This document shows positions 1 through 64,000 of a DNA stretch of 64,000 bases, in pieces. This stretch comes from Mesotoga prima MesG1.Ag.4.2 (GTDB lineage Bacteria > Thermotogota > Thermotogae > Petrotogales > Kosmotogaceae). Position 1 is the stretch's first letter; every line of letters begins with the position of its first letter. Below the pieces are notes generated by a model. That model worked only from the letters and a program-made list of their open reading frames with translations. It was not told the origin of the DNA and made no database searches. The stretch lies in the NCBI RefSeq assembly GCF_000147715.2, contig NC_017934.1, positions 744,001 to 808,000 on the forward strand, written 5' to 3'. Made by a program: the position numbers and the translations under genes.

Positions 1-698
1 GACCAGGAGTCATTACAGCTGGCGATATTAAAACTCCTACTGGGGTAGAGGTAGTCAACCCGTCTCAATACATAGCTACTCTGAACACAGATTCAGTTAT
101 TTATATCGAGCTTTTCGCTGAAATTGGACGAGGGTTTGTTCCAGTGTCAGAAATGGAGATAGAGCACGACGTTGAGATGATTTACATCGATGGGATCTTC
201 AGCCCTGTGTTAAAAGTCAACTTCCAGACCGAGAACGTCCGGGTTGGAAAGAGAACAGACTACGACAAGCTTATCTTGGATGTGTGGACTAAAAAGTCGA
301 TAACCCCTTCTGATGCGCTTTTGAGAGCAACTGACATACTTATTAGGCACTTCGAGGTCTTCTCCAACGGTCTAGGCAAGCCGGGTCAAGGTCTTACAAG
401 CTCAGCGCTCAAACAGGAAGAAGAGGAAATCATTTCTGAAGAAGCCGAAGTCACTGTCGAAACCCCCCAGGTGGAAGAACAGGACTCGAATTCCCTTGGA
501 GCGAAGAAGGTTGAGGAACTCGATCTTTCGGTCAGATCTCTTAACTGTCTCAAGCGCGACAAAATCAACACAATTGGTGATCTTCTCGACAAGAGCGAAG
601 CTGATCTTCTGAGGATCAGGAACTTCGGAGAGAAGTCCATGCTGGAAGTTGTCAAGAAACTGAGGGAAAAGTTCAACATCGTACTCAAGAAAGAATGA
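1..698 (+). CDS. rpoA: RNA polymerase alpha subunit, C-terminal part (5' end outside window)
   Basis: The reading frame is open from base 3, so the start lies upstream of the window. The visible part holds the end of the alpha N-terminal assembly domain, with the family stretch PGVITAGDI near the edge, then a short acidic linker rich in Glu. The alpha C-terminal domain follows, recognised by the helix-hairpin-helix region around LSVRSLNCLKRDKI and RNFGEKSM. The alpha dimer seeds polymerase assembly, and its C-terminal domain contacts UP elements and activators. rplQ follows after 21 nt, the usual bacterial rpoA-rplQ order, with a GAGGAGG ribosome site between them. Only the 5' boundary is missing. 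Confidence 0.97.
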   Translation, partial: PGVITAGDIKTPTGVEVVNPSQYIATLNTDSVIYIELFAEIGRGFVPVSEMEIEHDVEMIYIDGIFSPVLKVNFQTENVRVGKRTDYDKLILDVWTKKSITPSDALLRATDILIRHFEVFSNGLGKPGQGLTSSALKQEEEEIISEEAEVTVETPQVEEQDSNSLGAKKVEELDLSVRSLNCLKRDKINTIGDLLDKSEADLLRIRNFGEKSMLEVVKKLREKFNIVLKKE

Positions 699-719
699 TT
701 TTGAGGAGGCCTATTAGCT

Positions 720-1202
720 ATGCGCCATAGAGTCAGTGGAAGCAAACTAAATATGCCCCACAGCCAGCGAGTCGCTTTAATGCGAAATCTGGCCAGGGAG
801 CTTTTCGAACATGGAACAATCGTTACTACAGTCACTAGAGCAAAGGAGCTTAGACCCTTTGTTGAAAGCATTATTACTAAGGCAAAGAAGGCTTCTCTAC
901 TCTCAGTCGAGATTTCTTCTAAGGGTCCTGACAGTACAGAAACACAGGCACTGAAGTCAAGGAACCTTGCTTTGCATCGAGAGATAAACAGGAACTTCAA
1001 CGACAGAAAGCTTGTCAAAAAGATCTGTGATGAAGTTGCAGTTAAGTACCACGAAAGAAACGGGGGATACACCAGAATAGTAAAATTGGGTATGAGAAGG
1101 GGCGACGCAAGTGAAATGGCCGTTCTTCAGTTGATAGACAACGAAGAAAAACAGGAAAAGAAGCCCGAGAAGAAAGCTGAAAAGAAACAGGACAAAAAGT
1201 GA
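720..1202 (+). CDS. rplQ: 50S ribosomal protein L17
   Basis: L17 binds 23S rRNA in the large subunit. The N-terminus MRHRVSGSKLNMPHSQR and the segment GGYTRIVKLGMRRGDASEMA are diagnostic. At 160 residues it is longer than the usual bacterial L17 (about 120-130). The excess is a C-terminal tail from about residue 141 made almost only of Lys, Glu and Gln, which probably lies disordered on rRNA. Start ATG has the ribosome site GAGGAGGCC 8 nt upstream. A perfect 9-bp hairpin begins at the stop codon. Confidence 0.97.
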   Translation: MRHRVSGSKLNMPHSQRVALMRNLARELFEHGTIVTTVTRAKELRPFVESIITKAKKASLLSVEISSKGPDSTETQALKSRNLALHREINRNFNDRKLVKKICDEVAVKYHERNGGYTRIVKLGMRRGDASEMAVLQLIDNEEKQEKKPEKKAEKKQDKK

Positions 1203-1223
1203 TGGCTACCGCAAGGTAGCCAT
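1202..1223 (+). terminator. hairpin with GCAA tetraloop after rplQ (weak terminator or processing site)
   Basis: A perfect 9-bp inverted repeat, ATGGCTACC/GGTAGCCAT, closes a GCAA (GNRA-type) tetraloop. The following bases are TCTTCGG, not a U-run, so this is probably not a full intrinsic terminator. It may stabilise the 3' end of the rpoA-rplQ message or reduce read-through into the transaldolase gene, whose ribosome site starts 6 nt later. Confidence 0.45.
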
Positions 1224-1240
1224 TCTTCGGAGGTGTGGCA

Positions 1241-1897
1241 ATGAAGATATTTCTTGACACGGCAAACATTGAAGACATTCGTGAGGGAATGAAGCTTGGC
1301 CTCGTCGATGGCGTGACTACCAATCCAACATTGGTTTCCAGAGAAGGAGTTAAGTTCGAAGACCGAGTTGTGGAGATTTGTGAAACGGTTAAGGGCCCTG
1401 TATCAGCGGAAGTAACGTCCACTGATTACGAAAACATGGTATTACAGGCGAGAGAACTCGCGTCACTTAATGAGCATGTGGTTGTGAAAATCCCAATGAC
1501 AAGAGATGGAATGCGAGCAGTAAAGACACTTTATGGCGAGGGAATCAAGACAAATGTTACTTTAATCTTCAATTCTCTTCAAGCAACACTTGCTGCCAAA
1601 GCAGGCGCAACATATGTAAGCCCATTTGTCGGAAGGCTCGATGATATTGCAAGCAACGGAATGGAAATAGTTGAGGAGATTGTCCGGATATTCGCGAACT
1701 ACGGTTACAGCACTGAGATAATTGTGGCAAGCGTGAGACATCCTATGCATGTTCTTGAAGCAGCTCTCATGGGAGCTGACATCGTGACGATTCCTTATGA
1801 AGTACTTCTCAAACTATTCAATCACCCGCTCACTGATATAGGAATTGAAAGATTCATGGATGACTGGAAACGCTATCAGAAACAGCAAGGCAAATAA
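1241..1897 (+). CDS. tal: Transaldolase, short class (TalC/fructose-6-phosphate aldolase-like)
   Basis: This 218-residue TIM-barrel enzyme most likely moves a dihydroxyacetone unit between sugar phosphates in the non-oxidative pentose phosphate pathway. It begins [13 protein letters not shown] and contains [14 protein letters not shown]. The Schiff-base lysine is expected at K83 in [13 protein letters not shown] chose ATG 1241 because GGAGGT at 1229-1234 lies 6 nt upstream; the in-frame GTG at 1235 abuts that site and is unlikely. The short length matches the small transaldolase/FSA group, and sequence alone does not separate transaldolase from F6P aldolase. Confidence 0.93.
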
Positions 1898-1900
1898 GCT

Positions 1901-1930
1901 TTGATTTTTTCCGCGTAAGTGGTATATTAT
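1901..1930 (+). promoter_or_regulatory. Candidate sigma-70-type promoter for rho
   Basis: TTGATT (1901-1906) and TATATT (1923-1928) are separated by 16 nt in the gap between tal and rho. An alternative -10, TATTAT, sits at 1925-1930. The leader of about 120 nt that would follow contains a small GGAGA/TCTCC hairpin near 1955-1968 and a strong AAGGAGG at 2026-2032. Confidence 0.45.
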
Positions 1931-2056
1931 TTCTGAAAGAACTTGTAGCTCACCGGAGACAGGTCTCCCATGCTTTCTTACAAATATTGCTAGCTTCATA
2001 TTCTTTATAATTCCTAAAGATACGGAAGGAGGGTAGGTACATTCTTCCAGTGGTGA

Positions 2057-3679
2057 TTGAATGTACCGTCAAATTTGAGCCCAAGAAAGAAGAAAACGGA
2101 AGAAACACCGAACGAACTTGATGAAAATGTCGTGAGTGAGAAGAAGCCGACCAGAAAGAGAACTACGCGAAAGAAGACTGAAGTCAAGAAGCCCGAAAAA
2201 AAGGAGGAAACACTTAGCGCTACTTCTAATGAGATCGAAAGAAGCATGAAAGAAAATGAGGTTTCATTAAAAGGAGATGCCGAAAAGAAGATGGATTCGG
2301 AATCTGAGTTTCAGGAATCAACTAGTGAGAGCGCTACAGATGAATCGAAGGAGCTTCCAAGAAAGGACAAAGACAAGGACAAAGACAAGGACAAAGACAA
2401 CATAAGGGAAGTCGAAATCGATATCTCACAGCTCCAGGCAATGCCTATCAGAGAAGTCTACAAGCTTGCTAGGAAGTATGATGTCCAAGGCTATACGCAG
2501 ATGGCAAAGAAAGACTTGATATTCGCTGTTCTTAAAGCCCAAACGGAATCTTATGGTTACTTCTTCGATCAGGGAGTTCTTGAAATCACTGACGGGGGAT
2601 ATGGCTTTCTAAGAACTCTGGATAACAACCTTCTTCCGAGCTCTAACGACATATATGTGAGCCAGTCTCAGATAAGAAGATTCAACCTTACAAGTGGCGA
2701 TACAGTGGCCGGGCAGGTAAGACCCCCGAAGGAAGGCGAGAAATACTTTGCGCTCTTGAGAATAGAGGCTATTAATCACAAGGCGATAAACTTCGCTGCA
2801 GAAAGAATTACTTTTCAGAATCTTACGCCAATCCACCCTGAAGACAGGTTGATTACCGAGACAGATTCTCATATAATGAGCACAAGAATGGTTGATCTCT
2901 TCTCCCCAATTGGAAAGGGACAGCGAGGATTGATAGTTTCACCTCCCAAAGCGGGGAAGACCATACTGCTGAAGGAGCTTGCTAACGGAATTGCCGAGAA
3001 TCACCCAGACACCATAAGAATAATTCTGTTAATCGACGAGAGACCTGAAGAGGTCACTGATCTCAGAAGAAGCACAAATGCTCATGTAATAGCCGCCCCA
3101 TTTGATATGCATCCAGAGAAGCAAATTAGAGTCGCGGAGATGACTATCGAAATGGCAAAAAGATTGGTCGAATTCAATTACGATGTTGTCATTCTGCTCG
3201 ACAGTATTACTAGACTAGCAAGAGCCTACAATCTATATGTTCCGCCCAGCGGAAAGCTTCTCTCCGGTGGTGTGGATCCTTCTGCTCTTTACAAGCCCAA
3301 ATACTTCTTTGGAGCGGCTAGAAACATAGAAGAGGGTGGAAGCCTTACGATAATCGCTACAGCGCTCGTTGAAACGGGGAGCAAAATGGATGAAGTTATT
3401 TTCGAAGAGTTCAAGGGTACTGGAAATATGGAACTGATTCTATCTAGACAGCTGGCCAACAAGAGGATGTTCCCATCGATCAATCTTACTCTTTCCGGTA
3501 CTAGAAGAGAAGAACTACTTCTTCCTTCAGATATTCTGAGAAAGATCTGGATTCTAAGACGAATGCTGTCTTCAATGTCGGAAGAAGAGGGATTGAGACT
3601 AATCATGGAGAAACTTCGTGGCACCGGATCAAATGACGAATTCTTGGACTTGATTGAAATGGAAAAGAAGCAGTACTAG
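2057..3679 (+). CDS. rho: Transcription termination factor Rho, with long charged N-terminal extension
   Basis: Hexameric RNA helicase that terminates transcription. Order of parts: a low-complexity Lys/Glu/Asp-rich extension (about residues 1-115, including KDKDKDKDKDKD), the Rho N domain (about 120-155), the cold-shock-type RNA-binding domain (about 160-240), and the ATPase core with Walker A PPKAGKTILLKE, the segment LLIDERPEEVTDL and the C-terminal motif GTGNMELILSRQLA. At 540 residues it is about 100 longer than a minimal Rho. The start is uncertain: TTG 2057 is the first start-type codon after the in-frame stop at 2054-2056, but the strong AAGGAGG at 2026-2032 is 24 nt upstream, so translation could begin further in. 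Confidence 0.95.
   Translation: MNVPSNLSPRKKKTEETPNELDENVVSEKKPTRKRTTRKKTEVKKPEKKEETLSATSNEIERSMKENEVSLKGDAEKKMDSESEFQESTSESATDESKELPRKDKDKDKDKDKDNIREVEIDISQLQAMPIREVYKLARKYDVQGYTQMAKKDLIFAVLKAQTESYGYFFDQGVLEITDGGYGFLRTLDNNLLPSSNDIYVSQSQIRRFNLTSGDTVAGQVRPPKEGEKYFALLRIEAINHKAINFAAERITFQNLTPIHPEDRLITETDSHIMSTRMVDLFSPIGKGQRGLIVSPPKAGKTILLKELANGIAENHPDTIRIILLIDERPEEVTDLRRSTNAHVIAAPFDMHPEKQIRVAEMTIEMAKRLVEFNYDVVILLDSITRLARAYNLYVPPSGKLLSGGVDPSALYKPKYFFGAARNIEEGGSLTIIATALVETGSKMDEVIFEEFKGTGNMELILSRQLANKRMFPSINLTLSGTRREELLLPSDILRKIWILRRMLSSMSEEEGLRLIMEKLRGTGSNDEFLDLIEMEKKQY
2363..2398 (+). repeat. In-frame 12-bp tandem repeat (3 copies) in rho
   Basis: The unit AAGGACAAAGAC is repeated three times without mismatch and encodes alternating Lys-Asp at about residues 103-114 of Rho. 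Such repeats change copy number by replication slippage; because the unit is a multiple of three, only the length of the linker would change. Confidence 0.9.
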
Positions 3680-3692
3680 ATGGGAGATAATG

Positions 3693-4643
3693 ATGGTCAG
3701 ACGCGTAATAGGAATTGATCTGGGTGGAACAGAGACAAAGATAGGGATAGTTGAGGAAGACGGCAAGATAGTCGAAAAAAAGGTGATCCCCACAAGAGTG
3801 TCAGAAGGTAGAACTACTGTCGTCACGAGAATTGGTGAAGCGATAAATGAGCTCCTTGTTCAGTCGGGTATCGACTCAAAGCAAATTATCGGAATCGGAG
3901 TTGGTTCACCTGGATCGATCGACCACGACACGGGAACTGTGCTGTTTTCTCCAAATCTTCCCGATTGGTCGGGGTTCGGGCTGGCAGCTATGCTCGAGAG
4001 AGTCACTGGAATAAGAACATTTGTAGAGAACGATGCAAATTCCTTTATTCTAGGAGAGTGGGCATTCGGCGAGTTCAAAGGCAGCCAACACATGGTAGGC
4101 CTCACATTAGGTACCGGAGTCGGAGGGGGAGTGATAACCCACGGTATTTTGATGACAGGTAGCAAAGGCTATGGAGGGGAACTTGGACACACTATAGTTG
4201 AACCGGAAGGACCAGTTTGCGGTTGTGGCTCTCACGGATGTCTTGAAGCTCTTGCTTCGGCGACTGCCATAATAAATCTGGCCAGGGAATATTCGAAGAG
4301 ATTTCCGCAGTCAACGATATTTGCATCGCCTGAAATAAACGCTAAAGTGGTCTTTGACGCGGCACGGGAGGGTGATCTCGCAGCAACTCTGATCGTAGAA
4401 AGAGCAACCAGAGCCCTGGCTATTGCAATCGGAAATTTCATACATGTGTTCAATCCCGAACATATTGTCATTGGCGGTGGGATCAGCAGAGCTGGAGATT
4501 TGCTAATAAACGGGATAAGGGAAAAACTCCCGGCTTTCGTAATGACTTCTTTTAACGGGACCTTCAGCATCACTCTGAGCAAATTGGTAGAGAATGCAGG
4601 GATAACAGGTGCCGCGTCGATAGTCTTTTACAGGACTAGTTGA
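3693..4643 (+). CDS. ROK-family sugar kinase (glucokinase-like)
   Basis: The protein starts with the phosphate-binding loop VIGIDLGGTETKIGIV, has the sugar-site segment VENDANSFILGEW, and carries the ROK zinc signature CGCGSHGCLE at about residues 176-185. With no DNA-binding domain in front, it is a kinase rather than a NagC/XylR-type repressor. Glucose is the likely substrate, but other hexoses or N-acetyl sugars cannot be excluded. ATG 3693 has GGGAG 6 nt upstream; ATG 3690 is the alternative. The 3' end overlaps the opposing endonuclease V gene by 16 nt, so there is no room for a terminator between them. Confidence 0.92.
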   Translation: MVRRVIGIDLGGTETKIGIVEEDGKIVEKKVIPTRVSEGRTTVVTRIGEAINELLVQSGIDSKQIIGIGVGSPGSIDHDTGTVLFSPNLPDWSGFGLAAMLERVTGIRTFVENDANSFILGEWAFGEFKGSQHMVGLTLGTGVGGGVITHGILMTGSKGYGGELGHTIVEPEGPVCGCGSHGCLEALASATAIINLAREYSKRFPQSTIFASPEINAKVVFDAAREGDLAATLIVERATRALAIAIGNFIHVFNPEHIVIGGGISRAGDLLINGIREKLPAFVMTSFNGTFSITLSKLVENAGITGAASIVFYRTS

Positions 4644-5305
4644 TTCTTCAATCGTTGAGTCAGGATATGTGCTTGTCTAGTAGGTTCCGGAATTCTGTAC
4701 TTTCCAATTGTTCTTATTGATAACCTGAGAGCACTTTCCGCAGTTATTCTATTTCCCGGTGAAATGAAAACCGGTTTTACACTCGTTCTTGTACATAGCG
4801 CATATCCTAGCAATCTACCGCCTGGTGAGAGGATTCTGCTGCTTTGTCCTTTCTCTCTCGGGAGGCTTTCGACCTTTCCATAGAGAAGGCTTTTCGCAAC
4901 GCCTATCGTTGGTATTTCTACGAAAAGTCCAATGTGGGAAGCTATACCAATCCCTCTGGGATGAGCTATCCCGTGTCCATCAAAGAAGAGCAGGTCAACT
5001 TCCGGTGATCTAGACAGCGCATCAAGTATAGCGGGCCCCTCCCTAAATGACAATAGACCGGGGATGTAAGGCGTCTCAACCTTTTTAAGAGAAAAGAAAT
5101 GGTCAACTATGGAAAGAGAGTTAAACTCCATAATCACAATTACGGCGAGCGCAATCTCTCTAAAAGGAAAAGAAACGTCTATTCCTGCCACTAGTCTTGG
5201 CTCCCGAGAGTAGTCCTCAAATGTAAGCTTGTCCCTGAGTTTCTTTTGTAAGTCTATAGCTTGAACCGGTTCCATCGACCATGAGTGAATATATTCGATA
5301 TTCAT
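4628..5305 (-). CDS. nfi: Endonuclease V (deoxyinosine 3' endonuclease)
   Basis: Repairs deaminated adenine by nicking DNA at the second phosphodiester bond 3' of inosine. From ATG 5305 the protein is 225 residues. The acidic catalytic residues fall at D43 (AGIDVSF), E89 (LLSFREGPA) and D109 (FFDGHGIAHPRGIGIASHIG), with the PYIPG wedge tyrosine at Y80, almost the numbering known for the Thermotoga maritima enzyme. I chose ATG 5305 because GGGAGAG lies 6 nt upstream; the longer TTG frame from 5320 would put that ribosome site inside the gene. It is divergent from dnaN and convergent with the ROK kinase. Confidence 0.96.
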   Translation of the reverse strand: MNIEYIHSWSMEPVQAIDLQKKLRDKLTFEDYSREPRLVAGIDVSFPFREIALAVIVIMEFNSLSIVDHFFSLKKVETPYIPGLLSFREGPAILDALSRSPEVDLLFFDGHGIAHPRGIGIASHIGLFVEIPTIGVAKSLLYGKVESLPREKGQSSRILSPGGRLLGYALCTRTSVKPVFISPGNRITAESALRLSIRTIGKYRIPEPTRQAHILTQRLKNQLVL

Positions 5306-5369
5306 GTTGTTCTCTCCCAAAGGAAGAAATCTATCGCTGTTGCTTCTGACAATGATTATGCCACATAGA

Positions 5370-5378
5370 TGTTATAAT
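5370..5378 (+). promoter_or_regulatory. Extended -10 promoter element upstream of dnaN
   Basis: TGTTATAAT carries a perfect TATAAT (5373-5378) preceded by the TGn extension. No well-spaced -35 is visible; CTGACA at 5346-5351 is 21 nt away. The element lies in the 104-nt gap between the divergent nfi and dnaN starts. Confidence 0.5.
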
Positions 5379-5409
5379 TTATGAAAAGCTCTTCAAGTGG
5401 AGGTGTATG

Positions 5410-6513
5410 ATGAAATTCGTCGCAGCTCGTTCAGAAATCCTCACAAGATTAGAATCGGTTTCTGGGGCAGTTGCTCCGAAAAGCGTGAAGCCAATTCTTT
5501 CGGGCATATATTTTTCAATGAAGGATGACTCAACGGTTAAGCTTCAGGCCACCGATCTAGAAACGGCAATTACTACAGAGCTGAGACCAAAGCACATAGA
5601 TGGAAGGTGCGATTTTGTCATAGATGCGCGTCTGGTACTCGAAATAGTCAGAAATCTTCCTGAAGGAGAAGTTGTTTTTGAAACGGAAGACACAAACGTT
5701 ATCATTAGGGAGGGAAGTGCACGCTTCACTCTTCCAACAATGGATCCCGAGGAGTTCCCCATTGTTGAACCAACCTCGGGAGGACTTGAATTCACAGTGT
5801 CGGTTTCATCGATTGAACTGATGATAGATAGAGTGATTTTCTGTGCTGCTAGGGATGAATTCATGAGAAATCTGAACAGTGTCTACTGGGAATTCGAGGA
5901 TGGTTACCTTCGACTTGTAGCTGCGGATGGATTCAGGATGGCGCTCTCCGAAGAAAGAATTGACCTTAGCATCGATGACCACTTTCTGCTTACGCTTAAG
6001 AGCATGAAGGATTTGCAAAACAGTCTTAAAGCTGCAATGTCTGATCTGTTGAAGGTAACCTATGATGGTTCGCGTGTTCAGTTCCTTTTTGACGGCACTG
6101 AGATAGTAACAAAGGTTGTGGATGCTGAGTTTCCGGACTACAAGAAGGTTCTTCCCAAATCATTCAAGGCGAGACTTGTTCTTTCTACCGAGGTCTTTTC
6201 AGATGCTGTAAGAAGGGCATCGATTGCCGCAAGGCTCGGATCGGATTCGGTCAAGTTTGAAATAGACGATGAGCAGTTTAAGATAGTTGCTAGAAGCCCT
6301 GATCACGGGGAATCCATAGAGATTCTTGATGCAAACAAGGAAGGAGACAACATTGTCATAGCCTTTAATCCCAGGTTTCTTTCGGAATCTGCTAAGAAGA
6401 TTGATTCCGATACTGTGGAGTTGAATTTCGTTGATTCCAATAGCCCTCTTCAAATGAATCCAGTAGATGTCCAGGGTTATACATACGTTATTATGCCTAT
6501 TAGACTCATATGA
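5410..6513 (+). CDS. dnaN: DNA polymerase III sliding clamp (beta subunit)
   Basis: Ring-shaped processivity factor that tethers the replicative polymerase to DNA. At 367 residues it has the normal length for three clamp domains. Family features include ATDLETAITTE in domain I, RLVAADGFRMALSEERI in domain II, and the C-terminal end YTYVIMPIRLI, where beta clamps typically close with MPMRL. ATG 5410 lies 6 nt after GGAGG (5399-5403); ATG 5407 is only 3 nt away and also in frame. The stop codon overlaps the ispF start by 4 nt, so the two are probably translated together. It does not sit next to dnaA or recF here. Confidence 0.97.
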   Translation: MKFVAARSEILTRLESVSGAVAPKSVKPILSGIYFSMKDDSTVKLQATDLETAITTELRPKHIDGRCDFVIDARLVLEIVRNLPEGEVVFETEDTNVIIREGSARFTLPTMDPEEFPIVEPTSGGLEFTVSVSSIELMIDRVIFCAARDEFMRNLNSVYWEFEDGYLRLVAADGFRMALSEERIDLSIDDHFLLTLKSMKDLQNSLKAAMSDLLKVTYDGSRVQFLFDGTEIVTKVVDAEFPDYKKVLPKSFKARLVLSTEVFSDAVRRASIAARLGSDSVKFEIDDEQFKIVARSPDHGESIEILDANKEGDNIVIAFNPRFLSESAKKIDSDTVELNFVDSNSPLQMNPVDVQGYTYVIMPIRLI

Positions 6514-6977
6514 GAATCAGGGTGGGAATCGGTTACGACATTCATTCGATCAAGCCCGGGGACAGAGGTATGTATCTGGGAGGAGTTAAGGTATCTGATA
6601 CATTCTATCTTGTGGGCCATTCTGACGGAGATGCCCTTTGTCATGCGATTGTCGATGCGATTCTTGGGAGCACTTCTTCGGGAAACATCGGCATCAGTTT
6701 TCCAGAGGATGAAAAAAACAGAGATCGAAGAAGTATAGAGTTTCTGATGGAGGTAGCTGAGTCGATAAGAGGTCGATGGCGAATTCTAAATGTTGACGCA
6801 GTTGTCGTGATCGAAAAGGTTAGACTAGCAGGGTTTGTCAGTTCAATCACTGAGAATGTTGCCAGAGCGCTTGGGATCGAAAGCGAGCAGGTAAACGTTA
6901 AGCCCAAATCCGGAAATGGCAGCAGCCCTGGTTTCGTGCAAGTTCATGCTGTTTGTCTTTTGGAGAAGGTGGGGTAA
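6510..6977 (+). CDS. ispF: 2-C-methyl-D-erythritol 2,4-cyclodiphosphate synthase
   Basis: Closes the cyclodiphosphate ring in the non-mevalonate (MEP) isoprenoid pathway. The metal-binding signature VGIGYDIHSI (D10, H12) is at the N-terminus, followed by GHSDGDALCHAIVDAILG and the C-terminal substrate segment VNVKPKSGNG. The 155-residue length is typical. It overlaps dnaN by 4 nt (ATGA) and is followed after 3 nt by the secretion platform gene, so it probably belongs to a long operon beginning at dnaN. Confidence 0.97.
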   Translation: MRIRVGIGYDIHSIKPGDRGMYLGGVKVSDTFYLVGHSDGDALCHAIVDAILGSTSSGNIGISFPEDEKNRDRRSIEFLMEVAESIRGRWRILNVDAVVVIEKVRLAGFVSSITENVARALGIESEQVNVKPKSGNGSSPGFVQVHAVCLLEKVG

Positions 6978-6980
6978 GAG

Positions 6981-8183
6981 ATGCCGGAATTCCGTTATGA
7001 AGTTATAAACATCAAGGGAAAGCCCGAGAAAGGCAAGCTTTCTGCCAATTCTAAACTTGAGGCCCTCCAGATTCTTTCGAGCAGGGGATTTATTGTCAGC
7101 TCGATCAAACAGTCATCGACGACACGCAATTATACGAAGGCCTCTCTATTTCCTGCTTCTCAGAAGGAAGTCAGTATCTTCTCCAGACAGCTTGCAACGA
7201 TGGTTTCTTCCGGTGTTAGGATAAGAGACTCGCTGCAAGTGCTTTCGACTCAAGTTCTTTTTTCAAGAAGATTCAGGAAGATAATCTCCCGTGTTGTTCT
7301 TGATATCGAGGGCGGTATGAGTTTTAGCGAATCGCTTGAGAAGACGGGCGTGTTTGAGCCATTGTTTACCAATCTCGTAAAAGCAGGCGAGGCGGGTGGT
7401 GTTCTCGACGAGTCTCTCGAAAGGGTTGCAGATTTCTATGAGGGGATGGTTGAGCTTCAGAATCAGGTAAAATCGGCGATGGCTTATCCTCTATTCATGA
7501 TGGTTTTCGCGGTGGGAATAGTGGGGATGATCTCCTTCTTCATCCTCCCAAATTTGATAAGTGCTTTTGGAGGAAATTACGAGCCTGAAGGAACAATGGC
7601 TATTCTTCTTAAGATGAACGACATCTTGAAAAATCATTGGCCAATTCTTCTTGTCCTGCTTTTAGCATTGTCAATAGGGGGCTTCTTCTTCTTCAAGAGT
7701 AAGTACGGCAACATTGTCAAGGAGACTCTAGGCAAATTGATTCCTCCGGTCAGAAACCTAAGAAACATGACGGCTATGGAGAGATTCACACGGACGACGG
7801 CTGTTCTTGTAGCAAGCGGTGTGGATCTTCCTACAGTTCTGGAACTTGCAGGAGAGGTTTCTCAAAGCCCTAGAGTTATGAAAGCCGTTGGCAATGCGAT
7901 AGTCAGTATAAAGGGAGGGGAAAGCATCAACGCCGCTCTTGAGAGGCAAAAGGTCTTCCCTCCAATCGTGGTTAGCATGGTTGCAACTGGCGAAGAAACT
8001 GGAAAACTTGACGAAGTCATGTTTAAAGTGGCAAACTTCTATCACATGCAAGTCCAGAATGCACTTAAGAAACTTGTTTCGCTCGTCGAGCCAATAATGA
8101 TATTATTTATTGGGGGATTTATTGGTTTCCTGGCAATAACGATTTATGGTGCTGTATTTGCAATGGAGCAAAGCATTGGATGA
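6981..8183 (+). CDS. Type II secretion/type IV pilus inner-membrane platform protein (GspF/PilC)
   Basis: Two GspF domains (about residues 65-190 and 265-390), each ending in the family pattern seen at VKAGEAGGVLDESLERVADFY and VATGEETGKLDEVMFKVANFY. Three membrane segments are visible at about 170-190, 220-238 and 367-390. Such proteins form the cytoplasmic-membrane platform on which pilin-like subunits are assembled by a secretion ATPase. It starts an apparent secretion cluster running to the giant secretin, and its stop overlaps the next gene by 4 nt. No ATPase gene (PilB/GspE) is next to it. Confidence 0.93.
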   Translation: MPEFRYEVINIKGKPEKGKLSANSKLEALQILSSRGFIVSSIKQSSTTRNYTKASLFPASQKEVSIFSRQLATMVSSGVRIRDSLQVLSTQVLFSRRFRKIISRVVLDIEGGMSFSESLEKTGVFEPLFTNLVKAGEAGGVLDESLERVADFYEGMVELQNQVKSAMAYPLFMMVFAVGIVGMISFFILPNLISAFGGNYEPEGTMAILLKMNDILKNHWPILLVLLLALSIGGFFFFKSKYGNIVKETLGKLIPPVRNLRNMTAMERFTRTTAVLVASGVDLPTVLELAGEVSQSPRVMKAVGNAIVSIKGGESINAALERQKVFPPIVVSMVATGEETGKLDEVMFKVANFYHMQVQNALKKLVSLVEPIMILFIGGFIGFLAITIYGAVFAMEQSIG

Positions 8184-8560
8184 GTTTTACCGAACTATTG
8201 TGCTGTCTGGTCGTGGTCTCTCTGTGTATCAGCGGCGTGGTACTTGTGTCATCTGACATCATAGCTAGTTTGAAAATTGTTCTAAGCAAAACTGCTCTTG
8301 ATTCGTTTATTGAAAGCCAGCGTCTCGAAGCAGTTGTTCGTTCGAGGCCCGTTGATGTATTCTATGATTTCAGATCAAGAAGAGTATCATCCACAACTGG
8401 GATGGTATTTGAAGACTGTCTCTGGGAGAACCCTGAAAACTTCAGGATTCGTTTTAATGGGGATGGTTCTATAGCTATACTTAGCGGGTCGACAACATTG
8501 AACTTTGCTGATGGCAGTGTTTTGACAATCCAGCCGGTCACGGGGAAAGTCAGTTATTGA
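8180..8560 (+). CDS. Degenerate pseudopilin-like protein (GspH-like), uncertain
   Basis: A 126-residue protein with one N-terminal hydrophobic helix (about residues 3-28) beginning SFTELLCCLVVVSL, followed by a small soluble beta-rich domain. The layout and position right after GspF/PilC resemble a pseudopilin, but the signature is poor: only Met-Ser precedes the Phe, there is no Gly at -1, and the Glu is at position 3 of the helix rather than 5. Whether a prepilin peptidase processes it is doubtful. It overlaps gspF by 4 nt. The class is inferred from context and topology, not from a clear family match. Confidence 0.6.
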   Translation: MSFTELLCCLVVVSLCISGVVLVSSDIIASLKIVLSKTALDSFIESQRLEAVVRSRPVDVFYDFRSRRVSSTTGMVFEDCLWENPENFRIRFNGDGSIAILSGSTTLNFADGSVLTIQPVTGKVSY

Positions 8561-8576
8561 GACTTGGGGGTAAATT

Positions 8577-9614
8577 ATGTTTCAAAGTATGATTACTGCC
8601 GTTAATTCAGACGAGGGTTATACGGAAATCGTCAGGGCTGTCGTTGAAGGTCGTTATTTAAAGCCCGTTTTTTCTGTACTTAAGCTGGGTTCGGATTCGC
8701 TTGAAGAAGCATCACGAGTATTCGAGGAAAACAATTCTCTTCCTGCCGACGAGATTTTTGTGACTGCCTTCCACCCAAAAGATGTTGTTTTTCAGCATCT
8801 CGAAGTTCCACGGGTCAAATCAGTAAAGAATCTGGTAAGTGTAGCTAGCTTCAAGGCAGCATCTCAGTTTTCTCTACCGCCCGACGAAGTCAATGTTGCC
8901 TGCTTGAACTCATTGTCTTCACTTCGAACGGGTCTTGTCCCGGCCTTTATTATCACTAAGAAGAGAGCTCTGTACGAATTCATTGGAGAACTGACGGGAA
9001 AGAACTTCCCTGAACCTAACATAGTTGATGTGAAACCCTTTTCGATTTTCAAAATTGCTCAGACCAGCGTCTTTGAAGGGAATAATATCGTTTTTATCGT
9101 TGATAAGAGCTACTCGCTTCTATTGACACTAAGAGGAGAGGAAATTGTAGGCTTGAATTACATCAATGACGGGTTTGATGAAGTGGCGAGCGACTTCAAA
9201 GAAGATAACTCTCTGTCTCCAAACACTAATATGCAACGAGAGTTTCTTATAGGCTCCAAAGCCTATTATGACTCTTTGATTGAAGAAGCGTCGGAAAGAC
9301 TCGAGAGTATGATATCGTATCAGTTGAGAATGTACCTCACAAACACTCTGTCTAATTCTCCCAATACATCTGCAGCCGACGAATCACTCTTCAACAGGTT
9401 TTTTGTTGCAGGTCAGTCAAGCCTTTCGACAGCTGTTTATTCAAGAGCCTTTCAGCAAATCCTGGGCACTGAGACTGAGGTAGCGAGCATGCCTCTTAAG
9501 ATGAAGGAGACAAGCGGTATAACATATACATCGGCAGGACTACTCATGAGAGGTGGTGAGTTACTTGGTCGACGTAAACTTGTATTCAAGGAAGAGGCGG
9601 GTCTCAAGACTTAA
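8577..9614 (+). CDS. PilM/GspL-like cytoplasmic assembly protein
   Basis: A soluble 345-residue protein without membrane segments. The stretch RFFVAGQSSLSTAVYSRAF, followed by EVASMPLKM near the C-terminus, resembles the end of PilM/GspL actin-like folds, where a glycine loop precedes the last subdomain. In type IV pilus systems PilM binds the cytoplasmic tail of PilN and links the platform to the rest of the machine. The next genes have the topology of PilN and PilO, which supports the call. No clear ATP-binding signature is seen, so nucleotide binding is open. Confidence 0.72.
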   Translation: MFQSMITAVNSDEGYTEIVRAVVEGRYLKPVFSVLKLGSDSLEEASRVFEENNSLPADEIFVTAFHPKDVVFQHLEVPRVKSVKNLVSVASFKAASQFSLPPDEVNVACLNSLSSLRTGLVPAFIITKKRALYEFIGELTGKNFPEPNIVDVKPFSIFKIAQTSVFEGNNIVFIVDKSYSLLLTLRGEEIVGLNYINDGFDEVASDFKEDNSLSPNTNMQREFLIGSKAYYDSLIEEASERLESMISYQLRMYLTNTLSNSPNTSAADESLFNRFFVAGQSSLSTAVYSRAFQQILGTETEVASMPLKMKETSGITYTSAGLLMRGGELLGRRKLVFKEEAGLKT

Positions 9615-10137
9615 GTACTCTCTGATAGTTCTGCTGATAATTATCTTGCTGATTTTTGGGTCGCGTTTCTTTGTGACCCAGGCTTTCGAAATCAGATTGA
9701 GACAGGTTTCAAGAATGAAAGGGTACTTGTTTGACAATACCGGGACTTATTTGACAGGGAATCTGAAAGAAGATATAGACATGATGTATGAAAAGAAGCA
9801 GGAGTACATCGCGATAAGAAATAAACTAAGCAGACAGGTAAATGATCTCCGTAAACATGTTGATTTGAAGTCAGTTGAAATGGATGTGTTCAGGACAATA
9901 GAGGCCTATCTTGAGGACGAGAACGCAATGAAAACAATTGCCTCCAGAATACAGTTCGAAAGCGGGGTAGGAAACTCTTTCTACTATCTCATTTTTGAAG
10001 GAAAAGAGATGTTTTTCCCGACACCGCATACGACTCCAACGCTTCTCGCAAGACCAAGCGTCAGGGGTAATTTGGATTTTGCCGAGCTGTACTCTCTTCA
10101 GCTAGTTGATCTTGAGGTAGGTGACCTCAATGAATGA
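9553..10137 (+). CDS. PilN-like inner-membrane assembly protein
   Basis: The topology is a short cytoplasmic N-terminus containing VDVNLYSRKRR, one membrane helix (about residues 24-42) and a periplasmic coiled-coil plus globular part. PilN proteins start with a short INLL-type motif that binds PilM; LVDVNLYS is a plausible degenerate version. The gene overlaps the PilM-like gene by up to 62 nt. The start is uncertain: GTG codons at 9553/9556, or TTG 9565, which has a GAGGTG-type ribosome site about 9 nt upstream and would give a protein starting MVDVNLYS. It overlaps the next gene by 8 nt. Confidence 0.7.
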   Translation: MVSYLVDVNLYSRKRRVSRLKYSLIVLLIIILLIFGSRFFVTQAFEIRLRQVSRMKGYLFDNTGTYLTGNLKEDIDMMYEKKQEYIAIRNKLSRQVNDLRKHVDLKSVEMDVFRTIEAYLEDENAMKTIASRIQFESGVGNSFYYLIFEGKEMFFPTPHTTPTLLARPSVRGNLDFAELYSLQLVDLEVGDLNE

Positions 10138-10726
10138 GAAGAACGGATTCAACTTCGAAGAAATGAAAGCACCCGCAGGAGCAGAGCCTTTTGAGGGTAG
10201 CGATTCGTTTTTTATCCACAGAGACTACGCAAATAAGCTGAATAGAAGGCTCAGTTTTCTTGACAAGAAAGGAATAAACTCAAAACTTGCCTTCTGGTCA
10301 CTGATTGCCTTGACTGTTTTGGGTTTTCTCTTCTTGGTTATTCTGTACTCCTACAGCACTTTTGAGAACACTTCTCTGCTCATTGATGAAGTAAATGGTT
10401 TAGAAAGCGCCTATCTTGAAGTTCAGCTCCTTTCAAGGGTGAGAAACGAGGCACTTGGTTCAATGAGCACTAGAAGCTATTTGAATGATCTTGAAGAGAA
10501 AATTCCGATAGGGTCGAAGCCCGGCGACTACAATGGGATAATTGCTTCGGGAAACTCAAGGGATATTCTCGATCTCGTAGAAATGATTGTAAATGAACCC
10601 AGAATACTTGTCAAAAAGCTAGAGCTAAGATCTAATCTTGGGTTTCCGATTCTCCCGGAGTCCAACATTCCCTCGAATCTCTCTCTTGAACTGAAAATCG
10701 ATCTAAACGTGACTGGAATCTTTTAG
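10130..10726 (+). CDS. PilO-like inner-membrane assembly protein
   Basis: A cytoplasmic N-terminus of about 50 residues, one membrane helix (about 53-74) and a periplasmic domain starting with a coiled coil. Gene order after PilM and PilN, plus this topology, points to PilO (or GspM), which pairs with PilN in the periplasm. The 50-residue cytoplasmic head is longer than usual for PilO. ATG 10130 is preferred over GTG 10121 because GAGGTAGG ends 8 nt upstream. Sequence identity to the family is weak by eye, so the call rests mainly on context. Confidence 0.66.
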   Translation: MNEKNGFNFEEMKAPAGAEPFEGSDSFFIHRDYANKLNRRLSFLDKKGINSKLAFWSLIALTVLGFLFLVILYSYSTFENTSLLIDEVNGLESAYLEVQLLSRVRNEALGSMSTRSYLNDLEEKIPIGSKPGDYNGIIASGNSRDILDLVEMIVNEPRILVKKLELRSNLGFPILPESNIPSNLSLELKIDLNVTGIF

Positions 10727-10740
10727 GGGGAGCTGAATCT

Positions 10741-11181
10741 ATGGAGAAGTACGTTATGGTAATAGTTATCGCGATTTTCCTTATCGTAACAGGTGGGGTT
10801 ATTCTGACATTTCTCCTCGAACCCGTTGAAATTGCAGACGTAGCGGCCAGCAGGATCAAGATTGATCCTATAAACACTGATAGAGTTGTTAGTAGCGTAA
10901 GTTTGGAGAATCATTTTCTTCCTCTGTATGCCAGTCCTTCTGAAGTAATCAGTTCCATGCTAGAAGTCGGTGAGGAAGCTGAAGGTGTAAGGTATGTCGC
11001 ATACTATAGATTAAACAAGATTGATTATGCTGTTCTTGAATCTGGGCAGTCTCAAGTTACTGTAAGAGTGGGAGAACAGGTTGCTCCCTCCTACATCGTG
11101 TATGGGATTACGGAATTTGCTGTATTGCTGAACGACACTAGCACAAACAGCTTTGTTGTTGTCAAGTATTTCAGGTCGTAA
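10741..11181 (+). CDS. Single-span periplasmic protein, PilP/GspC-like by position
   Basis: A 146-residue protein with an N-terminal membrane helix (about residues 5-27) and a beta-rich periplasmic domain ending near FVVVKYFRS. In comparable clusters the gene between PilO and the secretin encodes PilP or GspC, which bridges the inner-membrane platform to the secretin N-domains. No PilP lipobox is present, so GspC-like anchoring fits better. The ribosome site GGGGGAG is well placed. The gene ends 28 nt before the chosen secretin start. Function is inferred from place and topology. Confidence 0.58.
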   Translation: MEKYVMVIVIAIFLIVTGGVILTFLLEPVEIADVAASRIKIDPINTDRVVSSVSLENHFLPLYASPSEVISSMLEVGEEAEGVRYVAYYRLNKIDYAVLESGQSQVTVRVGEQVAPSYIVYGITEFAVLLNDTSTNSFVVVKYFRS

Positions 11182-11209
11182 ACTCGAGGGTGAATATGGG
11201 GTGATTCAT

Positions 11210-14200
11210 GTGAGAAGAATAGCGGTCTTATTCCTGGTTCTGGGTTTCTTCTGTATCGGTTTCTCTAATCAACTGAATTCAGTCATACCTTCTATGGATG
11301 CTGAATCAGTGACGGTGACTCTGATTTTTATGAACGAAGTCACCGATTATAACATTCAATCCAATCCTTCCAAGACAATATATTCTCTGGCGCTGGACGG
11401 AGTAAGCGGCCGTGATATGAATCTGCCGCTAAGAATGGGACCCGTTGAGGGTCTCTGGACCCGCCAGGACCCGAAGCGACTTTCAGTGAATGTCGCCTTG
11501 CTGATTCCTGCAATCGACGAGCCGCAAGTCACAATCAGGGAGAACATCGTAACGCTCAGATTTTTCAGATCTAACATTGACGTTGACATCGAGAAGTTCA
11601 CAACATACGGAATGACTTTGTCAACTGCCATGACCTATCTCTTTTCCGAGGAAATGCTAGACCTTTCCTACATAATATCTCCAAGTGTGAGAGATGAGGA
11701 AGTTGTTGTCGGTTTTTCACTTGCGATGCCAGAGGACATCCTCAGAAACATTCTCACTTCTCTTGGAGACAGGGTCGCTTACTCCTATTTGACAGATGGA
11801 ACCTTCTACCTCGGGACACCTGAAGAAGTACAGAGTCTGGTAAACGCGTTCTGGAAAACTTATATTGGTGTGGAGTTCAAACTGGAGGGTGAAACCGTTT
11901 CTGAGCAGATTGAGAGATTGAGAAAGACTCTTCCCGTGAACAGTTTTATTGAGTATCTCCCAAATGAAGCTTCTCTCATGGTTTTCGGAGATCTCCAAAC
12001 CCATATGAGTCTTTCTGCTGCTCTTACAACTAATACGGTTACGAAGGAATTTACCATTCCGTGGGAGATAACAGATGTGGAAGACACTCCTCTCAACTCT
12101 TATTTAGACCTTGCAAGGAAATTGAATGCAACGCTTTTTTCTGAGAGTCTGACAATAATAAGCATTCCTGAATTTAACAAACTTATTCTTTCCGGGAATG
12201 ATTCTCAGGTAAATGCTCTTTATGAATATCTAGAGCTGTATAGAGAAAATGTTACATCTGAGGATCTAGATTCAAGTAAAGCGAGAAAAACAATAACGCT
12301 ACCGGACAACTTCTTTCTCATCGAAGATGTGCTGAAACTAGGCAGTGTTGGCGGGTCCGGCTTGACAGAAGGCAATACTCTTGTTGGCGCCATACTGAGT
12401 ATTCTTCAAAGTTACGCCCCTTATGAAGAGATAGCTGTAGATAGAGCATTTGAGCCTATCGGAAAGGTAACATTCGAGTTGCCAAACTATCTAGTTCCAG
12501 TTCTAGAAAAGACTGTGGATTCTTTTTCGGGAATATCTGCGGAGGTTTCCTACACGATAGTGAATTATCACTTAACAATAGAGGAATCTGTGAGATCTCA
12601 GGTGGAGCGAATAACTGGAGCACTGATCGAGCCCTTGGGCGAAAGGAAGGGCTACATTCTTAAAGGCTCCAGGAGTTCAATAGGAACAGCAGAATATCTC
12701 CTCTCACTTTTCACTGGGATCACTTTCGAAGATTACTCCAGCACATATCTTGAACTAAAAGCTAATGATTCCTTTGAGGAAGTCTCGGCCTTTCTCAGAA
12801 CCTTCTACTCGGCACAAGGTCTTGTCCAAGATGAGTACACAGTTGAGCAGATTGCAGATAGATTGGTCTTCATGTATGCCCCTTCGGAAATAATGGAAAA
12901 GGCTGTTCTTGAACTGGAACAGCACGAAAGGCAGATATACAGGGTAACAAAAGAATCCATTCTTGAAATCGCTCCCGAAATCTATTCTTCAGGCCTGGGC
13001 GAGTTACTCCAGACGATTCTCGTGGAGAATGAAACGGCAGACTTCATTCAGTCGGCAGGATTGTTGGTAGTCAGTGCTTACCCGGAGAGACTCGCCGAGA
13101 TAGAAACCATTATCGAAGAGAGAATACCTAGAATCAAAGAAATGCTTGAGAATAGAATGTCTAGTCAGGAGAACAGGTTATCCCTGCAGATCGAAGCTAT
13201 TCCAGGTTGGGATATTGAGAAATTCAGGATGTATCTCAACGACTTTCTTGGAACTGAGCTTTTTTCAGAGATTACTCTCACCACATCGGGAAGCGGCTAC
13301 ATAGTCATTGCAGCGGAGTCTGTTTTGGAAGCAATTTCCGCTGAAGCTGAAAAACTTAGAGGATTTGAAGAACCTTCTTACAGACTGGAAACTTCCATTC
13401 CGTCACTTGCTCAGTTCGAGCTTCTTTTGCAGAGGCTTGGAATAGCCGTAACAATAGTTCCTGTCGACAACCAGTTCATGATTGTAGGTTCAAAAGTCAA
13501 TGTCGAAGAGGCTTCCAGGCTTGTAAGACAGCTTAGCACCGGACTACCCGTTCAAGGGGAAGTTTCGGAAAGTGAGACTGTTTACGAGTATAGATTTATA
13601 GACATTCCTTATTCGGAAGTGCAGGGAATAAGTGATCTTCTGGACAAACTAAACCTGTCAGTTGAGTTCGTCAACACGCCATCTGGAGTCGCGATTGTAG
13701 CCACTGAAGATAGGCTGAAAGAAGCGATGGTCGTGATTGATTCGATTCTTTCTAGAATCGAGACAATCGAGACGGGGCCTAGAAGTTACAGTTTGATAGA
13801 TATAGAGCCATCCCTAGTCGATAGCCTTGACGAGATACTTTCGCTGTTAGGGTACGAAATAGATCTTGTAGAGTCACCGGCGGGAGTCATAGGGATTGGT
13901 GTAGAGGCGCAGCTCGCAAAGGCAAAGAAGATCGTCGAAGAGATTATGAATAAGGAGGCATCAATACTTCCTCAGCAGGGAGACATTGAAAGCGAGAAAT
14001 CATATCTGATCATTTTCTCGAAGCCTGAAGTGGAAATTGCCTCGCTCAACTCAATGATAGATGTTTTCGGTATGGATCTTGTTATCACGCCAATCTATGA
14101 CAAGATTGTCGTTGTTGGAGATAGCGAGGATTTAAAGCTTTTCAACGGATTGTACGATCAGATACTTACTACCGAGAGCGTTGAAGGAGCCTTTGTATCA

Positions 14201-17200
14201 AGGGAGATTGCAGGGGTTCCTGGATGGGATTCCGAACGTCTTCTATCTTATCTGGGCGTAGTTCTTGGACCAGAAAAGACTGCAAATATCTCCTTCGTTC
14301 AGACGGCCAAAGGATACATAATCAGTTGCCCCGAGTCGATCATTGAAAGAGTAGAGAACGAATTCGAGAGGCTGAGGGGAATCGAGAGTCCATCCTATTC
14401 GATAGAAAGCAAGATGCCTCAGATTGATGAAATCAATTCACTTCTTTCGAGGCTCGGCATCATTGTCGATATTCTGGAAGTCGACGATTATTTTGTCGTT
14501 GTTGGATCGGAATACAATGTTGCACGAGCAAAAGAACTCATATCGAAATTAGTTGAGGCGATCGGAGAGGACCCGGAATCTAAAGAAACTGTATTTGAGC
14601 TTTCTACAATCGAAAGCAAGGATTCCCAGGTTTTTGGTGAGATCTTCTCAAGCATTGGGATCGATGTTAGGTTGCTTGAATCCCCTTCCGGGGTCCTTGT
14701 AGTAGGTAGAGAAGAAGAGGTTTCGAAAGCAATAGAAACTTCCAAATCGATTCTCCAGAAGAGACCTTCTACGGCTTTAGCACAGGCTGTGTTTGAATTC
14801 GTGCCGGCAGCTTTCGAGGAAATAGGAGATTACTCCTTAATACTGGAGAAAATGGGCATCGATGCGGAGTTGCTTCCATCTCCGTCGGGTGTCATCGTAG
14901 TTGGATCGTCTGAAGAGGTTTCTAAAGCTAGAACGGCAGTTCAGACAATTCATGATCAGAAACAGGCATTCGATAGTACTGAAGATTCCAAGAACGTGTC
15001 TACCTTCGTCCGAAGAGTTGCAGGCTGGAGCGACGAGGTATTCACCAGTTATCTCAGCGACTTCTTGGGCGAAGATTTATATTCTCGAGTCTCTATTGCT
15101 CCAACAGTAAGTGGTTACATCGCCGTCGGACCCATTGATCTTCTTGAAACTATTGAAGCCGAGGTTGCGCGACTGAACGAAATTCAGGACCCCTACTTCA
15201 TTGTGAAGCAGGGATTGACTCCTCTCGATCAGCTGGAACTGCTTATTGAAGCGCTAGGAATAAGAGTCGAAATTATCCCCGTTGAAGACAAATACTTGAT
15301 CGTCGGAAATCATGACAGTGTTGTTCAAACGGGTGAGTTGATTGATCAGCTCATCGATGCTATATACCCAGAGGGAAAGCCCACAGAGCAGACTGCAACT
15401 TCGAAGACATTCATTTTCCTCCCGATCGAACCAGAAGATATTGCGCCACTCGAGACGGTTATGGAGAAACTCGGTATTATCTCCGAATTTGTTCAGATCT
15501 CAAATGGAGTCATTGCGGTAGGGTCGACGGAAGAGCTTTCAAGATCTCTTGATGTTGTCGAATCGGTGATGGCCCATTCTGAAAGTGTAACGGCTGAACT
15601 GGAAATGGATTACAGGTTTGTTGATGTTCTGAAGGACTCCATAGATCAGCTTCTGCCGATAATTGAACGCTTGAGTATTGGAGTTGAACTGCTTGACACT
15701 CCTGCCGGAGTAGTTGCGATCGGAGCCGAACAAGATTTGGATCGTGCGGAAGAGTTGATCAAAGCAATCAACTCTAGAGATACGAAAGAAGTTCCTCTTC
15801 AAGAGAAATATGAGAGTTATCTTCTTCTGCCTCTTTCAGCCGGGATTACAGTTGAATCACTGCAACCTGCGCTAGAACTTCTAGCTTACAGAGTATTTGC
15901 GGTAAGCGTTGCAGACAAACTGATTGCAATAGGCAGCGAAGAAGACCTACTGAAGTTCAAGGCACTTTACATGCAGCTTCAATCTCAGGAAGTAGACAGG
16001 GAAGAACGGATTTCTCTGGAAATAAAAATGATACCTGGCTGGGATCTTACTCGTTTGAATGAATATCTGAGACTCTTTCTTGGAGCCGATGAGTTTGAGA
16101 GGATTTCCATTGTTTCATCTTCCACAGGATTCGTTGCTCTTACTCCAAGAGCTCTGGCAGACGTTGTGGAGGCTGAAATATCAAGGCTGAGAGAATTCGA
16201 AGACCCTGCATTTACAGTGATTGAAAGAGTGCCTCCTGTAGACGATCTGGAAGGGCTGCTGGTTAGACTGGGAGTACTCGTTGATCTGGTAGAAATGGGT
16301 AGCTCGACGATCGTTATCGGGTCGGGGGAAGACGTAAGACAAACCGGAATAATAATAGAACAGCTTATGGAAAGTGTGAAATTCGATGTTGCTTCACCGG
16401 AAGTAATGGAATACAGCGTTCTAGACATCGCTCAAGACGACATCGAAAGCTTCAGTGCAATTCTTGAAAGCCTCACGATAGATGTTTCCCTTATTTCATC
16501 GCCCTCTGGAGCCATAGCGATCGGCTCACATCAAGCAGTGGCTAGAGCAGAGACGGTTGTTGAAGATATTCTCAGCAGGAGAACGACTCCGCAGGTTTAT
16601 GAACCGACATACGCCTTCACTGGGATACAAAGCGCAGATATTGCCATTTATCAGACGATTCTGGACAAACTTGACTCGGGAGTGGAGCTTCTGCCATCCG
16701 CTACTGGAGTTATCATGATCGGTGAAGGAGACAAGGTGCAAGAAGCGGTCAAGACAGTCAATGCGATTCTTGAGAGAGAAGCGTTGTTTGACGAATCAGA
16801 AGGTCAACCAGACAGGGTCTCAAACGTTGCAGCCATCGTCCCTGGTTGGAACGATGAGAAATATGCAAGCTACTTTGCTGACTTTCTCGGCAAGGACGAC
16901 TTCTCTAGAATAACCATTACACCGTCTTCCAGTGGTTACATTGTTGTCGGTCCCCAGGAAGTTGTATCAAAACTGGTCAAAGAGGCTTCGAGGCTGGCTG
17001 GAATTGAGGATCCCTTCTTTGTTATCGAGAATTCGCTTCCCGCAGTCGAGCAAATGGATTCACTTCTTGAACGGCTTGGGTTGAAGGTAACGATTCTGCC
17101 TGTTGAAGACAAATTCCTCGTAGTTGGCAAGAAAGAGAGCGTAGAAGAGGCTGTTGAGCTAATAAGACTTCTGAGTAACGGACTGGAAGCGCCATCAAGT

Positions 17201-20200
17201 TCAAGAAAATATGATTTCCAAATAATGCCTGCAAGCGAGGGAGCATTTGATACTATACGGCAAGTATTAGCAGAGCTGAAAATTGAAGCAACTGCGCTTA
17301 GCTTTGGAGACAACGTCATCCTTGTCGGCTATGATGAGGACCTCGAAAGTGCCGCGAAGGTCGTGAATTCTATTAATGAACGAACGGTAACTCTCGAAAC
17401 GGATAAAGAACTGAAATATTCTTTTACGGAAATACCGAATGATAGAATAAATGAGTTTTCAGCCATTCTCGATAGTCTTGAGATGGATGTGCAGCTACTT
17501 TCCTCGCCATCCGGAGTAGTATTGGTGGGGACCGAAGAAGAGTCGGCTAAAGCTAATGATGTCATACTATCAGTGCTTTCTAAGGCCGAAGAGGATGAGA
17601 TGGTTGAATCAAGGTTCTTCAATAACCCTGCCGGCTGGGAAGATGGAAAACTTGTCACTTACCTGAGAAGTTTCCTCGGAGAGAAGGATTGGGCAAAAAT
17701 CAGTGTGACTCCGGTTCAGTCCGGTTATCTAATAGTGGGTCCAACTGCCATATTGGACAGAATTCACTCTGAAACGGTCAGGTTATCAGGACTGGAGAAG
17801 CCACACTACGAAATAGTTGATACTGTTCCCTCGATTCAGAATCTTCAGGGCATGCTCGAAAAGATGGGACTTGCGGTAACTGTAGTTATCGTAGATGGGA
17901 GATCGATGGTCATTGGACCGGAAGATGACGTTATTCAGACTGTGAGGATTTTCAGCGAGCTTTCCGAGGGAGTTGTTTTGCCCAAGGGAGAGGAACCCGA
18001 TGTATTTAACTTCGTAGAAATCCCCACCGAAGAAGTCGAAAGCTTTAGAGCAATATTCTCGAGATTAGGAATACGCGTTGATCTACTGAATGCCCCCACG
18101 GGCGTAATCGCTGTAGGTCAGGGTGAAGAAGTAGCTAAGGCCGTTGACACTATAACTTCTATACTTTCAAGGAGAGAGGTTCAGGTGGTTGATGGTGAGA
18201 AGAGCTACCTGGTAGTTGAAGTCGCGGACGGATTCGACCTGGCTGCAGCACAGTCAATTCTTTCGGCATTCAATATAAACGTCTTCCCGCTTTCGGTTGC
18301 AGGGAAGCTAGTAGTAATCGGGAGCGAGAACGAGATCATGAGGTTCGCAGAAATAAGAGAAGATATAATCAGCGAACATAGAGTAACGGTGATTGTTCCC
18401 CGCGAGGTCACTCTCGAGGAGCTTACAGGGATTGTAGATACTCTGGAAATGGAGATTTCCGTTCTAGAGATCAGGGACAGCTTCGTTGTCTACGGGAAAG
18501 AAGGAGACATCGAGCGGGTCAGGGCTATTCTTTCCGAGCTTGTTTCCGAAAAACCTTCTGAGGAAGTTCGCCATTCGAGGATATTCACCGGAATCTCCCT
18601 TAGCACCGACTTCCTTAATAAGCTCCTCTCCAGTATGAATTCCTCGCTCACAATTTACGGAGAGGGAGACAAATTAGTTGCTGTAGGTACCGAAGATGAC
18701 ATTGAGATGTTTGAAGGTCTCTTGAAGGAGATTGGATCTGCCCCGTCTACTGAAGAACTGACGGCGCAGTTCTATCCCAGAATTGAAGGATGGACTGGAG
18801 AGACACTCTCCGGATTCTTTGAGGCTATGAATCTGGCGGTTCAGGTATTTCACGAAAACAGTCAGGGATACCTGTTGATTGGACCGGAATCTGAGCTTTC
18901 CAAGCTGCCCGATATCATGGAGGGCCTCGAACTCAAGACGAAGAAGCTTACAACTCTCTACCCTGTTCCTTCAGGTATGACATTCGAAGAGCTGAGAGAG
19001 ATACTGATTTCGGCCGGGTTCAATCTTTCCTATACAAAACTTGGACAGAGTATGTCGATTTCCGGTCTTGAAGAAGACGTTGAGCTTGCAGTTGCCCTGC
19101 TGGACGAAGTGATAAGAAGCAATCTTGGCAAGGGGATCTCTTATAGGCTAATCAAGCTTCCTGCAGATTTGACACTGGAAAAGTTTGAGAAAATCATGGG
19201 AGATATGGCGCTAGGCATATCCTCTGTTCAGGTAGATGGAGAAGTTATGCTTATTGGTTCCGACAGTGATTTGAGAACTGCCAATGAAATAGTTGAGTAT
19301 CTCACTCCGGAAGGCACTCCTATTGAGGATGAAGTAGTCTACTCTGTGATTCCTATCAGTGAAGAGCTTTCAATGACGGAGATCGCAGCTCTGGTCGAAA
19401 AGCTTTCGCTTAATGTAGAGATCCTTCCAGTCGGTGAAGACCTATTCGTGATTGGAACTCAAAGAAACGTAGATAGCTTCAGGGAGTTAGTCAATTCCAT
19501 TTCGGCGACCCTCGGGATAGAGGAAGTCCAAAGCCCCGAATACACAATCGTTGAGTTCGTTGAAGAGATCTCACTGGATCAGTTCAGAGAATTGCTAGCC
19601 TCCCTCAATATCTCGGTAAAGATTGTGGAGGTTGGAGATTATCTCGTTTTCATAGGTTCAGGTGAGGACAATTTGGAAGCCGCTGAGCTTTTCTCCAGAT
19701 TTGAGACGAAGGATACAGAACCGGAATCTGAGGAGATTGAGTTCGAAGCTCTTTCGTTCCCTGAGGGGTTTGATATAAACTCTCTCACAACTGTTTTCGA
19801 AAAGCTCGATCTAAGAGTCGACATAAACGCCGTTAGCAACGTCCTCCTGATAATCGGAACGAGAGAATCGATAGAAAACGCAGTTACAATAATAGAAAAA
19901 CTCGTTCAGGTATCGACGGGAGATTCAGGTGAAGGGAACGTCTTCAAAGTCCTTGAATCAAAGGAGGGAGTTTCTTCCGAGCTTTTGAGTCAGCTCTTCA
20001 GATTGATCGGGGTGGAGGTAGAGATTCTGGAAAGCGAAACGGTCTTTGTCTTCGTCGGAAGCGAAGCCGATGTAGAAATGGCCGTAGATGTGTATGATTC
20101 TCTTGGAGAGAGCGCCGGTGTAGACGAAGGACCGCTCTCTTACACAATAACGATTCTCCCGAAGAATCTTACTCCCAGCCAGCTCCAAACCGCCTTCACA

Positions 20201-22897
20201 TCGATTCAGATACCTGTAGGTGTAATCGAGGCAGGTGACTATGCAATAATAGTCGGGACGAAAGCGTCACTTGCTAGAGCGCAAGAGCTGGTTTCCTCTC
20301 TTCGTATAGGAATCGATGCGAGCGGGACTTCTGCCGACGGTTCCGTCTCTTACATAACCTTTGCGCTGCCCGAGGGCACGGAGATCAACCAGTTCGAATC
20401 AATTGCCGGTTTGATGGAGCTTAAACTGAAATTCGAGCCTGTTGGAGAGAGAGTCTTTATGATCGGAACGGCTCAAGACATAGGTGAATTCGAACAGGTT
20501 CTCAGTGGTTTGGTTAGCGAAAAATCGGGAATCGTCAACGAGTTCAGATTTGTGAAGAAACTATCCGGTGTCGATGCAGAGACACTGAAGACTTATTTGT
20601 TAGCAAGAGAGATTGAGCTTTCGGGGGTTTTTGATGTGAGTGGAGGATACCTCCTGATAGGAAGCGCAGACTCATTGGACGGTGCACAAAGCATAATCGA
20701 CTACTTGCTGGATAACCAGCAGGTCCATTTCGCTTACATCGATCTACCTGCAAGCATAACTCCTGAGATCCTCCAGGCGATCGCTAATGACCTTCTACTT
20801 GAGATCTCATTTGCCCAGATAACGCCAACGAGGTATTTATTTGTCGGAAATATGGAGGATGTAGAAAGTTTCAGGGACATACTTGCCAAAGCGGTGACAG
20901 AGGATACTAAATTCCTGTCTTATTCAATTGTAGTCGTCGGGCAAGCCTTTAATGACGATTTGTCAAGAGTGTATGGACCTGAAGGCAGTCAAAGGTCTGG
21001 AATGGACGATCTGAAAGACGCACTGGAGAGCATTGGAGTATCGGTTTTCATAGGCAAATTCGACAATAGGCTTCTAGTGGTTGGAGAAAGCGTACATGTC
21101 GATCTTGCAAGACAGTTGATAACGGAGTTGAATCAGACCACTGGTAGCACTGAAGGAACTGAAAAGGTGAGGATCGAAGATCTTCCACCCGTCAGCGGTT
21201 GGAGCATAGAACAGATAACACAGTTCCTTGAGGCTGCAGAGATTCAACTGAGATCGATTATCGAATACTCTGGAAGGCTTATCGGAATAGGAACGCAGGT
21301 GGGTCTGGAAAATGCGAGAGAGGCTTTGAGTATACTTGCAGTTGATTCGAAGAGAGAGTCGGTGAGAGTCGAAAAGAGCCTTGTTTCAGATAATCAGCTT
21401 CAGGAGATAATCTCAAAGCTCAGTCTTGAAGTTGATTACATCGACCTCGACAGACAGTGGTTACTTATAGGCGATCCCGAGTCGCTGATGATAATTACTA
21501 GGACGATTGAAGAGGCTGCCGCCGATAGAGAGATCTCGAGATATATTACCGATCTGACCGTCAATCCGCAAGAACTTGCAGATCTTTTGAGAGAGTCAAT
21601 CGAAGGAATCACCGTTCAGACCTTCGCAGATCTCCAGATGCTGCTTATCAAGTCAAAGAGTTCGGCCCTGCTAGACGCAGCCGAAGACATGGTAAGAGAC
21701 GTTCAGGAGTCTAGAAAGGCGATCGATCCTCTCGAGAAAGGCGTTGTTGTTAAAGATTCGATGGTGAGCATAAGGGTGACTGATCAAGATCTGGAAGCAC
21801 TTCTGAGAACTGTTTCTGAAAAACTGGGAATATCGCTTCTTTTCGTTGACAAAATCGTCGAGAATATCACTATGTCGATAGAAGACCTCAGCTGGGATAA
21901 ACTGGTCAAGGTGATCAATGCCACGAAGCCAGTCGAAATAGTCAGAATCGATGATATTTATGCTGTAACCAAGAAGGAGCAGAAAGCCGGAGAGGAACCG
22001 ACGGATGTCGAGCTCGTCTACCGCGTCTATCATAATGTCGAAGAGTTAACGAGACTCATTGAGTTCTATGGGGGAGAAGTCCTTTCCGATCCCGTAAACG
22101 GTTATATAGTCGTCAGAGGGCTTGCAAAGTCTAGAGTGGACAACATCTTCGATGAAATCGGTTCAGCCCTTTCACAGCCGAAGAAGCAGGTGAGAATAGA
22201 AACAAGGCTTGTTGATGAGTCCCTGATTGACGAAATACAGCGAGAGATCAAAACTTCTATCGGAATCAACGCTCCCGAGATCCTCATCGAAAACGGTTCC
22301 GTCGATCTTGATTTTGGCATTATCGATTATCTAGATATCACACAGCTGATCGATGATCTTGTGAATACCGGAACTGTGAAGATAGAGGCTGATCTCAGCG
22401 ATAGAGACAACGATTCTGACCTTATATCAAGTCCTTCTATAGTTTCGATGAGTGGTGAAGAAGCCAAGATTCACATTGGAGATACGATTCCTTACCTCGT
22501 GCGCACAATTGAGTATGTCGAAGGTAACCCAGTGGAGATAGAGACTATTGAATACCTGAATACAGGGGTGGAGCTGAGAATAACTCCTACGGTAAATGAT
22601 GATGGGAAGATACTCCTTGATCTTTTCATTAAGGTAAGCGAACCGGAGAAATATGTCGACGGGACAAGAACTCTTTATGGTGAGAAGACTAGAGAGGCAA
22701 ACAGCAGGCTGATTATTTCAGACGGAAACACACTGACAATTGGAGGTCTTGTTGCAAATAAGGATACCGTTACGGTCAACAAGATGCCTTTTCTTAGTGA
22801 TCTACCTTTTATTGGAAAGCTGTTCACCACCGAGAACAAGACCTCTGATAAGAGAGAACTGGTTATCTTCATCACAGCGGAGGTGGTTGAGCCGTGA
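11210..22897 (+). CDS. Giant modular secretin (outer-membrane secretion channel), about 3,895 residues
   Basis: The C-terminus is a standard secretin: an STN/N0-like domain (about 3515-3585), an N1 domain (about 3600-3680) and the beta-barrel domain (about 3735-3895) with LISSPSIVSMSGEEAKIHIG, LTIGGLVA and the signature KMPFLSDLPFIGKLF. In front lie a signal peptide (MRRIAVLFLVLGFFCIGFS), an AMIN-like N-terminal segment and some 2,800 residues of about 43 repeated ~70-residue modules, each ending in a pattern like SPSGVIVVGSSEEV followed by a helix. This resembles secretin N1 (KH-like) domains. Typical secretins have roughly 400-800 residues. GTG 11210 is chosen because GGGGTGAT lies 4 nt upstream and a signal peptide follows. 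The frame is uninterrupted over 11.7 kb. The downstream MEMO gene overlaps by 4 nt. Confidence 0.93.
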   Translation: MRRIAVLFLVLGFFCIGFSNQLNSVIPSMDAESVTVTLIFMNEVTDYNIQSNPSKTIYSLALDGVSGRDMNLPLRMGPVEGLWTRQDPKRLSVNVALLIPAIDEPQVTIRENIVTLRFFRSNIDVDIEKFTTYGMTLSTAMTYLFSEEMLDLSYIISPSVRDEEVVVGFSLAMPEDILRNILTSLGDRVAYSYLTDGTFYLGTPEEVQSLVNAFWKTYIGVEFKLEGETVSEQIERLRKTLPVNSFIEYLPNEASLMVFGDLQTHMSLSAALTTNTVTKEFTIPWEITDVEDTPLNSYLDLARKLNATLFSESLTIISIPEFNKLILSGNDSQVNALYEYLELYRENVTSEDLDSSKARKTITLPDNFFLIEDVLKLGSVGGSGLTEGNTLVGAILSILQSYAPYEEIAVDRAFEPIGKVTFELPNYLVPVLEKTVDSFSGISAEVSYTIVNYHLTIEESVRSQVERITGALIEPLGERKGYILKGSRSSIGTAEYLLSLFTGITFEDYSSTYLELKANDSFEEVSAFLRTFYSAQGLVQDEYTVEQIADRLVFMYAPSEIMEKAVLELEQHERQIYRVTKESILEIAPEIYSSGLGELLQTILVENETADFIQSAGLLVVSAYPERLAEIETIIEERIPRIKEMLENRMSSQENRLSLQIEAIPGWDIEKFRMYLNDFLGTELFSEITLTTSGSGYIVIAAESVLEAISAEAEKLRGFEEPSYRLETSIPSLAQFELLLQRLGIAVTIVPVDNQFMIVGSKVNVEEASRLVRQLSTGLPVQGEVSESETVYEYRFIDIPYSEVQGISDLLDKLNLSVEFVNTPSGVAIVATEDRLKEAMVVIDSILSRIETIETGPRSYSLIDIEPSLVDSLDEILSLLGYEIDLVESPAGVIGIGVEAQLAKAKKIVEEIMNKEASILPQQGDIESEKSYLIIFSKPEVEIASLNSMIDVFGMDLVITPIYDKIVVVGDSEDLKLFNGLYDQILTTESVEGAFVSREIAGVPGWDSERLLSYLGVVLGPEKTANISFVQTAKGYIISCPESIIERVENEFERLRGIESPSYSIESKMPQIDEINSLLSRLGIIVDILEVDDYFVVVGSEYNVARAKELISKLVEAIGEDPESKETVFELSTIESKDSQVFGEIFSSIGIDVRLLESPSGVLVVGREEEVSKAIETSKSILQKRPSTALAQAVFEFVPAAFEEIGDYSLILEKMGIDAELLPSPSGVIVVGSSEEVSKARTAVQTIHDQKQAFDSTEDSKNVSTFVRRVAGWSDEVFTSYLSDFLGEDLYSRVSIAPTVSGYIAVGPIDLLETIEAEVARLNEIQDPYFIVKQGLTPLDQLELLIEALGIRVEIIPVEDKYLIVGNHDSVVQTGELIDQLIDAIYPEGKPTEQTATSKTFIFLPIEPEDIAPLETVMEKLGIISEFVQISNGVIAVGSTEELSRSLDVVESVMAHSESVTAELEMDYRFVDVLKDSIDQLLPIIERLSIGVELLDTPAGVVAIGAEQDLDRAEELIKAINSRDTKEVPLQEKYESYLLLPLSAGITVESLQPALELLAYRVFAVSVADKLIAIGSEEDLLKFKALYMQLQSQEVDREERISLEIKMIPGWDLTRLNEYLRLFLGADEFERISIVSSSTGFVALTPRALADVVEAEISRLREFEDPAFTVIERVPPVDDLEGLLVRLGVLVDLVEMGSSTIVIGSGEDVRQTGIIIEQLMESVKFDVASPEVMEYSVLDIAQDDIESFSAILESLTIDVSLISSPSGAIAIGSHQAVARAETVVEDILSRRTTPQVYEPTYAFTGIQSADIAIYQTILDKLDSGVELLPSATGVIMIGEGDKVQEAVKTVNAILEREALFDESEGQPDRVSNVAAIVPGWNDEKYASYFADFLGKDDFSRITITPSSSGYIVVGPQEVVSKLVKEASRLAGIEDPFFVIENSLPAVEQMDSLLERLGLKVTILPVEDKFLVVGKKESVEEAVELIRLLSNGLEAPSSSRKYDFQIMPASEGAFDTIRQVLAELKIEATALSFGDNVILVGYDEDLESAAKVVNSINERTVTLETDKELKYSFTEIPNDRINEFSAILDSLEMDVQLLSSPSGVVLVGTEEESAKANDVILSVLSKAEEDEMVESRFFNNPAGWEDGKLVTYLRSFLGEKDWAKISVTPVQSGYLIVGPTAILDRIHSETVRLSGLEKPHYEIVDTVPSIQNLQGMLEKMGLAVTVVIVDGRSMVIGPEDDVIQTVRIFSELSEGVVLPKGEEPDVFNFVEIPTEEVESFRAIFSRLGIRVDLLNAPTGVIAVGQGEEVAKAVDTITSILSRREVQVVDGEKSYLVVEVADGFDLAAAQSILSAFNINVFPLSVAGKLVVIGSENEIMRFAEIREDIISEHRVTVIVPREVTLEELTGIVDTLEMEISVLEIRDSFVVYGKEGDIERVRAILSELVSEKPSEEVRHSRIFTGISLSTDFLNKLLSSMNSSLTIYGEGDKLVAVGTEDDIEMFEGLLKEIGSAPSTEELTAQFYPRIEGWTGETLSGFFEAMNLAVQVFHENSQGYLLIGPESELSKLPDIMEGLELKTKKLTTLYPVPSGMTFEELREILISAGFNLSYTKLGQSMSISGLEEDVELAVALLDEVIRSNLGKGISYRLIKLPADLTLEKFEKIMGDMALGISSVQVDGEVMLIGSDSDLRTANEIVEYLTPEGTPIEDEVVYSVIPISEELSMTEIAALVEKLSLNVEILPVGEDLFVIGTQRNVDSFRELVNSISATLGIEEVQSPEYTIVEFVEEISLDQFRELLASLNISVKIVEVGDYLVFIGSGEDNLEAAELFSRFETKDTEPESEEIEFEALSFPEGFDINSLTTVFEKLDLRVDINAVSNVLLIIGTRESIENAVTIIEKLVQVSTGDSGEGNVFKVLESKEGVSSELLSQLFRLIGVEVEILESETVFVFVGSEADVEMAVDVYDSLGESAGVDEGPLSYTITILPKNLTPSQLQTAFTSIQIPVGVIEAGDYAIIVGTKASLARAQELVSSLRIGIDASGTSADGSVSYITFALPEGTEINQFESIAGLMELKLKFEPVGERVFMIGTAQDIGEFEQVLSGLVSEKSGIVNEFRFVKKLSGVDAETLKTYLLAREIELSGVFDVSGGYLLIGSADSLDGAQSIIDYLLDNQQVHFAYIDLPASITPEILQAIANDLLLEISFAQITPTRYLFVGNMEDVESFRDILAKAVTEDTKFLSYSIVVVGQAFNDDLSRVYGPEGSQRSGMDDLKDALESIGVSVFIGKFDNRLLVVGESVHVDLARQLITELNQTTGSTEGTEKVRIEDLPPVSGWSIEQITQFLEAAEIQLRSIIEYSGRLIGIGTQVGLENAREALSILAVDSKRESVRVEKSLVSDNQLQEIISKLSLEVDYIDLDRQWLLIGDPESLMIITRTIEEAAADREISRYITDLTVNPQELADLLRESIEGITVQTFADLQMLLIKSKSSALLDAAEDMVRDVQESRKAIDPLEKGVVVKDSMVSIRVTDQDLEALLRTVSEKLGISLLFVDKIVENITMSIEDLSWDKLVKVINATKPVEIVRIDDIYAVTKKEQKAGEEPTDVELVYRVYHNVEELTRLIEFYGGEVLSDPVNGYIVVRGLAKSRVDNIFDEIGSALSQPKKQVRIETRLVDESLIDEIQREIKTSIGINAPEILIENGSVDLDFGIIDYLDITQLIDDLVNTGTVKIEADLSDRDNDSDLISSPSIVSMSGEEAKIHIGDTIPYLVRTIEYVEGNPVEIETIEYLNTGVELRITPTVNDDGKILLDLFIKVSEPEKYVDGTRTLYGEKTREANSRLIISDGNTLTIGGLVANKDTVTVNKMPFLSDLPFIGKLFTTENKTSDKRELVIFITAEVVEP
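13190..21720 (+). repeat. Protein-level tandem array of N1-like modules in the giant secretin
   Basis: Gly-Trp module starts are seen near 13203 (IPGWDIEKF), 14220 (VPGWDSERL), 15022 (VAGWSDEVF), 16034 (IPGWDLTRL), 16842 (VPGWNDEKY), 17624 (PAGWEDGKL), 18784 (IEGWTGETL) and 21193 (VSGWSIEQI), with a Trp-less copy near 20562 (LSGVDAETL). Between them lie ~70-residue modules starting with an aromatic/hydrophobic strand and ending in VIVVG-like strands plus a helix. By hand I count about 43 modules. They are diverged at the DNA level, so the array is old. Confidence 0.85.
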
Positions 22898-23721
22898 TAA
22901 GGAGACCCGTTGTTAGCGGTAAGTTCTACGCTGATAACGAAGAGGAACTCAAAAGTCAGATAAGGAACTGCTTTTTCCATCCTGTTGGACCGGGAAGTCT
23001 TCCACATGGCTGGGAGAAGAATGAAGGACCTATCGGTCTGATTGTGCCGCACGCCGGTTATATGGCTAGTGGTCCGGTAGCCGCATGGTCATACTGGAGG
23101 GCGGGCGCGCTCGTTAAACCATCAACGGTCTTGATTGTTGGACCAAACCACACGGGCTTGGGTACGAAGCTGTCGTTGTGGCTCGAAGGGGCTTGGGAAA
23201 CGCCTCTGGGCAGCGTCGAGATAGATCACGAGTTTGGCAGATCACTGATGGCTGAGTCAAATGGAATGATAATGCCAGATACTTCTGCTCATTTATATGA
23301 GCACTCTATTGAGGTCCAGCTACCATTTCTGCAGTTTCTTTACTCGGATTTCAAGATTGTTCCTTTGATAATGACGGATCAGAGAGTAGAAGTTGCTTTG
23401 AGTCTGTCGGAGATCATAAAGAAAGAGTTGAGTAGGAGGAATGATGTTTTGGTGATTGCCTCTTCTGATTTGAACCACTACGAGGCCCATGAGGTAACGA
23501 TGGAAAAGGACAATGAGCTTTTAAGCCTAATTTTGGATGGGAAGTACAGAGAGTCCTACGAACTCTCGCAAGAAAAGAGGATAACGGCTTGTGGGCTTGG
23601 ACCAATTGTAGCAGTGAGAAATTCTTTTGAATCGATGGAAGTGCTTTGTAGTACAACGAGCGGTGAGGTGATGGGAGACAGGTACAGGACCGTGGGATAT
23701 GTTGCGGCCCTGCTCAGCTAA
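22894..23721 (+). CDS. amrB: MEMO family protein (AmmeMemoRadiSam system protein B)
   Basis: A 275-residue protein of the MEMO/aromatic-dioxygenase-like fold. The metal-site segments are visible: VPHAGYMASGPVA, GPNHTG, EHSIEVQLPFL and SSDLNHYE, plus the cysteine in TACGLGP that matches the metal-proximal Cys in MEMO proteins. Bacterial MEMO often pairs with an AMMECR1 protein and a radical-SAM enzyme; neither is adjacent here. It starts at GTG 22894, overlapping the secretin stop by 4 nt, so it is probably translated with the secretin, although no role in secretion is established. Its biochemical function is unknown. Confidence 0.92.
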   Translation: MIRRPVVSGKFYADNEEELKSQIRNCFFHPVGPGSLPHGWEKNEGPIGLIVPHAGYMASGPVAAWSYWRAGALVKPSTVLIVGPNHTGLGTKLSLWLEGAWETPLGSVEIDHEFGRSLMAESNGMIMPDTSAHLYEHSIEVQLPFLQFLYSDFKIVPLIMTDQRVEVALSLSEIIKKELSRRNDVLVIASSDLNHYEAHEVTMEKDNELLSLILDGKYRESYELSQEKRITACGLGPIVAVRNSFESMEVLCSTTSGEVMGDRYRTVGYVAALLS

Positions 23722-23776
23722 TACTTTGGAAATGGTAAGAGAGAACGCGTTGCCTTCGCAACACCACCAAATAGCA

Positions 23777-23785
23777 TGCTATAAT
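23777..23785 (+). promoter_or_regulatory. Extended -10 promoter element for the small outer-membrane protein gene
   Basis: TGCTATAAT (TGn + perfect TATAAT at 23780-23785) lies 22 nt before the chosen start codon. No properly spaced -35 is evident; TTGCCT at 23750-23755 is 24 nt away. Confidence 0.5.
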
Positions 23786-23807
23786 TTCGATGAACTGGAG
23801 GTGTCGT

Positions 23808-24308
23808 GTGAAGGCTGTAATTTCTTTGCTGATAGTATTTCTGATGAGCTCTTTAGGTCTAGCTTCGTTAATTATAGATGGAATTCACTATTCGGGGTTC
23901 GGCTCTGAAGATAAACTGGTATATGATGGAATCAATGTGGCTTATGTATTAAGCCAGACAGGGAAGAATTCTCTTGAGCTGGGAGGCAATTTCTCCTTTG
24001 TTTCTCCAGTTTCATCAGAGGATTTCTACATAAATGGTCACTTCAATACATTGCTCAAGCTCTTTGCCGGTCAAGCATATGATTTGACAGAGGAGTCGGC
24101 TGTCGGACTAAGAGTTGTTTCAAGAGCGGGTCTGATAACAACTAACGTTGATAAGTTTGGTATTTTCTTCTCGATTACTCCCATTGCATACGTTCGGGTC
24201 GGATTTCTCTCCTTCGGAGCAGCAGTCGGCCTGGAACTGGAGAAGTTCTTCGGAATGGAAACACTTCCAGTTTTTCACGCAGGTGGTGAGATTAGTTACC
24301 GCTTCTAG
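23808..24308 (+). CDS. Small secreted beta-barrel (outer-membrane) protein, family unknown
   Basis: From GTG 23808 the protein has 166 residues. It starts with a clear signal peptide (MKAVISLLIVFLMSSLGLA) and continues as alternating polar/hydrophobic strands, ending GGEISYRF with a C-terminal Phe, the classical outer-membrane beta-signal. The size suggests an eight-strand barrel. GGAGG at 23797-23801 is 6 nt upstream of the GTG; the in-frame ATG 23790 would lie before that site and add residues that spoil the signal peptide. I do not recognise the family. It seems to have its own promoter and is followed after 11 nt by the RseC-like gene. Confidence 0.75.
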   Translation: MKAVISLLIVFLMSSLGLASLIIDGIHYSGFGSEDKLVYDGINVAYVLSQTGKNSLELGGNFSFVSPVSSEDFYINGHFNTLLKLFAGQAYDLTEESAVGLRVVSRAGLITTNVDKFGIFFSITPIAYVRVGFLSFGAAVGLELEKFFGMETLPVFHAGGEISYRF

Positions 24309-24319
24309 CGGAGGTGGAC

Positions 24320-24754
24320 ATGAGAGAGTTAGCTATTGTGAAGGAGCTTAAGGGAGATGTCGTGCTCCTTGAAAAAGCTCGTACAGAGGCCTGTTCTACT
24401 TGCGGATCAAGGAGCAGTTGCAGTATTTCTTCGAGCGACAAAAAGATTACGATAAGGGCTTTGCATAACGGTGTGGAGGTTAATCCAGGTGACACCGTTG
24501 AGATTGAGATGAGCAACATGAGTGCTACTAGAGTATCCATGATAGTTTACGGTATTCCGTTGGCAGTCTTTCTCGTTACTTTGATAGTAATGAATATGGT
24601 CTTGAAGTCTGAAGGATTGGCTCTTGTAGTTGCCTTTGCTTCTATTGCCGTTGTCTATGCCTTAATCGCACTCTACGATAGAAAGAACAGAGAGAAACTG
24701 ATGCCAAAGATTGTCAGAAAGGTGGAACTGCCCGATGGATTCATTGTTCGATGA
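24320..24754 (+). CDS. RseC/MucC-like membrane protein (SoxR-reducing family)
   Basis: A 144-residue protein with an N-terminal domain carrying the cysteine cluster ACSTCGSRSSC, then the segment VNPGDTVEIEM, then two membrane helices (about residues 74-92 and 98-116). This arrangement is that of RseC/RsxC-linked SoxR-reducing proteins. ATG 24320 lies 5 nt after GGAGG; GTG 24314 overlaps that site. The gene runs 20 nt into mutS2. In Thermotogae an Rnf-type redox role is possible, but nothing in the window tests that. Confidence 0.82.
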   Translation: MRELAIVKELKGDVVLLEKARTEACSTCGSRSSCSISSSDKKITIRALHNGVEVNPGDTVEIEMSNMSATRVSMIVYGIPLAVFLVTLIVMNMVLKSEGLALVVAFASIAVVYALIALYDRKNREKLMPKIVRKVELPDGFIVR

Positions 24755-27037
24755 TTCGATCCGGCTGCTGGAATTCGATTCAGTTCTTGCTGACATCGCT
24801 CAGAAGGCAACTTCCAAATACGGCAAAGAGAGAGTGAAATCTCTGCGACCTAAGGCTGAGGACGCAGAAATTCTATACACAAGGTCTAGTGAGTTTAACG
24901 AAATACTTCTTAGGGAAGGGGAACCGCCTTTCACGGTTTTTCACGATCTCAGCGACTATATTACAAAAGTGAAACGCGGATTCAGCCTTGGTGGCGAAGA
25001 GCTTTTCCGAAGCGCCGTGACTATGGATAACGTTTGCCGTTTAAGAGAGTTCTTCGATCGGGTCTCTCCAGATTTCCCCGCAGTTTATGAGGTTGCCGCT
25101 CTTCTATCCTGCGAACGTGGTTTTATAGGTGAGGTAAGAAAGAAGATTTCTGAGGATGGTCAGATCAAGGATAATGCTTCTCCTTTACTAAAAGAAATCA
25201 GGAACGAACTGAAAAACCTTAACAGAAACCTCAGGGGAAGACTTGATTCAATAATGAACAGATACAAAGATAGCTTAACTGATAGTCTTATTTTGACCAG
25301 AGAAGGCCGCTATGTCTTGCCGCTTTCGGCGAGCAAGAAGAATGAGCATCAAGGTGTTATTCATGGTGCCTCCGGTAGCGGTGCGACGGTATATTTCGAG
25401 CCTCAGGAGCTTATCACTCTAAATGATTCTATGAGGATTCTGTTATCCAGGGAAGAGGAGGAAATCAGAAGGATACTGAGAGAATTGACGACTCTTTTCT
25501 TTAGCACATTTGAAAGGCTTGAGCCTTCGCTTGAGGCACTTGGCGTTCTTGACGGTCTTTACGCAGCATGTAGATACTCAAAGAGTCGACGGGGTGTCTT
25601 CATAGAGCCGTCCCCTTCAAGACATTTTCTTCTTAAAGATGCGAGACATCCGTTGATCGATGATGAAGTGGTGGTACCGATCACCTTCACCATGGAAGAA
25701 GGGGTTAACGGTGTTTTTATTACCGGACCGAATACTGGAGGAAAGACTGTTGCAATGAAGACGATAGGTCTTTCGGTCCTCTTGATGCTATGCGGTCTTC
25801 CTGTTCTTGCAGATGGGTTGTCGAAGATTCCACTCTTTAGTAGACTATTCGCCGATATTGGAGACGAGCAATCGATTGAGCAGAGTTTGAGTACATTTTC
25901 ATCACACATATCCAGAATAATCAGAATAATTAGAAACGCCGATGAAAATTCGCTGGTTTTGCTCGATGAGTTGGGTGCAGGTACCGATCCCGTTGAGGGA
26001 TCGGCTCTATCAATAGCAATCATTGAAAGACTTCTGGAGAGATCCAGGCTGATCCTTACCACTCACTTGACCCCAATCAAGCTTTATGCAATGGAGCGTC
26101 CCGATGTTGTTAATGCCAGTGTTGAATTCGATATATCCACTCTTAAACCTACTTATCGTTTATTAATGGGTATTCCCGGTTCTTCAAATGCTCTTGAAGT
26201 CTCGAGCAGGCTTGGCCTCCCACAAGAAATAGTTGATAGAGCCCGCTCCTATATCGATAGTGAAGCTAGAGATCTCGAAGCTGTAATTGGAAAGCTCCAT
26301 AGAGAGAGATCTTTACTGGAAGAGGAAAGAAGAGATCTCGGCAAAACTAAAAGAGAACTAGAAGGAAGGACAAAGGAGTTCGAAGAAAAATTATCGATGA
26401 TAAAGGAGAAGAGATACAGAGAAGTAAGTAAGGAAATCGATGAACTGGAAAAAAAGCTGGAATCGATCATTAAGGATGTTGAGATGGCTATAAGCCTTTC
26501 AAGGGCTCCCGGTGAAAGAGAGAAAGTTGAAGCTGTGAAGAGACTTAACAACCTAAGAAGAGAGGTCAGGAATTTTGGGGCATCTTATCCAGAAAAAACC
26601 GATTCTCAGATTCCGGAAGTTGGCGACAAAGTTAAGCTTCTGGAAAGCGGAGCTGAAGGGATCGTTAGCGAAATAGATGGTGACAGGGTAGTGATAGATT
26701 CGGGTAAGATTACCCTGAAAGTTCCGTTATCACGTGTCCGATTGGTCGGAAAACCGGTAGTCGAATCAGAAATGTCTTCGTTTGAATTAGATAGTGGAAA
26801 CTCGAGCCAGGAGATAGATATTCGAGGCAATATCACTGAGGATGTTCCAATTCTCATTGATGATTTTCTTCAGATGCTAAAAGCCAGCGGGAAGAAACAA
26901 GGCTACATAATTCATGGGAAAGGGACGGGCAAACTTGCCGAAGGTGTCTGGGCTTACCTTAGGCGTTCAAAAGAGGTGAAGAGTTTCAGGATCGGAACAC
27001 CCTCAGAAGGCGGAAGCGGTGTGACAGTTGTGGAGGT

Positions 27038-27041
<4 letters not shown>
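24735..27041 (+). CDS. mutS2: MutS2 (MutS-like ATPase with Smr domain)
   Basis: A 768-residue MutS2: a core and clamp region, Walker A GPNTGGKT at about 331-338, Walker B LVLLDELGAGTDP, the long charged coiled coil (about 515-600) and the C-terminal Smr domain with IDIRGN and IHGKGTGKL. MutS2 lacks the mismatch-recognition domain; it suppresses homologous recombination and, in Bacillus, acts on collided ribosomes. Its Smr domain is a nuclease module. ATG 24735 is chosen over the upstream frame opening because it matches the normal MutS2 beginning (MDSLFDDSIRLLEFDSVL). It overlaps acpS by 4 nt. Confidence 0.95.
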
Positions 27042-29389
<2,348 letters not shown>

Positions 29390-29390
<1 letters not shown>

Positions 29391-30514
29391 TGCGTTATTT
29401 CGACAACAATGCCACTACCAAAATGGAAAGTGATCTCGCAGAGAGATTCGCAAAACTGTGCGTCGAAGAGTATGCTAATCCGAATTCCATGCACTCTTTT
29501 GGGCTAAGAGAGGCTCGGTACCTCGAGGAAGCACGCCGAAAGATTGCCCGCTCGCTTTCTTCAGATCCTAGGGAAATCTATTTCACTTCTTGCGCAACGG
29601 AAAGCATTAACTGGATTCTAAGATCCAGCGTTCTTTTCAAAGGAAGAAGGAAGAGAATCGTTACTACATCGATCGAACACAAAGCAGTTCTGAATACTTT
29701 GAAAGACTTAAAAGCAAGCTCAGACATTGATTATAGAACGGTCGGACCCGAGAGAAACGGAATTGTCAAAGTTGCAAAGCTTCTCGACGAGGTTGACGAG
29801 GAGACTTTTCTTGTCTCCTTGATGGCAGTAAATAACGTAACCGGCGCTATTCAGCCCTATGAGGAGATTGGCGAAGAGCTTAGGAGACGAAACGTCCTCT
29901 TTCATCTGGATGCCGTTCAAACGATTGGGAAGATCCCTATTGATTTCGTTAGCTGCTTCTGTGACTATGCCTCTTTTTCTGCGCACAAGTTTCATGGCCC
30001 TAAAGGTGTCGGAGTCACTTATGTTAGGCAGGGAACGCCCATTAGACCATTAATTACCGGTGGCGGTCAGGAGAGGGGAATGCGTTCGGGAACACAGAAC
30101 GTCCCCGGTGCAGTTATAGCCGCTACAGCCTTGCAGCGAGCCGTTGAGTGCACACAAGAGTCATCTTCCAGGTTGAGAGAGTATCAGCATAGGATAAAAG
30201 AAACCGTTGAGGAACTAGATGGAGTTGTGAATACACCGGAAAATTCTATATCCAATACAGTCAACGCTTCTTTCGCAGGAATCAGATCCGAGGTTCTGGT
30301 TAATGCGCTTTCTGAAGAAGGTGTCTTTGTTGGTACTTCTTCGGCATGTTCTTCTAGAGGAGATGGAGGCCAGTACGTTCTCGATTCTATGGGACTTGAT
30401 TTCTCACTTGCCTCCAGTTCAATTAGGATCAGCATGTCACGGTTCACGACCGAGGAAGATGTGGCGTTTCTGATAGAAAAACTGAAGAAAACGGTTCCTC
30501 TTTTGAAATTTTAG
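29390..30514 (+). CDS. Cysteine desulfurase, NifS/IscS-type
   Basis: PLP enzyme that removes sulfur from cysteine for Fe-S cluster or tRNA thiolation pathways. The N-terminal YFDNNATTKM, the PLP lysine in SFSAHKFHGPKGVG and the catalytic-cysteine loop GTSSACSSRGDGG are clear. At 374 residues it is close to the NifS/IscS group 1 length. Its ATG overlaps the ligA stop (TAATG), so expression is coupled to the mutS2-acpS-ligA genes. No scaffold (IscU/SufU) or thiouridylase gene is adjacent, so the sulfur acceptor is unknown. Confidence 0.94.
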
Positions 30515-30531
30515 CCACAAACGGTTATAAT
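30503..30531 (+). promoter_or_regulatory. Sigma-70-type promoter for the yicC-gmk-rpoZ operon
   Basis: TTGAAA (30503-30508), a 17-nt spacer and a perfect TATAAT (30526-30531). The -35 lies in the last codons of the desulfurase gene. The TTG start of yicC is about 40 nt downstream. Confidence 0.65.
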
Positions 30532-30571
30532 TGACTGTAGTTTGACCTAAACGCCTTTGAGGTGATAATAA

Positions 30572-31444
30572 TTGCTCAGAAGCATGACCGGATTTGCGAG
30601 GGTCGAGAAGACCGTTCGCGAAGTAAATGTATTTGTTGAGTTGAAGACAGTCAATTCAAAGTACTTGAACGTGGATGTGAACATAGGAGATGCTTTCTCT
30701 GAGCTTGAAATGAATGTTACCAGGGTTATTAAAGAGAATCTCAAGCGGGGAACTGTAAGGGCGAGAATCGATATTTCTCTGGTCAACAGTGATGATCTTC
30801 TTCAACCAGATTTCGGAATAGCCTCCTCTGTCTATAACTCCTTGAAATCAATAAAAGAGCGCTTTGAGCTTGCGGGGGACGTGACTGTTGATTCAATGGC
30901 GAGGTTCAAAGAAATTATGCGAAGCAAGCCATCGGAAGATCTCGCGAAGAAAATCTGGAGTGTAATTGAAGAACTCCTAATGGAGGCAATTAGTGTCCTC
31001 AACAGTGATCGAGAAAGAGAAGGTGAGAATCTCGCCTCAGCATTGAATGAATACCTGTGCGAGCTCGAGTCCATTGGAAGGGAACTGCAGGATAGTTCTA
31101 AGGATATGGTTCTCTATTATCGTGACTTTCTGAAGAAGAAGGTAGAGCAGATTTCTGATAGTCAGCTCGACGATAACAGACTGGAGCAAGAGGTGGCGCT
31201 CCTTGCAGAAAGGGCAGATATTTCTGAGGAAATTGTAAGGCTTATCTCACACATTGAATCATTTAGAGAAGTCATGGCTTCTGAGAAGGAAAGCGGTGTG
31301 CAGCTCGATTTCATCTGTCAGGAAATGCATCGTGAACTCTCGACAATTGCTTCAAAGTCAAAGAAGCTGGCCATAACAAATCTCTCAGTTGAAGGAAGGA
31401 CGCTAGTAAATAAGATTAGGGAGCAAGTTCAGAACATAGAGTAG
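30572..31444 (+). CDS. yicC: YicC family endoribonuclease-like protein
   Basis: The N-terminus SMTGFARVEK and the C-terminal half (LEQEVALLAERADISEEIVRL and the end TIASKSKKLAITNLSVEGR) are typical of YicC/YloC proteins, for which an RNase activity is reported in E. coli. Length of 290 residues is normal. TTG 30572 is chosen because GAGGTGAT lies 5 nt upstream; the ATG at 30584 has no ribosome site. The order yicC, remA-like, gmk, rpoZ is widely conserved in Gram-positive and Thermotogae genomes and suggests one operon. Confidence 0.92.
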   Translation: MLRSMTGFARVEKTVREVNVFVELKTVNSKYLNVDVNIGDAFSELEMNVTRVIKENLKRGTVRARIDISLVNSDDLLQPDFGIASSVYNSLKSIKERFELAGDVTVDSMARFKEIMRSKPSEDLAKKIWSVIEELLMEAISVLNSDREREGENLASALNEYLCELESIGRELQDSSKDMVLYYRDFLKKKVEQISDSQLDDNRLEQEVALLAERADISEEIVRLISHIESFREVMASEKESGVQLDFICQEMHRELSTIASKSKKLAITNLSVEGRTLVNKIREQVQNIE

Positions 31445-31456
31445 GAGGTGTTTCAC

Positions 31457-31756
31457 TTGTACGGACTCATTAACGTCGGGTTCGGGAATGTTATCATCGG
31501 AGACAGAGTCATTGCGATAGTGAACCCCGAATCGGCGCCACTGAAGAGGTTGAAGGAAGTTGCGAAGGACGAAGGAAAACTGATTGATGCTACATATGGA
31601 AGAAAGACCAGAGCGATTGTAATAACTGATAGCAATCACATAATACTTTCTGCGATTCAGCCCGAGACAATTGCTTCCAGATTTATGCAGACTTTCAGCG
31701 ATATCGAGAAGCTTCTGGAAGATATCAGAGTTTCTGGACAGAATTTCGAAGAATGA
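31457..31756 (+). CDS. RemA/DUF370-family DNA-binding regulator
   Basis: This 99-residue protein matches the DUF370 family along its core: [50 protein letters not shown] and [10 protein letters not shown]. In Bacillus the family member RemA is a ring-forming transcription activator of matrix genes; in other lineages the role is not settled. TTG 31457 has GGAGGTG 6 nt upstream, while GTG 31448 overlaps that site. It sits between yicC and gmk, the conserved place for this family, and overlaps gmk by 4 nt. Confidence 0.92.
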
Positions 31757-32376
31757 AAGGTATAGTCTTTGTGATGAGCGGTCCTTCAGGGGCCGGAAAA
31801 ACCTCGATACTCAGAGAAGTACTCCGATCCAACAATAATCTCGACTTTTCAGTTTCTTATGCTACGAGGGAAAGACGGCCTGAGGAAGTTCAGGGAAAGG
31901 ATTATTTTTTTGTCACTCCGGAGGAATTCAAACGACTTCAGAAAGAAGATGAGTTTTTAGAATGGGCAAAAGTCCATGGGAATTATTATGGGACCTCTAG
32001 ACATCAGGTCAGCAAGAGCGTAGATTTGGGCAGAGATATTCTGCTTGATGTGGACATTCAGGGGGCCATGTCATTAATGAGCAAACTCCGAGACGCCGTC
32101 TATATATTTGTCGCACCGCCATCTTACGAAGAGCTGATCAGTCGCCTTCAGTCAAGGGGAACAGAAGACACTCAATCTCTAAGAACAAGGCTCGAAGATG
32201 CAAAATGGGAACTTGAACAGGTGAAGAACTTTCAGTATCTCGTTATTAATGATAATTTAAAGCATTCGGTAAGTCAATTTGAAGCAATCATCACCGCCGA
32301 AAGGTTGCGTGTTGATAGAATGGTCAGAGAAAAGGGAGAAAGATTCTTGTTTGAGGAGAAAACATATGATAATTAA
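31753..32376 (+). CDS. gmk: Guanylate kinase
   Basis: Converts GMP to GDP with ATP. The P-loop [10 protein letters not shown] lies at residues 9-18, followed by the GMP-binding segment [22 protein letters not shown] and the lid and core motif [11 protein letters not shown]. At 207 residues it has the standard length. It overlaps the RemA-like gene by 4 nt and rpoZ by 11 nt, so all three are probably co-translated. Confidence 0.97.
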
Positions 32377-32599
32377 TTACGATTTGCTTCTTAAGAGAAT
32401 AAGGCACAAGTACGCTATTCCAGTAGCCGCTGCCAAGAGGGCGGAGGATCTGGAGGACTTCGGTAGACCGAAGCTTGATCCTTCTACTGTAAGGGCTGCC
32501 GGGGATAAGATCACGATAGCCCTGAAGGAACTTGAAGAAGGCTACATTAGAATAAGAAATGAAGAAATGCTAATGATTCTCGTCCCGAAGGTTAAGTAA
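32366..32599 (+). CDS. rpoZ: RNA polymerase omega subunit
   Basis: A 77-residue protein with the omega pattern: [23 protein letters not shown], then LKELEEGYIRI. It helps fold and hold the beta' subunit. The start at ATG 32366 follows GAGGAGAA by 5 nt and is supported by position directly after gmk, a common gmk-rpoZ pair; the open frame further upstream is inside gmk. The helical core containing AAKRA is the most conserved piece of omega. Confidence 0.93.
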   Translation: MIINYDLLLKRIRHKYAIPVAAAKRAEDLEDFGRPKLDPSTVRAAGDKITIALKELEEGYIRIRNEEMLMILVPKVK

Positions 32600-32653
32600 A
32601 CTATTAGTAGCGTGGACTCGCTTCGCAGATAAAGAGATTCTTTATTTGAGTTG

Positions 32654-32682
32654 TTGACAGGGATAAAGTGATTAGATATAAT
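32654..32682 (+). promoter_or_regulatory. Consensus promoter for tRNA-Thr/tRNA-Tyr and downstream genes
   Basis: TTGACA (32654-32659), a 17-nt spacer and TATAAT (32677-32682) match the sigma-70 consensus exactly. The first tRNA starts 17 nt after the -10, so the primary transcript has a very short leader. With no terminator before rpmG, this promoter may also drive rpmG-secE-nusG. Confidence 0.88.
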
Positions 32683-32698
32683 AGGTATCGTGCGTCGG

Positions 32699-32774
32699 GC
32701 CAACGTAGCTCAATCGGAAGAGCGGCTGATTTGTAATCAGCAGGTTGGGGGTTCAAGTCCCTTCGTTGGCTCCA
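32699..32774 (+). tRNA. tRNA-Thr (anticodon UGU), CCA encoded
   Basis: Seven-pair acceptor stem GCCAACG/CGTTGGC, discriminator T and an encoded CCA. The anticodon stem GCTGA/TCAGC closes the loop TTTGTAA, giving anticodon TGT, which reads ACN threonine codons. The T-loop TTCAAGT is standard, with two G-T pairs in the T stem. Confidence 0.96.
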
Positions 32775-32790
32775 TAGGTTAACTATCGGT

Positions 32791-32877
32791 GGTAAGGTGC
32801 CCGAGTGGTCAAAGGGGGCGGACTGTAAATCCGCTGGCGGAACGCCTTCGGTGGTTCAAACCCACCCCTTACCACCA
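32791..32877 (+). tRNA. tRNA-Tyr (anticodon GUA), CCA encoded
   Basis: Class II tRNA with acceptor stem GGTAAGG/CCTTACC, discriminator A and encoded CCA. The anticodon loop CTGTAAA gives GTA, and the variable arm is long, as expected for bacterial tRNA-Tyr. It lies 16 nt after tRNA-Thr and 29 nt before rpmG. Confidence 0.96.
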
Positions 32878-32906
32878 TTAATTTTGCTACTGTTGAGGTG
32901 CATGCA

Positions 32907-33074
32907 ATGGCAAAGAAAACAAAGGGAAATAAGGTCCTTGTAACATTGAAGTGTTCCGAGTGTGGTACTAGAAACTATTACAGGTTCAAGAACCGCCAAA
33001 AAAAGTACAAATTGGACTCGAGTAAATACTGCCCAAAGTGCAGGAAACATACCGAGCACAAAGAATCCAAGTAA
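32907..33074 (+). CDS. rpmG: 50S ribosomal protein L33
   Basis: A 55-residue zinc-type L33. Two CxxC knuckles are visible, KCSECGTRNYY and YCPKCRKHTEH, with the basic middle YRFKNRQKKYKLD. ATG 32907 lies 6 nt after GAGGTG. It is the first protein gene after the two tRNAs and directly precedes secE, the usual Thermotogae/Gram-positive order. Confidence 0.95.
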   Translation: MAKKTKGNKVLVTLKCSECGTRNYYRFKNRQKKYKLDSSKYCPKCRKHTEHKESK

Positions 33075-33075
33075 G

Positions 33076-33091
33076 GTTGAGTCGGCTCAAC
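33076..33091 (+). other. Small hairpin between rpmG and secE
   Basis: GTTGAG/CTCAAC (6 bp) closes the tetraloop TCGG directly after the rpmG stop. It has no U-run. The secE ribosome site AGGAGGA follows closely, so it may act as a stability or spacing element rather than a terminator. Confidence 0.35.
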
Positions 33092-33109
33092 TGAGTCAGG
33101 AGGAATCCC

Positions 33110-33316
33110 ATGGCCAAGGCAAAGTTTTGGAAGTTCCTTTCCGAAGTGAAGAACGAAGTTAAGAAGGTGACATGGCCTAATAGGGAGCAGATGATCTCTT
33201 CTACCGGTGCCGTGCTCGTCATACTGATTGCAGTAGGTGCATTTTTAGCACTTCTAGATGTTCTCTTCACTAATGCGATCGGATCACTTTTGAATTTTTT
33301 GACAGGCGCCGCTTAA
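33110..33316 (+). CDS. secE: Preprotein translocase subunit SecE
   Basis: A 68-residue single-span SecE with the conserved amphipathic stretch FLSEVKNEVKKVTWPNREQ followed by one membrane helix (about residues 32-55). SecE clamps SecY in the Sec channel. Start ATG has AGGAGGA upstream. It sits between rpmG and nusG, as expected. Confidence 0.96.
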   Translation: MAKAKFWKFLSEVKNEVKKVTWPNREQMISSTGAVLVILIAVGAFLALLDVLFTNAIGSLLNFLTGAA

Positions 33317-33341
33317 TGCTGTTCGATGTTGGTGATTAATT

Positions 33342-34409
33342 GTGCGAAAGAAATGGTTCATAATTCAAACATACTCAGGCCTTGAAAACTCTATCAGAGA
33401 GGCAATTCAGATTAAGATAGAGTCTTTCGGTTTTTCGCACATGTTTGGTAAAATCCTAGTTCCAGAGGAGACGAAGCTTGATAGAACGAATGTCGCGGCA
33501 GAAAAATACATAGTTCCCGCAAACGCAAGGCTTCTCGTTAAGGACAATGAAGATGTGGCCAAGGGGGATCCCGTCGCCGAAGAAGTTGAGATAAAGGTCA
33601 AGAATGATGGTACAGTCGCTGAAGTCAAGAATTATCGCGTGATATTCATTGAAACTGCCGACAGGCGTTACACAAAGACTTACTACATTCCTGAGAGCGC
33701 AAAGATAGAGACCGGGATTAAGGCGGGCGCAAGAATAAGGCAAGGGATGCCTCTGGCAAAGCAGGGTGAATATTTCTGTGAGCTTGACGGAAAGATCGTC
33801 TATACGCAGAAGATGAAACGGATTGTTGTCGACAAAGAGAACGGAGAAGAAGACGTCTATCTCGTTCATCCGGATAGCTATGACGCCAAAGTCGCAAAGA
33901 AAGGCAACCATGTGAAGCGTGGTCAGATGTTTGGCGAGACGAGGAGAATATTCTCTAAGACGGAAGGTAGAGTAGAGATCTCCGACCTTCCAGGACGCAA
34001 AGAGATCAAGATCTTCAAAATAACCAGGACAAGGCTTTATCCCGGATATGTTTTTATTGAAATGATAATGAACGAGGAAACATGGAATCTCGTCAAGAAT
34101 ACTCCGAACGTAGTCAATTTTGTTTCAGTTGGCGGTCAACCCGTTCAACTTAAGGAAAAGGAAATCAAGGCTCTTCTTAGATTGGTTGGCATTGAAGAGT
34201 ATGAAGAACACATGGGCGGGCCGGTAAAGATTGAAGTCGAATTTGACGTTGGCGAAGTTGTAAGGATAAACTCTGGCCCATTTGAAGATTTCGTTGGAAA
34301 GGTAACGGATCTAGATCCGGACAGACAGGAACTTAAGGTTGTTGTCAGCATATTTGGAAGAGAAACACCGGTTATTCTCAGTTTATCTGAGGTAGAAAAG
34401 ATTGTTTGA
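33342..34409 (+). CDS. nusG: Transcription factor NusG with Thermotogae-type insertion domain
   Basis: NusG links RNA polymerase to ribosomes or Rho. The N-terminal domain begins KKWFIIQTYSGLENSIREAI, is interrupted by an extra domain of about 170-190 residues, and resumes with LYPGYVFIEMIMNEETWNLV. The KOW domain forms the C-terminus (EVVRINSGPFEDFVGKV). The 355-residue length matches the enlarged NusG known from Thermotoga maritima, whose inserted domain II takes part in autoinhibition. Most bacterial NusG proteins have about 180 residues. The start is GTG 33342. The gene is followed by the L1-type leader of rplK. Confidence 0.97.
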   Translation: MRKKWFIIQTYSGLENSIREAIQIKIESFGFSHMFGKILVPEETKLDRTNVAAEKYIVPANARLLVKDNEDVAKGDPVAEEVEIKVKNDGTVAEVKNYRVIFIETADRRYTKTYYIPESAKIETGIKAGARIRQGMPLAKQGEYFCELDGKIVYTQKMKRIVVDKENGEEDVYLVHPDSYDAKVAKKGNHVKRGQMFGETRRIFSKTEGRVEISDLPGRKEIKIFKITRTRLYPGYVFIEMIMNEETWNLVKNTPNVVNFVSVGGQPVQLKEKEIKALLRLVGIEEYEEHMGGPVKIEVEFDVGEVVRINSGPFEDFVGKVTDLDPDRQELKVVVSIFGRETPVILSLSEVEKIV

Positions 34410-34421
34410 TTCTGAGAAAGA

Positions 34422-34447
34422 GTGGGAGGGCTAAGCCCGTTGACCAC
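34422..34447 (+). promoter_or_regulatory. L1-type ribosomal protein leader (autoregulatory site before rplK-rplA)
   Basis: Two stacked stems, GTGG (34422-34425)/CCAC (34444-34447) and GGGC (34428-34431)/GCCC (34435-34438), are joined by an asymmetric internal loop (GA opposite GTTGA). This is the known L1 mRNA-binding element that mimics the 23S rRNA L1 site. It ends just before the rplK ribosome site AGGAGG, so L1 binding would block translation of L11 and L1. Confidence 0.75.
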
Positions 34448-34463
34448 AAGGAGGTAGGCAAAT

Positions 34464-34889
34464 ATGGCTAAGAAAGTGATAGCCCAAATCAAGCTCCAGC
34501 TTGAAGCGGGAAAGGCTACACCGGCACCTCCTGTTGGACCGGCTCTCGGTCAGCATGGAGTGAATATTATGGGTTTCTGTAAGCAGTTCAATGCGGAAAC
34601 ATCCGACAAGGCCGGTATGGTGCTTCCAGTAATTATCTCTGTCTACGCAGACAGATCCTTCAGTTTCATCCTCAAGACCCCGCCAGCAAGCTTCTTGCTA
34701 CTCAGGGCTGCGGGTATTCAGAAAGGCTCGGGAGTCCCCAATCGAGACAAAGTAGGTAAGATTACCCGTGCTCAGCTTGAGGAAATTGCTAAGATTAAGA
34801 TGCCCGATCTCAATGCCAGAACAGTCGATGCCGCTGCAAAGATAATTGCAGGTACAGCCCGTAATATGGGCATCGAAATAATAGGTTGA
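34464..34889 (+). CDS. rplK: 50S ribosomal protein L11
   Basis: Part of the GTPase-associated centre of the large subunit. The N-terminal domain has the proline-rich helix region [21 protein letters not shown], and the RNA-binding C-terminal domain ends with [19 protein letters not shown]. Length 141 is standard. AGGAGGT is 7-8 nt upstream of the ATG. It is followed by rplA after 12 nt. Confidence 0.98.
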
Positions 34890-34901
34890 GGGGGGATCTG
34901 A

Positions 34902-35600
34902 ATGCCGGTTAGATCAAAGAGGTACATTCAGGCAAGAAAGTCCGTTGATAGAAACGTTAGTTATTCAGTGGACGAGAGCATAGATTTACTGAAAAACTTT
35001 CCACCGACGAAATTCGACGAGACAGTCGAGATGCATTTGAAGTTGAGCATCGACCCCGCAAAATCTGATCAGCAGGTTAGGGGAACGATTGCATTGCCAA
35101 ATGGCACCGGGAAAGACGTCAGGGTTTTGGTCTTCGCTAGGGGGGAACAGGCTGAGACTGCAAAACGGTGTGGTGCGGATTTTGTAGGATCAGATGATCT
35201 TGTTCAGCAGATTCAAGGTGGTTGGACTGATTTTGATGTTGCAATAGCAACTCCGGACATGATGAGAGATATTGGAAAACTTGGAAAAGTCCTAGGGCCA
35301 CGCGGACTAATGCCGTCACCCAAGGCTGGAACAGTGACCGCTGACGTTGAAGATGCCGTTAAGGGTTTCAAGGCGGGAAGATTAGAAGTGAAGAACGACA
35401 AGACTGGAAATCTTCATCTTCCCATAGGGAAGAAGTCTTTTGACAAGGAAAAACTGCGCGAGAACTTCGTCTCTGCACTCAATCAGATTATGAAGATGAA
35501 ACCGGCTGGTTCCAAGGGGAGATTTGTGCAGAGGGTATTCCTGACCACAACGATGGGTGCAGGTATAAAAGTCGATTTTGCAAGAGAAACCGAGAAATAA
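34902..35600 (+). CDS. rplA: 50S ribosomal protein L1
   Basis: Forms the mobile L1 stalk that handles deacylated tRNA, and is probably the translational repressor acting at the leader before rplK. Family segments include [40 protein letters not shown] and [18 protein letters not shown]. Length 232 is normal. The L10-type leader follows in the 137-nt gap to rplJ. Confidence 0.98.
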
Positions 35601-35629
35601 CTAGTCTAAACTGAGATATATTTTCAATG

Positions 35630-35719
35630 CCAGAGACAGTAGGTATTTAAGAGCGTAAGCCACCTACCGAGGCGTGTAGAAGATCTGCCCTTCTGCGGCC
35701 TCGTTTTGGGGCCGCTTTT
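35630..35719 (+). promoter_or_regulatory. L10-type leader upstream of rplJ-rplL
   Basis: The stem GTAGGT (35639-35644)/ACCTAC (35662-35667) encloses the small hairpin GC-GTAA-GC (35653-35660), and a second short stem pairs GGC (35671-35673) with GCC (35687-35689). The AGACAGTAGG start and CCTACCGAGG end are typical of the L10/L12-binding leader that autoregulates rplJL. A terminator-like hairpin directly follows. Confidence 0.75.
35695..35719 (+). terminator. Attenuator hairpin before rplJ
   Basis: GCGGCC (35695-35700) pairs with GGCCGC (35710-35715) around a U-rich loop and is followed by TTTT. It lies between the L10-binding leader and the rplJ ribosome site, where it can make rplJL transcription depend on leader folding or reduce read-through from rplKA. 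Confidence 0.7.
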
Positions 35720-35737
35720 CTGAAAGGAGGTGCGAAA

Positions 35738-36280
35738 GTGCTAACAAGAGAGAGAAAAGAAGAAATCGTCGAGAGTCTTACAAAAGCTTACAAGGATTCA
35801 TCATTGATTCTATTCGCGGACTATAAAGGCATGAAAGTAGAGAACATAACTACTTTTAGAGACAAGCTCTATGAAAACTACAAAGAGAGAGCTCAGTTCA
35901 CGATAAAAAAGAATACGCTGGTAAGACTCGCTCTTAACAAGGCCGGATTCGAAGAAAGCGAATGGAAGGACTCGATAAGCGGTACAACGGCAGTGCTAAC
36001 TGTTGAGGATGTAGATCCTATCGCGGCCCTAAAGATAATCACCGACTTCAATAAGAATAACAAGACTCTTCCGCTAATAAAGGCTGGATATCTTGAAGGA
36101 AGATTCTTCACAGGTGACCGGGCTTCAGACCTCGCAAAGCTGCCGTCTCGAGAGCAGTTGATCGCCATGGTCGTAGGCGGATTTGCTGCCCCAATTACCG
36201 GTTTTGTCTATACTCTGAATGGAGTGCTAACAAAGTTCCTGTATGCTTTGAATGCGATAAAGGATAAAAAAGCTGAATGA
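35738..36280 (+). CDS. rplJ: 50S ribosomal protein L10
   Basis: L10 anchors the L7/L12 stalk. It begins MLTRERKEEIVESLTKAYKD, has the family stretch LILFADYKGMKVENITTFRD, and a C-terminal L12-binding helix (about residues 145-180). GTG 35738 follows AAGGAGGTG by 6-7 nt. At 180 residues it is the usual length for Thermotogae, whose helix carries three L12 dimers. Together with L12 it is the likely ligand of the leader upstream. Confidence 0.97.
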   Translation: MLTRERKEEIVESLTKAYKDSSLILFADYKGMKVENITTFRDKLYENYKERAQFTIKKNTLVRLALNKAGFEESEWKDSISGTTAVLTVEDVDPIAALKIITDFNKNNKTLPLIKAGYLEGRFFTGDRASDLAKLPSREQLIAMVVGGFAAPITGFVYTLNGVLTKFLYALNAIKDKKAE

Positions 36281-36301
36281 TTCACGCGGAGGTGTGGTAA
36301 G

Positions 36302-36688
36302 ATGACAAAGGAAGAACTTATAAGCGCAATAAAAGAAATGACAGTGGCAGAACTTTCAGATCTTGTTAAAGCCCTTGAAGAGGAATTTGGAGTGAGCGCG
36401 GCGGCTCCAGTTGCAGTTGCGGCAGCTCCTGCAAATGGTGGGGCGGCAGCAGAGGAAGAAGAAGAGCAGACAGAATTCAAGGTAGTTTTGAAGTCTTTTG
36501 GTGCAAAGAAGATCGATGTTATCAAGGTAGTAAGATCAATAACTGGACTCGGACTCAAGGAGGCCAAGGATCTTGTGGAAAAGGCTGGAACACCGGAGGG
36601 TGTTGTAAAGGAAAACCTTCCAAAGGCGGAGGCAGAAGAATTGAAGAAGCAACTCGAAGAAGCTGGCGCCGAAGTCGAACTGAAGTAA
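36302..36688 (+). CDS. rplL: 50S ribosomal protein L7/L12
   Basis: Stalk protein that recruits translation GTPases. The N-terminal dimerisation domain (about 1-35) is followed by an Ala/Glu-rich hinge (about 36-58) and the C-terminal factor-binding domain with [20 protein letters not shown]. The 128-residue length is typical. ATG 36302 follows GGAGGTG. Downstream lie a promoter candidate and a hairpin before rpoB. Confidence 0.98.
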
Positions 36689-36696
36689 TTGAGCAA

Positions 36697-36724
36697 TTGT
36701 CTGGTTACATATTGTCTGTATAAT
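36697..36724 (+). promoter_or_regulatory. Candidate promoter for rpoBC
   Basis: TTGTCT (36697-36702), 16-nt spacer, TATAAT (36719-36724), located 9 nt after the rplL stop. The predicted transcript would begin just before the strong hairpin at 36732-36760. Confidence 0.5.
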
Positions 36725-36731
36725 AAATATA

Positions 36732-36763
36732 CCCACATCAGGGAGACGCTCTGATGTGGGTTT
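36732..36763 (+). terminator. Strong hairpin between rplL and rpoB (partial terminator or leader hairpin)
   Basis: CCCACATCAG (36732-36741) and CTGATGTGGG (36751-36760) form a perfect 10-bp stem with a 9-nt loop, followed by only three U residues and then GG. It may attenuate transcription from rplL into rpoB, as many bacteria do at this junction, or stabilise the 5' end of the rpoBC message. Confidence 0.55.
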
Positions 36764-36793
36764 GGTGTGCTCAAACATACGAGAGGTGATCTA

Positions 36794-39700
36794 ATGAGAA
36801 AGGCCAATTTTGGCAAACGTGAGCGGTGGGTCTTTGGAAGAGTGTATGAACCTCTTGAAATCCCGAATCTCATTGAGATCCAGACTCGTTCCTTCGAGTG
36901 GTTTATCAATGAAGGTCTTCTGAATGTTCTGAAGAAGTATTCACCCATCAAGTCGCAGATCCAGCGTTCGGACCTTAAGAAGGGCGAGAAAGGCTTCTCT
37001 CTGGATTTTGTAGCAACCAGAATCGGTGAGGCAAAGCATTCCATTCAGGAGTGCAAAGACAAGGGTCTCACTTATTCGGTTCCACTTTATGTAACGGTAA
37101 GAATCACTGACCTCTACACTGGAGAGATCAAAGAGGAAGAGGCCTTCTTTGGATACTTGCCATATATGACTGATAACGCCTCTTTCATAATCAACGGCGC
37201 TGAAAGGGTAATTGTTAATCAGCTTGTAAGGTCTCCAGGCGTTTATTTCGTGGATGAGCCTACAAAGGCAGTTTCTGGTTCTTTGCCAATCTATGTAGCT
37301 CACTTCCTTCCCGTTAAGGGAGCTTGGTACGAAATTCTCTTGAATCCCAACAAGCAGATCATGCAGGCAAGGATAGACAGAAGAAGGAAACTAAACTTCT
37401 TCGTATTTTTGAAAGCGCTGGGTTATGAAAACGACCTTGACCTTCTGAGGCTTTTCGAAAACGAATACGACGGGTCTGACGAAGATGAATTGCTCGCAAA
37501 CGTGGGGAGTATGATCCTAGAGGACGTAAAGACGCCTGGTGGTGATTTGATTGCAGAAAAAGGGACACTGCTAACCGAAGAGATTATTGCTAGAGCAATT
37601 GAAGCAGATGTGAAGACCATAAAGATGCCGCTTCCAATTGCAATGAAAACGTTCAATGCTTTGCAGAAGACATACGGCGAAGGTATGACTGAGGACGACG
37701 CTTATATAGAGCTCTTCAGAAAACTGAGGCCTGGCGAAATTCCAAGAATAAATGCCGCAAAGAGCTACATTGCCAATTTGTATTTCAGCCCTGATCGCTT
37801 CGACTTTTCCGATGTAGGAAGGTACAAGGTAAACAGCAGGCTGAAGAAGGTCTACCAGGACTATCTAAAGGAAGTTGAAGGAAAGAAAGTCTCAAAAGAT
37901 ACAGATTACTCAGAAGAATCCTCTATTCTCACTGTCCTTGATGTCGTTCTTGCTGCAAGACATCTGACCGAGATTGAAAGCAGGCCGGAGTTGCTTGACA
38001 CCAAGGACCATCTTGGAAACAAGCGTGTGAGGACAGTCGGTGAGCTCATGGAAACTGAGTTCGAGAAGGCTTTCATAAAAATACATAAGCTTCTGGAAGA
38101 AAAGCTTACAATATACACATCGTTTGACAAGATTTCTGTTCAGAGCCTTGTTAACGTAAGAACTTTAATGACTACGCTTCATCAGTTCTTTGCGACAAGT
38201 CAGCTTTCTCAGTTCATGGACCAGGTTAATCCTCTTGCCGAACTGACTAACAAGAGGAGACTGTCTGCTATTGGACCTGGTGGACTTAAGAGAGAACACG
38301 CAAGATTCGAGGTTCGTGATGTCCATCACTCGCACTACGGGAGAATGTGTCCAATAGAAACCCCCGAAGGTGCCAATATCGGGTTGATGACTTCATTGGC
38401 GACCTTTGCAAAGATAGATAAGTACGGTTTCCTTTTGACTCCGTACAGAAAGGTTCAGAAAGGAGCCGTTACTAACGATATTGTATATTTAGCCGCAGAT
38501 GAAGAAGAGCGTTACAATATCGCTCATTCCACTGTAGATATGGACGAAAAGGGTAATATCGTCGATGAAAATGTCGAGATTAGATATGCAGGTGAAGTGA
38601 GATATGTTAACAGGGAGGAAGTCGATTACATGTCGGTTTCGCCCAAACAGATAGTCTCTATCTCGACATCTTTGATACCCTTCCTTGAAAATGACGACGC
38701 GAACAGAGCCCTCATGGGGTCTAACATGCAGAGGCAGGCCGTGCCTGTTGTCAAGGCCGAGGCACCAATTGTGGGAACCGGTGTGGAAGGAGTTGCAGCG
38801 AGAGACTCGGGATACGTGGTTCTTTCTAAGCACAGAGGAAAGGTGGTTAGTGTAGACGGAAGAAGAATAATCGTTCAGAGAATAGATGAAAAGGGCAAGC
38901 CAGAACTCGACGAGAGAGGGAAGCCTATAGAAGACGTATATACGTTGCACAAGTTCGTAAGAACAAATCAAGACACGGCAGTAAACCAGAGACCAATAGT
39001 TTCCGTTGGCGAGATCGTCCAGACAGGAACTCCGATTGCCGATGGCCCATCAACTGAAATGGGAGAACTTGCTCTTGGAAAGAATGTGCTTGTGGCTTTC
39101 ATGCCCTGGGAAGGATACAATTTCGAAGATGCTATTCTTGTCAATCAGGAGCTACTGGAAGACGACACCTTTACAACCATACATGTCGAAATGTACGAAA
39201 CAATTGCCAGAGACACTCAGCTTGGTCCAGAAGAAATTACTGCAGATATCCCGAACGTCTCGAAGGAATCACTGAAAAACCTTGATGAGAGCGGTATAGT
39301 TAGGATCGGAGCTTATGTGACTTCTCAAGACATTCTAGTTGGCAAAGTCACTCCCAAAGGCGAGTCTGAAACCACTCCCGAAGAAAAGATAATCAGATCA
39401 GTCTTCGGAGACAGAGGAAGGGACGTCAAGGATTCATCCCTCAAACTTCCTCATGGCGTCGAAGGCAGAGTAATAGATGTAAAGGTATTCGAAAAGGAAG
39501 AGGTATCCGAACTGGGTTCCGGCATTAACAAGCTTGTGAAGGTTTTCGTCGGCATCAGAAAGCCACTCGATGTGGGTGATAAACTTGCCGGTAGACACGG
39601 CAATAAGGGTGTCGTTTCGAATATTATCCCGAAGGAGGATATGCCATTCCTTCCAGACGGGACGCCAATTCAGCTTGTTCTGTCACCTCTGGGAGTTCCA

Positions 39701-40318
39701 TCAAGAATGAACGTTGGTCAGGTTCTAGAAACCCACTTAGGATGGCTTGGAAAGCTCACTAATCGTTATTTTGCAACTCCAATATTTGATGGAGCTACTG
39801 AAGAAGAAATCATGACCGAACTCTACGAAGCGAGAAAGAGGTTTGGCCTTGAGGACGGAGACAGTGAGGATCTGAAGACCGGTAAAGTCACTCTGAGAGA
39901 TGGACGAAGCGGCAATCCTTTCGACTATCCTATTGTTGTGGGAGTCATGTACATGCTTAAACTTGTTCACATAGCAAAGGATAAGATACATGCCAGATCT
40001 ACCGGGCCTTACTCGCTCATTCATCAGCAACCCCTTGGCGGGAAAGCTCACTTCGGAGGGCAGAGGTTTGGAGAGATGGAAGTCTGGGCGCTCGAAGCTT
40101 ATGGAGCAGCTCACACTCTGAACGAAATGCTGACAATTAAGTCGGACGACATCAAGGGAAGAAACGATGTCTACAAAGCGATACTTAAAGGGATAAACAT
40201 CCCGGAACCCGGGATTCCGGAGAGTTTCAAGGTCCTTATTAAAGAGCTACAGGGACTTTCACTCGACGTTAAGGTTTTCGATCAAAACAATGTCGAGCTG
40301 GATGTGGACAAATTATGA
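36794..40318 (+). CDS. rpoB: RNA polymerase beta subunit
   Basis: A 1,174-residue beta subunit. Recognisable parts: the N-terminal start [20 protein letters not shown], the rifampicin region from [20 protein letters not shown] to LSAIGPGG, the active-site lysine regions near [11 protein letters not shown] and [13 protein letters not shown], and the C-terminal clamp end with [23 protein letters not shown] 36794 follows GAGGTGAT; the open frame from 36767 has no ribosome site. The rifampicin region looks wild type by eye. rpoC follows after 40 nt. Confidence 0.98.
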
Positions 40319-40358
40319 GAATCAATAGAAGGGAGCTACCCCTCAAGGAGGGAAGCAG

Positions 40359-43300
40359 ATGCCAGTAAGCACATACAAAAGAAAGGTCAACAAACTGGAA
40401 ATCGATATCGCCTCACCGGAACGAATTAGGAGCTGGTCAAGCGGGGAAGTGAAGAAACCCGAGACGATAAACTATCGTACCTTCAAACCGGAGAGGGACG
40501 GGCTTTTCTGCGAGAAGATCTTTGGACCGACGAAAGACTACGAGTGCACATGTGGCAAGTACAAGGGTAAGAAGTACGAGGGTACCGTATGTGAACGCTG
40601 CAGCGTCAGAGTCGAATCTAAAGAAGCACGCAGAAGAAGAATGGGCCACATTGAGTTGGCCGCTCCTGTGACACATGTTTGGTACTTGAAGAGTGCACCC
40701 AGTGTTCTTTCTTCGCTTCTGAACATTCCTGCGAAGGATCTCGAGAACATCATCTATTATGGATCGAAGAGGGTAATCGAAAGGCTGTATGTAGTTACCG
40801 ACCCGAAGGATACCGACTTCTTTCCAGGTATGACGATGTACCAGACGGAGTACGAGATATACACGAAGAAGCTCAGTTTCGAAGTCGAGCAGGGTTACAA
40901 GGTGAAGGCTCCCCACGGACCGGTTACAACGGATATCGACGGGAAAGTCAGGATAGAAAGACTTGACAGCAGTACCGAGCGAGAGCTCAACTGGGTAGTC
41001 GTTACAAACGAAACGGGAATAGAAAAAAAGTACCCTGTCTTCGAAGGCTCGCTTATATACGTCCAGAATGACGATGAAGTCCATAAGGGTGATACTCTTG
41101 CCGACAGATTCCTTTTTGAAGATGAAGTCCTTTCGGCAACGGAGTACAAGATCTTCGATGAGTACTATCCCGGGAAATTCGAAGTGGAAACGGATACAGA
41201 GAGCGATAGGCCAATAGTCATAATCACTGAGATTGATCCCACTGTTTCTGAGGAGACTGGGAGAAGTATCGGTGAAGTCCTCATAGAAAATGAATATGAG
41301 GCCTACAAAGAGCTCTATCCCGGAAAGGTAACCTGTGATTACGGAGCTGCTGCGATTAAGAAGTTGCTGCAGAGTATAGATCTGGAAGAGCTTCAGGTAG
41401 CTATAGAACATGAATTGAAGACCATCCCCAAAAGCAGTGCGAGAGCTCTGAAGCTTCTCAGAAGGCTTAAATATGTTAAAGACTTCATAGCTTCAAGCAA
41501 CAAACCCGAGTGGATGGTTATGGACGTCGTCCCGGTAATCCCGCCGGACCTACGTCCTATGATTCAGATAGAGGGTGGAAGGTTTGCCACCACCGACCTC
41601 AACGACCTCTACAGAAGGGTCATTAACAGGAACAATCGGCTTGCGAAGCTACTGCAGATAGGTGCTCCCGACATAATAATCAGAAATGAAAAGAGGATGC
41701 TTCAGGAAGCAGTCGACTCACTCATATACAATGGCAGGGTAGGGAAGGCCGTATCCGACAAATCTGGACGTCCACTGAAATCGCTCACCGATCTGGTGAA
41801 GGGCAAGAAGGGACGATTCAGAAGAAACCTGCTTGGAAAGCGAGTAGATTACTCGGGTAGAGCGGTTATCGTCGTCGGACCCGATCTGAAGATCCACGAG
41901 TGCGGAATTCCCAAGAGAGTGGCTATGGAGCTATTTAAACCTTTTGTTCTATCAAAGCTTCTCCATGGAAGCGAATCAAGTAAGACAGCGAGAAAGCTCA
42001 AGAAAACAATCATAGAAAAGGAAATGCCGGAAGCCTGGGAAGTCCTTGAAGATGTTATAAAGGGACATCCTGTCCTTCTTAACAGAGCACCGACTCTTCA
42101 CCGGATATCTATTCAGGCGTTCATACCCAGACTCGTTGAAGGAAACGCTATTCAGCTTCATCCGCTTGTCTGTGCACCGTTCAACGCAGACTTTGACGGA
42201 GACCAGATGGCTGTCCACGTTCCACTATCGGCAGCAGCGCAGGCAGAGGCAAAGTTCCTCATGCTCAGCAGATACAACGTGATTTCCCCTGCCAGCGGGA
42301 AGCCTATTTCGATGCCTGGAAAGGACATAATCGTTGGCGTTTACTATCTCACGACCGTTGACCACGAATATGAAAAGAAAGAAAAAGAGATCATGGATTA
42401 CGATGCAAGACTCCGTGAAGATGAGAAAATTTCGGAAGTAGAAGCAAGAAGAAAAGTGAGAGAAAAGGCTCTTGAATGGGTCGATTGGAAGTTCTCATCT
42501 GCTGGAGAGGCTCTACTGGCATACGACTCTGGATATATTTCTCTCCACGATCCCATTCTAGTACAACTCGACCCCTCGTCAGGAGAACTGACGCTTACAA
42601 CGGTTGGAAGGATAATCTTCAACACAATAGTACCCGAAAAACTTAGGGACTACATGAAGAAGTTCAACAAGAAAGCCATAAAGAAGTTGATCTACGACTG
42701 TTTCCACGAATATGGAATCGATAGAACGGCAGACCTTCTGGACGATATGATGTCGCTCGGGTTCCATTATGCAACCACTTCCGGTCTCACAATATCCATT
42801 AACGATATAGTTGTATATCCTCAGAAAGACAAGGTTATAGAGGCTGCGCAGGAGAGGGTAGATCAGATCGAGAACCTGTATAAGTCGGGATTCCTAACTG
42901 AAGAAGGAAGAACCGAAGAGATAATCAGAATCTGGTCGGATACCACTCAGGAGATAATGGAAAAGACATACACGGAGTTCGAGAAGTATCCATTCAATCC
43001 GATTTACATGATGGTCGACTCAGGAGCCAGAGGCAACATTGACCAGCTCAAACAGCTGGCCGGCATGCGAGGTCTTATGGCCGATCCATCCGGGAAGACT
43101 ATTGAAGTGCCGATTAAGTCGAATTTTAGAGACGGTCTTACCGAGCTCGAGTTCTTCACTTCTACTCACGGCGCTAGAAAGGGTTCTGCCGATACGGCTC
43201 TCAGGACCTCTTTTGCAGGTTACCTTACTAGAAGGCTGGTAGATGTTTCGCAAACGATTACTGTTACAACGCCCAACTGCGGGACTCATGAGGGAATTGA

Positions 43301-45053
43301 GGCAGTAGAACTCATGGCCGACGGGGTAACGATCGAGAAACTGGAAGAATTCCTCTTCGGAAGAGTTCTTGCAGCCGATGTCATCAACCCGTTGACAGGA
43401 AAAGTCCTTAAGAACGAGAAAACGGGAAAGGAATACTTCCGAGATACGATGATCAGAGATGAAGATGCAGCATTCCTCTCTGGTTATAAGGCAAAGGTTG
43501 AAGTGGCCCGTGAAGAGGTTCTCAGCATCGCGAAGGTAACGAGGCTGATTAACTACACAGAGCTTGATGAAGATATTAAGATTAATGACAAGGAATACAA
43601 GAAAGGAACTCATATCGGCAGTGACCTTCTGCATCAGCTTAAGAACTCAGAGATTGAGGAGATAAAGGTAGTCGCATTTCCCTGTGTCAACCAGATCTTT
43701 GTAGGCGATCCCATAAAGAACGATTCTAAAGAGATGCTTGTCAAGTATCAAGAGAAAATCGACGAGCTTACGGCCAAGAATCTTCAGAAAAACGAAATCG
43801 AGAAGGTATTTGTTAGACCCACAATAAAGGTAAGATCTGTTCTGACGTGTGAATCCGACAACGGAGTGTGCGCCATGTGTTACGGAATGGATCTTTCAAA
43901 CCATGAAATAGTCAATGTCGGAGAGTCCGTTGGTGTAGTTGCTGCCCAGTCAATCGGTGAACCCGGCACACAGCTGACGATGAGGACATTCCATACGGGT
44001 GGAATCGCGACCGGGCAAGACATAACCAGAGGTCTTCCGAGGGCTGAAGAGCTGTTTGAGGCCCGAAAGAAACTCAAGGACCCCGAAGCGCTTTTCATAG
44101 AAAAGGGAGATGGCGGTTTCGTTAAGGATCTCGTCTCAGATGATAAGGGTAGACGAAAGGTCTACATAGAAACAAAGACCGGAGGTATCAGCGAATACGA
44201 TCTTTCCTCAAACATCAAACCGAAGATAGAGATAGGCGACAAGGTCACTGAGGGAGAGGCAATTACCACGGGAACTGTTAGACCTAGGAAACTAATGGAA
44301 AAGCTTGGCCTTGTTCAGACTGCTCTGTATTTGCTTACCGAGATAAAGAGGGTCTATGCCGAACAGGGAGTTGAGATTCACGACAAGCACTTTGAGCTAA
44401 TCATTCGGCAGATGCTTTCTAAGGTCGAAGTGACAGACCCAGGTGACACGGACTTTTTGCCTGGTGATCTGCTGGACATTGTAGAGATTAGAAAGATAAA
44501 CAAATCGATAGAAGAAGCCAACAGCAGAGTTGGAGAGAACAGAGAATACGTGATCGGCAAAAGGCTGGCAAGAAGGGTCCTTGGCGAAGACGAAGATGGA
44601 AAGATACAGAAGATAGCGGCCGAGGCAGAACCGATAAGTGAAGAGCTTCTGGAGAAGATTCTCAAAGGCGGTATAAAGCAAATACTGATATATGACGTCG
44701 ATGAGGACCATTATCAGAAGCTGGTAGACGACTTCAATCCCGATACGGTAATTCCCGAGAAGAACATCCAGATAATGCCGAAGGACCCGATTAAGTTCAA
44801 GCGAAAGCTTCTAAGGATTACGAAGGCGTCTCTTGAGAGTGAAGGCTGGTTATCTGCCGCGTCGTTCCAGCAGACACCTCAGATTCTGACCGAGGCCTCC
44901 GTTGCAGGCAAGTCTGACTTCTTACAAGGGTTGAAAGAGAACGTCATTGTAGGGCAACTCATACCTGCCGGAACTGGTCTTGATATGTACGCCAATCTTC
45001 AGGTTGAAGAGGCGGTTGTTCCGTCACAGTACCAGGAAGAAGAGTTGGCCTGA
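40359..45053 (+). CDS. rpoC: RNA polymerase beta' subunit with N-terminal insertion
   Basis: A 1,564-residue beta' subunit. The zinc ribbon is at about residues 64-84 ([14 protein letters not shown]). The catalytic magnesium motif [12 protein letters not shown] is at about 609-620, and the second zinc site spans [13 protein letters not shown] near 1166-1178. Between about residues 145 and 325 lies a long insertion relative to E. coli, as in Thermus and Thermotoga beta', probably made of barrel-sandwich modules. Start ATG follows GGAGGGAAG. A strong terminator follows the gene. Confidence 0.98.
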
Positions 45054-45075
45054 TTTGATTGTTTGGCTGAATAGA

Positions 45076-45110
45076 AGCGGAAAGCATCTAATGCTTTCCG
45101 CTTTTCTTTT
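45076..45110 (+). terminator. Intrinsic terminator after rpoC
   Basis: A perfect stem of up to 12 bp, AGCGGAAAGCAT (45076-45087)/ATGCTTTCCGCT (45091-45102), with loop CTA, followed by TTTTCTTTT. This ends the ribosomal protein/rpoBC block. Confidence 0.95.
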
Positions 45111-45160
45111 GTAATGGTAACATTGTTAAGGAATTGAATTTTGAAAGTTTGGGGGCAGAT

Positions 45161-46669
45161 TTGTCTAAGCCTGTTTTGGAAATAAACGACTTAAATAAGA
45201 CCTATGAAATTAGCGAAACAAAAGCTTTAGATGGAGTCGCTTTAACTCTGTTCTCCGGAGAGATAACCACTCTGCTTGGAGAAAACGCGGCAGGAAAGAC
45301 TACGCTTGTTAAGGTCATCATGGGGATCGAAAAGCCCGACAGTGGATCGATGGTCTTCAAAGGCGAGAAATACCTTCCATCGGGTCCCCACTTCGCAAAC
45401 GAGAAAGGTCTGGGAATGGTCCCTCAGAGCATAAAAGTCGTTGATAAGCTTTCGGTGATTGAGAATCTTATTCTCGGTTTCAGAAGAAATCGAAAGAAAG
45501 TTAGAATGAAGGACTACAGAGAGAGTCTTAGAGAATTAATGAAACAATACTCTCTTCAGCTACCGCTAGACAATGAAGTGGCGTCGCTTTCCACAGGGCA
45601 AAGACAGAAGCTAGAGATTCTTAGAGTGCTCCAGAATTCGCCTGATGTGATAATATTTGACGAACCCACTACTCTGATTTCCAATAGAGAAAAAGAAGAA
45701 CTTTTCGAGATCATCACAAGACTGAGATCTCAGGGAAAGGCGGTAGTCTTCATTACTCACAAGCTTCGTGAAGCTTACTCCATTTCGGACAAGATTGTTG
45801 TGCTTCGCTCTGGAAAGGTTGTCTTTTCAGAAAGTAGGTATAAGACTTCCATAAAAGAGCTTCAAGAACTCCTATACGGCGGGGAATTCTGTGCACTTCG
45901 TGTTCAGTCCCCTACGTCCGATGAATCTCTCTTACGTGTTCAGGAAGTGAGTGTTGAAGGTTCTTCTAATACTGAGGCCGTAAAAGGGGTCTCCTTTGAA
46001 GCAAGAAGGGGAGAAATCCTTTTTGTTTCAGGAGTTGCGGGAAATGGTCAAGAAGAGCTTCTAGATGGAATTTTCGGGATGAGAAGAGTTCTGTCCGGAA
46101 GAGTGATTCTCGACGGAAAAGATATAACGGGTTTGAGACCTTTCAAACTTCGTAAACTTGGACTGGCAGCTCTTCATTACGACAGAGACAATATTGCCAG
46201 CTGTAAAGGCTCATCTATAAGGGACAATCTCCTTGTATATTCAATAAGTAACGGGAAGTGGGTTGTTGAAGAAAAGAAACATGTGTTCTCAGCAAGAAAG
46301 CTTCTTAGGGATTATGGCGTGACCTTCGGGAAAATTCAAGATCCGATTTCCTCACTTTCAGGGGGAAATCTTCAGAAGTTACTGCTTGCAAGAGAGATAA
46401 GCAGCGATCCAAAGGTTCTTCTCCTTGGAGAACCATTCAGAGGACTTGATGTCAAGAGTCTCGAGAGCGTGAAATTCCTTCTAATGGAGGCGAAGAAGAG
46501 AATTGCCATCGTAGCTTTTTCGGCAGATGTTGACGAAGCGCTCACAATTGCTGATAGAATACTCATCATGTCTGAGGGAAGAGTCGTCTTTTCTTCTGAC
46601 ATCAGGCCGGGATTAAGTACTCCTGATCTGAGAAAGTATCTCTTCGGAGCGATGGAGGAGATAGAGTGA
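45161..46669 (+). CDS. ABC importer ATPase with two nucleotide-binding domains (nucleoside/sugar type)
   Basis: Two fused ATPase halves of about 250 residues. The first has Walker A GENAAGKTTL, signature LSTGQRQK and Walker B VIIFDEPTT. The second has the degenerate P-loop SGVAGNGQEELL, signature LSGGNLQKLLLA and Walker B LLLGEPFRGLD. Such asymmetric ATPases serve BMP-type nucleoside importers and ribose-type sugar importers. The two permeases downstream are of the nucleoside kind (YufPQ/NupPQ-like), which decides the preference. TTG 45161 lies 5 nt after GGGGG; TTG 45134 is the longer alternative. The stop overlaps the permease GTG by 4 nt. Confidence 0.9.
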   Translation: MSKPVLEINDLNKTYEISETKALDGVALTLFSGEITTLLGENAAGKTTLVKVIMGIEKPDSGSMVFKGEKYLPSGPHFANEKGLGMVPQSIKVVDKLSVIENLILGFRRNRKKVRMKDYRESLRELMKQYSLQLPLDNEVASLSTGQRQKLEILRVLQNSPDVIIFDEPTTLISNREKEELFEIITRLRSQGKAVVFITHKLREAYSISDKIVVLRSGKVVFSESRYKTSIKELQELLYGGEFCALRVQSPTSDESLLRVQEVSVEGSSNTEAVKGVSFEARRGEILFVSGVAGNGQEELLDGIFGMRRVLSGRVILDGKDITGLRPFKLRKLGLAALHYDRDNIASCKGSSIRDNLLVYSISNGKWVVEEKKHVFSARKLLRDYGVTFGKIQDPISSLSGGNLQKLLLAREISSDPKVLLLGEPFRGLDVKSLESVKFLLMEAKKRIAIVAFSADVDEALTIADRILIMSEGRVVFSSDIRPGLSTPDLRKYLFGAMEEIE

Positions 46670-47700
46670 TTTCAAGACTTCACAACCTTGGACGATCACT
46701 GCTGGTTATCGCAATCTCTTTGAGTGCGGGTCTTCTTCTAGTAATGCTGATGAGTGACGATCCTGGCCATGCCGCAAGGGCCTTCTTTCTCTCAGTCTTT
46801 TCTAATCGTTTCTACTTTGGCAATCTACTTGCACATTCGATACCGTTAATGCTTACGGGATTGGCCGCATCAGTTGCCTTCACAGCTTCCTGTTTTAATT
46901 TGGGAATGGAAGGTCAGGTTTATCTGGGAGCGCTGGCGGGTACTTCGGCAGGCATTCTTATATCCGATCTTATGCCTGGAGCAATTGGAATTGCCTTCAT
47001 GTTTACAGTCAGTTTCTTCTTTGGGGCTTCGGTGGCAAGTATTTCCGCTATCCTTAAGATCCGAACTGGAGTTAGTGAGCTGATTTCATCTCTCCTTCTC
47101 AGCAATGGAATAGTGCTTGTGGTCGATTATTTTGTCGAAGGACCACTAAATGACAGGGCTTCTGGTCTTGCGGCATCCATAAGCCTTCCTGCAAAATTCA
47201 GATTCAATGGTCTTATGCTGCCTTCTGGTTTACACACAGGGATCTTCTTCTCTCTTTGTGCCGCCTTTTTATTGTGGTTCTTTCTATTCAAGACTAGAGA
47301 GGGTTTCAAGATCAGAATAGTTGGAAAAAATCGAGCTTTCGCTTTTTATGCTGGATTGAAAACGAATAGATTGCTATTTTGGGCTCTGTTTCTGAGTGGT
47401 GGATTGGCTTCTACAGCGGGAATTATAGATGTTGTTGGAATTCATGGACGTGTAATGAGAGGTTTTTCGAGCGGATATGGGTGGAATGGTATCGCTATCG
47501 CGTTGATTGCAAGGAATAATCCACTGATGGTTATACCTGCCGCTCTTTTTTTTGCTTACCTAGAGAGCGGAGCACAAATTGCAGCGCTAGAAGCAAATAT
47601 CACACCTGAATTTGCCAGAATAGTTCAGGCTGTAATCTTCTTCTTGATAACCGCTGAAGCGCTTGTTCCCAAACACCTCGGGAGGAAACGATATGCTTGA
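46666..47700 (+). CDS. Nucleoside-type ABC importer permease 1
   Basis: A 344-residue membrane protein with about eight to ten hydrophobic helices. Segments such as FNLGMEGQVYLGALAGT and GFKIRIVGKNRAFAFYAGL are those of the BPD_transp_2 family found in guanosine/nucleoside (BMP-dependent) importers. GTG 46666 overlaps the ATPase stop by 4 nt and has GGAGGAG upstream. It pairs with the permease that follows; the two probably form a heterodimeric channel. Confidence 0.9.
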   Translation: MISRLHNLGRSLLVIAISLSAGLLLVMLMSDDPGHAARAFFLSVFSNRFYFGNLLAHSIPLMLTGLAASVAFTASCFNLGMEGQVYLGALAGTSAGILISDLMPGAIGIAFMFTVSFFFGASVASISAILKIRTGVSELISSLLLSNGIVLVVDYFVEGPLNDRASGLAASISLPAKFRFNGLMLPSGLHTGIFFSLCAAFLLWFFLFKTREGFKIRIVGKNRAFAFYAGLKTNRLLFWALFLSGGLASTAGIIDVVGIHGRVMRGFSSGYGWNGIAIALIARNNPLMVIPAALFFAYLESGAQIAALEANITPEFARIVQAVIFFLITAEALVPKHLGRKRYA

Positions 47701-48583
47701 AGCCATCATCAGGGATACGATAAAAAACTCCACGCCGATTGTTCTCGCAGCGAGCGGCGGTTTACTGACGGAGGTATCTGGGTGGCTAAATATTGGTCTT
47801 GAAGGCACAATATTGTCAGCGGCTTTTTTTGCGGTTGTAGTTTCGTCGTTCACTGGAAGCGTTATAGTCGGAACTCTTGCCGCCATTCTGGTGGCGATGG
47901 CCCTTTCTTCAATTATCTTCTTCGCTGTAAGATACTTGAAGGCCAATCTCTTTGTTGTTGGCATAGCAGTTAATCTTCTTTCGGTGGGAATTACTGTCAC
48001 GCTTGCTTACAACTGGTTTTTAAGCAAAGGGACTGTGGTCTTCAGCGATTCTCCAAGACCCGTAGTCCTTTCTTTGGATTTCCTCACCGGTTCGGGTTTT
48101 GGTTGGCTCAACGGACTGAGTTTATTCGATCTGTCGGCGTTTGTAGTACCTTTGTTTCTTCTTCTGTTTTTCAAGAAAACGTCCACAGGAGTGAAGTTGC
48201 GTTCTTGTGGATTCGACGAGGAAAGCGCTTTTTATAGCGGAGTTAAAGTAAACGACTTAAGGTTTCTCGCATACACTGGGAGCGGTATTCTTTCAGGACT
48301 AGCTGGGGCTGCCTTGTCCATTCCAATGGGGGCCTTTGTTTCCAATATGTCTGGAGGAAGAGGTTGGTTAGCACTTGTTGCAGTTATCATGGGAAGAAAG
48401 AATCCCTTAATAGTCCTTTTGTCCGCTTTAATGCTAGGGTTCGTCACTGAGCTTTCAGTTTTCCTGCAGGTTGCCACTGAGATCTCTCCTAAACTTCTTC
48501 TATCTTTACCGTACTTTGCCTCTTTCATTATCCTGGCGATCTCTTATGGTGAAAACAAGGACAAGAGGTTCATGGACTGGTAA
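47693..48583 (+). CDS. Nucleoside-type ABC importer permease 2
   Basis: A 296-residue permease of the same family, with LLTEVSGWLNIGLEGTILSA at the N-terminus and GVKLRSCGFDEESAFYSGV later on. ATG 47693 follows GGGAGGA and overlaps permease 1 by 8 nt; the open frame from 47663 lies inside permease 1. No BMP-type lipoprotein gene is found on either side, so the substrate-binding subunit must be encoded elsewhere. The next gene, a peptidase, seems to have its own promoter. Confidence 0.9.
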   Translation: MLEAIIRDTIKNSTPIVLAASGGLLTEVSGWLNIGLEGTILSAAFFAVVVSSFTGSVIVGTLAAILVAMALSSIIFFAVRYLKANLFVVGIAVNLLSVGITVTLAYNWFLSKGTVVFSDSPRPVVLSLDFLTGSGFGWLNGLSLFDLSAFVVPLFLLLFFKKTSTGVKLRSCGFDEESAFYSGVKVNDLRFLAYTGSGILSGLAGAALSIPMGAFVSNMSGGRGWLALVAVIMGRKNPLIVLLSALMLGFVTELSVFLQVATEISPKLLLSLPYFASFIILAISYGENKDKRFMDW

Positions 48584-48594
48584 AGATATGTGCA

Positions 48595-48603
48595 TGATAT
48601 AAT
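48595..48603 (+). promoter_or_regulatory. Extended -10 promoter element for the M32 carboxypeptidase
   Basis: TGATATAAT includes a perfect TATAAT at 48598-48603 preceded by TGn. It starts 11 nt after the permease stop and 22 nt before the TTG start codon. Confidence 0.5.
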
Positions 48604-48625
48604 TCTTCAAATTGGAGGTGTAGTT

Positions 48626-50128
48626 TTGAAGCTTATAGATGAACTTAGGTCGAAGTACTCCGAAATCACTTATCTTCATAGTGCTGCCGCTCTGATGGCG
48701 TGGGACATGAGAACGTATATTCCACCCAAAGGCGCTGAGATGAGATCAGAGGTTCTAGGGTACGTCTCGACTCTCGCATTCAGAAAGGCAGTTTCCGAAG
48801 AGATGGGAACTTTGCTGAGTCAACTGGCCGAAGGAAAAATCGAAGAGGAATTAACAGAAGATGAGAAAGCAATGGTGAGAGTGGCAACTAAGGCTTATAA
48901 GAGAGTCAAGGCCATTCCACCGGACCTATATCACAGATTCTCTGTTTTATCGTCAAAAAGTGAAAAGGTATGGGAAAGGTCGAGAAATGAAAACGATTTC
49001 AAGAGTATAGCGCCTTATCTAGAGGAGATTATCGATTTATTGAGAGAAATGGCCAGGCTTTACGGTTACGAAGAGAACCCTTATGACGCGCTTCTGGAAG
49101 GCTATGAAGAGGGGATGACAGCCAAGAAGCTGCGAAAGATAATAGAACCACTGAAATCGGAACTGATTCCTTTTACTAATAGAATTCTAAAGGAAGGCAG
49201 ATCCCCGAATACCGAAATTCTTAGAGGTAGATTCAGCAGAAAAGCTCAGGAAAAACTGAGTAGAAAGGCTCTAAAATTAATTGGATATGACTTTAAAGCA
49301 GGTAGGCTTGATGAGACTGTTCACCCATTCACGATTGGTATCGGTGTTAACGATGTAAGGGTAACCACGAAATACTCACCTGATGAATTCACACCGTCGC
49401 TCTTCGGATCTATTCATGAGGGGGGCCATGCGATTTATGAACAAGGATTGCCGGTCTCACTCAGAGATACGCCACTTTACGGTGCGTGTTCTTTAGGTAT
49501 CCACGAATCACAGTCGAGAATGATGGAGAACATGGTGGGAAGAAGTATGGAATTTCTATCCTTCTTCTATCCACAGATTCAGAAGGCATATCCATCGAAC
49601 TTCAGAGATGTACCTCTGGGTGATTTTTATAGAGCAATCAACAATGTAAAACCGTCTCTGATTAGAATAGAGGCAGATGAAGTCACGTACAACCTACATA
49701 TAATGGTCAGATTTGAACTGGAAGAAGCCCTTATCAAAGGTGATCTCAAAGTCTCAGATCTTCCGGAAGCATGGAATTCGAAAATGAAAGAATACCTTGG
49801 AATCGTACCTCAGACAAACACAGATGGCGTGCTCCAGGATGTACACTGGCCGTCTGGAACGATAGGATATTTTCCGTCTTATATGCTGGGGAATCTTTAC
49901 GCAGCTCAGATGTTTGCAAAGGCAAAGGAGGATATCCCAGGTCTGGAAAAGAGAATTGAAAAGGGAGATGTGCTGTCCCTGGTAGACTGGTTGAGAGATA
50001 ATATCCATTCCGTGGGCAGGCGTTATGAACCTGAAAAACTTCTTAAAATAGCCACTGGGAAGGAGTTGGATCCCAGTTATTTCCTGAATTATGTAATGGA
50101 GAAGTATTCGAAGATCTACCTCATTTAG
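48626..50128 (+). CDS. Metallocarboxypeptidase, family M32 (Taq type)
   Basis: Removes C-terminal residues from peptides in the cytoplasm. The zinc motif HEGGH is at residues 264-268, and the family motif HESQSRMMEN follows about 30 residues later, providing the third ligand region. DTPLYGACSLGIHESQSR and NTDGVLQDVHWPSGTIGYFP are also typical. Length of 500 residues is standard. TTG 48626 follows GGAGGTG by 5 nt; the longer frame from 48590 runs over the promoter. Its 3' end overlaps the opposing helix-hairpin-helix gene by 8 nt. Confidence 0.95.
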   Translation: MKLIDELRSKYSEITYLHSAAALMAWDMRTYIPPKGAEMRSEVLGYVSTLAFRKAVSEEMGTLLSQLAEGKIEEELTEDEKAMVRVATKAYKRVKAIPPDLYHRFSVLSSKSEKVWERSRNENDFKSIAPYLEEIIDLLREMARLYGYEENPYDALLEGYEEGMTAKKLRKIIEPLKSELIPFTNRILKEGRSPNTEILRGRFSRKAQEKLSRKALKLIGYDFKAGRLDETVHPFTIGIGVNDVRVTTKYSPDEFTPSLFGSIHEGGHAIYEQGLPVSLRDTPLYGACSLGIHESQSRMMENMVGRSMEFLSFFYPQIQKAYPSNFRDVPLGDFYRAINNVKPSLIRIEADEVTYNLHIMVRFELEEALIKGDLKVSDLPEAWNSKMKEYLGIVPQTNTDGVLQDVHWPSGTIGYFPSYMLGNLYAAQMFAKAKEDIPGLEKRIEKGDVLSLVDWLRDNIHSVGRRYEPEKLLKIATGKELDPSYFLNYVMEKYSKIYLI

Positions 50129-50585
50129 CTCTAGAGGAACCAGCTTCAATCAAGAGAGCTTCGATATTGGAGAGCCTTTCTTGAGACAATTTAAGGCTCT
50201 CCCTTTTGTCGAGAAGGAATTCTAGAATCTCAAGAGGCTTAGTCAAGCCCATGTCTTTCCAGATGTAAGACAAGACTTCAGGATCAACAAGATCTTGTGC
50301 GGTAAGCATATAGATGGAATTAGGAATTTTGCTTTTCAAATCCGTAATCTTCTGAATTTCAGACCGATGAAGGAACTCAAGAGACTTCTCTACAACAGCC
50401 TTTCCGATTCCCTTTATCGACGAGAGAGCTACGATATCTTCACTGGAAAGCTCCCCTGAAGCAAGGTTTGATCTGATAGTTTTAGCGGCGAATTCGTAGG
50501 TCCTTATCTTAAATGGATTGTCCCTGGTTACCCTGAGCAGCCTCGACAGAAGATCGAATTGCCTTGCAAGATCTTCCTTCTCCAC
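50121..50585 (-). CDS. Stand-alone helix-hairpin-helix protein resembling the PolX N-terminal domain
   Basis: A 154-residue protein. The first half (RQFDLLSRLLRVTRDNPFKI, then RTYEFAAKTI and LSSIKGIGKAVVEK) looks like the 8-kDa DNA-binding domain of family X polymerases, with one clear helix-hairpin-helix (SIKGIGKAV). The second half is helical with no polymerase catalytic residues. It could bind gapped or nicked DNA, but no function is known to me. GTG 50585 is preferred because GAGGTG lies 5-6 nt upstream; GTG 50594 overlaps that site. It lies downstream of the NifX-like gene on the same strand. Confidence 0.72.
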   Translation of the reverse strand: MEKEDLARQFDLLSRLLRVTRDNPFKIRTYEFAAKTIRSNLASGELSSEDIVALSSIKGIGKAVVEKSLEFLHRSEIQKITDLKSKIPNSIYMLTAQDLVDPEVLSYIWKDMGLTKPLEILEFLLDKRESLKLSQERLSNIEALLIEAGSSRAK

Positions 50586-50660
50586 TAATTTCACCTCTAA
50601 ATGTATTTTACTGCAGAAACCGGGTTTTCTTGATTAGAACGAATCAACCAAGTTTCGAGT

Positions 50661-50978
50661 TCACTTCCTCTTACGAAGCACAGCGTCGATATTCTCTTTA
50701 GCCGTTCCGACAAACGCTTCGTAGAAAGCAATTCCGGCCGCTTCAATCGCCTGAATTGCATTTCCACCAAGATGAAAAGCAATCAGTGCATCTACACCTT
50801 TCTTTGTGAGCATGTTCACCGCCATCGGTCCAGCGCCGTGAGCCACGCTATTGTCAGGTTCAATGTATTCTTCATTGCCAGTTTCGGGATCGTATATAAG
50901 GAAATACTTTGCCCTGGCAAATCTATCGTCCGGAATACTATTCATACTCTTCTCTTTCACTGGAACAGCAATTTTCAT
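50661..50978 (-). CDS. NifX/ORP-like dinitrogenase iron-molybdenum cofactor family protein
   Basis: A 105-residue protein of the NifX/NifB-C family: MKIAVPVKEKSMNSIPDDRF at the start, YIEPDNSVAHGAGPMAVNML in the middle and AFHLGGNAIQAIEAAGI later. No cysteine is present, as in orange proteins (ORP), which bind a Mo-Cu sulfide cluster non-covalently. ATG 50978 follows GGAGG by 6 nt. It follows two MinD-type ATPases with ferredoxin domains, the same company ORP keeps in sulfate reducers. No nitrogenase genes are present, so a cofactor-carrier or regulatory role is more likely. Confidence 0.88.
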   Translation of the reverse strand: MKIAVPVKEKSMNSIPDDRFARAKYFLIYDPETGNEEYIEPDNSVAHGAGPMAVNMLTKKGVDALIAFHLGGNAIQAIEAAGIAFYEAFVGTAKENIDAVLRKRK

Positions 50979-50980
50979 AC

Positions 50981-51859
50981 TCATCCTCCAACTCCACTGA
51001 TTTTTCGCTTTAGCCTTTGAGCAATACGCACAATTGCTTCTGCTGCTTTTGAACCTTTTATTGAAACGACTGGCTTGCCCATAATAGTAGCCCTCTCGAC
51101 CTGCTCGTCAAAAGGGATTTTGCCAATTATCTCTATACCGTTTGCTCCGCACCAAGACTCAATGAAGGAGCTTTTCGATTTGTTAAGATCCCACTTGTTG
51201 ATAACTATTCCGAAATCCCTTTTGAAGTGCTTTATTGTCTCGACTATTCTGGCCAGGTCGTGGTTCCCGGAAACTGTGGGTTCAGCAACCACCAGAACGT
51301 AAGTAGTGCCGGTTATTGAAGATGTCGCGGGACAGCCGATTCCAGGAGCTCCGTCGATGATAATAACTTCCTTCTTTTCCTCTTCGGCAACTTTGATGGC
51401 AAGCTTTCTTACCTCTGCAACAAGTCCCCCAGAGGTCTCCTCTCCGGGAGTGAGAAGGGCATGCACAAGAGGAATGCCGTTTGATTGGGACAAGAAGTAA
51501 TCGCCAGATTTGTTGTCTTTGAGTGTAATAGCATCAGCAGGACATACTGCGACACACATTCCGCAACCTTCACAGGCATAAGGATCAACCGAATAGGGCC
51601 CCCCTCTGATCACTGCATCGAATCTGCAATACTTTTCACAAATTCCGCAAGAAATGCACGAATCAGAGATCTCAGCCTTCTTTCCACCGAAGTATTCATA
51701 TTTCTCAATCAGCTTGTTTTCCAATATTAGATGAAGGTTTGGGGCATCCACATCACAATCGGCCATAACAATAGAATCAAACAGGACAGAAAGTGATCCC
51801 GAGAGTGTTGTTTTCCCCGTCCCTCCCTTTCCGCTTACAATTGCTATCTGAAACATCAT
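50981..51859 (-). CDS. MinD/Mrp-type ATPase with two 4Fe-4S clusters (second of pair)
   Basis: A 292-residue P-loop protein: deviant Walker A VSGKGGTGKTTL, the Walker B-like segment VIIIDGAPGIGCP, and an inserted ferredoxin domain (about 65-115) with CISCGICEKYC and CEGCGMCVAVCP. Such proteins pair in anaerobes and are linked to Fe-S or Mo-Cu cluster handling or, in Desulfovibrio, to ORP and division-related complexes. It overlaps the preceding ATPase gene by 4 nt and ends just before the NifX-like gene. The ATG-ATG start at 51859/51856 leaves one residue uncertain. Confidence 0.92.
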   Translation of the reverse strand: MMFQIAIVSGKGGTGKTTLSGSLSVLFDSIVMADCDVDAPNLHLILENKLIEKYEYFGGKKAEISDSCISCGICEKYCRFDAVIRGGPYSVDPYACEGCGMCVAVCPADAITLKDNKSGDYFLSQSNGIPLVHALLTPGEETSGGLVAEVRKLAIKVAEEEKKEVIIIDGAPGIGCPATSSITGTTYVLVVAEPTVSGNHDLARIVETIKHFKRDFGIVINKWDLNKSKSSFIESWCGANGIEIIGKIPFDEQVERATIMGKPVVSIKGSKAAEAIVRIAQRLKRKISGVGG

Positions 51860-52707
51860 GACACCCCCGCTGAAGAAAGGATTCTCTCCGCAAGCGATTT
51901 GAATCTTGCTTTCCAGATTGGCGAAGTTTCAACAAAGAGCTTGCCTTCAGAATAAGACTCAGCTATACCGCGATCAAAAGGGATTCTTTCAAGAACGGAG
52001 AAATTCTCTTCACTGGCGTATTCATCTACAAGAGTATAAGAACCGGTATCCCTGTTTATTACAATGCCAAAGGGAATATCCATTTCCCTAACAATTTCCA
52101 CAGCAAGTTTTAAGTCGTGAAGACCGAATGGCGTTGGTTCGGTTACGAGTATAGCGTAGTCGACATTTCTGAGAGTTTCAACGACTGAGCAGGAAGTCCC
52201 CGGAGGTGAATCGATTATTACTATTCTATCCCTGTTTATGTGCTTCTTCAGTGTTCTTATAACCTTTACAGGAGAAGGCTCGCCAATTTCTAGTATTCCC
52301 ATTCCAAAGTCAATCTTTTTGTTTATCTTTCCGGTCTGAACCTTCCCTATCACCTTTGGTCTCTCGGTAATCGCCTTCTCGGGACATATAAATGTGCATA
52401 AACCGCAACCGTGACAAAGTGATTCGAAAACCATTACTCCAGTCTGAAAAACAGAAAGTGCGCCAAACTGGCAAACTTCAGCGCATTTTCCACATCGGGT
52501 ACATTTTTTGTTGTCTATTACGGGAAGAAGAAGCTCTACCCCTTCTTCATGGTGGATATTTGGCTCGAAAAAAAGATGCACATCAGGCTCTTCAGCATCT
52601 GCATCGAGAAGCTGCACTTCAAACTCATCGGAAATTGCTCCAGCAAGATTAGTGGCAAGGGTCGTCTTACCAGTGCCACCCTTGCCACTCAATACTGCGA
52701 TAACCAA
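51856..52707 (-). CDS. MinD/Mrp-type ATPase with two 4Fe-4S clusters (first of pair)
   Basis: A 283-residue paralogue of the next gene: Walker A LSGKGGTGKTTL, VIIDSPPGTSCSV, and a ferredoxin insertion (about 58-110) with CTRCGKCAEVC and CHGCGLCTFICP. Both copies keep all eight cluster cysteines, so both should carry two [4Fe-4S] clusters. TTG 52707 is 3 nt after the stop of the small glycine-rich gene, with GGTGGT upstream as a weak ribosome site, suggesting translational coupling. The two ATPases may form a heterodimer; that is inference. Confidence 0.92.
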   Translation of the reverse strand: MVIAVLSGKGGTGKTTLATNLAGAISDEFEVQLLDADAEEPDVHLFFEPNIHHEEGVELLLPVIDNKKCTRCGKCAEVCQFGALSVFQTGVMVFESLCHGCGLCTFICPEKAITERPKVIGKVQTGKINKKIDFGMGILEIGEPSPVKVIRTLKKHINRDRIVIIDSPPGTSCSVVETLRNVDYAILVTEPTPFGLHDLKLAVEIVREMDIPFGIVINRDTGSYTLVDEYASEENFSVLERIPFDRGIAESYSEGKLFVETSPIWKARFKSLAERILSSAGVS

Positions 52708-52710
52708 GGC

Positions 52711-52938
52711 TTACCACCATCTCCTGAAGCCGTAACCCATGCCTCTTCCGGGCCCATATCCCGCTCCAAAACCCATTCTTCTCCCAAGAAAGAGCCTTCT
52801 CCTCGGGAAAAACCTGTACGAATAATTTCTAACCGGGTTAGCGGGCCCTGCCACTCGGTCTCTGGGTGCGCAGTTGCCCATGCCCCAACCGGTCATTGGT
52901 CCGTAGCCTTCAGGACCTGTTCCATCTCTCCACGGCAT
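52711..52938 (-). CDS. Small DUF5320-like glycine/arginine-rich protein
   Basis: A 75-residue protein starting MPWRDGTGPEGYGPMTG, the typical DUF5320 N-terminus, then a Cys (GNCAP) and a Gly/Arg/Phe/Tyr-rich tail ending FRRWW. ATG 52938 has GGAGGAG about 9 nt upstream. DUF5320 genes are repeatedly found beside NifX-like and MinD/ferredoxin genes in anaerobes, as here. The function is unknown; the single Cys and Arg-rich tail could bind a cofactor, protein or nucleic acid. Confidence 0.8.
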   Translation of the reverse strand: MPWRDGTGPEGYGPMTGWGMGNCAPRDRVAGPANPVRNYSYRFFPRRRLFLGRRMGFGAGYGPGRGMGYGFRRWW

Positions 52939-52942
52939 AATG

Positions 52943-53251
52943 TCACTCCTCCTCCGCACTGGTTGTGTTCTGAAGTGTCTCAAGCCTTTTCTCTATTTCT
53001 CTAAGTTCCTCATTGATCATCTCGAGCTCCTTCTTTAGGAAAGCTTGATACTCTCTTAAATCTTGACGTTCCATTTCCGGAGAAATCTCTACGTCGTAAT
53101 CGTATGGCCCGTAGTAACCATATCCTCTTCCAGGACCGAATCCTCTCCCATATCCCATACCTCTTCCGTATGCTGCTCCATATCCTGGGCCATATCCATA
53201 GAATCTGCATGACCCGTCTCTAAACCTCATTGGACCTGATCCATATGGCAT
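52943..53251 (-). CDS. Glycine/tyrosine-rich DUF5320-like protein with C-terminal coiled coil
   Basis: A 102-residue protein. The first half (about residues 15-52) is low complexity, dominated by Gly, Tyr, Arg and Pro in YG/RG/GP steps, with one Cys (DGSCRFYG). The second half (about 60-95) is a charged coiled coil containing LKKELEMINEELREIEKRL. ATG 53251 follows AGGAGGTGAC by 6 nt; the longer frame from 53281 crosses the promoter. It is the first gene of a six-gene minus-strand run behind a consensus promoter, which implies high expression. Function is unknown. Confidence 0.8.
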   Translation of the reverse strand: MPYGSGPMRFRDGSCRFYGYGPGYGAAYGRGMGYGRGFGPGRGYGYYGPYDYDVEISPEMERQDLREYQAFLKKELEMINEELREIEKRLETLQNTTSAEEE

Positions 53252-53285
53252 ATAGTCACCTCCTATATATGCACTTATCATATAT

Positions 53286-53314
53286 ATTATACAAATTCAG
53301 ATAATAAATGTCAA
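53286..53314 (-). promoter_or_regulatory. Consensus promoter for the DUF5320/MinD/NifX cluster
   Basis: On the minus strand TTGACA (53314-53309) and TATAAT (53291-53286) are separated by exactly 17 nt. This is one of the two perfect consensus promoters in the window; the other drives the tRNAs. The first gene starts 35 nt downstream. Confidence 0.88.
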
Positions 53315-53375
53315 GACAAATGTCGCGGTGCAAAATTCTGCTTGATTTCTGATAGTATCTAGATAAGGAGGATCA

Positions 53376-53972
53376 ATGGGAAACAGGGCTCACGTATTGC
53401 TTTTTACATTAATTGCTCCCTTTTATGAAGTTGCGTTCAAGTCGCAGCTGAAGAGTTATCGAAGGTTGCTGAAAGAACACCGATCTCTGCTTGGAAAAGG
53501 GATAAGAAGTGTCTTAGACATTGGTTGCGGAACTGGCGCCCTTGCGCTGGCATTTAGCGAGCTAGGGTACGAAGTGACTGCCGTGGATGCCTCTGCCGCC
53601 ATGGTTATGATTGCCAGGCACAATTTGAGGGGTAGTGGTGTATCGGTTGTTCAAGGTGATTTCTTTGAGAAACTTCCTTTTGAGGACAGCAGTTTTGATC
53701 TTCTTGTTGCCTCTTATGTCACTCACGGTCATAAACGTGAAGGTAGAGAAAAGTTCTACAAGGAGAGTCGAAGAATTTGCAATAAAGAGGTCTTGATCCA
53801 TGAGTTTTTTCCGAACAGAAATCCATTGATCTCTACTGTTGAGTTTTTCGAGAGAAGTGATTACAGAAAGTTTGTGCCAAAGGCTTTCGAAGAGCTGAAA
53901 GAGTACTTTCCTGTTGTAGATAGAAGAAGGTTATCTTCCTCTACTGGGTGGTATATTTGTCGTTGTGAGTAA
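53376..53972 (+). CDS. Class I SAM-dependent methyltransferase
   Basis: A 198-residue Rossmann-fold methyltransferase. Motif I is VLDIGCGTGALAL, the acidic residue after strand 2 is in VTAVDAS, and motif II/III regions are VVQGDFFEKLPFEDSSFDLLVA. The substrate cannot be told from the sequence; the family (Methyltransf_11/25 type) includes enzymes acting on quinones, lipids and small molecules. AAGGAGGA precedes the ATG. It is divergent from the DUF5320/MinD/NifX cluster and separated from the sugar transporter by about 100 nt in which I see no clear promoter. Confidence 0.88.
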   Translation: MGNRAHVLLFTLIAPFYEVAFKSQLKSYRRLLKEHRSLLGKGIRSVLDIGCGTGALALAFSELGYEVTAVDASAAMVMIARHNLRGSGVSVVQGDFFEKLPFEDSSFDLLVASYVTHGHKREGREKFYKESRRICNKEVLIHEFFPNRNPLISTVEFFERSDYRKFVPKAFEELKEYFPVVDRRRLSSSTGWYICRCE

Positions 53973-54075
53973 GATGATCATTGAGTTTGTTCATGAAGGT
54001 TCAAGGATTTTAAGCCCTATGGTGTCGTATTGCCGATGTAGTTTCTTGAGAAGAGGATTCTGGGGGTAGACACAG

Positions 54076-55008
54076 GTGAAGAAATTTGTCCCGTACATAT
54101 TTATAGCGCCTGCGGGCCTTATAATCGCTTTCTTTATGCTTTATCCACTGTTTTATTCATTTGCAATAAGCCTTTTCGAATGGGATCTCTCTCCGAACAT
54201 GACCTTTGTAGGTCTCAGGAATTATTCAGAGATTCTCTCATCGAGTGAATTCTGGGATTCCATGCTTTATACTGCTTACTATATTCTCGGCGTGCTGCCC
54301 TTCTCGCTCCTTATAGGATTTCTCATAGCAACCTTGTTGAACGACTCCACAATGAAGGGGATTGGCTTCTTTAGGATGATTTACTTTCTTCCGGTTGTGA
54401 CTTCGCCAATTGCAGCAGGCATGGGCTTCAGTTTTCTGTTCAGCACGGAACTGGGATATGTGAATCACATAATTGCATCGTTTGGAGGAGAATACGTGAA
54501 CTGGTTGACAAATCCAGAAGGGATTTTTCAGATCCTCCTCAACTGGACTGGAATTACACTTCCCAAAGTACTTCAGGGGCCGAGTGTGTCTCTTTTTGTG
54601 ATAATCCTTATGGGAATATGGCAGAATATTGGATACGCAATGGTCGTTTATCTTGCAGGCCTTCAGAACATCCCAACGACATACTATGAGGCAGCCTCGC
54701 TTAGTGGAGCGAGCAAATTCCAGATGCTTAGGAAGATCACCGTTCCTCTCTTATCGCCAACAACATTTTTTCTTCTGATAATGTTTAGCATAAGTTCCTT
54801 TCAGGTCTTTGGACCGATAATGGTTATGACTCCCGACGGAGGACCACTTAACACAACCTCGGTAGTTGTTTTTCGGCTCTATCGTGAAGCCTTCTCTTAC
54901 TATCGATTCGGTTATGCCGCTGCAATGGCCTTTGTTCTATTCCTGTTTGTTATTTCGCTCACTGCATTGCAGGTTAGGACAATTGAGAGGACTGTTCATT
55001 ATGAGTAA
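54076..55008 (+). CDS. Sugar ABC importer permease (MalF/UgpA type)
   Basis: A 310-residue permease with six membrane helices. The EAA loop is YYEAASLSGASKFQMLRKITVPLLSP, family type MalF/UgpA (read in two parts: YYEAASLSGA and KITVPLLSP). GTG 54076 has GGGGGTAGA upstream. It overlaps the second permease by 8 nt. The partner genes are a MalG-type permease and a family 1 solute-binding protein; the ATPase is not in the cluster and is probably a shared MsmK-like subunit encoded elsewhere. Confidence 0.94.
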   Translation: MKKFVPYIFIAPAGLIIAFFMLYPLFYSFAISLFEWDLSPNMTFVGLRNYSEILSSSEFWDSMLYTAYYILGVLPFSLLIGFLIATLLNDSTMKGIGFFRMIYFLPVVTSPIAAGMGFSFLFSTELGYVNHIIASFGGEYVNWLTNPEGIFQILLNWTGITLPKVLQGPSVSLFVIILMGIWQNIGYAMVVYLAGLQNIPTTYYEAASLSGASKFQMLRKITVPLLSPTTFFLLIMFSISSFQVFGPIMVMTPDGGPLNTTSVVVFRLYREAFSYYRFGYAAAMAFVLFLFVISLTALQVRTIERTVHYE

Positions 55009-55822
55009 AAGGGTCGGTAGAACTGTCAAGTATGTAATACTTGTGGTGGGAGCCATTGTAATGGTCTTTCCCTTCTTCTGGTCTTTTATGACATCATTCA
55101 AAGATCTCAAGGAGATACTTAGGGATCCGTTTTCACTGATACCCAAAGAGTTTACAATGAAGAACTACGTAAGTGTTTTTACCAAAGTTCCATTTGCGAG
55201 GTATCTTCTAAACAGTACTGTTGTAGCATTGGCAACGACTTTCTTGCAGCTTGTGACGGCTTGTCTGGCTGCATTTGCATTTGCTAGAATGAGGTTTCGT
55301 GGCAGAGATGTGATATTCTATGTTTTTTTGGCAACGATGATGATTCCACAGCAGGTTGTCATGATTCCTCAATACCTGGTCGTCATGAAACTAAACATGG
55401 ACAACTCTTATCTTGGATTGATTTTGCCTCATGCCGCGACCGCTATCTCGATCTTTTTTCTGAGGCAGTTCTTTCTAACTATTCCAAGAGATCTGGAAGA
55501 CGCAGCAACGATTGACGGCTGTGGTCCTCTACGAACTTTGGTCAATGTCTTCTTGCCACTTACCAAACCGGCGATAGCAACAATTGCTGTCTTTTCGTTC
55601 ATGTGGTCATGGAACAACTACTTTTGGCCGCTTCTGGTAATAAGTGAACCGGAAATGAGGACCGTGCAGCTTGGTCTCGCGATGTTTAAGTCAGAAGGGG
55701 GAATTCAGTGGGGAGAGTTCATGGCCGCCACCGTTGTGGCTACACTTCCGATTATGATTGCGTATTTCATAGCTCAAAGGCAGTTCGTTAAGGGAATAAC
55801 TCTTACGGGACTAAAAGGATAG
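55001..55822 (+). CDS. Sugar ABC importer permease (MalG/UgpE type)
   Basis: A 273-residue permease. The N-terminal helix YVILVVGAIVMVFPFFWSF and the EAA loop LEDAATIDGCGPLRTLVNVF with LPLTKPAI are typical of MalG/UgpE. ATG 55001 is chosen; the frame open from 54866 is inside the first permease. It is followed after 16 nt by the binding protein. The exact sugar cannot be read from the sequence. Confidence 0.94.
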   Translation: MSKRVGRTVKYVILVVGAIVMVFPFFWSFMTSFKDLKEILRDPFSLIPKEFTMKNYVSVFTKVPFARYLLNSTVVALATTFLQLVTACLAAFAFARMRFRGRDVIFYVFLATMMIPQQVVMIPQYLVVMKLNMDNSYLGLILPHAATAISIFFLRQFFLTIPRDLEDAATIDGCGPLRTLVNVFLPLTKPAIATIAVFSFMWSWNNYFWPLLVISEPEMRTVQLGLAMFKSEGGIQWGEFMAATVVATLPIMIAYFIAQRQFVKGITLTGLKG

Positions 55823-55838
55823 TGAAAAGGAGGAAAAG

Positions 55839-57083
55839 ATGAAAAGAATAATTACTGTATTTGCCTTGTTAGTTTTCTCGCTTACTGGGTTGGGAGCCGT
55901 GACACTTACTTTCTGGCACTCGATGTCCGATTATCAGAAACCAATAATCGATAAGCTCGTTGCGGATTTTAACAGGTCTCATGACGGCATCGAAGTGAAG
56001 GCAATCTTTCAGGGTTCATACGATGAGACTGTAACAAAGTTGAAAGCTGCTCTGCTAGCAGGAAAGGGTCCGGATATTGCACAGGTAAACATTGAACATA
56101 TCCAAATTTTCTCCAAAGATGGATCGTTACAAGATCTTACAGATCTGATTTCAAATGATCCCACACTCAGTGCAGAAGATTTCGTCGAAAGCTTCTGGCA
56201 GACTATAATTCGCGATGGTAAACCTTATGCATTGCCCTTCAACATAAGTGCTTTAATGCTTTTCTACAACAAGGACCACTTCGAAGCAGCAGGATTAGAC
56301 CCCAACAAACCTCCCAAAAACTGGGAAGAACTGGAGGAGTATGCCAGAAAGCTTACAATCAGAAAGTCATCAGATTCCAGGCCCTCTCAATACGGTCTTT
56401 TGTGGGGAGTAGACACCATGTTTTACCAGTTTGAACCTTTAGTCTGGCAAAATGGTGGAGAGATTTTCAATGAAGACATGACTGAGTGCATCATCAACTC
56501 TGCCGAAGGAATCGAAGCTTTGGAAACATGGAGACGTTGGTTTGCAGAGGGCCTTTCCCCAGCAGATTTAACAATCGATGAAGGTATCCAGTCATTCACA
56601 ATGGGTAGAATCTCTATGGGGCCAATGACCAGTGGAGGAATCCGCTATGCACTGGAGAACATCCCTTGGGATTTAGGGGTAGCTCCACTTCCTGAAGGAA
56701 AGCAAAAGGCAACAACACTCGGTGGTGGTTCGCTTTCCATCATGTCGGGACTTTCGGAGGAGAAGGTTAAGGCTGCATGGACCTTCATCAAGTGGATGGT
56801 CTCGGAAAAGAACACTTTGTTCTGGTATGAGGGGACTGGATACATGCCTGTTCTCAAGTCGGCTATGGATTCTCTGGAGATTCAGCTTATCTGGCAGAGG
56901 TTCCCGCAGCTGAAGGCGCCTATAGAATCAGTCGTTTTTGCCAGGCCAAGACCAGTACATACGAACATTATCGAGATCAGGAATATTCTATACAACGCAG
57001 TGGAACAGGTAAGGAAAGGCGTTTCGGAACCCAAACCAGCTTTTGATGAAGCTGTAATCAAAGTCAATGAGCTGCTGAAGTGA
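55839..57083 (+). CDS. Extracellular sugar-binding protein, family 1
   Basis: A 414-residue secreted protein. The signal peptide is MKRIITVFALLVFSLTGLGA, with no lipobox cysteine, so it is free in the periplasm. Family features are VTLTFWHSMSDYQKPII near the N-terminus, LLAGKGPDIAQVNI, PYALPFNISALMLFYNKDHF and the domain ending with the helix DEAVIKVNELL. It belongs to the group binding oligosaccharides or glycerol-phosphate-like ligands. AGGAGG precedes the ATG. The outer-membrane protein gene follows after 9 nt. Confidence 0.94.
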   Translation: MKRIITVFALLVFSLTGLGAVTLTFWHSMSDYQKPIIDKLVADFNRSHDGIEVKAIFQGSYDETVTKLKAALLAGKGPDIAQVNIEHIQIFSKDGSLQDLTDLISNDPTLSAEDFVESFWQTIIRDGKPYALPFNISALMLFYNKDHFEAAGLDPNKPPKNWEELEEYARKLTIRKSSDSRPSQYGLLWGVDTMFYQFEPLVWQNGGEIFNEDMTECIINSAEGIEALETWRRWFAEGLSPADLTIDEGIQSFTMGRISMGPMTSGGIRYALENIPWDLGVAPLPEGKQKATTLGGGSLSIMSGLSEEKVKAAWTFIKWMVSEKNTLFWYEGTGYMPVLKSAMDSLEIQLIWQRFPQLKAPIESVVFARPRPVHTNIIEIRNILYNAVEQVRKGVSEPKPAFDEAVIKVNELLK

Positions 57084-57092
57084 GGTGATGAT

Positions 57093-58283
57093 ATGAAGCG
57101 AGTAATTCTGGCAACAGTGCTCTTATTATTTTCATTGACAGCTTTTGGTGCGGACAGAATTGTGGGGATAGAGGTTACAGGAGTTCATAAAACAAACCCG
57201 CGAGTAGTAATAAACATCTCGGGGCTACAGATTGGTGAAGAGCTGGATATCGAGAAAGTTTACAGGGCGAAGAGAAATCTTGAGGATTGCGGGCTTTTCA
57301 CAGATGTCTACCTCCAGCTGAATGATGCCGATGGCGACTACAAACTAATAATTTCAGTTCAAGAGCGCAACACTATCTACCCGTACTTTGGCGAGTATCT
57401 GGCATTGGGGGTTGGAGACAAGAGTTTTTTGGGTTCAGGTGTCAACCTCTATGGAGGTATCAGGTTCCTGAGATTTACCGATGAAAAACTACTGGGGGTT
57501 CTTCCCAAACCTCAATTCTTCTGGGGCGGTCTTACTTTGGGTGCAAGCACCTTTAGTGCCTTTGGAAGCGGGTTAGATCCTTTCTTGGAACTGACTCTGT
57601 TCAGAGAAGTTCCCTGGAGGGACGATTTGATTCTTACGCTGGATTCGTTTAGTGCTGGAACAACCTATTCCTTCGAAGACTTAGTTGTCGGGATATCTTA
57701 CACATATGAAAAGGCGACGTTCGATACTACACCGTTGAATAACTACTCGCTATCAATCCTTTCTGGGGCCTTCGCGTTTGGAGACGAGGAGAATTATGAA
57801 GAGAAAAGAGGGAATTTCTATGGTCAGACGGCCCTCTCCTACGGGTTCGGAAAAGGAATCAATTACCTAAATCAAAAAGCTTCATTCACGTACTGGTATA
57901 GAATAATCGGTAGAATTTACGTCCAAAGCGATACAATGGCAGGATTAACTTATTTCGGCCAGGCGCCTGTGACGAAACAGTTTTATCTCGGCGGTAATCT
58001 TGATCTCAAGGGGTGGGAACCTTATTCCTTCAATCCGAGATTTTTCCTGTTAGAAATACTGGAGGCCGGAATCCCTCTTACCGAGAGTTTTGGTATCTCC
58101 CCTTCCGATGAAATGAGCGTCTTTATACCGAAGCTCTACCTCATGGGAGCTCTCGGTGACAATGAAACTCTTGGGATGTCCATTGGAATCGGTTTCGAAT
58201 GGAAGACACCGCTTGGTGTTGCGGTAGAACCTCAATTATTCTTTGGAGGAAGTGGACTCAAATTCTATCTAGAGTTGAACTAG
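57093..58283 (+). CDS. Omp85/BamA-like outer-membrane protein with one POTRA domain
   Basis: A 396-residue secreted protein. After the signal peptide MKRVILATVLLLFSLTAFGA comes a single POTRA-type domain (about 22-92: IVGIEVTGVHKTNPRVV, VYRAKRNLEDCGLFTDVYLQ), then a barrel region (about 95-396) with repeated aromatic/Gly strands such as QFYLGGNLDLKGWEPYSF, which resembles the conserved GxRG-type loop of Omp85. BamA itself has five POTRAs and about 800 residues, so this is a small relative. It lies 9 nt after the sugar-binding protein and seems to be the last gene of that transporter operon. Confidence 0.8.
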   Translation: MKRVILATVLLLFSLTAFGADRIVGIEVTGVHKTNPRVVINISGLQIGEELDIEKVYRAKRNLEDCGLFTDVYLQLNDADGDYKLIISVQERNTIYPYFGEYLALGVGDKSFLGSGVNLYGGIRFLRFTDEKLLGVLPKPQFFWGGLTLGASTFSAFGSGLDPFLELTLFREVPWRDDLILTLDSFSAGTTYSFEDLVVGISYTYEKATFDTTPLNNYSLSILSGAFAFGDEENYEEKRGNFYGQTALSYGFGKGINYLNQKASFTYWYRIIGRIYVQSDTMAGLTYFGQAPVTKQFYLGGNLDLKGWEPYSFNPRFFLLEILEAGIPLTESFGISPSDEMSVFIPKLYLMGALGDNETLGMSIGIGFEWKTPLGVAVEPQLFFGGSGLKFYLELN

Positions 58284-58329
58284 AGGAGTCGAACATTCGT
58301 TATTCCAGCAAATAGCTTGAAAATGTAAT

Positions 58330-58360
58330 AGAAAAGCACCGGCCGCTGTACGCGGCCGGT
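58330..58360 (-). terminator. Intrinsic terminator of the nrdDG operon (minus strand)
   Basis: ACCGGCCGC (58338-58346)/GCGGCCGGT (58352-58360) is a 9-bp GC-rich stem with loop TGTAC. Read on the minus strand it is followed by GCTTTTCTATT, a U-rich tail. On the plus strand it is followed by TGCTCTGC, so it serves nrdG rather than the convergent outer-membrane gene, though it may work weakly both ways. Confidence 0.7.
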
Positions 58361-58380
58361 TGCTCTGCACTAGAATCTCT

Positions 58381-59043
58381 TTACTCTCTGATTATTACTT
58401 TTTGCGCATGATCAGAAATCAGGTCGGCAAATCTTTTAAGAACGCTTGAGGGATACGGTGGCGTTTCACACAAGCCGGCAACTGGTTTGTACTGCTGAAC
58501 TGAAACTAACGATGCTCCTCCACAGATTTTAGATAGCTCTTCAAAATCATCTTCGGGAAGATATGGGGGGAACATTGTAATTCTTATCTCATGATTTGCG
58601 AATCCCTTCGCTATTTCTATGCTGTCTTCGATCTCTCTCAGATTCACAGGTGAAAAGATTTCGTAGTGGAGTGACTTCAAATCGATCGCAACATAATCAA
58701 CGATCTTAAGAAACTCCTGCAGGATATCAGCATTCCAGCCGTTCGTGTCGATCTTCAGAAGGGTTTCTGGAAACCGTGATTTGAGCCTCCGCATAAACGG
58801 CAACAGTTCACTGGCTCTTAGGGTTGGCTCACCTCCGGTTATGACCACTGCGTCCAAAAGCTTTCCTCTTTTGTCGAGGTAATCGAAAACTTCCGATTCC
58901 CCCAATTCTTCCTTAACCCTTTTTTTCAGTTCTGAATTGTGGCAGTAAGCACAATCAAAATTACAACTTGAGGTAAACAGTGTCAGAGCTACTTTCCCCG
59001 GATAGTCCACTAGGCTTACGCTCTCTATTCCTGCGAAATTCAT
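58381..59043 (-). CDS. nrdG: Anaerobic ribonucleotide reductase activating enzyme
   Basis: Radical-SAM enzyme that installs the glycyl radical on NrdD. The cluster motif is CNFDCAYC (C-x3-C-x2-C, about residues 27-34), followed by VVITGGEPTLRASELLPF and KIDTNGWN. The 220-residue length suits NrdG. ATG 59043 follows AGGAG. The start lies 83 nt inside the nrdD gene, in another frame, so the first 27 codons are double coding. The terminator lies about 20 nt beyond the stop. Confidence 0.94.
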   Translation of the reverse strand: MNFAGIESVSLVDYPGKVALTLFTSSCNFDCAYCHNSELKKRVKEELGESEVFDYLDKRGKLLDAVVITGGEPTLRASELLPFMRRLKSRFPETLLKIDTNGWNADILQEFLKIVDYVAIDLKSLHYEIFSPVNLREIEDSIEIAKGFANHEIRITMFPPYLPEDDFEELSKICGGASLVSVQQYKPVAGLCETPPYPSSVLKRFADLISDHAQKVIIRE

Positions 59044-61114
59044 CTACTCCTTCTCTCCCCACTCTGTAAGTTTCTCGTGTCTTAAACTCTTCTTGCTTTC
59101 CAGTATTCCAATTTTGTACAGGTCGGTAATACCCCGTTATTCTTGAATAAACCTCAGTTGGCTTTCCGCATTCGGGACAGGTAAAGTGTTCTCCCCTTAT
59201 GTACCCGTGATCCGGACATATTGAATAGGTTGGTGAAATTGTGAAGTACGGTATTTTGTAATTCTCAGCTATCTTCCTTACAAGCTGCTTTGTAGTTTCC
59301 CAGTCTGAAATTCTCTCTCCAAGGAAGGAATGAAAGACTGTCCCACCCGTGTATTTCTGTTGAAGCTCTTCCTGGAGGTCGAGTGCACTGAAAATGTCTC
59401 TAGTGTAGTCAACGGGAAGGTGCGAGGAATTCGTGTAATACGGATTCTCCTTTCCCGCAGTAATGATCTGAGGGAACTTTTCCTTGTCTGTCTTAGCCAG
59501 CCTGTAGGCAGTTGATTCTGCCGGAGTTGCCTCAAGATTATAGAGATGGCCAGTTGCCTCCTGATAGTCCATCATTTTGCTTCTCATAAAGTCCAGAACC
59601 CTAAGTGCAAACTGGTAGCCCTCTTCTTCTGAAATCGCCTTTTTTATCCACCTTGCATTCAAGCTCGCTTCATTCATGCCCACCAAGCCTATAGTTGAGA
59701 AATGGTTGTCAAAGTTCTTCAAGTATCTCTTTGTGTATGGATAGAGACCTTCGTTATTCAATTTCTCGACTACTGCTCTCTTTATTTCTAGACTCCTACT
59801 CGAGAGGTCCATCATTTTTGAAAGTCTTGCGAAGAACTCTTCTTCGTTCTTGCTCAAATATGCGATTCTCGGAAGGTTGATCGTTACAACTCCAATCGAT
59901 CCAGTAAATTCGTCTGAGCCGAATAGACCTCCGCCCCTTCTCTTCAATTCTCTCTTGTCAAGCTGAAGCCTGCAGCACATGCTTCTTACATCGTCGGGAT
60001 CCAAATCAGAGTTGATGAAGTTCTGGAAATACGGGGTACCATATTTGCTGGTAATTTCGAAAAGAAGCTTTGCATCTTCGTCTTCCCAATCGAAGTCTTT
60101 CGTAATATTATAGGTTGGTATCGGATACTGGAAGCCCCGGCCGTTAGCATCTCCTTCGTCCAAAACTTCAAGGAAGGCGCGATTTATCATTCGCATCTCT
60201 TCCTGACAATCTCCGTATGTGAAGTCCAGGGCCTTCCCACCGACAATTGCAGGCTGTGTCCTCAACTTCGTCGGCACTACCCAGTCCAGCGTGATGTTTG
60301 TAAAGGGTGCCTGCGTTCCCCATCTCGAAGGAGTATTTACTCCGAAGACAAAGGACTGGATGTTTTGCTTCACCTCTTTGAGAGAAAGGTTGTCAATTTT
60401 CACAAATGGTGCCAAATAAGTGTCGAAAGAAGAGAAAGCCTGAGCGCCTGCCCATTCATTCTGGAGTATTCCGAGGAAGTTTACCATCTGGTTCACCAGG
60501 GTTGATAGGTGTTTTGCCGGTGATGAAGAGACTTTTCCTGTCACCCCGCCCAAGCCTTCTTCTATTAATTGCTTAAGACTCCAGCCAGCGCAGTAGCCCG
60601 ACAACATTGAAAGATCGTGAATGTGAATGTCTCCCTCACGATGAGCATTGCCAATCTGAGGATCGTATATTTCTCTCAGCCAGTAATTGGCAGTTACCGT
60701 TCCACTGTTGTGAAGAATCAGCCCGCCTATTGAGTAGGTCACCGTGGAATTTTCGTGAACTCGCCAGTCAAGCATGTCCAGATAGCTATTAACTGTTTTC
60801 GAGAAGTCAAGCATCGAGGAATCGAGTTCTCTCAGTTTTTCACGGTGTCGCCTATAAAGAATGTAAGATTTGGCAACATCTGTGAATCCAAGACTTTCAA
60901 GCGTTCTTTCCACAGAGTCTTGAATATCTTCGATGTCGATTAGATTATCCGTGGCTTTAGGCTGAAAATCGGCCACAACCCTCAACGCAACCCGCTCAAG
61001 TATGTCTTCGTTATAATGGGTTTCAGTTGCATCGAATGCTTTTTTCATAGCGTTGATTATCTTATCTAGATCGAAGCCTACTATGGCCCCGTTTCTCTTT
61101 CTCACATTAAGCAT
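58961..61114 (-). CDS. nrdD: Anaerobic ribonucleoside-triphosphate reductase (class III)
   Basis: Oxygen-sensitive enzyme that makes deoxyribonucleotides with a glycyl radical. An ATP-cone occupies about residues 1-90 (VRKRNGAIVGFDLDKIINAM). The C-terminal zinc site is seen in CPDHGYIRG and CPECGKPTEV, and the glycyl radical motif is SRITGYYRPVQNW. From ATG 61114 the protein has 717 residues; GGAGG is 8 nt upstream, while the frame open from 61183 runs through the operator region. After the usual family end (near KTRETY) there are about 34 extra residues overlapping nrdG. Confidence 0.95.
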   Translation of the reverse strand: MLNVRKRNGAIVGFDLDKIINAMKKAFDATETHYNEDILERVALRVVADFQPKATDNLIDIEDIQDSVERTLESLGFTDVAKSYILYRRHREKLRELDSSMLDFSKTVNSYLDMLDWRVHENSTVTYSIGGLILHNSGTVTANYWLREIYDPQIGNAHREGDIHIHDLSMLSGYCAGWSLKQLIEEGLGGVTGKVSSSPAKHLSTLVNQMVNFLGILQNEWAGAQAFSSFDTYLAPFVKIDNLSLKEVKQNIQSFVFGVNTPSRWGTQAPFTNITLDWVVPTKLRTQPAIVGGKALDFTYGDCQEEMRMINRAFLEVLDEGDANGRGFQYPIPTYNITKDFDWEDEDAKLLFEITSKYGTPYFQNFINSDLDPDDVRSMCCRLQLDKRELKRRGGGLFGSDEFTGSIGVVTINLPRIAYLSKNEEEFFARLSKMMDLSSRSLEIKRAVVEKLNNEGLYPYTKRYLKNFDNHFSTIGLVGMNEASLNARWIKKAISEEEGYQFALRVLDFMRSKMMDYQEATGHLYNLEATPAESTAYRLAKTDKEKFPQIITAGKENPYYTNSSHLPVDYTRDIFSALDLQEELQQKYTGGTVFHSFLGERISDWETTKQLVRKIAENYKIPYFTISPTYSICPDHGYIRGEHFTCPECGKPTEVYSRITGYYRPVQNWNTGKQEEFKTRETYRVGREGVDEFRRNRERKPSGLSGESSSDTVYLKL

Positions 61115-61149
61115 CACGATACCTCCATAAATATGATAATGAAATATCC

Positions 61150-61162
61150 CCACAAATTGTGT
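61150..61162 (-). promoter_or_regulatory. Inverted repeat downstream of the nrdD promoter (candidate operator 2)
   Basis: On the plus strand CCACAAATTGTGT: CACA and TGTG arms around a short AT centre. It lies just after the expected transcription start of nrdD, in line with a second, similar repeat inside the promoter; their centres are about 28 nt apart. Confidence 0.4.
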
Positions 61163-61171
61163 CCAAAGTTG

Positions 61172-61199
61172 ATTGTACCACAATATAGTGTTATTTCAA
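61172..61199 (-). promoter_or_regulatory. Promoter of nrdDG with internal inverted repeat (candidate operator 1)
   Basis: On the minus strand TTGAAA (61199-61194), a 16-nt spacer and TACAAT (61177-61172). The spacer is filled by the inverted repeat CCACAATATAGTGT (61178-61191), which resembles the NrdR box but has a 6-nt instead of an 8-nt centre. A repressor bound here would cover the polymerase site. Confidence 0.6.
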
Positions 61200-61335
61200 A
61201 AATAGAGCCCCTATGATTATCTCAGTAGGGAAGTTTTATTATTTTCTAGGGAAGTGATAACGGCTGTCTAAGCACGAGTTCCTGAGAGACTTTTAGAATT
61301 CATAGGAACTTAAGGTTTGAAGAAAGTGAAATGTG

Positions 61336-61884
61336 TTAAATGTTGGGTTTCTTTATGAAACGGGTAACGTTATTTGTACCAATTCTATTTAACATCGCAA
61401 CGAAGGCCTCGGCAGTTGCCAGTGCGTCACCTAATGCTCTATGTCTCGATTCAGGTATAATACCCAATCTTGCCAAAAGAATATCAAGGTTGTTTCTCCC
61501 ATATCTGAAGACGGCCTTTGAGACTTCTATTGTGTCGATAAATTGATTGCGAAGCTTACCCAGTCCACATTTATCACCATAGAAGTTAATGAAGGAAAGA
61601 TCAAAAGGGGCGTTGTGAATTACCAGTGTTGCGTCTCCAGCAAAAGAATAGAAGCCTCTGAGAACATCGCAAACTGTTGACTTGTCTTTCACGGTCAAGT
61701 TGCTTATTCCAGTAAGGGCAGTTATTGCTATTGGAATTATGCATTCGGGATCAATGAGAGAATCAAAGAAGTCATCTCTGCATAGTTCCCAGTTCTTCAC
61801 ACGAACGCCAGCCACCTCGATGAGTTTGGCTCCTCGGTATGGATTCATCCCGGTTGTCTCTGTGTCTATCACTACAAATTCCAA
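61336..61884 (-). CDS. DEDDh 3'-5' exonuclease (DNA polymerase III epsilon-like)
   Basis: A 182-residue exonuclease. Exo I is FVVIDTETTGMNP, Exo II is VIHNAPFDLSFIN and Exo III is HRALGDALATAEA, giving the DEDDh set of metal ligands and catalytic His. It could be a proofreading subunit (DnaQ) or a repair or RNA exonuclease such as the DinG-free group. TTG 61884 has GAGGGGG about 6 nt upstream and gives MEFVVIDTETTG; ATG 61905 lacks a ribosome site. The 220-nt stretch between its stop and nrdD holds only the nrd control region as far as I can see. Confidence 0.9.
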   Translation of the reverse strand: MEFVVIDTETTGMNPYRGAKLIEVAGVRVKNWELCRDDFFDSLIDPECIIPIAITALTGISNLTVKDKSTVCDVLRGFYSFAGDATLVIHNAPFDLSFINFYGDKCGLGKLRNQFIDTIEVSKAVFRYGRNNLDILLARLGIIPESRHRALGDALATAEAFVAMLNRIGTNNVTRFIKKPNI

Positions 61885-62009
61885 AGGACTTCCCCCTCTT
61901 CTCATTCTATAACGAAAGGATCTCTTTCGGAAAGGATGTCAAGTTGGAAGTGCGAAGAAATCAGAAGATCCTTTACGCTTTCTTCCCAGTTTGTGGGCGG
62001 TCAATAGAG

Positions 62010-62015
62010 TATAAT
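62010..62015 (+). promoter_or_regulatory. Candidate -10 box for the small hypothetical gene
   Basis: A perfect TATAAT 19 nt before the GTG start of the next gene. No well-spaced -35 is visible; TTGTGG at 61991-61996 is only 13 nt away. Confidence 0.3.
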
Positions 62016-62034
62016 TTCTATGAGGTGATCCACA

Positions 62035-62355
62035 GTGGATGACAAAGTAAACCATTCCGAAGAGGAAATAACGGAACGCTATAGGAGGGCCCTTGAATCA
62101 GCGGTTCAGAAAGCACCGATCAGATCGGGCGAGAGGCTTTATCTTACAGATCTCTGGGCCATTACCTCTATTCCCGAAGAAGTCATCGTAGAGACTCTGG
62201 GTTCTTCCGAAGTGAAGTTACCCGAAGGAGTATCATGCATTGTTGACGATAGAAGGAAGAAGAAGAGGATAATATATGGGAAACGGGAGCCAAACGAAAA
62301 GGGTAGCAATCCTAAGCAGTCCAGAATACAAAAAGTGCAGGGAGAAGATCAGTGA
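62035..62355 (+). CDS. Small hypothetical protein
   Basis: A 106-residue soluble protein that I do not recognise. The N-terminal half is helical and charged (EEITERYRRALESAV), the middle contains LTDLWAITSIPEEVIVETL, which could be a small helical DNA- or protein-binding fold, and the C-terminal third is very basic (KKKRIIYGKREP). GTG 62035 follows GAGGTGATC by 5 nt, which supports real translation. Its last 80 nt overlap the DUF362 gene in another frame. It may be co-translated with that gene. Confidence 0.65.
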   Translation: MDDKVNHSEEEITERYRRALESAVQKAPIRSGERLYLTDLWAITSIPEEVIVETLGSSEVKLPEGVSCIVDDRRKKKRIIYGKREPNEKGSNPKQSRIQKVQGEDQ

Positions 62356-63349
62356 GGGGCTAGATCTGATCGGTTTCGACGAAACTCTCCGGGGAAAGAA
62401 GGTTCTTCTGAAAGTCAATCTTCTATCGGCAAGATCACCGGAAAGTTGTGTAACCACGAACCCTTTGTTTGTTAGAGCAGTTGCAGAATTATTTCTTGGA
62501 AGAGGAGCAGAGGTGAGTGTTGGGGATTCTCCCGCTAGCGTAAGCACTTCTGTTGCGGGATATGCTTCTGGAATCTCCCAAGTGTGCAAAGAGTTGGGAA
62601 TACCTCTGCTGGATTTTGATGACCCCGTTCAAATCGTCTTTGACGAGGGGACATACAGGAGTTTCCTTATTTCAAAACCAGTTCTTGAAACTGATCTCCT
62701 GATAAATCTGCCTAAGCTCAAGACTCATGCACTAACTCGGGTTACACTAGGGGTGAAGAACCTTTTTGGATGTGTTCCTGGTGCAAAGAAACAGGGCTGG
62801 CATTTCAGAGTCAGAAACATGAAGGAGTTTTCGAAGATGCTGTTAGATCTCGCCGTTCATCTGAAGGCAGATCTGACCGTAATTGATGGTATAAATGGGA
62901 TGGACGGTAACGGTCCCTCGAACGGTAGGATTATCAAACCAGGAATAATTGGGATGTCAAGAGATGTTTTTGCACTGGACGATGCTATAGCGGAATTATT
63001 CGGCGTCAACCATTCAAAAGTTCCGATACTGCAAATAGCTAGAGACAGAGGCCTGGTCGGTGACTATGATATAGTTGGTGACGAAGTACACCCTGAGAAA
63101 CTCCTTCTTCCCGAAACTAACTTCATTGGTGTCTATGGCGCAGCTATACCGAGAAGAATAGTTACGAAATTTCCGAAGATAGATAGAGAAAGATGCAGGA
63201 GCTGTCGTGTTTGCGAAAACGCGTGTCCAGCAAAAGCTATTGACATAAACAGATTTGCCATAGACTACAACAAGTGCATAACATGTTACGTCTGTCACGA
63301 GCTTTGTCCCGAAGATGCTATTGTTTTTACGAGACGTCTTTTTAAATAG
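62276..63349 (+). CDS. DUF362 protein with C-terminal 4Fe-4S ferredoxin domain
   Basis: A 357-residue protein. The DUF362 part (about 8-290) has VLLKVNLLSARSPESCVTTN, INLPKLKTHALTRVTLGVKN and LTVIDGINGMDGNGPSNG. The C-terminal ferredoxin domain (about 300-350) carries CRSCRVCENACP and CITCYVCHELCP, enough for two [4Fe-4S] clusters. Proteins of this kind are common in anaerobes, and their reaction is unknown. ATG 62276 has AGAGGATAA upstream. It overlaps the small hypothetical gene by 80 nt and is followed by glpK after 10 nt. Confidence 0.9.
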   Translation: MGNGSQTKRVAILSSPEYKKCREKISEGLDLIGFDETLRGKKVLLKVNLLSARSPESCVTTNPLFVRAVAELFLGRGAEVSVGDSPASVSTSVAGYASGISQVCKELGIPLLDFDDPVQIVFDEGTYRSFLISKPVLETDLLINLPKLKTHALTRVTLGVKNLFGCVPGAKKQGWHFRVRNMKEFSKMLLDLAVHLKADLTVIDGINGMDGNGPSNGRIIKPGIIGMSRDVFALDDAIAELFGVNHSKVPILQIARDRGLVGDYDIVGDEVHPEKLLLPETNFIGVYGAAIPRRIVTKFPKIDRERCRSCRVCENACPAKAIDINRFAIDYNKCITCYVCHELCPEDAIVFTRRLFK

Positions 63350-63359
63350 GAGGGGTTTG

Positions 63360-64000
63360 ATGAACTACATTCTTGCTATCGATCAGGGAACAAGTAGCAG
63401 CAAAGCGGTCCTTTTTGATCATGAGCTATATCAAGTTGCGGTTGCGCAGGAGGAATTCAAGCAGATCTATCCTAAACCGGGATGGGTGGAACATGATCCT
63501 AGAGACATTATTCTCAGTACTATGAGCACAATTGAGAGAGTGGTCTCAGATGCAAGAATTTCATTCAGGGAGATAGCGGCTATAGGTATCACAAATCAGA
63601 GGGAGACGGTTGTTGCCTGGGATGCTCTCACGGATCAACCGCTTTACAATGCCATAGTCTGGCAAGATAGAAGAACTGCCGGTAGATGTAAAGAGATAGA
63701 AAGCTCTTATGGAGAGTTAATTAGACGGAAGACGGGACTCAAACCGGATCCATATTTTTCCGCCACAAAGATGGAGTGGCTGCTAGAGAATGTACCTGCC
63801 GTTAGAGATGCAGCAAATAGGGGAAGATTGAGATTCGGAACGATAGACTCGTGGCTGGTATGGAATCTAACGAGGGAGAATCTTCATGTGTGTGATTTCT
63901 CTAATGCGTCTAGAACAATGCTATTTAATATAGAAGAGCTGAAATGGGATAATGATTTGCTCAATCTCTTTGGTGTGAAAGAGGAATATCTGCCAACAGT
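63360..64000 (+). CDS. glpK: Glycerol kinase, N-terminal part (3' end outside window)
   Basis: The first 213 codons of a FGGY-family kinase that phosphorylates glycerol to glycerol 3-phosphate. Clear motifs are YILAIDQGTSSSKAVLFD, KPGWVEHDP, GITNQRETVVAWD and NAIVWQDRRT, all typical of GlpK rather than xylulokinase. ATG 63360 follows GGAGGGG, and the gene starts 10 nt after the DUF362 gene, implying one operon. The reading frame is open to the window edge, so the C-terminal half is not visible. Confidence 0.95.
   Translation, partial: MNYILAIDQGTSSSKAVLFDHELYQVAVAQEEFKQIYPKPGWVEHDPRDIILSTMSTIERVVSDARISFREIAAIGITNQRETVVAWDALTDQPLYNAIVWQDRRTAGRCKEIESSYGELIRRKTGLKPDPYFSATKMEWLLENVPAVRDAANRGRLRFGTIDSWLVWNLTRENLHVCDFSNASRTMLFNIEELKWDNDLLNLFGVKEEYLPT

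Follow-up and report, generated by a model that had tools for sequence, protein, structure and literature searches.

The giant secretin gene of Mesotoga prima MesG1.Ag.4.2 encodes an extreme form of PilQ that is real and conserved and that represents neither a new family nor an artifact. It lies in the window (the whole 64,000-nucleotide stretch of DNA that was analyzed, G000:C1:744001-808000, from a main contig of 2,974,229 bases). Across 36 Thermotogota genomes, longer secretins go with longer coiled coils in the SLH/Omp-alpha spacer proteins of the envelope, also inside families, and this relationship is new here. The explanation that we favor, and hold to be reasonably probable, is that PilQ was expanded in the Kosmotogaceae and that its module array would form a long, multi-ring periplasmic conduit for the pilus, adapted to a deep envelope. 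Any ranking of the protein as the longest refers only to the 103 Thermotogota genomes surveyed and to the Thermus PilQ protein described in the literature consulted.

Reading frame and domain organization

A preliminary description of the window had proposed an uninterrupted 11.7-kb frame with a signal peptide at one end and a secretin barrel at the other, and this was confirmed. The frame at 11210-22897 opens with GTG and runs for 3,895 codons with no internal stop, and each of the other five frames has 118 to 298 stops over the same interval; a putative ribosome-binding site (GGTGA) lies directly ahead of the GTG at normal spacing, the signal peptide is recognizable by inspection, and the barrel matched PF00263 at residues 3732 to 3894 (E = 4e-41; 140.9 bits, with a curated cut-off of 27.5). 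Purifying selection is evident along the frame: dN was 0.029 and dS was 0.30 between G029 and G027 (3,900 codons each), and dN was 0.13 to 0.15, with dS saturated or nearly so, between the window gene and its counterparts in G027, G028, and G029. In these dN/dS comparisons within Mesotoga, the barrel was the best-conserved part of the protein and the array was less conserved.

The order of domains from the N to the C terminus is a signal peptide, an AMIN domain, an N0-like domain, about six diverged modules, 43 regular modules, and an N0-N1-secretin unit (Table 1). That the protein is a secretin, as first proposed, is borne out by the PF00263 match and by fold matches to solved PilQ and GspD structures. 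The NCBIfam PilQ model (TIGR02515) scored 137.6 bits over the C-terminal part only, below its 284-bit cut-off, and the GspD model scored equally (137.4 bits), likewise under its own cut-off; the name PilQ was therefore assigned from the operon, the AMIN domain, and the lack of any other secretin in the genome.

Table 1. Features of the pilus operon and of the secretin encoded by its last gene (positions in the window)
Feature	Position	Strand	Basis
pilC, inner-membrane platform, T2SSF	6981..8183	+	PF00482, E 4e-59
Small pilin-like protein	8180..8560	+	By inspection
PilM-like	8577..9614	+	Sole PDB match Thermus PilM 2ych, E 0.0095
PilN-like	9553..10137	+	By position and size
PilO-like	10121..10726	+	By position and size
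PilP-like	10741..11181	+	By position and size
PilQ-type secretin gene	11210..22897	+	3,895 aa, 430 kDa, pI 4.3
Signal peptide VRRIAVLFLVLGFFCIGFS	11210..11269	+	By inspection, residues 1-20
AMIN-like beta-sandwich	11267..11569	+	AlphaFold strands; Foldseek 4aqz; aligned with T. maritima-type orthologue
First N0/STN-like domain	11603..11818	+	AlphaFold; alignment with T. maritima-type orthologue; STN matches in relatives
About six diverged beta-alpha-beta-beta-alpha modules	11819..13165	+	AlphaFold secondary structure; two partly profile-detected
Array of 42 N1-like modules, ~67 aa each	13166..21541	+	Profile
Array part with higher-order 4-5-module units	13166..18391	+	'GW' starts 13166, 14177, 14981, 15986, 16790, 17591
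43rd regular module	21533..21715	+	Structure model only
Second N0-like domain	21758..21976	+	Structure model; HofQ alignment
N1 domain adjoining barrel	22013..22177	+	Profile, structure model, HofQ alignment
Secretin barrel domain	22187..22894	+	Pfam, structure model, Foldseek, HofQ alignment

AlphaFold models of residues 3161 to 3895 and 20 to 930 were built on alignments of Thermotogota orthologues. Both had a mean pLDDT of ~72 and a pTM of 0.34, at which single domains are usable and domain packing is undefined, a point that counts against the conduit reading. The models consist of strand-helix-strand-strand-helix units in file, joined by linkers of 0 to 15 residues, with about six diverged units at residues ~204 to 650 and one extra regular unit at ~3442 to 3502; the beta-alpha-beta-beta-alpha fold of secretin N-domains is thus present in the modules, according to AlphaFold and Foldseek. 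With the model of the C-terminal region, the best Foldseek matches were GspD, PulD, ExeD, and PilQ, at E values as low as 2.9e-19. For the N-terminal model, PilQ and GspD were best; crystal structures of GspD and XcpQ N-domains ranked lower, as did the B2 domain of PilQ. The N-terminal sandwich matched the PilQ B2 domain (4aqz; rmsd, 2.9; TMt, 0.58; E = 0.012), and the AMIN assignment is made by this structure match alone, with no Pfam AMIN match in the secretin. STN matches were obtained in 3 of the 12 aligned members, and STN was matched at E = 3.5e-6 in L045.

Residues 22 to 410 of E. coli HofQ, which has neither the upstream array nor the AMIN-N0 part, aligned with the last ~380 residues (profile; E = 1.7e-25). 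Because this alignment is end to end, these ~380 residues make up a small secretin that is complete in itself, with the array upstream of it. The modules had initially been taken for some 43 extra N1-like domains: their N-domain fold has held up, but not their placement as a simple insertion between N0 and the barrel, since a complete N0-N1-secretin unit follows them, and the number is right for the regular array (42 by profile and 1 by structure prediction), with a total nearer 50.

Detection and growth of the module array

The module profile, which was seeded on the 12 C-terminal modules and then iterated, gave 46 matches, 42 of them contiguous at residues 661 to 3435. The seed model by itself found 25 matches in the held-out N-terminal part (19 at E < 1e-3); as a control, 20 shuffled arrays and one reversed array together gave just 3 matches at E < 0.5, the best at 0.017. 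The profile did not find the module elsewhere among the proteins of the genome. Over the full protein, Secretin_N (PF03958) matched in scattered fashion, reaching 32.4 bits against a cut-off of 28.2 with no single stretch above it. Single modules matched this family weakly (3 of 42; best E = 0.0027), which also counts against the conduit reading; in the T. maritima-type and Kosmotoga orthologues, Secretin_N was matched at E values of 4e-16 and 1.5e-15, respectively (58 to 59 bits). Since single Mesotoga modules mostly fail Secretin_N, their assignment as N-domains rests on fold and on the orthologues. Searches of PDB sequences with the module profile returned no secretin (the matches were a designed cage, at E = 0.0012, and lower-scoring unrelated proteins), and there was no match to HofQ, so fold comparison was needed to place the modules.

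Modules 3 to 28 are arranged in units of four to five modules, each opened by a 'GW' module, with similarity peaks at lags of 4, 5, 9, and 13. This higher-order pattern fits growth of the array by duplication of single modules and of blocks of four to five modules. Judging from the DNA, the copies are old, because no direct repeat of at least 40 bases remains in the window gene. With a pI of 4.2 and a net charge of -280, the array is strongly acidic.

Operon and orthologues

The secretin gene is the last of a pilC-pilin-pilM-N-O-P-Q operon, whose M-N-O-P-Q order is that of hofMNOPQ in E. coli and recurs in Kosmotoga and partly in the T. maritima-type genome; no relevant structures were found for the PilO and PilP profiles. 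This is the only secretin of the Mesotoga genome, and many other Thermotogota have an additional secretin of ~385 to 420 residues. The genome also encodes one PilB-type (565 aa) and one PilT-type (349 aa) ATPase, both identified by family and length, together with a single prepilin peptidase; its prepilin motifs number at least six. The protein is therefore the PilQ of a type IV pilus operon and not a new family. A Memo-like gene (PF01875) at 22894-23721 overlaps the secretin stop with its start and is probably on a common transcript.

A search for homologues and module counts across the Thermotogae, suggested in the preliminary description, showed that the gene is common to the Thermotogota and variable in length. 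In four Mesotoga genomes (G000, G027, G028, and G029), the modules correspond one to one and the proteins have 3,895 to 3,908 residues; a fifth (G023) encodes 4,575 residues, with about ten more modules, in blocks. The scan of named genomes yielded three close relatives only, in Mesotoga and the Kosmotogaceae. The Kosmotoga orthologue (G019; 2,635 aa, 28 modules detected) has the same ends; it is shorter, and its modules match the Mesotoga order mainly at the two ends. The protein from G090, which we take to be T. maritima, has 1,287 residues and is a TM0088-type PilQ; this orthologue shares the AMIN and N0-like N terminus, N-type modules, the N0-N1-secretin unit, and part of the operon, but it has ~10 to 12 modules compared with ~50 in Mesotoga. 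Petrotogaceae secretins have 630 to 910 residues. No secretin match was found in 7 of the 103 Thermotogota genomes, three of which (G007, G011, and G018) have a listed completeness of 90% or more.

Secretin length and envelope spacers

In T. maritima, a 316-residue coiled coil of OmpA1 (Omp-alpha) keeps the toga ~50 nm off the cell other than where it balloons, which it does at the poles (PMC3387000). SLH proteins were searched in 48 genomes, and frames were fetched for 36; those kept as spacers had a stalk low in Pro/Gly and in aromatic residues followed by a C-terminal membrane segment. This filter was set after a first look, and it supersedes a first pass on raw frames (22 genomes; rho = 0.86). 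In the 36 Thermotogota genomes, secretin length correlated with stalk length (rho = 0.74 for the longest stalk and 0.72 for the median stalk), with the reservation that related species are not independent, draft frames were partly checked, and K. pacifica was entered as its whole broken locus. The pooled within-family rho was 0.79, a value reached in none of 5,000 within-family shuffles (permutation P = 2e-4). Family medians alone gave a rho of 0.4 to 0.45 (n = 8), which is not significant and speaks against the conduit reading. One family, f6, was an outlier with only one stalk, a short one; in g27 and in g28, one stalk was very long.

Stalk lengths were converted to distances at 0.1485 nm per coiled-coil residue, using the longest stalk and allowing 8 nm for the barrel (our own choice). 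The space per N-type domain was then 2.8 to 3.5 nm in f8, f10, f11, and four f9 genomes (half of f9) and 1.8 to 2.5 nm in f7; in f2 it was 5.4 to 6.7 nm, where domains are few and a constant platform offset weighs more. The ~2 to 3.5 nm per N-domain in most families is close to the need of one ring per domain. Mesotoga stalks of ~470 to 480 residues correspond to a gap of ~70 nm, or 1.1 to 1.2 nm per module, and Kosmotoga would have 1.2 to 1.7 nm per module if the spacer sets the gap, below the need of an N-domain ring and thus against the conduit reading. Exact proportionality between secretin and spacer length is accordingly rejected for the Kosmotogaceae (1.1 to 1.7 nm per module). At 2.5 nm per ring, ~50 rings would need at least 125 nm, an approximately twofold overshoot of the ~70-nm gap. 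The idea of the preliminary description that the protein bridges a wide periplasm therefore gains comparative support, in that secretin length tracks spacer length, but not in the form of a single straight stack in which every module makes a ring; the small space per module in Mesotoga is the main limit on that picture. No account of Mesotoga pili or of the width of the Mesotoga periplasm was found in the literature searched.

Some SLH proteins stood apart. In g27 (L104 in G069, L161 in G066, and L179 in G067), a spacer has a stalk of ~910 to 940 residues, ~137 nm if fully coiled; G066 and G067 have shorter paralogues of 300 to 410 residues beside it. The long g27 stalk occurs in three genomes without a matching secretin, a further point against the conduit reading. 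Two proteins of ~690 to 700 residues, L092 (G000:C1:2725390) and L100 (G023), have N-terminal SLH repeats and, by eye, a 5'-nucleotidase-like part, and they were left out of the spacer set.

Discussion

We postulate that the C-terminal ~380 residues form the oligomeric pore as an ordinary N0-N1-secretin unit and that the ~50 N-type modules upstream of it would extend this pore toward the inner membrane, so that the N-terminal N0-like and AMIN domains, the latter of a peptidoglycan-binding type, could contact the cell wall and the platform made by PilM/N/O/P. The modules would then most likely be stacked as N-domain rings around a pilus that extends and retracts inside them, and with this conduit the pilus machine could span the deep compartment beneath the toga. 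We have established the gene and its operon, the order and fold class of the domains, the conservation and variable length of the protein, and its covariation with spacer length; the stacking, the pilus as cargo, and the orientation we infer. For Mesotoga, a straight stack with a ring for each module is improbable unless the pili sit where the toga is distended; ~1.2 nm per module implies packing denser than one ring per layer, slack chains, or pili at distended toga.

The closest precedent, and the best-characterized long PilQ, is that of Thermus thermophilus, a protein of 757 aa with domains N0 to N5 that forms a C13 assembly of six stacked rings and extends over most of a wide periplasm (PMC5745081); its length is ~35 nm (PMC4463427). 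Like the Mesotoga protein, it is a type IV pilus PilQ of a diderm with a wide periplasm, has tandem beta-alpha-beta-beta-alpha N-domains before a C-terminal secretin domain, and has been described as exceptionally long. However, Mesotoga PilQ has ~50 N-type modules against six rings and is about five times the length, and an N0-like domain stands at each end of its array, whereas Thermus has N0 at the N terminus only.

The Thermus precedent counts in favor of the literal version of the conduit, in which each module forms its own ring and ~50 rings make a straight tube of more than 100 nm, seated where the toga is distended. The N-domain fold and short linkers of the models, the ~3 nm per domain that suits several other Thermotogota families, and toga ballooning at the poles (PMC3387000) are in keeping with such a tube, but the ~1.2 nm available per Mesotoga module does not support it, and we consider it possible at best. 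By arithmetic from 0.43 MDa per chain, a hypothetical 13- to 15-mer would come to 5 to 6 MDa. The full picture of a ~50-ring, 5- to 6-MDa conduit longer than 100 nm, which would far exceed every secretin characterized so far, with its length set by repeat copy number and coevolving with the toga spacers, is likewise held only tentatively.

Alternatively, the C-terminal N0-N1 domains, and perhaps a few modules, would form rings, and the remaining domains would be a string that tethers the pore, by way of the N-terminal AMIN-N0 part, to the cell wall and platform, with slack for the lifting of the toga. A complete N0-N1-secretin unit at one end and AMIN-N0 at the other would suit a tether, as would a module number in excess of what the spacer gap needs and an array less conserved than the barrel. 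Nevertheless, the linkers are short, and the one-to-one order and number of modules in four Mesotoga genomes are more than a slack tether would require; we judge it unlikely.

Less likely again is that the protein is mainly a pore for DNA uptake or for T2SS-like protein secretion, with modules that bind the cargo. The equal scores of the GspD and PilQ models and the KH-domain-like appearance of some modules of relatives point that way, and TM0088 is listed, without further comment, as a pilQ competence gene (PMC5637354); no discussion of the length of TM0088 was found in the literature searched. The PilM-N-O-P neighbors and the PilT-type ATPase suggest a retractable pilus instead, and the acidic array is unlike a DNA-binding surface. 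Finally, an assembly collapse or a fusion of separate genes can be dismissed: K. pacifica does provide an example of an array damaged in an assembly, but four independently sequenced Mesotoga genomes keep the frame at equal length and in the same module order, purifying selection acts throughout it, and long DNA repeats are absent. Searches of Pfam and NCBIfam, of PDB sequences, and of folds gave no match to an adhesin or filament family, the other outcome that the preliminary description had named as a refutation, and that candidate was rejected.

In K. pacifica, the pilQ locus (L055 and L037; G021:C1:1892568-1900426) is split over frames. Exact 245-base direct repeats flank a 982-base block of five modules that is open throughout in the reverse orientation, and a 1-base frame change follows the second repeat. 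Given an assembly built on 454 and Illumina data (PMC5217533), a misassembly is likely, with a real inversion as the lesser possibility.

With the conduit as the preferred reading, copying of a small module has apparently been a way to span an unusually deep envelope. The Thermotogota provide, in one phylum, a natural length series of a single trans-envelope machine, from ~4 to 60 N-type domains, against which the SLH coiled-coil spacers serve as a molecular ruler. This series makes it possible to test how the machines for pili and for secretion are fitted to the depth of the envelope and whether each N-domain of a tandem array invariably gives one ring. A tube, if one is formed, would rank with the largest channel complexes of bacteria and provide a route into the poorly known toga. 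In four other secretins (L003, L009, L023, and L048), the stretch ahead of the barrel seems to consist of repeats that resemble N0/STN rather than N1, with weak STN and GspD-N0 matches; by this resemblance, different lineages may have expanded different N-domains.
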